Positions 1 through 20,264 of a DNA stretch of 20,264 nucleotides are shown here, piece after piece. Origin of the DNA: a virus. The position numbers and the translations under genes are program-made. Below the pieces are notes generated by a model that worked only from the letters and a program-made list of their open reading frames with translations, did not search any database and had not been told where the DNA came from. Each line of letters begins with the position of its first letter. Positions within the stretch are counted from its first letter, which is position 1. Location of the stretch: positions 1-20,264 of the IMG/VR virus record IMGVR_UViG_3300028794_000077; one strand, given 5' to 3'.

Positions 1-102
1 GGCGTTGAACGCCAGCCGCTTGGAACGAAGCCCCGCCACCGTCACGTAGGAGCCACCATTGTCGATCTTCAAAAGAAGATCCTTCCCCTTCTGCGCCACC
101 AT
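1..102 (-). CDS. Phage/GTA major tail protein, TP901-1 family (N-terminal part only)
   Basis: Only the first 34 codons are present; the gene continues past the left edge. The N-terminus MVAQKGKDLLLKID followed by NGGSYVTVAGLRSKR is the usual opening of TP901-1-type major tail (tube) proteins, which polymerise into the tail tube of siphoviruses and RcGTA (g9). The ATG at 102 is preceded by GGAAAGGA, a good ribosome-binding site at normal distance. The gene follows the DUF3168 gene in the conserved order, but a toxin-antitoxin pair and a strong terminator now lie in between, so its transcription must come from read-through or from a promoter not recognised here. Confidence 0.85.
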   Translation of the reverse strand, partial: MVAQKGKDLLLKIDNGGSYVTVAGLRSKRLAFNA

Positions 103-124
103 GTTCCTGTCCTTTCCGAAATGA

Positions 125-153
125 AAAAAGGCGCCCGTGAGGGACGCCTTTTT
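125..153 (-). terminator. Rho-independent terminator after the GNAT toxin gene
   Basis: Arms AAAAAGGCG (125-133) and CGCCTTTTT (145-153) are perfectly complementary, and the 11-base loop can extend the stem with CCC/GGG. On the minus strand the stem is followed by a T run. The structure also has T-rich flanks on the other strand, so it may work in both directions. It lies between the toxin stop and the major tail protein start. Confidence 0.85.
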
Positions 154-177
154 CGAAATAAAAATCTAAGTTGGACT

Positions 178-684
178 TCAAATCGCGGCTTGTAATGACA
201 CCACGATATCCTTCGTTGGCAGGAGCCACGTCCGCTCCAACCCTTTCGCTGCGCGAAACCCGAATTTCGCATAAAAGGCTTCCGCGTCGTCATCCAGCGC
301 ATGAATCATAACTGCACGAAATGCCACAAGTTGGGAGGTCGATATCACCGAGAGCAAGGCATTCTTCAGTAGCGCAAGACCAAGACCTTGTTTTTGATAT
401 TTGCTATCGACCGCCAGACGCGCCAGCAGAGCAACAGGAATTTCCTTGGGCGCCTGATGTCCCTTTACCTGTCTAGGCGCGTTTTCCCGGCTGATCATGC
501 CCGCGCACAGTGAGTGATAGCCAACAACACGATAGTCCGCATCGGCGATGACGAATGTCCGGCTATAACCCTGGTGTTGATTGTAAAGCGCCATTTCCTT
601 CAGGAAAGCGTCCAACGAAGGCTTGCCGCTGTCGAACTCGTCTATTCGGTGATGATCGCCAAGCGGAGCCGGTTTCCGAAACAT
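178..684 (-). CDS. GNAT acetyltransferase toxin (TacT/AtaT-like)
   Basis: The 168-residue protein is a single GNAT domain of the class that pairs with DUF1778 antitoxins; characterised members acetylate aminoacyl-tRNA and stop translation. Seen here: the beta4 stretch PVALLARLAVD at about 83-93, the acetyl-CoA pyrophosphate loop QKQGLG at 97-102, and the C-terminal AEAFYAKFGF with a Tyr near 138 in the position of the catalytic tyrosine of TacT. The length is normal for the family. The gene starts 6 bp after the antitoxin stop, and the GCGGAG of the gap serves as a close ribosome-binding site. A terminator follows directly. No truncation is seen, so it is probably functional. Which tRNA it acts on cannot be told. 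Confidence 0.9.
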   Translation of the reverse strand: MFRKPAPLGDHHRIDEFDSGKPSLDAFLKEMALYNQHQGYSRTFVIADADYRVVGYHSLCAGMISRENAPRQVKGHQAPKEIPVALLARLAVDSKYQKQGLGLALLKNALLSVISTSQLVAFRAVMIHALDDDAEAFYAKFGFRAAKGLERTWLLPTKDIVVSLQAAI

Positions 685-690
685 CTCCGC

Positions 691-966
691 TCAGTCAATC
701 CATTCACGATTTGTCTTGAAGAGTTCAACAAGCCGTGGATTCGCCTTTACAGGCTCCGAAAGCAATGCTTCGACGGCATCGAACACGGTGGCATCAACGC
801 CGATAAATCTCTGGTCGAGCAACTCTTTCTGTGCCGAGTAATACGCCGCCTCGGTCATAAAGGACGTAACGGATTTACCGCAGATGGCTGCAGCGCGCGA
901 TATCACATCGCGCGTCTTTGCATCCATACGCAGATTGATGGTTTCATCTTTTTTAGCAGCGGACAT
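691..966 (-). CDS. DUF1778 ribbon-helix-helix antitoxin (TacA-like)
   Basis: The 91-residue protein starts with an RHH DNA-binding fold (TINLRMDAKTRDVISRAA, about residues 9-26, then a second helix to about 47), followed by a tail that in this family wraps and neutralises the GNAT toxin. The C-terminal LVELFKTNREWID is typical. The ATG at 966 has AAGGAG nine bases upstream. It is cotranscribed with the toxin gene and probably autoregulates from the 167-bp AT-rich gap upstream. The pair is inserted between the DUF3168 and major tail genes, which are adjacent in standard GTA clusters, so it looks like an acquired cassette. Confidence 0.9.
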   Translation of the reverse strand: MSAAKKDETINLRMDAKTRDVISRAAAICGKSVTSFMTEAAYYSAQKELLDQRFIGVDATVFDAVEALLSEPVKANPRLVELFKTNREWID

Positions 967-1133
967 CTGAAATCACTCCTTAACGTCATCTAAGAATGAT
1001 GCAGCAGGTCTGTTCCTAGCAATGCTGACTTCACATATGACGCACGCCGTCACTTAATCATTCGTACAGACATTGTAAATACACATCCATTAAGTTTTGA
1101 TTATGGCCTAGCTGATTTTTAGCGCTCTGCCTT
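967..1133 (-). promoter_or_regulatory. Presumed promoter/operator region of the DUF1778-GNAT operon
   Basis: This gap is clearly more AT-rich than its flanks and must hold the promoter of the toxin-antitoxin operon. An inverted repeat TGACG (1038-1042) / CGTCA (1048-1052) with a 5-base spacer is a possible antitoxin operator. A weak -35/-10 candidate on the minus strand is TTTACA with TTAAGT 16 bases downstream. Neither element is strong enough to be certain. Confidence 0.4.
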
Positions 1134-1532
1134 TCACTCCGTCACCGCCCGAAACACCATGTCCGCCACGTGCCCCTTGGCCTTGGCATCCCGGCCAATC
1201 CGGGTGCGCCGGTGAAGCAGGCTGACCAGCGCATGGCCATCAAGCTCGAGATCGGCGTCATCCAACAGCCCCCGCACACGCGCCGCAATCTCCTGCGCCA
1301 GCCGGTTGCCGCCCTCCGCGGCCAGAACCTGCAGGGTCAGCAGATGCTCCTCGCCCGCCTCGCTCGCGGTTGATGCATCCAGGCTCTCGATCGCCGCGAT
1401 GAAGATGCAGGGCCGGTGCGATCGTGTCTGCGCATGGTCATGAATCCCATCGGCCCCGACCATCGCCGTCAATGCGGCATCGCCTGATAGCGCCGCAAAG
1501 ATCGCCTTCTGCAAGGCGCCGGCCGCGCTCAT
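1134..1532 (-). CDS. DUF3168 family tail-completion protein (GTA g8-like)
   Basis: The 132-residue protein matches the DUF3168 pattern: LQKAIFAALSGDAALTAMVG at the N-terminus, then DHAQTRSHRPCIFI, and a central helix rich in Ala and Leu with EIAARVRGLL. In HK97-type phages and RcGTA this position encodes the tail-terminator/completion protein at the head-tail interface. The start at 1532 is chosen because its ATG overlaps the stop of the head-closure gene (ATGA), implying translational coupling; a longer reading to 1556 would intrude into that gene. It is the last head-side gene before the GNAT toxin-antitoxin cassette. Confidence 0.85.
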   Translation of the reverse strand: MSAAGALQKAIFAALSGDAALTAMVGADGIHDHAQTRSHRPCIFIAAIESLDASTASEAGEEHLLTLQVLAAEGGNRLAQEIAARVRGLLDDADLELDGHALVSLLHRRTRIGRDAKAKGHVADMVFRAVTE

Positions 1533-1855
1533 GGCCGTTCCTCCACGCAGCGGCAAACCACATAGCGCCTTGTCTCGTCCGGATCGTAAAAAGCCCGAAC
1601 CGTAAAAATCCGGCCACCCTTGCGAAATCGCATGCCAGCCTCGATATCGTCGCGAAAACGAATCCAGATGCGATGCGTCACGGTGAACACCGCCGCATCC
1701 GCCCGCTCCTCCTTGGCCATGGCAACAGGCTCGATCCGTGCCCAGAGCGATGCGACGGCGACAAATCCCTGGACGATGCCACCCTGGCCGTCGCCGACAT
1801 CGCTGCGCATCTCCAGATCCAGCCGCGCCGACATCTGCCCGGGGTCGAGAATCAT
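1529..1855 (-). CDS. Phage head closure / head-tail adaptor protein (GTA g7-like)
   Basis: The 108-residue protein has the usual features of the SPP1 gp16 / HK97 head-closure family: MILDPGQMSARLDLEMRSD at the start, a VASLWARIEP stretch in the first third, TVTHRIWIRFRDDIEAG in the middle and FTVRAFYDPDETRRYVVC near the end. These proteins seal the head-tail connector after DNA packaging. The ATG at 1855 lies two bases after the connector stop and overlaps on its far side with the DUF3168 gene. A start at 1876 is possible but would overlap the previous gene by 19 bases without better signals. Confidence 0.87.
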   Translation of the reverse strand: MILDPGQMSARLDLEMRSDVGDGQGGIVQGFVAVASLWARIEPVAMAKEERADAAVFTVTHRIWIRFRDDIEAGMRFRKGGRIFTVRAFYDPDETRRYVVCRCVEERP

Positions 1856-1857
1856 GA

Positions 1858-2427
1858 TCAAAGCCCCCGCCGGCAAAACGGCGCGATCAGCCGGTCGTAT
1901 CCGGCCGGCACCGCCGCCGGTTGATCGTTCGGCTGCACCGCGCCGCGGAACTCGTAGAGCAGCGCCAAATGCAACAGCATCGCCCGCTTCAGCGTGTCCG
2001 GCACATCGGCGCCGGTCGCCCCGAAGCCGGCGGAGAAATCGATCTCGATGCCGTTGATCGTCTGCCCCGGAGCCGGTTGCCGCGGCAGGACGAGGCGCGC
2101 TGGCCGCGCCTGCCCGTCAAGCACGAAACCACTCGCATCGACATCGACCGCAATGCCATCGGCATCGTAAACCGTAACCGCTTCAATCGTTTGCACCGGG
2201 CCTCTGCCAATCTGAATCACCCGGGACAAAGGCCAGTCGTCGAGATAAAGCCGAAACGTCCGGGCGAGAAGCGCCAGCCCCGTTTCCCTCTCGATGTGCT
2301 CGCGCACAGTCCGGATCAGCGATGCGATCAGATCATCCTCGCTGCTGGCGTCGATCCGCAGATGCGCCTTCGTCTCGGCAAGCGTCAGCGGCTCGCCAAT
2401 GGGCGATGTCAGTTCGGTGATGGTCAT
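1858..2427 (-). CDS. gp6-like head-tail connector protein (GTA g6-like)
   Basis: The 189-residue protein starts with the family signature: PIGEPLTLAETKAHLRID, then EDDLIASLIRTVREHIERETGLAL, a helix-rich module that forms the ring under the portal. The middle has LPRQPAPGQTINGIEIDFSAGFG and the end GYDRLIAPFCRRGL, typical of the phiE125 gp8/HK97 gp6 group. The ATG at 2427 has GGAGAC seven to eight bases upstream. The frame is open further upstream, but that part crosses a terminator hairpin and has no family similarity. A terminator separates it from the capsid gene. Confidence 0.87.
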   Translation of the reverse strand: MTITELTSPIGEPLTLAETKAHLRIDASSEDDLIASLIRTVREHIERETGLALLARTFRLYLDDWPLSRVIQIGRGPVQTIEAVTVYDADGIAVDVDASGFVLDGQARPARLVLPRQPAPGQTINGIEIDFSAGFGATGADVPDTLKRAMLLHLALLYEFRGAVQPNDQPAAVPAGYDRLIAPFCRRGL

Positions 2428-2450
2428 GAAAGTCTCCGTCGAAGGACAGG

Positions 2451-2490
2451 AAAAACAGGCGGACGCAGCGGGAGGGGAGCTGCGTCCGCC
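2451..2490 (-). terminator. Terminator/attenuator after the major capsid gene
   Basis: Arms GGCGGACGCAGC (2458-2469) and GCTGCGTCCGCC (2479-2490) are perfectly complementary over 12 bp around a 9-base loop. On the minus strand the stem is followed by TG and five T residues. It lies between the capsid stop and the connector start within one gene string, so it probably reduces rather than blocks downstream transcription, giving more capsid than connector. Confidence 0.8.
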
Positions 2491-2563
2491 CTCGCGCGCA
2501 GCGGCAGGGAAGACCGCCGGCGCGAATGGTCGTACCCCTTGAGAAAGGGCTGCCTTACGCTTT

Positions 2564-3832
2564 TCAAGATGCCGCGAATTTGACCAGCTTGATAGCCTCG
2601 AAATTTTGCACTCCCCCGCCGACACGCTTGGTCGTATAAAAGAGCACATAGGGCTTTGCCGAATAGGGATCGCGCAGCACCCGAACCCCGGTGCGGTCGA
2701 CGACGAGATAGCCGGCGGCGAAATTGCCGAAGGCGATTGCCATGCTGCTTGCTGCGATATCCGGCATGTCCTCGGCCTCGGCGATCGGGAAACCCATCAG
2801 CGAAGCCTGCTGGCCGGCGGCGGCCGGCGGATGCCAGAGGTAATTGCCGTCGGCATCCTTGAACTTGCGGATCTCGGCCTGGACCTTGCGGTTCATCACG
2901 AAGGACGCGTTCTGCCGGTGCCCGGCCTTCAGCGCATAGATCGTGTCGATCAGCGTATCGGACGGGCCGCTCGCCTTGAAGGCGCCGGCAGCCCCCGTGG
3001 CGATGTAACCGATATTGCCCCAGCTCCAGGCGCTTTCGGCCACGTTTGTGTAGCTCAAAAACCCCTTCGGCTTGTTGGTGCCGTCGCCGGTGATAAAGGC
3101 CGTGCCCTCCTGCTCGCCAAAGGCGATGTCGACCTCGGAGGCGATCCAGTTCTCGATATCGACAGCCGCGTCGTCGAGCAGTGCGGCCGTTGCCGCCGGC
3201 ATGGCGTAGAGTTCCATGGTCGGAAAGGACAGTTCGGCCAGCTGCGGTGTCGCCGTCTGCGGCCGGGCCGCCGTTTCCGCCACCCAGCCGGTCGCCATAC
3301 CGGCCAGCGCAAACGGCTTTTTCAGCACCGCCCCCGAAACCTGCCGCACGGTTGCCATGGAGCGGATCGGCGAGACCACCGAAAGCCTGCGGCCGATTTC
3401 CGTGTCCGTCTCGTTCGGCACCAGATAGCCGCCGTCGCTGGCCGAACCGATCGAGAATGCCTTGGCTTCCAGTTCGCGCAGCGCCTGCTCGTCGCCCTTG
3501 CGGATATAGTTTTCGAACGCCGCCTTGTGCTCCATCGCCTCAAGGCTTGTCTCGCCGCTGCGCCCCAGCGCTGGCCGCGCCTTCTTCAGCGCCATCTGGT
3601 CGATCAGCCGCTTCTGCTCGTCCATCGTGCGGGTGATGCGGTCCATCTTGTCGCGGGTGACGACATCGGCCGTCAGCTTGCTTTCCAGCTCGCCCAGCCG
3701 CCGGTCGTTGGTTTCCTTGAATGCCTCGAAGGCGCCCATGAAATCCTCGAAGGCGGCGGTCATCGTCTCCGGGGCCGTCTTGATCTCGGGCGCGACCGTG
3801 ATCTCGGGCGCCACACTGTTGCTATCGGTCAT
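2564..3832 (-). CDS. HK97-fold major capsid protein (GTA g5-like)
   Basis: The 422-residue protein has an N-terminal charged, coiled-coil delta domain (AFEAFKETNDRRLGELESK onward, to about residue 100) that acts as internal scaffold and is removed by the prohead protease, followed by the HK97 fold. Recognisable parts are KKARPALG before the cleavage region, FSIGSASDGGYLVPNE, the E-loop/P-domain segment GWVAETAARPQTATPQL, AFITGDGTNKPKGF and the C-terminal FEAIKLVKF. These closely resemble the RcGTA capsid. APEI-type repeats occur in the first 25 residues. The ATG at 3832 has AAGGA seven bases upstream; a GTG one codon earlier is an equally open alternative. The protease gene lies 16 bp upstream. 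Confidence 0.95.
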   Translation of the reverse strand: MTDSNSVAPEITVAPEIKTAPETMTAAFEDFMGAFEAFKETNDRRLGELESKLTADVVTRDKMDRITRTMDEQKRLIDQMALKKARPALGRSGETSLEAMEHKAAFENYIRKGDEQALRELEAKAFSIGSASDGGYLVPNETDTEIGRRLSVVSPIRSMATVRQVSGAVLKKPFALAGMATGWVAETAARPQTATPQLAELSFPTMELYAMPAATAALLDDAAVDIENWIASEVDIAFGEQEGTAFITGDGTNKPKGFLSYTNVAESAWSWGNIGYIATGAAGAFKASGPSDTLIDTIYALKAGHRQNASFVMNRKVQAEIRKFKDADGNYLWHPPAAAGQQASLMGFPIAEAEDMPDIAASSMAIAFGNFAAGYLVVDRTGVRVLRDPYSAKPYVLFYTTKRVGGGVQNFEAIKLVKFAAS

Positions 3833-3848
3833 CACTTTGTCCTTCGTG

Positions 3849-4406
3849 TCAGAGCTTCATCATCCGGGCCGCCCGCCGCATGGCGCGCACGAGCTCCGTT
3901 TCCTTGTCGCGGAAGAACCGCGCATTCTTGACGTTCGAAACCCGCGCCGATGGCAGCATCGGAAAGGTCACGATCGAGATTTCCCAGAGATCGGCTTCAA
4001 GGATGCGGCGCACGCCGGTCTTGCCGTCGGTCCTGGCCTTGACGGTCTGGAAGCCGATTGACAGCCCATCGAGCGCGCCCGCCTTCATCAGCATGTGCAC
4101 TTCCCTGGCCCGCGCCACGCCGGGCGACAAAAGCCCCTCGACGTAAAGTCCACGCGCGTCCTCGCGGATGGTCTTCCAGGCCCCCAGCGGCTCGCCCGGA
4201 TCGTGCTGGAACAGCATGCGCACGCCGCTCGCGCCACGCCGGGCCAGGGACTGCGCAAAGGCGCCGGGCGCGATCGCGTCCTTGCCGAGATCGACCTCGC
4301 CGAAGACACTGGCATAGCCGGAAAAACGCCCCTCGCCGGTCACCCCGGACAGCGTCAGATTGGCAAACTTCTTCGTTCGCCAGACAGGCAAGCTGTCGGT
4401 CGTCAT
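3849..4406 (-). CDS. HK97 family prohead protease (GTA g4-like)
   Basis: The 185-residue protein belongs to the herpes-assemblin-like prohead proteases (PF04586). Visible family features are FSGYASVFGEVDLGKDAIAP at about 28-47, LFQHDPGEPLG with the likely catalytic His68, GALDGLSIGF with the likely nucleophile Ser116, and LWEISIVTFPM with Glu142 completing the usual triad. It cleaves the capsid delta domain during head maturation. The start at 4406 has GGAGAT at good spacing; the frame is open to 4493, but that part is a low-complexity repeat hairpin and is not coding. Confidence 0.93.
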   Translation of the reverse strand: MTTDSLPVWRTKKFANLTLSGVTGEGRFSGYASVFGEVDLGKDAIAPGAFAQSLARRGASGVRMLFQHDPGEPLGAWKTIREDARGLYVEGLLSPGVARAREVHMLMKAGALDGLSIGFQTVKARTDGKTGVRRILEADLWEISIVTFPMLPSARVSNVKNARFFRDKETELVRAMRRAARMMKL

Positions 4407-4434
4407 GGGATATCTCCGAGATTTGGGGGGGAGA

Positions 4435-4517
4435 AATAGCGAGTAGCGAGGTAGCGAAAAGCGCAGAAAGACCACCACTAGAAAACTATTCACTATTCGC
4501 TATTCACTATTCGCTAT
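4435..4517. repeat. Heptad-repeat inverted hairpin between g3.5-like and protease genes
   Basis: The left arm (4435-4457) repeats a unit close to TAGCGAG and the right arm (4486-4517) repeats units close to TATTCGC and TATTCAC. The two arms are imperfect reverse complements of each other, so the RNA can fold into a long hairpin of variable register. It fills the whole gap between the two genes. Similar short-period repeats are, as I recall, frequent between genes of rhizobia. Its function is unknown. Confidence 0.75.
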
Positions 4518-4519
4518 AC

Positions 4520-4828
4520 TCACTGCTTCCACCGTTCCGCCAAGCGTACAGCCGCGCCGAGCACCCACCAGGCCGAAAGACTGGCGGCCGCCGATCCGGT
4601 CAGCATCACCTCGGCTCCCGACAGGCTGCCGCCGATGCCGAGCCTGGTGACGATCCAGAGGCCCGCCGGGCCACCGAAAATCAGTCCGCAGATCAGGCCG
4701 GTGAAGAAACGCGAGCCTGCCTCACGCTTGCCTTTAGGCAGCATGTAGACGAGCGATACGGCAGCGCCAGCCGCCGAGCCGATACCCTTGGCAGCCCAAA
4801 GGCCCGGGTCATTGCCGAAATCAGCCAT
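4520..4828 (-). CDS. Small membrane protein, DUF6107-like (GTA g3.5 position)
   Basis: The 102-residue protein has about three hydrophobic segments: GSAAGAAVSLVYMLP (about 17-31), FFTGLICGLIFGGPAGLWIV (about 41-60) and AEVMLTGSAAASLSAWWVL (about 72-90), joined by a basic loop PKGKREAGSR. It resembles small proteins annotated DUF6107 in rhizobial phage/GTA clusters, although that name is from memory. It sits between portal and protease, where RcGTA has g3.5. Its exact role is unknown; a membrane or holin-like role is only a guess. The start at 4828 has an AAGGG ribosome-binding site somewhat far upstream. Confidence 0.7.
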   Translation of the reverse strand: MADFGNDPGLWAAKGIGSAAGAAVSLVYMLPKGKREAGSRFFTGLICGLIFGGPAGLWIVTRLGIGGSLSGAEVMLTGSAAASLSAWWVLGAAVRLAERWKQ

Positions 4829-4906
4829 TTATTAAGCCCTTGATGCTATTGTTGGAATTGCGCAAGCATCCTGCAGCCGTCGTCTTCGGCCGCAAGGTGA
4901 GGCACT

Positions 4907-4925
4907 GCCTGACGCGGCGTCAGGC
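4907..4925. repeat. Perfect 9-bp-arm palindrome in the gap before the g3.5-like gene
   Basis: GCCTGACGC (4907-4915), one central base, then GCGTCAGGC (4917-4925). It lies in the 225-bp gap between the ParE-type toxin gene and the small membrane protein gene. No T run follows on either strand, so it is not a normal terminator. A protein-binding site or an RNA hairpin are both possible. Confidence 0.6.
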
Positions 4926-5028
4926 GGAGCACTTCTCTGAATCTTTTGAATCGGTTGCGGTGAGACGTTCAGAAACTGAATCCGCGACTTCATGCGCCGC
5001 TGCAGCAAGCAGGAAAGCTGAATCCGGC

Positions 5029-5055
5029 GATTGTTTCAAATACCTGAAAACAATC
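5029..5055 (-). terminator. Weak hairpin at the end of the ParE-type toxin gene
   Basis: GATTGTTTCA (5029-5038) pairs with TGAAAACAATC (5045-5055) with one bulged base, and it overlaps the toxin stop codon. There is no T run after it, so it may stabilise the 3' end of the toxin-antitoxin mRNA rather than terminate transcription. Confidence 0.4.
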
Positions 5056-5365
5056 AGATATCCTCGAAGTCATCACTCGGGTCGGAGAAAATATCCGGAT
5101 CATGCTGGCGCGCGTGACGTATGACGAGGACGCCGAGAATTCCGTCCAGCACTTCGTAGTCTATGAGATAGGGCGGCACTGAAAAGCGGCGCACCCCTCG
5201 CGGCAGATCCAATGCGTGTCCCGCCAAAGGAAATCGCCGCAGCATCTCCATCGCTTGCCGAAGCTGCTGGATCATCGCCGATGCAGCCCGCTTGTCGAAA
5301 CGAGCAAGATACACCCGCTCGGCTCTCAGGTAAGCCGCAGCATCATCGTAAACGCGCAGCTTCAT
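5054..5365 (-). CDS. RelE/ParE superfamily toxin
   Basis: The 103-residue protein has the compact ParE layout: an N-terminal strand MKLRVYDDAAAYL, a helical hairpin FDKRAASAMIQQLRQAMEMLRRFPLAGHAL (about 24-53), then beta strands with GVRRFSVPPYLIDYEVLDGILGVLVIRHARQ (about 57-87). ParE toxins poison DNA gyrase; RelE relatives cut mRNA. The pairing with a ribbon-helix-helix partner favours ParE, but the target is not proved. The ATG overlaps the antitoxin stop (ATGA), the normal arrangement for coupled toxin synthesis. The C-terminal acidic tail PDIFSDPSDDFEDI extends past the usual end. Confidence 0.88.
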   Translation of the reverse strand: MKLRVYDDAAAYLRAERVYLARFDKRAASAMIQQLRQAMEMLRRFPLAGHALDLPRGVRRFSVPPYLIDYEVLDGILGVLVIRHARQHDPDIFSDPSDDFEDI

Positions 5366-5628
5366 CTAGCCGCATCATCCTTGTTCAAAGTCTCCAGTTC
5401 GTCCAGCAAGTCGTCCATATCCTGAAACTTGCCTTGACGCATGCCTTGGCGGGCCTGCTCAATCTCCAGAATGTCTGCTCCTTCGTTGAGGAGATAATAC
5501 CGCATCGCCCGAACCATCACCCAGCTGCGGGATCGTTCCGCCGTCTTGGCAATGGCCTCGATATCGGCCAATACATCCACCGGCACACGCAGCGCGATCG
5601 GATCGGACAGAACAGGCTTGGTCATCAT
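5362..5628 (-). CDS. Ribbon-helix-helix antitoxin (CopG/ParD-like)
   Basis: The 88-residue protein has an RHH domain at the N-terminus (DPIALRVPVDVLADIEAIAK, then AERSRSWVMVRAMRYYL) and a C-terminal acidic helix (MDDLLDELETL) that would bind the toxin. Two adjacent ATG codons (5628 and 5625) can both start it; AAGGA lies just upstream. A perfect palindrome is found immediately before the start, as expected for autoregulation. The pair stands between portal and the small membrane protein, an interruption of the usual GTA head order. Confidence 0.9.
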   Translation of the reverse strand: MMTKPVLSDPIALRVPVDVLADIEAIAKTAERSRSWVMVRAMRYYLLNEGADILEIEQARQGMRQGKFQDMDDLLDELETLNKDDAAR

Positions 5629-5635
5629 CGCATCC

Positions 5636-5660
5636 TTTTGTTATACGGCGTATAACAAAA
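5636..5660 (-). promoter_or_regulatory. Perfect palindromic operator of the RHH-ParE operon
   Basis: Arms TTTTGTTATAC (5636-5646) and GTATAACAAAA (5650-5660) are exact reverse complements around a 3-base centre, 7 bp before the antitoxin start. On the minus strand TTGCTG followed after 18 bases by TATAAC gives a plausible promoter whose -10 lies inside the palindrome. Binding of the RHH antitoxin here would block its own promoter. If that -10 is used the leader is very short. Confidence 0.8.
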
Positions 5661-5681
5661 TACCAGCAATGGTCCCTTCCC

Positions 5682-6833
5682 TCAATAGCCCACCGCCTGC
5701 CGCTTCTCCTCGTCGGTAAGGAAATCCGCCTCCTTCATCCGCGCCCAGACCTCGCTGCGTTCGCCGGTCAGCCCGGTGACCTGGTCGAGATCCGGCACCA
5801 GCTTCAACGTCTCGCCGAACCGCCCCGACAGCCAGCCGGAGAGAGCCGCGGCCGTACGAAAGATCATCGGCAGAACGGTCAGGCGGTAGAAGGCCCGATT
5901 GGCCTCCTGGTAGTTGGCATAGGTGTTGTCGCCGGGAATGCCGATCAGCATCGGCGGCACGCCGAAGGCAAGCGCGATGTCGCGCGCCGCGCCGTTCTTC
6001 GCCTCGACGAAATCCATGTCCTTCGGCGAAAGCCCCATCGCCTTCCAGTCGAGCCCGCCTTCGAGCAGCAGCGGACGGCCTGCCCGCATCGGCCCGGAAT
6101 AGCCCTCGTCCAGCTCCGTCTTAAGCCGGTCGTACTGGTCAGCCGACAGATTGCCGCCCTCCTTCGGCTGATAGACCAGCGCGCCGGAAGGCCGGGCCGA
6201 ATTGTCGAGCAGCGCCTTGTTCCAGGTCGCCGCCGCATTGGAGAGATCGAGCGCCATCTGCGCTGCCGCCAGCGGCGGAAAGCCGAGATGATCGTCGAGC
6301 GGATGAAACAGCCGCAAATGCAAAAGCCCCTCCTCGCCCGCCGTAATACGCCGCACGAGGCTGCCGACCCGGTATTCGTAGGCCTCCGGCCAGCCATCCC
6401 GGCCTTCGAGGATGCGGATGCGGTCCGGCCTGAGCAGATGCAACTCCCGCACCTCGCCGCCGACATCAGCCGCATCGACATAGGCATTGCCCGAGAGCAG
6501 CAGATGACCGTAGAGCGCCTCCAGGAAATCGATGCCCGCCATGCGTCCGTTCGGTCGCGCCAACAACGTCAATAGCGGATGCTCGCTGCGCTCCTCGGTC
6601 CCTTCATAGACAAGCAGCGGCACTGAGGCGGCGGCTTCCGAAATCAGCCGCACCGCCCGGTGCGCCACCGGATTGCGCATGAATCCCTCGCGCGCAAGGG
6701 CCGAATAGGACCGGCCGGTCCAGTGCGCCCGTCCCTCATGCGCAATCGCGATGAAGCCGGAGGCTGCCTTGGTTTCGCGCAAGGTTTCGCTTTCCGCCGG
6801 GCGGCGCCACGGCAGACGGAATGGATTTTTCAT
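5682..6833 (-). CDS. HK97-type phage portal protein (GTA g3-like)
   Basis: The 383-residue protein is a full-length HK97-family portal. Seen in order: GFMRNPVAHRAVRLISEAAASVPL (early clip/wing region), HPLLTLLARPNGRMAG, FLEALYGHLLLSGNAYVD, LHLLRPDRIRILEG, then the helix-rich end with LLLEGGLDWKAMGLSPKDMDF, ALAFGVPPMLIGIPGDNTYANYQEANRAFYR and LVPDLDQV. The dodecameric portal is the DNA channel at the head vertex and binds the terminase. The ATG at 6833 has GAGGA at suitable spacing; an in-frame ATG at 6851 is possible. It is followed after a short gap by the RHH-ParE operator. Confidence 0.95.
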   Translation of the reverse strand: MKNPFRLPWRRPAESETLRETKAASGFIAIAHEGRAHWTGRSYSALAREGFMRNPVAHRAVRLISEAAASVPLLVYEGTEERSEHPLLTLLARPNGRMAGIDFLEALYGHLLLSGNAYVDAADVGGEVRELHLLRPDRIRILEGRDGWPEAYEYRVGSLVRRITAGEEGLLHLRLFHPLDDHLGFPPLAAAQMALDLSNAAATWNKALLDNSARPSGALVYQPKEGGNLSADQYDRLKTELDEGYSGPMRAGRPLLLEGGLDWKAMGLSPKDMDFVEAKNGAARDIALAFGVPPMLIGIPGDNTYANYQEANRAFYRLTVLPMIFRTAAALSGWLSGRFGETLKLVPDLDQVTGLTGERSEVWARMKEADFLTDEEKRQAVGY

Positions 6834-6873
6834 GATGTGCTTTCCTCGCATGCCGCGCCGGCGCGGCTAGAAA

Positions 6874-7521
6874 TCAGCCTGCCTGTTGTTGTCCGCATGC
6901 GTCCGGCGAAGCGGCCCTTATCGCCGCGAGATACCGCTTGCCGTAGCCGGCCACGAGCGCCGCCCTGTCGCGCCCGTTGATGATCCGCCGGGCACCCGTC
7001 CAGTCTTCTCTAGCGGTCGAAAAATAGTCCCCGAGCCTCTTGCCGGTGAAGGCGCCGCTTTCCATGCCCTTGAAGAGAATGTCGACGGCAACGGCGAGCT
7101 CCATCGCCAGCTCCGGACGGGCAACCAGATCGATCCCTGTTACCTTCGTCATCTTTTCGTAGTTCGCCCGATGCGTCAGTTGGACCAGCCCGCGCCCCAG
7201 CCAGCTCTTGCCCTTAGCGTCCCGCCGCCAGTAAGGCACCGACACGGAAGGCAGCCTGCCCCGGCGCAGGGCGGCATCGAGAATGGCGATCGCCCGGTCG
7301 TCGGTCGTCGCCAGGGTTTCGCGCACCGGCTGTATCGTCCGGCCTGTCTCGTGATGCGCGGTCGCCAGCATATAGGCAAGCCAGCGCCTGTCCGCCGTTG
7401 CCGGCATCAGCGCCCAGCGATCGAGAATCGCCGCCATCCCATCGACCTGGCCCTGTGTCAGGATGCCGTCGAAAAGTGATGCACGTACCGCTTTGATGAA
7501 GATTGCCCGATCGAACGTCAT
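6874..7521 (-). CDS. GH19-like lysozyme/endolysin
   Basis: The 215-residue protein has the lysozyme-like fold of glycoside hydrolase family 19. Motifs are LAYMLATAHHETG with the likely catalytic Glu58, WLGRGLVQLTHRANYEK at about 107-123 (the substrate-cleft GRG-x-QLT-x-x-NY motif), and ARRIINGRDRAALVAGYGKRY near the end. Phage members cut peptidoglycan for lysis. There is no signal peptide or membrane segment, so a holin or another export route would be needed. The ATG at 7521 with GGAG seven bases upstream is preferred over a GTG at 7542. It lies between terminase and portal, not a standard position in RcGTA, whose endolysin gene is elsewhere. Confidence 0.85.
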   Translation of the reverse strand: MTFDRAIFIKAVRASLFDGILTQGQVDGMAAILDRWALMPATADRRWLAYMLATAHHETGRTIQPVRETLATTDDRAIAILDAALRRGRLPSVSVPYWRRDAKGKSWLGRGLVQLTHRANYEKMTKVTGIDLVARPELAMELAVAVDILFKGMESGAFTGKRLGDYFSTAREDWTGARRIINGRDRAALVAGYGKRYLAAIRAASPDACGQQQAG

Positions 7522-7566
7522 TCGCGCTCCGCTTCTGTCCACAACACCCGAAAAATGTCGTGACTC

Positions 7567-7598
7567 TAAATCGATTTAACCAATTTAAATCGTTTAAA
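7567..7598. promoter_or_regulatory. AT-rich double palindrome upstream of the GH19 gene
   Basis: A perfect palindrome TAAATCGATTTA (7567-7578) is followed by TTTAAA-TCG-TTTAAA (7584-7598), and a further TTTAA follows. These two related sites stand out in a GC-rich region, just before a minus-strand gene and between divergent transcription units. Tandem repressor operators, or an AT-rich promoter, are the likely meanings; no clear -35/-10 pair could be assigned. Confidence 0.45.
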
Positions 7599-7685
7599 CT
7601 GTTTAATGCCCTGATTTACTTTGCCTTTGGGATGTGGAAACTGAACACAGAAATATGACAGTGCCCATTCATCGAGGAGGATCGA

Positions 7686-7835
7686 ATGAACGCCCAGAGC
7701 AAGATACAGGCCGACACGGCCCGTTCGACGGTACCGCAGCATATCCTCGACCGGTTCGAGAACGAGTGGCAGCAGATGCGCGCAAGCGCGCCGTCCGCGC
7801 CAAAACAGTCCCAGACCGACGACGACAAGCGCTGA
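7686..7835 (+). CDS. Tiny conserved-looking protein with FENEWQQMR motif (copy 1)
   Basis: A 49-residue protein on the strand opposite the head genes. Its start is convincing: GAGGAGG lies six bases before the ATG. The core is HILDRFENEWQQMRAS, a short amphipathic helix, followed by a Pro/Ser/Lys-rich tail ending in DDDKR. It is clearly related to the next small gene (7939-8055) in sequence and layout, which supports both being real. I do not recognise the family and give no function. No membrane segment or signal is present. Confidence 0.65.
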   Translation: MNAQSKIQADTARSTVPQHILDRFENEWQQMRASAPSAPKQSQTDDDKR

Positions 7836-7878
7836 CTGCCTATCCGGATTTTTGACCCACCAGCGTACAGTCATAGGT

Positions 7879-7903
7879 GGAACCTTCCAGCTCCATCCGC
7901 GTT
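7879..7903 (+). promoter_or_regulatory. EcfG-type (general stress response) promoter
   Basis: GGAAC (7879-7883) followed by 17 bases and GTT (7901-7903) matches the alphaproteobacterial EcfG consensus GGAAC-N16/17-cGTT; the base after GGAAC is C, as preferred. The distance to the ATG at 7939 leaves a leader of about 30 bases that contains the ribosome-binding site. It would place the second tiny gene under the PhyR-NepR-EcfG system. Confidence 0.65.
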
Positions 7904-7938
7904 GTCTGTCGTTGCCGAAATCAATGAAAGGATCGCCC

Positions 7939-8055
7939 ATGACGACCCAGCAAATTCCCCAGGCCCAGTTCGAACGCCTCGAAAACGAATGGCGCCAGAT
8001 GCGCGAAACCGCATCGACAGCACCGAAGCCATCGGTATCATCGCCTCGCAAATAG
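7939..8055 (+). CDS. Tiny conserved-looking protein with LENEWRQMR motif (copy 2)
   Basis: A 38-residue protein with an AAAGGA ribosome-binding site seven bases before its ATG, an EcfG-type promoter upstream and a terminator about 35 bp downstream, so it forms a complete small transcription unit. The core QFERLENEWRQMRE aligns with the core of the 7686-7835 product and the same Pro/Ser/Lys tail follows, so the two are paralogues. The function is unknown. The helix is amphipathic and charged, which would suit a small regulator or binding partner, but this is speculation. Confidence 0.65.
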   Translation: MTTQQIPQAQFERLENEWRQMRETASTAPKPSVSSPRK

Positions 8056-8088
8056 GCGCCAGCATCCGGCACAGATGCCGCCATAACA

Positions 8089-8112
8089 CTGCCCTTTGAG
8101 GGCAGGTTTATT
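8089..8112 (+). terminator. Rho-independent terminator after the tiny paralogue genes
   Basis: CTGCCC (8089-8094) pairs with GGGCAG (8100-8105) over a 5-base loop and is followed by GTTTATTG. It ends the plus-strand transcription unit before the RIME-like repeat. Confidence 0.7.
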
Positions 8113-8132
8113 GTGCATGAATTTTCAGCTGG

Positions 8133-8268
8133 CTCCCTCTTCTCCCCGTCGGGGAGAAGGTGGCCCGCAGGGCCGGATGAGGGGGGCCGCTGGCTCCGAA
8201 GTTTGTCGAACCACCCCCTCATCGCCTCGTTTCACTCGGCACTTCTCTCCGCTGGGGAGAAGAGGGAG
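8133..8268. repeat. RIME-like palindromic intergenic repeat
   Basis: Outer arms CTCCCTCTTCTCCCC (8133-8147) and GGGGAGAAGAGGGAG (8254-8268) are exact reverse complements. Inside lie smaller hairpins: TCTCCCC-GTC-GGGGAGA, GGCCCGCAGGGCC, and GATGAGGGG facing CCCCTCATC. This nested structure and the words used are those of the Rhizobium-type intergenic mosaic elements found in many copies in Rhizobiaceae genomes. It is non-coding. The remaining sequence to 8363 shows nothing recognisable. Confidence 0.8.
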
Positions 8269-8363
8269 AATGCCGCCAACGCCTGCAATCCAAAGGCCGC
8301 TCCTCTTCGCTTGAGGGTACAGAGCAAGCCTCCGGTGCGGGCCATACCCAATCAGCGCCCCCT

Positions 8364-9209
8364 TCAAATCCCCCTGACCCTCGGCTCGCCGCCGCCCTCC
8401 AGCATCAGCGCCGTCAGCGCCCAGACCAGTGCATCCAGCCGGTCCGGCGACCGGCCCGAAGACAATCCGTCCGGTCCGAAATCACACATCTGATCTTCGA
8501 GCGCCGGAAACGATCCCGCATGCACCACCCGCCCCTGCTCGTAGAGTGCCGCAACCGGTTCCGCCCGCAACCATTTTCCGCGTGAAGCCCTCACCGCCGT
8601 TACCGGCAGCTGCGCATCGATACCGCGTAGCACGGCAGAGACCATGTCGCCGCCCTGGTTGACCTCGGCGACGATCCGGTCGGCATCGAACCGCCTGTAG
8701 GCGCGAACCACCGCGTTTGCCCATCCGGCCGGGCTTGCGCCCTCCACCGAACAATCGGCCAGAACCACGCCGCGCGCCGTCCGGTCGAGGCCGGCTACAA
8801 TGATACCACAACAGGATTCTCGGCCCCCGCCGGCGGGCGGGTCGACCGCCACGACGATCCGGCCGAGCGGCCCGGCATCGCGCAGCTTCAGCGCCTCGAT
8901 GCGGGTGCGCGACCACAGCGCGTCCTCGCGATCCTCGATCATCTCGCCATCGAGTTCCTGCCGCCCGAGCCGCGTGCCGCCGTAACGGCCGGCCATCGCG
9001 GAGAGAAATCCCGGCGCCAGGTTTGCCGCATTGTCGCCGGTCCTGATCCGGCATGTCGTCGTGCCGGGATCGGAGATCAGCGCCTTCAGCACAGGCACAG
9101 GCCGCGGCGTCGTCGTCACCAGCGCCCTTGGATTATCACCGAGCCGCAGCGCAAACTGCAGCATGTCCCACGTCTCCTGCCCATGTTTCCATTTACCGAG
9201 TTCGCTGCA
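8364..9209 (-). pseudogene. Large terminase subunit, C-terminal part, gene interrupted (GTA g2-like)
   Basis: The frame encodes the end of a GTA/HK97-type large terminase: ELGKWKHGQETWDMLQFALR, the coupling motif VTTTPRPV, the linker GRQELDGEMIED, and a complete RNase H-like nuclease with acidic residues in VVAVDPPAG, RIVAEVNQGGD and SPDRLDALVWAL. The N-terminal ATPase with Walker A is missing: going upstream the frame reads C-S-E-L-G-K-W and meets a stop at 9210-9212, in the area where Walker B is normally found. The serine recombinase gene begins 70 bp further on. An internal ATG at 9164 could start a nuclease-only fragment, but it would lack the motor. The missing half is not in the window. 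Confidence 0.9.
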
Positions 9210-9234
9210 CTAGTGAATTTCATGCACTTGCAGC
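9204..9234. other. Candidate attachment site (hybrid att) at the terminase/prophage junction
   Basis: The terminase frame breaks at about 9203-9212 and an imperfect inverted repeat lies exactly here: GCTGCACTAGTG (9204-9215) against CACTTGCAGC (9225-9234), with TGAATTTCA (9214-9222) at the centre. Large serine integrases use short, imperfectly symmetric sites next to their own gene, so this is a good candidate for one end of the inserted element. The exact crossover dinucleotide cannot be placed without the other end. Confidence 0.55.
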
Positions 9235-9282
9235 GTTTTTTAACCCCGGCCTGCTATAGGGCTGAGAACACAGAGCAAAACG

Positions 9283-11109
9283 ATGGCTAAAGCAGTGGCA
9301 AGAACCAAAGCATACTCATACGTGCGTATCTCATCAAAAGGACAGATCGAAGGGCGAGGTATTGCACGTCAGTTTGCTGCCGCACAGGAGTATGCGGCAA
9401 AGCACGGTCTCGAACTAGACGAGCAACTGAAGGATGTTGGCAAATCCGGCTTCCGGGGCGATCACGTCAAATTCGGTGCGCTTGGCGGCTTCCTCAGACT
9501 GGTCAAGGATAAGCAGATTCCGGTCGGATCGTATCTGCTGGTTGAATCCCTTGACCGATTGTCTCGCGAAGACGTGCTGATCGCACAGGCGCAGTTCATC
9601 GAAATCCTAAGCGCTGGCATTTCCATCGTCACGCTGATCGACGGGATGCACTACCACAAGGACAAGGACTTCACTCAGTTGATTATCTCGCTCACCTACA
9701 TGAGCAGAGCCAACAATGAATCGCAGGAGAAGTCCAAGCGCATCAAAGACGTTATCCGAAACCGCAAACTCGACGCATTAGCCGGGAAACCCCGTTACAA
9801 TCATCATCTAGCCGGGTGGATCACACAGACGCGGATTGGTGATTCCAAAGATTACGAATTCACCCTGAACGAGAAGGCCAAAGGCGTTCTCCGTGCTTTC
9901 GAATTGTATGATTCCGGTATGGGTGCGTGGTCAGTCGCGAAAGCCCTGAACACAGAGGGCCATCCCGTTTTACGACCCAAGCAGAATGTCGATGCGAAGT
10001 GGAAAGAAGCGCAAGTCCAACTGATGTTGCGGAATGAAATCGTCATCGGGACTTATCAGGCATCGGAAACCATCGACGGCAAGTCGGTTCCGCTTGGTGA
10101 TCCGATCCGCAATTATTATCCCGCTGCTGTCCCTGATGATCTGTTCTGGCGAGTGCAAGCGAAGATCAACAAGCCGAAGCCGGTTGGCCGCTTAGGTCGC
10201 AGATATTCAAATCTGTTTGCCCGCAATACATCATGCAGCGGTTGCGGACGTATCCTGCGATTGAGCAAAGGCGGTGGACCGAACCGGCGTATCTCGTATT
10301 TCTCCTGTATGCAGAAAGCGCTTGTCGATGGTCATCCCTGCTCTGGCAAGTTCTTCCCCTACGACACGCTTGAACATGCGATCCTCACCTATGCAACCGA
10401 CTTCTATGAGGCCGCCGCAACGGAAATGCAGGTTCCCGAAAAGAACAAGCAGAAACTTGAAAAGCAACTGGCCGAGGCGAAAACGTATCTGGCACGCATC
10501 GATAACGAGCGAAAAAACACGCTGGCGATGAGCGGCGAAGATTTGGACCCCGAAGATAAAGCCGAACTACTCAACAACGTTCGTGCATTGCGAACGAAGG
10601 TCGAGCAGCAAAAGGTCTACATCGGGGAATTGGAAGCCCAACTGCTTAATTCGCAGGATAAACGGGATGAATTGAAATCCGTGATGGATCAGATACAGGC
10701 TGAGCGTGCGAAATGGAAAACCGCGCCTGATGATGAAGTCATGCAAAGCCGATCACGCATTTCAGCGATGTTGCGGGAGTTCGTCACAACTGTTGAGGTT
10801 GATTTCGAGGCCCAGGAAGCGATTGTCTGGGTTGGAGGTTATACAAGCGCGTACAAGTTTGACCGAGACGGAAACCTGATCGGGACATTCTTCCTGATGC
10901 CTTCGCTGATGCCGGAATTGTATCCGCATGTTATCGACCGAACACCAAGCGGACGTATTCGGCAAATCCGCAAGGTCAACGAGGATATCGAGCGCAAGCC
11001 GATGACTGACGCTGATATGATCGATTTCATGCAATCGATGGGATGGAAAGCCGACCGCATCGATATGGCTTTGAAGGCCAGCAAGCGTATTCGTGAAGCA
11101 CTGGCTTAA
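9283..11109 (+). CDS. Large serine recombinase (phage integrase)
   Basis: The 608-residue protein has the layout of large serine integrases. The catalytic domain carries YSYVRISSKGQ with the likely nucleophile Ser17, and ESLDRLSRE with active-site arginines near 92 and 95. A recombinase domain (PF07508 type) spans about 190-300, and a zinc ribbon with Cys318, Cys321, Cys342 and Cys353 follows. A charged coiled coil (about 385-490) of the kind that controls integration versus excision follows, then a C-terminal tail. These enzymes join attP and attB to insert phage DNA. The gene lies 70 bp from the broken terminase frame, as expected when attP is beside int. The ribosome-binding site is weak. 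No excisionase (RDF) gene is recognised here. Confidence 0.93.
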   Translation: MAKAVARTKAYSYVRISSKGQIEGRGIARQFAAAQEYAAKHGLELDEQLKDVGKSGFRGDHVKFGALGGFLRLVKDKQIPVGSYLLVESLDRLSREDVLIAQAQFIEILSAGISIVTLIDGMHYHKDKDFTQLIISLTYMSRANNESQEKSKRIKDVIRNRKLDALAGKPRYNHHLAGWITQTRIGDSKDYEFTLNEKAKGVLRAFELYDSGMGAWSVAKALNTEGHPVLRPKQNVDAKWKEAQVQLMLRNEIVIGTYQASETIDGKSVPLGDPIRNYYPAAVPDDLFWRVQAKINKPKPVGRLGRRYSNLFARNTSCSGCGRILRLSKGGGPNRRISYFSCMQKALVDGHPCSGKFFPYDTLEHAILTYATDFYEAAATEMQVPEKNKQKLEKQLAEAKTYLARIDNERKNTLAMSGEDLDPEDKAELLNNVRALRTKVEQQKVYIGELEAQLLNSQDKRDELKSVMDQIQAERAKWKTAPDDEVMQSRSRISAMLREFVTTVEVDFEAQEAIVWVGGYTSAYKFDRDGNLIGTFFLMPSLMPELYPHVIDRTPSGRIRQIRKVNEDIERKPMTDADMIDFMQSMGWKADRIDMALKASKRIREALA

Positions 11110-11120
11110 ATCGCCAGTGC
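11098..11120. terminator. Hairpin at the convergent gene ends, stop codons of both genes in the loop
   Basis: GCACTGGC (11098-11105) and GCCAGTGC (11113-11120) form a perfect 8-bp stem around the 7-base loop TTAAATC. The loop contains the TAA of the recombinase gene (11107-11109) and the TAA of the minus-strand gene (11106-11108). No T run follows in either direction, so termination efficiency is uncertain. Confidence 0.6.
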
Positions 11121-11600
11121 AGTAGCCCACAAATCGTCAACGGCTTCCGCTGACAGCCCAAGCGCTCCCGCAATCACAAGCAAAGCCGGAGCAAGGCGAG
11201 TAAACGAGGTAGCATATTCCCACTCGATTTCCGCTTCGTCTCGTGCCGGTCCCGCTGGCAGCGCATCGATTGCCGAATACACCGCCGCAAGCGAAGTACC
11301 CGAACGAACCAAAGCAAGTCGTAGTTGACGTGGGCTAATCGGTGCAAAGCCTGCACGCTTCTTTTCGATTGTCGGCTCAACAAACGGCACGACATCATGA
11401 TCTTCCGTCGCAAGCCATTCGCGAACTGTCGGAGCAATCCCAAATGTATCTTCGGGACGACTGACGTAATCGCAACGATATCGTTCGCCATTGATATCTG
11501 TGAGTTCTACGTCAACGACAAAAACGTCCGTTTCGCGTGTTGCACGAACTGCAAATACTTCGTGTAGGATTGGTTCTTCAAATGTGTTTTCAATAGTCAT
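11106..11600 (-). CDS. Small phage protein after the tail fibre (possible fibre accessory)
   Basis: The 164-residue protein has two parts. The first about 75 residues form beta-rich sequence with VFVVDVELTDINGERYRCDYVSRPEDTFGIAP. The second half, ISPRQLRLALVRSGTSLAAVYSAIDALPAGPARDEAEIEWEYAT-type sequence ending SAEAVDDLWATA, is an all-helical module often found directly after tail fibre genes in rhizobial and other alphaproteobacterial phages. Its role is not known to me; assembly or chaperoning of the fibre is an inference from position. The ATG at 11600 shares its A with the fibre stop (TAATG) and has GAGGAC upstream. Its stop overlaps that of the convergent integrase gene. Confidence 0.65.
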   Translation of the reverse strand: MTIENTFEEPILHEVFAVRATRETDVFVVDVELTDINGERYRCDYVSRPEDTFGIAPTVREWLATEDHDVVPFVEPTIEKKRAGFAPISPRQLRLALVRSGTSLAAVYSAIDALPAGPARDEAEIEWEYATSFTRLAPALLVIAGALGLSAEAVDDLWATALAI

Positions 11601-13876
11601 TATGCTGTCCTCTGCATCAGGCACCAGTCCGAAATTAGACCACGGCTTCTGTATGTACCGGCCAAATTCGTTCCAGCGTTGCCGTGTGTTGCGTTGATGA
11701 ATCCGTAATCCACGTCATTTCGGGTCGCGCAAGTAAACGATGCGTTCAACGCGGGCGCTGCACCGTCACGATGAACCATAAGTGTTGCGCCGAGCGGATA
11801 AGCCGCATATGTTGCTGATGTACCCGTGTAGACTTCTTCCGCTGTGAAACCCAAAGCGTGCGTGTGCGAAGTTGTCGTTACCGCGTTTGTTGAGGTGTTC
11901 GTGATTGAACCGGGAGTTCCAAGCGTAACCGTGCGAGTTGCAGCAAGTGTTCCACCACCAGTTAGACCGTTGCCGGCTGTAATGCTGGTTACAACACTCG
12001 CTGGCGTGTAACCAATTTCCGCAATCACTCGAGCCGATGTCGTGTTTGCATCAGTCCAGATCAACGAGTTGTTGACGTAGCCGTTCTTGGTGTCCAACTC
12101 GAAACGGAACACTTCACCGAATGTGACATCATCGGTTGAACTGTCGAAGTACACGTTGTTGCCGTTGACACGTAGTCGCGCCGAATATTCACCGCTTGTT
12201 GTATCGATGAGTTTGATTTCAGGCGCAGAGCCCGTCACACGGAGATATCCACCGCTAACGTTGACACCCGTAGTGCTCGATGTTGCAAGTGTGATAGCGC
12301 CGGTTCCTGCGTTGATCGATGCACCAATACCGTTGATGGTAGCGGATGTTAGGACACCGTTATTACGGAACATTATTTCATTGGAGTCCATGATAACGTT
12401 GTTGCTGTTGGTGGCACCAATTTGCAGCGCGTGAAGGGTCGAAACATCGGAGGCATCGCTCGTATTGGTCAAACGAAGCGCACCGGCAGTTAGCGTTGTG
12501 ATGCCATCATATGCCCCAGCAATTCGTGCATTCGGCAAAGTACCGGCGTTCAAGTTGGAAGCGCTCTGATAGAACGATCCCTGCTGACCATCGAGCAAGT
12601 CGGCGTCCAGTGTTGATCCTGCACCGTCATTGCCTGCGGTCCAAATCTTCTGACCCCAGAGTTCACCACGCAAAGCAGCACGATCCAAGTTCAGCGCGTT
12701 TGGTGCCTCAAATGTGCCATCTCCTGCATCGTCCTGCTGGATCGAGAAGACACCACCATTCAGATAAATGCGCCAATCCGATGTATCGTTGGTCTCGATG
12801 AAACTGATGTACGGGCCGGTATTGGAGATTTTCAGATTGCCGGTCGTATCGAAATTTGCGTTGTTTCGGTAAAGGCTTGCAGCCTCGTAACCGTCAACTG
12901 TATCCGCATCCAATGTCGATGACGGACCATCGTTACCGGAGTGCCAGATCGTATTGGTCAGGCCAGTTGAGGCATCGTAAAACTTCAACGTGTTGATGCT
13001 GTTGACGTTGCCGAGAACCAAAGTGTCCCCGGTCACGTCATTGAAGATGCGGAAGCCGTTTGTATCAGAGGTTCCGTCATTGTGCTGAATGTAACCCTGT
13101 CGAGTGCCGTTCTTGTTGAAACTCATGTAGGGATCGCCGGTTACATCACCCGCTGGGGTATCCAAGCGAAGTACGTTAGCCGTGCCCGTCAGCGTCAGAA
13201 CGTTCGTGGCAATCTGTGATGTCAGAGAGCCGCCCGTAGTGTCCGCCGCAAATGTCCATGTGTTTGTGGTGTCGTCGTAGGTAATCTTGTCGTCGTTGGC
13301 GAAGACAATCCCGTTTGCGGCGGAAACCTTCAAAGCACCAGCAAGCGTGATATCGCCGGTTACGCCGAGTGAATCAAAGTTTCCGGCAGTGCCAGTGATT
13401 GAACCAGCCGAAACCAAAGAACCTACGTTCACCGCACCCGAAAATGTCGGGTTTGGAGTGCTGTTGAGCAAGCGGAAACTCGTACCATCATAGGCGACTT
13501 CCTGCGCTTGTCCGACTGCGATTTGACCAGCGGTCAATGCACCACCACCGTCATTGCGGACGATTGGTTTTGCACCCAAACTGTTTACGTTTAGGGTGGT
13601 CGCACCAGTGTTCGCGATATGCGAGAAGAACCGGAATACATCGCCCTTGCGGAGCGCATCCGGCGCAACTGTATAGGCGATTGCCAGCGTGTTTGCGGTG
13701 CCAGTCGATGTTACCCAAACCGCGTTCTTTTCAGCGAGACGACGATTTGCACCCATAATCTGTCGGATAGTCGGTGCAAGTTTGTTCGGCATAGAGCCCG
13801 TAGGCAAGCCATCTGGCGGGGCGTTTGTGTTGCCGGAATCGCTCGGAGTCCAACTATTGCTTAGAATGTCTGCCAT
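11600..13876 (-). CDS. Phage tail fibre protein
   Basis: The 758-residue protein begins with a virion-anchoring region (about 1-140: SGNTNAPPDGLPTGSMPNK, IMGANRRLAEKNAVWVTS, TTLNVNSLGAKPIVRND), followed by repetitive beta-rich shaft. The shaft carries two copies of a unit like WHSGNDGPSSTLDADTVDG, around 12890-12950 and 12585-12640, typical of T7-like and lambdoid side fibres. The end has ITAGNGLTGGGTLAATRT and a SHTHALGFTAEEVYTG segment before a Gly-rich tip ending WCLMQRTA. It would bind the host surface. The ATG at 13876 has AAAGGTGG upstream. The 90-bp gap before it holds a short GGGG/CCCC hairpin but no gene with a start codon. No S74 chaperone is at its own end. Confidence 0.85.
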   Translation of the reverse strand: MADILSNSWTPSDSGNTNAPPDGLPTGSMPNKLAPTIRQIMGANRRLAEKNAVWVTSTGTANTLAIAYTVAPDALRKGDVFRFFSHIANTGATTLNVNSLGAKPIVRNDGGGALTAGQIAVGQAQEVAYDGTSFRLLNSTPNPTFSGAVNVGSLVSAGSITGTAGNFDSLGVTGDITLAGALKVSAANGIVFANDDKITYDDTTNTWTFAADTTGGSLTSQIATNVLTLTGTANVLRLDTPAGDVTGDPYMSFNKNGTRQGYIQHNDGTSDTNGFRIFNDVTGDTLVLGNVNSINTLKFYDASTGLTNTIWHSGNDGPSSTLDADTVDGYEAASLYRNNANFDTTGNLKISNTGPYISFIETNDTSDWRIYLNGGVFSIQQDDAGDGTFEAPNALNLDRAALRGELWGQKIWTAGNDGAGSTLDADLLDGQQGSFYQSASNLNAGTLPNARIAGAYDGITTLTAGALRLTNTSDASDVSTLHALQIGATNSNNVIMDSNEIMFRNNGVLTSATINGIGASINAGTGAITLATSSTTGVNVSGGYLRVTGSAPEIKLIDTTSGEYSARLRVNGNNVYFDSSTDDVTFGEVFRFELDTKNGYVNNSLIWTDANTTSARVIAEIGYTPASVVTSITAGNGLTGGGTLAATRTVTLGTPGSITNTSTNAVTTTSHTHALGFTAEEVYTGTSATYAAYPLGATLMVHRDGAAPALNASFTCATRNDVDYGFINATHGNAGTNLAGTYRSRGLISDWCLMQRTA

Positions 13877-13966
13877 TGGCGTTGACCACCTTTATTGTTC
13901 TTATTGCGGCCTGATCGGGGTCATTGCCCCAGCCGATAGTCAGTGTCCGATATTTACTTGGGTCTG

Positions 13967-15841
13967 TTAGTTTTGGTCCTCTTGGTATCCGATGCTACGT
14001 AGATACTCCCGAATGGCTTCCTGCATTTCAGGGGATTCGCTTGCAGCGATCGCAGAGAGTTTCTGGACGTGTCCGCGCAGACCACCACGCGCAACCTGTG
14101 CCTCTGGAATACCAGCGAGCCAGTTCACGGTCTTCGGATTGCTCAGCAAGCGCGCCTGATATCCACGCGATACGAAGTTAAGTGCCTTGCCACCCATTAC
14201 GGTAGCCGCACCAACTGGACCCGCAAACACGGCACCTAGCAGCGTGTTACGGTCGAACGGGTTCATTTCCGACATTACGGTTTGGTGACTTGCGGTATTG
14301 CTGTGGTTGTTTTTTGCACGATAGGATTTCCATGTGTCCGCGATACGCGCAACACGATCCAAATCACTACGATAGCCAGCACGGCCAGTTCCCTTGAACA
14401 AAACGTCCTTGGCTTCCGGTGCCATCTTGCCCCAATCATTCAGGAATGCAGTCGGGTTATAAGTCTCGGCACCATCGGCACCAACCTTCTTACCCATGCG
14501 CTCGACAACGCTAGCGGTGAGATTATCCCAAGTGGCTTTGCCGTCTTCGGCGCGTTCGACTTGGCGACGGATAAAGTTGAGACGAGTGCCGCCTTCTTTT
14601 GATTTACCCATCGCATAATTGAACACCTCTTCCGGGGCATTTTTGGATAGCACCGCAGCGGGAACAGACTTCTTACCGAAGCCATCGACATTATCGACAT
14701 TGCGACGGAATTGATTATTGGCTTTGCGGAATGCCTGTAGCGCGTCGTCACCAGCGGTCTTTGCAGTGGCTTCCATATCCGAAGTTAGCGACTTGCGAAG
14801 TCCCTCCAGGTATCCCTTTGCAGCGCCATCAAGGTTCGGATCATTTGCGAGCGCACCAATTGCCGTGCGTGCTTCTTTTAGTTTCTCGAAACTGATGCCC
14901 TTATCAACATCAGCGACAATTGCCTTCGCCTGCTGAATTGTCTGGTCAACGAATTGGCCCTTATTCAGTTTCTCAGACGCACCCATCATCTTCTTGGATT
15001 CAGTCAGCGTCTTCAGGTATTGGCGTGTACTGTCACCGGCAGCGGGTGTACCTGTGGTCAACTTGCTGACATCATCATAGAGGTCATTGGACCGACCGAA
15101 TGCAGCATCTTTTGCAGCCTGCATCGATCCCTGAACCATTTCGCCGACTTCCTGCTTTGACGAAGTCTTCGCAGTCGGATTTGTACGAGCAGCAAGGTCA
15201 TCAACAGCACGACCGAACTCGTTACCTTGTGCTTCAAATGTCTGATTGATTCGAGGCTCAATATACTTTTGCCCCGCGCTCGTTGGCCGCAAAGCCTGTT
15301 CCTTCAACGCGGCGCGATTGCTACCGGAAACCATACCAACGGTCGGCTCACTGCCGATTGCACGGAAGTCCTCGACACGCTGACGAATAACAGCGGCATC
15401 ATCAACCGGGCCGATAATTGCCTTCTTGATCGGGTGGAATCCACGAGAACCGGCAAGCAACTGTGGTGCTGCTTTAGGTGTCGGGATTGTCTTTCCGCCG
15501 AGCATACCAAGCGCGAATTCGTTTGCGCGGTCTTTGCCCTCTTCGGAGTTGATATCGACTTCACCCGAATATACCTCACCCGGCAACATGACCATCCGCT
15601 TAATTCCGCCGAGTAAGCCAGCGTTGGAATCGAAACTCTTATTGCCGTCCTTATCCACGGACATTGGCAGAATCATTCCCGTATAGGACTGGTCTTTCGG
15701 TTCTTCTTGAACTTCCTCAACCGGAGCATCAACAGGTGCTTCATCGGACTGCCACTGCATTTCCCAAGGGTTTGCAGGAGTTTCCTGCTTCTTCTCTTCT
15801 TCCGGGGCAGCACCCCAATTCATTTCCCATGGGTTAGCCAT
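13967..15841 (-). CDS. Large internal virion / DNA-ejection-type protein
   Basis: The 624-residue protein is not assigned to a family by clear motif. Its first 35 residues contain the word NPWEM twice (MANPWEMNWG and ANPWEMQWQ), separated by an acidic linker. The middle (about 180-420) is long, charged and helical (coiled-coil-like, with KEQALRPTSAGQKYIEPRI and FRKANNQFRRNVDNVDGFGKK), and near 540 a glycine/alanine stretch (LLGAVFAGPVGAATVMGGKAL) looks membrane-active. Large helical proteins next to a tail lysozyme fit the ejection proteins of short-tailed phages, which form a channel through the envelope. The ATG overlaps the previous stop (TAATG). Confidence 0.55.
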   Translation of the reverse strand: MANPWEMNWGAAPEEEKKQETPANPWEMQWQSDEAPVDAPVEEVQEEPKDQSYTGMILPMSVDKDGNKSFDSNAGLLGGIKRMVMLPGEVYSGEVDINSEEGKDRANEFALGMLGGKTIPTPKAAPQLLAGSRGFHPIKKAIIGPVDDAAVIRQRVEDFRAIGSEPTVGMVSGSNRAALKEQALRPTSAGQKYIEPRINQTFEAQGNEFGRAVDDLAARTNPTAKTSSKQEVGEMVQGSMQAAKDAAFGRSNDLYDDVSKLTTGTPAAGDSTRQYLKTLTESKKMMGASEKLNKGQFVDQTIQQAKAIVADVDKGISFEKLKEARTAIGALANDPNLDGAAKGYLEGLRKSLTSDMEATAKTAGDDALQAFRKANNQFRRNVDNVDGFGKKSVPAAVLSKNAPEEVFNYAMGKSKEGGTRLNFIRRQVERAEDGKATWDNLTASVVERMGKKVGADGAETYNPTAFLNDWGKMAPEAKDVLFKGTGRAGYRSDLDRVARIADTWKSYRAKNNHSNTASHQTVMSEMNPFDRNTLLGAVFAGPVGAATVMGGKALNFVSRGYQARLLSNPKTVNWLAGIPEAQVARGGLRGHVQKLSAIAASESPEMQEAIREYLRSIGYQEDQN

Positions 15842-16839
15842 TATACTCTCCCAATTCCGCCGAGCCCGCCAAGGCCACCGCGTTGGGACATCGCCATAAT
15901 CAATTGGTAAGGCTTCAACATCTGCTTCTTGCGTTCTTCCTCTGCGACCTTCGCGGGGTCCTGCATCAGTTCGACAGGCGCGGTATTTGTGCGGCCGCCT
16001 TTAGGAACAGCCGCGTTCAATGCTGCATCGCTCTCTCCGAACAACTTGGAGATATCACCGAGCATACCAACGGCCTTGTTCGTGCTAACGCCGAGAACCT
16101 TTTCCGGCATTTTCACTTTGCCGCCTGTGGCTTGCTCGATAAATCCACGCGTCGGAACATTGCCGTCTGCGTCTAGGTTCGCTGGCTGCTTTGGCGCACT
16201 GTCAGGATTGATCTTGTTTTGGATGAAACTAAACAGACCATCTTCATAGGGCTTGCCCGCATTTGGGTTAGCGGCATTTGCCGCGTCAACATTGGCTTTA
16301 CCCTGTGCAAGCATCGCGACTTCCTGTGGGGATGACGTTGGACTAGCAGCGGCAATTTCTTCCGGCGACAACCCTGCGACTTCACCAGCCCAAGCCAATC
16401 GATTATCGAAGCCGTGACCGTTCGTGGGATTATCTCGCTTCCATCCCGAAGGACGTTCGTAAGAGATCATCGCGGCGGTTGCGCCGTGAACGTCTTTGGC
16501 TTCCTGTAGTTTGTTCCAAGCATAACGCTCCGAACCTGCTCCCGGTCCTTTTTCGCCGTTCATTTCGTGCATAACGAAATCCAACTGCGTATCTAGGTTG
16601 CCAGTGTTATCACCGGCAAAGGCACGGAAATTGCGAGCGCGATCACCATTCCACTGTCCGATACCGATGGAATCTGAACCATCTGAACCATCACCGGCAT
16701 TACGAGCGCCAGTGTTGAACGTGGATTCCTGCATGAGATTGCCGACAATGCCAGCGGCCTGATATGGTTGAAGTTTGTACTTCTCCATCAAATACCGATA
16801 CGAATATCGGGCATTATCGTTGAGTGCTGGCTTTGCCAA
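15841..16839 (-). CDS. Virion-associated tail lysozyme (PF18013-like)
   Basis: The 332-residue protein has a phage tail lysozyme domain over about 8-155: LQPYQAAGIVGNLMQESTFN with the likely catalytic Glu38, SIGIGQWNGDRARNFRAFAG, LDTQLDFVMHEM, and WNKLQEAKDVHGATAAMISYERP. Such domains bore through peptidoglycan during DNA entry. The remaining half is low-complexity and may anchor it in the virion; its end is rich in glycine. It probably starts at a TTG at 16839: GAGGTGA lies four to five bases upstream, and the next ATG (residue 18) would cut into the domain. A small hairpin (16852-16866) stands just before the ribosome-binding site. Confidence 0.82.
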   Translation of the reverse strand: MAKPALNDNARYSYRYLMEKYKLQPYQAAGIVGNLMQESTFNTGARNAGDGSDGSDSIGIGQWNGDRARNFRAFAGDNTGNLDTQLDFVMHEMNGEKGPGAGSERYAWNKLQEAKDVHGATAAMISYERPSGWKRDNPTNGHGFDNRLAWAGEVAGLSPEEIAAASPTSSPQEVAMLAQGKANVDAANAANPNAGKPYEDGLFSFIQNKINPDSAPKQPANLDADGNVPTRGFIEQATGGKVKMPEKVLGVSTNKAVGMLGDISKLFGESDAALNAAVPKGGRTNTAPVELMQDPAKVAEEERKKQMLKPYQLIMAMSQRGGLGGLGGIGRV

Positions 16840-16893
16840 ATTGTCACCTCGTCCCGTTTGCCGGGATCTTGTTATGTCTCCGCTTGATGCGGG

Positions 16894-18411
16894 TTAAAGG
16901 ATTGCTTTCCAGTTCTTACGGTCGTTCGGATTGCCACCTTGGAATTCAAAGCCGTTGATGATCTGGCCGCGTGTTGGGGCACCCATATTTACCTGCGGAC
17001 GCTTGCCGAGCATTCCTACGGGCTTGGCCTTATTGAAGTCCTTGAATGCAGCATATGGGTTCGGTAGGTCACGGATTTCCTTATCCGCATCTTGCCATTT
17101 GATTTCGCCCTTCTGCGCACGAGTGGCGATTTCAGCCGCTTTCAGTTTGTTCTCTGCAATAGCCTGCGTGGTTGCGGAAATAACCGCGTTACCCTCTGGC
17201 GAATTACCCAGCGATGGAAGCGAAGCCAAATACTGCTTGGCATCAAAGTCCGATGTCGCACCAGCACCAGCAGGGCGCATCTGCGGAGCGATACGAGCGA
17301 CGATAGCCTTGTAAGCCTGCGCTTCTCCTAGACCTTCAATGTCAACGCCGATTGCTTCCGCATACGGACCAGCCATCGCCTTGAACTCGGCAACTTTACC
17401 AGTGCCGATGTTCTTGCCGAGTTCTGTTAGCATTTCCATGTCAGCGATCATCTGCGGAGCGCTTGCAGCGTTCGCCTGAATTTCGTCAAAGCGCTCTGCT
17501 GCTTTCTCGTCTGCCTTCTTCTGGAAAGCACCACCGTTTTCGCCGCTGCCAACGGTAACATTGTTCTGAGATGCACCCGCACGTTTGTTCTCACGCGACC
17601 ATGAGGTGAAATCGATCGGAGTACGACCGGCGTCTTCTTCCTGCTTGCGATACAGATTGTATTCGGTGATATCCGTGGTCGTTTCAAACGGAGCCTCACC
17701 AGCCTTACGGCCCGATGATTTCGCTGCTTCCTGCGCCTGCAAGCCAGCATTAAAGCCGTTAGCATCACGAAACTGTCCATCAGGTCCAACGCTCATGCCC
17801 TTCTCGGCACCTGCCTGCTGTAGTTTCTGAATCTTGTCCAAAATGGAGTTCGCAGCGGACATTTCGCCTGCTGCCAAATATGCCTGATGCAACTGCTTCA
17901 ACTGACCAATGCTGTAGCCGGTTTCAGGATCGACCGGACCTGACCCAGCGGCTTCGCCCTGCCCTGCGGCTGCTTCTGCTGCTGCCTGTCCTGCAAGGAG
18001 TTTAACGCGATCACCCGAAATCTTATTGTCGGCTAGGCCAATCTCGGAAGCATCCTTGCGATAGTTCTGATAAGCGTCCTGACCTTGTGCGCCGCTCTCA
18101 CCCATGATGGATAGGAATGACTTCGGCATAGCGCTAGGACCACCACCGGCCATCATTGCGAGACTTGCACGCAACAGACCAGCATCGAGCGCTTCACGCT
18201 TTCCGGCGTCGGGCTGCAACTTGTTAAGTAGGCTATTGAAGGGGTTCAGGTTCAACGGAGCGCTATCAGCGGGCTGTCCTTCCGGCGCAGCAACAGGCGC
18301 TCCAAGCAGACCAGCCGGAGCCTGACCCTGTGCGGGTTGCCCCGAAGCAGGATCGCCCTGGCCCTGACCGGTCAAGCGCTTGAGAAGTTCTAGGATATCG
18401 AAATTAGCCAT
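16894..18411 (-). CDS. Putative phage ejection / structural protein
   Basis: The 505-residue protein starts with a Gly/Gln/Pro/Ala-rich linker after MANFDILELLKRL. The middle is helical with LHQAYLAAGEMSAANSILDK and KKADEKAAERFDEIQANAASAP. The stretch around 375-400 contains ARIAPQMRPAGAGATSDFDA followed by SLPSLGNSPEGNAVI, and the C-terminus ends GFEFQGGNPNDRKNWKAIL. The last two patterns recur, as I recall, in internal virion proteins of short-tailed phages. It is encoded directly after the S74-type gene (TAATG overlap) and before the tail lysozyme gene. It has no membrane segment. An exact role cannot be given. Confidence 0.55.
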   Translation of the reverse strand: MANFDILELLKRLTGQGQGDPASGQPAQGQAPAGLLGAPVAAPEGQPADSAPLNLNPFNSLLNKLQPDAGKREALDAGLLRASLAMMAGGGPSAMPKSFLSIMGESGAQGQDAYQNYRKDASEIGLADNKISGDRVKLLAGQAAAEAAAGQGEAAGSGPVDPETGYSIGQLKQLHQAYLAAGEMSAANSILDKIQKLQQAGAEKGMSVGPDGQFRDANGFNAGLQAQEAAKSSGRKAGEAPFETTTDITEYNLYRKQEEDAGRTPIDFTSWSRENKRAGASQNNVTVGSGENGGAFQKKADEKAAERFDEIQANAASAPQMIADMEMLTELGKNIGTGKVAEFKAMAGPYAEAIGVDIEGLGEAQAYKAIVARIAPQMRPAGAGATSDFDAKQYLASLPSLGNSPEGNAVISATTQAIAENKLKAAEIATRAQKGEIKWQDADKEIRDLPNPYAAFKDFNKAKPVGMLGKRPQVNMGAPTRGQIINGFEFQGGNPNDRKNWKAIL

Positions 18412-20264
18412 TATGCGGCCTCCTCAAAAAGTTTGTCCGCGATAACGCGCTTGATGCCATCCACTTCGATAACTGCCTCTGGAATGACCTGCTCGACTTC
18501 CTGAGCCATCGGACCAATCCAAACTGTCTGTTCAGCGTCGTTCTTGTAGGTGAATTCGTACATTGGAATGCCGTTCGGCAGGAAACCAACCTGACGGATG
18601 ATGTTCTTGGCACGCTCATCGCAAAGCAGTGTCATCAGTGTTCCGGCAAGACCCGCAAATTGCGCTCCGCTGTTGGAGAATACCTGCGATGTCTGGTTGT
18701 TATAGCCACCACCGTTAGCCATGTTGATCATGTTGTTAGCAGCAACGAACGGCTGATTCTGCTGTTGATCCCACTTGGCAACTTCTGCCTGCTTCAAGAG
18801 GTCCGCATAAGCATCCTTCTGCGCACCAATCTGTGCCAACTGCTGAGACGGCATGAACTGGTTCTGGTACATTTGACCGGCCGTGTTCGCGCCCTGCAAC
18901 TGAGTATTTGCCTGTGCGTTCTGATTGCCGAACTGAGAGTTCGCCGCGTTGAGCATCTGCGAATTGTTCTGGAATTGGTTTGCAATGCCCTGATTATACA
19001 TATCGTTCTGCATACCAAGACCCTGCATCTGATAGTTCTTATCGAACTGATACTGAGCATTAGCAGCGTTTGCGCCCTGCAATTGCTGTTGGTTCTGCTG
19101 TAGGTTCTGATCCGACAATTGGCCCTGTGCGTTGAGCATCAGACCGTATTGATCATTGCGCATTGCCTGCTGCTGTTGGCTCTGATTACCCAACTGATTA
19201 GCAGCGCCCAAACGCATATTATCGAGGTCGTTATTCATGCCCTGCTGAGACAACGACTGCTGACCCAACTGGTTAGCGCCCTGCATGGCAAGATTCTGCT
19301 GATTGTATCGCTGCGACTGCTGAGAATCGTTTAGCGAACCATACAATTGCGTACCAGCCAAACGCTGCTGCTGCTGCGAATTGCTCGTGTTAGCGAGGTT
19401 CGCATTGGCGTTCATTTGGTTCTGCTGATCACTGTTGTAGAAGTTACCGATGGAGTTCTGCGCGTTAAGTTGGTTGTTTCGCTCCTGCGTGTAGTTCTGC
19501 ATCATGATGTCGTTTGCATTTTTGGACATCGCACCAGTGAGTGCAGAATCCGCATTGTTACGAGCAGCCGCAAACGCGCCCGATCCCATACGACCAGCGG
19601 CGGCGAACTGAGAATCAATTCCCGGTGCAATCTCGTTCTTGTACTGGCTTACTAGACCGCTGTTGGCCTTGTTGATTGCCTCATCCAAATATGGATTGCT
19701 ATTCAACATGGAGCCGTTCGCGGTTTGTTCGAGTATGGATTGTGCTGGATTTTTACCACCAGCCAATGCCTTAGTCTGCGCCTGCTGCGCTGACATTCCT
19801 GCGTTGGTGAACGAGTTAGCGGATGCTGCCTGCTGCGCTGCCGGGTTCACATAGTTGGTGTTCACGCTCTGCATTGCCTGCTGTGTCGCAGCAACGCCCG
19901 GATTCGTGTACGATCCTGTGATGCCCTTAGCGGCATTCTGTGTCGCGGCAACTCCGGGATTCGTGTAGTTGGCGTTCAACGAATTTGCGATCTGACCTGT
20001 CTTTGCAATGGTCGGATCGGAATAATTCATCGTGTTCTTGATCGTAGAGGTTCCCGGTGCAAGACCTGTCTGCGATCCTTGTGCGATGCTGTTGACACCG
20101 TTCTGCGCGGGATTGCTTCCCAACTTCACGCCGTTCTGCAAATTGCTGAGCGTGTTATTGGCCTGCGGTGAAATGTTATTTCCACCTGTAATCCCTGCAA
20201 CTGTGTTCGCTGCATTCGTCAGGTTCTGTCCACCGCCTGTGGCTAGTTTCTCGGCTGCTGCCTG
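18411..20264 (-). CDS. Q/N-rich repeat phage protein with S74-like C-terminal chaperone segment (partial)
   Basis: At least 617 residues; the frame is open to the right edge, so the true start is outside. Near its visible start are two copies of YTNPGVAATQ and a degenerate third (YVNPAAQQ), encoded at about 19830-19980. A long Gln/Asn-rich stretch with repeated AQxQL and QQQ words follows (about 18820-19500). The last 70 residues resemble the intramolecular chaperone of endosialidases (Peptidase_S74): CDERAKNIIRQVG, PMYEFTYKND and IGPMAQEVEQVIPEAV. The residue before DER is Cys where Ser is usual, and the domain is short. It is probably a virion protein trimerised by this segment. Confidence 0.65.
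   Translation of the reverse strand, partial: QAAAEKLATGGGQNLTNAANTVAGITGGNNISPQANNTLSNLQNGVKLGSNPAQNGVNSIAQGSQTGLAPGTSTIKNTMNYSDPTIAKTGQIANSLNANYTNPGVAATQNAAKGITGSYTNPGVAATQQAMQSVNTNYVNPAAQQAASANSFTNAGMSAQQAQTKALAGGKNPAQSILEQTANGSMLNSNPYLDEAINKANSGLVSQYKNEIAPGIDSQFAAAGRMGSGAFAAARNNADSALTGAMSKNANDIMMQNYTQERNNQLNAQNSIGNFYNSDQQNQMNANANLANTSNSQQQQRLAGTQLYGSLNDSQQSQRYNQQNLAMQGANQLGQQSLSQQGMNNDLDNMRLGAANQLGNQSQQQQAMRNDQYGLMLNAQGQLSDQNLQQNQQQLQGANAANAQYQFDKNYQMQGLGMQNDMYNQGIANQFQNNSQMLNAANSQFGNQNAQANTQLQGANTAGQMYQNQFMPSQQLAQIGAQKDAYADLLKQAEVAKWDQQQNQPFVAANNMINMANGGGYNNQTSQVFSNSGAQFAGLAGTLMTLLCDERAKNIIRQVGFLPNGIPMYEFTYKNDAEQTVWIGPMAQEVEQVIPEAVIEVDGIKRVIADKLFEEAA

Follow-up and report, generated by a model that had tools for sequence, protein, structure and literature searches.

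A Serine-Integrase Prophage in the Terminase Gene of a Rhizobial Gene Transfer Agent, and Recurrent Insertions into GTA Terminase and Capsid Genes

Introduction

The persistence of gene transfer agents (GTAs), and the forces that work against them, have yet to be explained. The locus described here raises one part of this problem: what becomes of a GTA when a prophage borders its broken large terminase gene, and how often are GTA genes interrupted in this way? The window, meaning the whole stretch of DNA that was analysed, is an entire IMG/VR record, 20,264 bases long. A rhizobial GTA head cluster, encoded on the minus strand, takes up the left 9.2 kb, and the remaining 11 kb on the right belong to a prophage, with the G+C content passing from about 0.64 to about 0.52 across the boundary. 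The far end of the record, at 20264, falls inside the prophage.

Listeria phage A118 encodes a large serine integrase with an attB inside comK and a 2-bp core, and the gene is rebuilt on excision (PMC3556126). For prophages that disrupt competence genes (e.g., comYC and ssbB in pneumococcus), the proposed explanation is an arms race in which chromosomal curing is at stake, in a study that names GTAs only as another recombination-dependent exchange route (PMC12637031). In Citromicrobium, Mu-like prophages insert into competitor prophages and were reported to be neutral toward GTA-like genes (PMC12486242). In the open-access full-text literature on GTAs, prophages, competence, comK, and serine integrases, integration of a prophage or island into a GTA gene was nowhere described, an absence which is not proof, and open-access papers on RcGTA-like clusters gave no description of their interruption by a mobile element.

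The Terminase Gene and Its Junction with the Prophage

The C-terminal part of the GTA large terminase gene (terL; 8364..9209, minus strand) lacks a start and is cut in Walker B. Its frame is open from 8367 to 9209 (281 amino acids, beginning CSELGKWKHGQETWDMLQF...), with a TAG just before it at 9210-9212, in agreement with a preliminary description of a frame that is clean to C-S-E-L-G-K-W (about 9209) and then stops. The product covers the whole of the Terminase_6C profile and only the last half of Terminase_6N, and it is 93–94% identical to intact relatives, which read ...FDYAWCDELGKWKHGQETWDMLQF at this point and continue upstream through Walker A. Where this frame begins with C-S-E-L-G-K-W, the Walker B region reads A-W-[CA]-D-E-[LVI]-[GA]-K-W in the twenty closest relatives that were examined. 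The Walker B D-E has become S-E in the window, and all sequence upstream of S-E is foreign.

The putative crossover core, at the junction of host and prophage, is the GA at 9202..9203 (minus strand), the first two bases of the Walker B Glu codon. This is the sole dinucleotide common to both junctions in three relatives with the same insertion (genomes G038, G039, and G278, described below), and it is present in the window. The adjoining stretch at 9204..9282, to which no strand is assigned, comprises the prophage arm of the attachment site and the integrase leader; it is without similarity to the terL of relatives and ends at the integrase start.

The integrase gene itself (9283..11109, plus strand) thus adjoins the attachment site, about 80 bp from the junction, and is directed away from terL. 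It encodes a large serine integrase with Resolvase and Recombinase domains (PF00239, PF07508; PHROG 95 integrase), and a zinc-ribbon (PF13408) scores just under the cut-off. Beyond it, all on the minus strand, are a phage protein gene that adjoins the tail fibre gene and has relatives in Sinorhizobium phages (11106..11624; PHROG 6034, tblastn), the tail fibre gene (11600..13876; PHROG 21249 tail), and a gene for a large virion protein (13967..15841; PHROG 36512), a putative injection protein with a weak match to the RHph_Y1_10 putative injection protein and with homologues in the capsid-site prophages discussed below. These are followed by a tail lysozyme domain protein (15841..16839; PF18013), a virion protein conserved in related prophages (16894..18411; homologues in C013, G337, and G100), and a DNA ejection or S74 chaperone-tailed virion protein that runs off the record (18411..20264; PF13884, PHROG 4287). 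The earlier statements that a large serine recombinase adjoins the break and that foreign late genes lie beyond it were therefore correct, the latter being evident from the tail fibre, tail lysozyme, and S74/ejection-type genes and from the drop in G+C. A megablast search of the window prophage against sequenced phages found no DNA-level relatives.

On the other side of the junction, the interrupted cluster has the RcGTA-type order of terL, portal, protease, capsid, and connectors. A GH19/endolysin-like gene, syntenic in relatives, is located between terL and the portal (6874..7542, minus strand; marginal PF00182 match). The portal gene (5682..6851, minus strand; PF04860) is 95% identical to L003, and it is followed on the same strand by the genes for the head maturation protease (3849..4493; PHROG 80) and the major capsid protein (2564..3835; PHROG 10). 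The capsid gene is intact in the window; the same gene is split in G337, G100, C013, and G426. Head-tail connector genes downstream of the capsid gene (1134..2649, minus strand) are syntenic with 54–63 of 80 GTA loci. Two pairs of small genes lie within the cluster as well. One, at 178-966, consists of a GNAT-like protein gene and a DUF1778-like antitoxin partner (putative, named from sequence), the GNAT gene having relatives in C011 and four other rhizobial loci. The other, at 5054-5628 between portal and protease, looks like a RelE-like toxin/antitoxin pair and diverges more between relatives than the neighbouring GTA genes do.

Insertions at the Same Codon in Related Genomes

A scan of GTDB with the terL fragment yielded 80 best loci. 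Two of these, L111 (from Metarhizobium album) and L126 (from Mycoplana azooxidifex), have a terL that starts only at the same residue as in the window and lies beside an integrase with 47–50% identity to that of the window. Among Rhizobiaceae genomes, the Walker B codon is occupied in three others, whose integrases are 43–50% identical to the window's and in each of which both terL halves are present. In G038 (M. album), a single 844-kb contig carries both parts, the N-terminal one 11.5 kb upstream of the other; in G039 (M. azooxidifex), it is found near a contig end; and in G278, the third case, the insert is 7.1 kb. Joining the halves at GA gives one uninterrupted full-length terL frame in all three genomes. 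More broadly, rejoining restores a full-length terL or capsid frame in each of the nine elements for which both ends are available. The preliminary description had placed the ATPase half past the far end of the prophage, and this is where it lies in the relatives with the same insertion (or at a contig end); the single frame that it expected on joining is likewise obtained. Uninterrupted terL genes are common in the family, since 306 of 395 Rhizobiaceae genomes have a terL match and most of these are full length. No prophage-free genome with a terL starting at the window's codon was seen among the relatives.

These genomes also bear on whether the junction could unite two unrelated pieces of DNA in a chimeric assembly. 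The window is an IMG/VR record without its far end, which would allow such an artefact. However, the same codon, the same kind of junction, and a related integrase alongside recur in three other assemblies, in one of them within the 844-kb contig. We therefore exclude chance and chimerism, and regard an assembly artefact as hardly conceivable.

The attP sites were reconstructed and their arms found by an arm search, an ungapped palindrome count being uninformative. In G038 and G039, the reconstructed attP has inverted repeats centred exactly on GA. Arms are near-centred in C013 and G100, none are clear in G278 and G337, and the window record holds only half of an attP.

The terL-site elements of G278 (L224:10893-14840; 7.1 kb) and G038 (L186:2223-10037; 11.4 kb) contain no phage virion genes that could be recognised. 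A flagellin-like gene, confirmed by Pfam in G278, is present in both, together with a small invertase/resolvase. Integrases of this type therefore move flagellin-bearing islands as well.

Insertions at Other Sites in the GTA Cluster

The preliminary description considered a single prophage. The insertion that it proposed is real, and the single case understates a recurrent pattern. Three related prophages of 38–39 kb, in G337, G100, and C013 (an IMG/VR contig, L086-L088), split the GTA capsid gene at two sites, and another capsid insertion, in G426, is cut off by a contig end. In G337, the site is the K-R codons of TTKRVGG; in C013 and G100, it is the Y-V codons a few residues before K-R. The capsid frames are restored once the halves are rejoined. 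Several virion genes of the window prophage have homologues in these three inserts. The G100 prophage encodes an SU10-type portal, a major head protein, and a scaffold. Its own terminase (L226:4623-6055) is in two overlapping frames, and this prophage may therefore be frameshifted or defective.

Unrelated elements with tyrosine integrases cut terL near its 3′ end in G434, G140, and G045 and in the IMG/VR contigs C011 and C047. The cut falls in the last tenth of the gene, at the sequenced junctions roughly 38 codons from its end, and the junctions of G434, G140, and G045 have a common 8-bp core, ATGTG(C/T)GA. A tyrosine integrase is encoded near the right junction in G434, with a similar ORF there in G140. 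Tyrosine-integrase elements often restore the target end at tRNA or gene ends. Here, the replacement terL tails (e.g., LEDQMC-ESIAIPKSATFPERYVLQ) are without resemblance to the native end, and the conserved DRLDALVWA region is therefore lost. This region is present in 70 of 80 loci, and we take it to contain a catalytic Asp of the RNase H-like nuclease.

Three further loci were not counted as insertions of these kinds. In G276, terL is broken at a different point, near residue 174, with insertion-like sequence after the break and the other side at a contig end. In contig C077 (L089-L091), the GTA portal is truncated by foreign DNA at about residue 227, and the far end lies outside the contig. 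L080 has multiple protease matches, which resemble additional protease-like fragments more than they do a clean insertion.

Relatives of the Integrase and Their Target Sites

Integrases were compared across 395 Rhizobiaceae genomes, sampled as one genome per species. Each of the four integrases closest to that of the window lies in a GTA gene: terL in three cases and the capsid gene in the fourth (G337). A more distant relative, that of G100, is also in the capsid gene. A GTA cluster makes up only about 15 kb of a 5 Mb genome. Apart from G100, the 25 other integrase loci examined have no GTA gene within the roughly 1.5 kb of flank checked for non-GTA integrases. The relatives surfaced only in this search of Rhizobiaceae genomes: close relatives of the window integrase were found neither in IMG/VR nor, by peptide patterns, in GTDB genomes, and elsewhere in the class, 385 genomes gave four distant matches, none of them adjoining GTA genes.

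In a maximum-likelihood tree of 33 integrases, those of the window, G038, G039, and G278, all at terL, form a clade (support 99/95), which is joined by the capsid K-R integrase of G337 at 100/100. Within this clade, then, there has been at least one change of target from one GTA gene to another. A separate clade (100/100) unites the capsid Y-V integrases and includes the remnant L215. Because this clade holds a remnant at a non-GTA gene and sister lineages lie elsewhere, GTA targeting is not universal. The L215 remnant is of the capsid Y-V type, has one in-frame stop, and stands beside a putative haloacid-dehalogenase-like gene (named from sequence), at what is possibly a secondary attachment site.

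Altogether, recombinases of two superfamilies use four sites, with serine integrases at terL Walker B, capsid K-R, and capsid Y-V and tyrosine integrases at the nuclease end of terL. An element breaks terL or the capsid gene in at least 9 of the 395 genomes (G038, G039, G278, G434, G140, G045, G100, G337, and G426).

These sites might be no more than convenient landing pads. Integrases favour conserved coding sequence that can be lost, and GTA genes fit this description, being widespread and conserved but not needed for growth. The GTA would still be inactivated, as a side effect without advantage. In line with this, terL is matched in 306 and the capsid gene is present in 287 of the 395 genomes, the sites lie in strongly conserved motifs, and the flagellin-carrying islands, which are not phages, use the same terL codon. 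On the other hand, a single integrase clade has switched its site from one GTA gene to another, terL is also struck by an unrelated type of recombinase, and the tyrosine elements do not restore the terL end. That recombinases of two types strike the one cluster at several sites speaks against a neutral landing pad, which we consider a serious possibility that falls somewhat short of an even chance.

State of the Interrupted GTA Clusters

The insertions would also be meaningless if they were tolerated in clusters that were already dead. Some clusters do show decay. That of G039 has several lesions, including a stop in the portal gene and a GTA_TIM gene split by another element, and G426 has a terL frame break in addition to its capsid insertion. 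In C013, there is one stop in the GH19-like gene. Elsewhere, GTA head genes other than the split one are complete and free of stops in G038, G278, G337, and C011, and also in G100 as far as its sequence extends. The GTA_TIM hallmark (PF13547), a TIM-barrel gene of the tail hub, was found in 12 of the 13 genomes or records tested, the window record ending before its position. The RcGTA-like head gene order is conserved in most family members, under purifying selection, and the dN/dS of 0.05–0.28 between the window head genes and those of relatives suggests that selection was not relaxed before the insertion. The split genes, moreover, rejoin as perfect frames. Prior decay of the GTA is thus an unlikely account of these insertions.

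The element that splits the GTA_TIM gene of G039 is about 32 kb long and lies on contig C8 (L248:2059 to L249:14948). It resembles a Tn7/Tn5053-type transposon with cargo, having terminal repeats CTACCCTTGTGAA... and a TniQ-like protein (assigned by eye).

Discussion

Insertion occurs precisely at specific codons, and the intact terL or capsid frame is lost and can be restored in sequence. Very probably, the locus is best explained by a phage serine integrase with its attB in Walker B of the host GTA terL, with the GTA inactivated and the gene rebuilt on excision. A temperate podovirus-like phage would encode the integrase, and its chromosomal attB would be the Walker B Asp-Glu codon pair. Integration in the window cuts terL at the Glu codon and leaves the start-less C-terminal part. 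Related phages use the two other sites, in the capsid gene, and unrelated tyrosine elements the nuclease end of terL. Judged from sequence, inactivation of the GTA gene by a reversible insertion is well supported. A lysogen would fail to produce GTA particles for two reasons: its terminase or capsid is broken, and the element stands between the downstream GTA genes and any promoter ahead of terL. Precise excision would be expected to rebuild the split gene. We strongly infer that GTA packaging would be off in the lysogen and would return on excision.

The preliminary description further suggested that the phage disables, or controls, the GTA. Of the two, disabling is supported, and control goes beyond the evidence. 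In its fullest form, control would mean a regulatory switch like the active lysogeny at Listeria comK, in which temporary excision under GTA-inducing conditions, followed by re-entry, would time GTA production. The att sites are indeed precise and frame-restoring, and A118 in comK is a comparable case of a serine integrase whose target is a gene for DNA exchange (PMC3556126). Against this, no directionality factor was identified, and such a switch seems improbable.

Under the preferred reading of GTA inactivation, the element might benefit in two ways. The host may be spared lysis during GTA production, or there may be less GTA-borne replacement of the element, as proposed for the competence-gene prophages. 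Repeated insertions across rhizobia by related and unrelated elements suggest the silencing of a DNA-exchange machine, and we lean slightly toward the view that the targets were selected because GTA silencing benefits the element. On a broader proposal we are evenly divided: that the integrases of several phage and island lineages, unrelated to one another, evolved to target essential GTA genes so as to shut and perhaps conditionally reopen GTAs.

The findings resemble several known systems and differ from each. Like A118, the window element is a serine-integrase prophage with its attB in a DNA-exchange gene, but the target of A118 is a competence regulator in a Gram-positive host, whereas here it is a GTA structural gene, with several sites and recombinase types. 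As with the competence-gene prophages, mobile elements break host DNA-exchange genes, in this case by breaking a terL or capsid frame that is restorable. However, competence systems act in the recipient cell, and GTAs act in the donor. What the element gains may therefore be the survival of its host, and not resistance to curing. The Citromicrobium Mu-like prophages also disable other phage-like elements in the same genome, but they do so by transposition, in contrast to the site-specific integration into GTA genes described here. Finally, the clusters share with the RcGTA-like clusters of Alphaproteobacteria the RcGTA-type gene order and, in relatives, the GTA_TIM hallmark, and differ in being interrupted by a mobile element.

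If this explanation is true, repeated, site-specific, and sequence-reversible inactivation would indicate that these elements suffer harm or competition from GTAs, and the conflict between prophages and competence would extend to a second DNA-exchange system. The work also yields integrases with mapped target sites, and the elements would be natural knock-outs, with a built-in route of reversion, for testing rhizobial GTAs.
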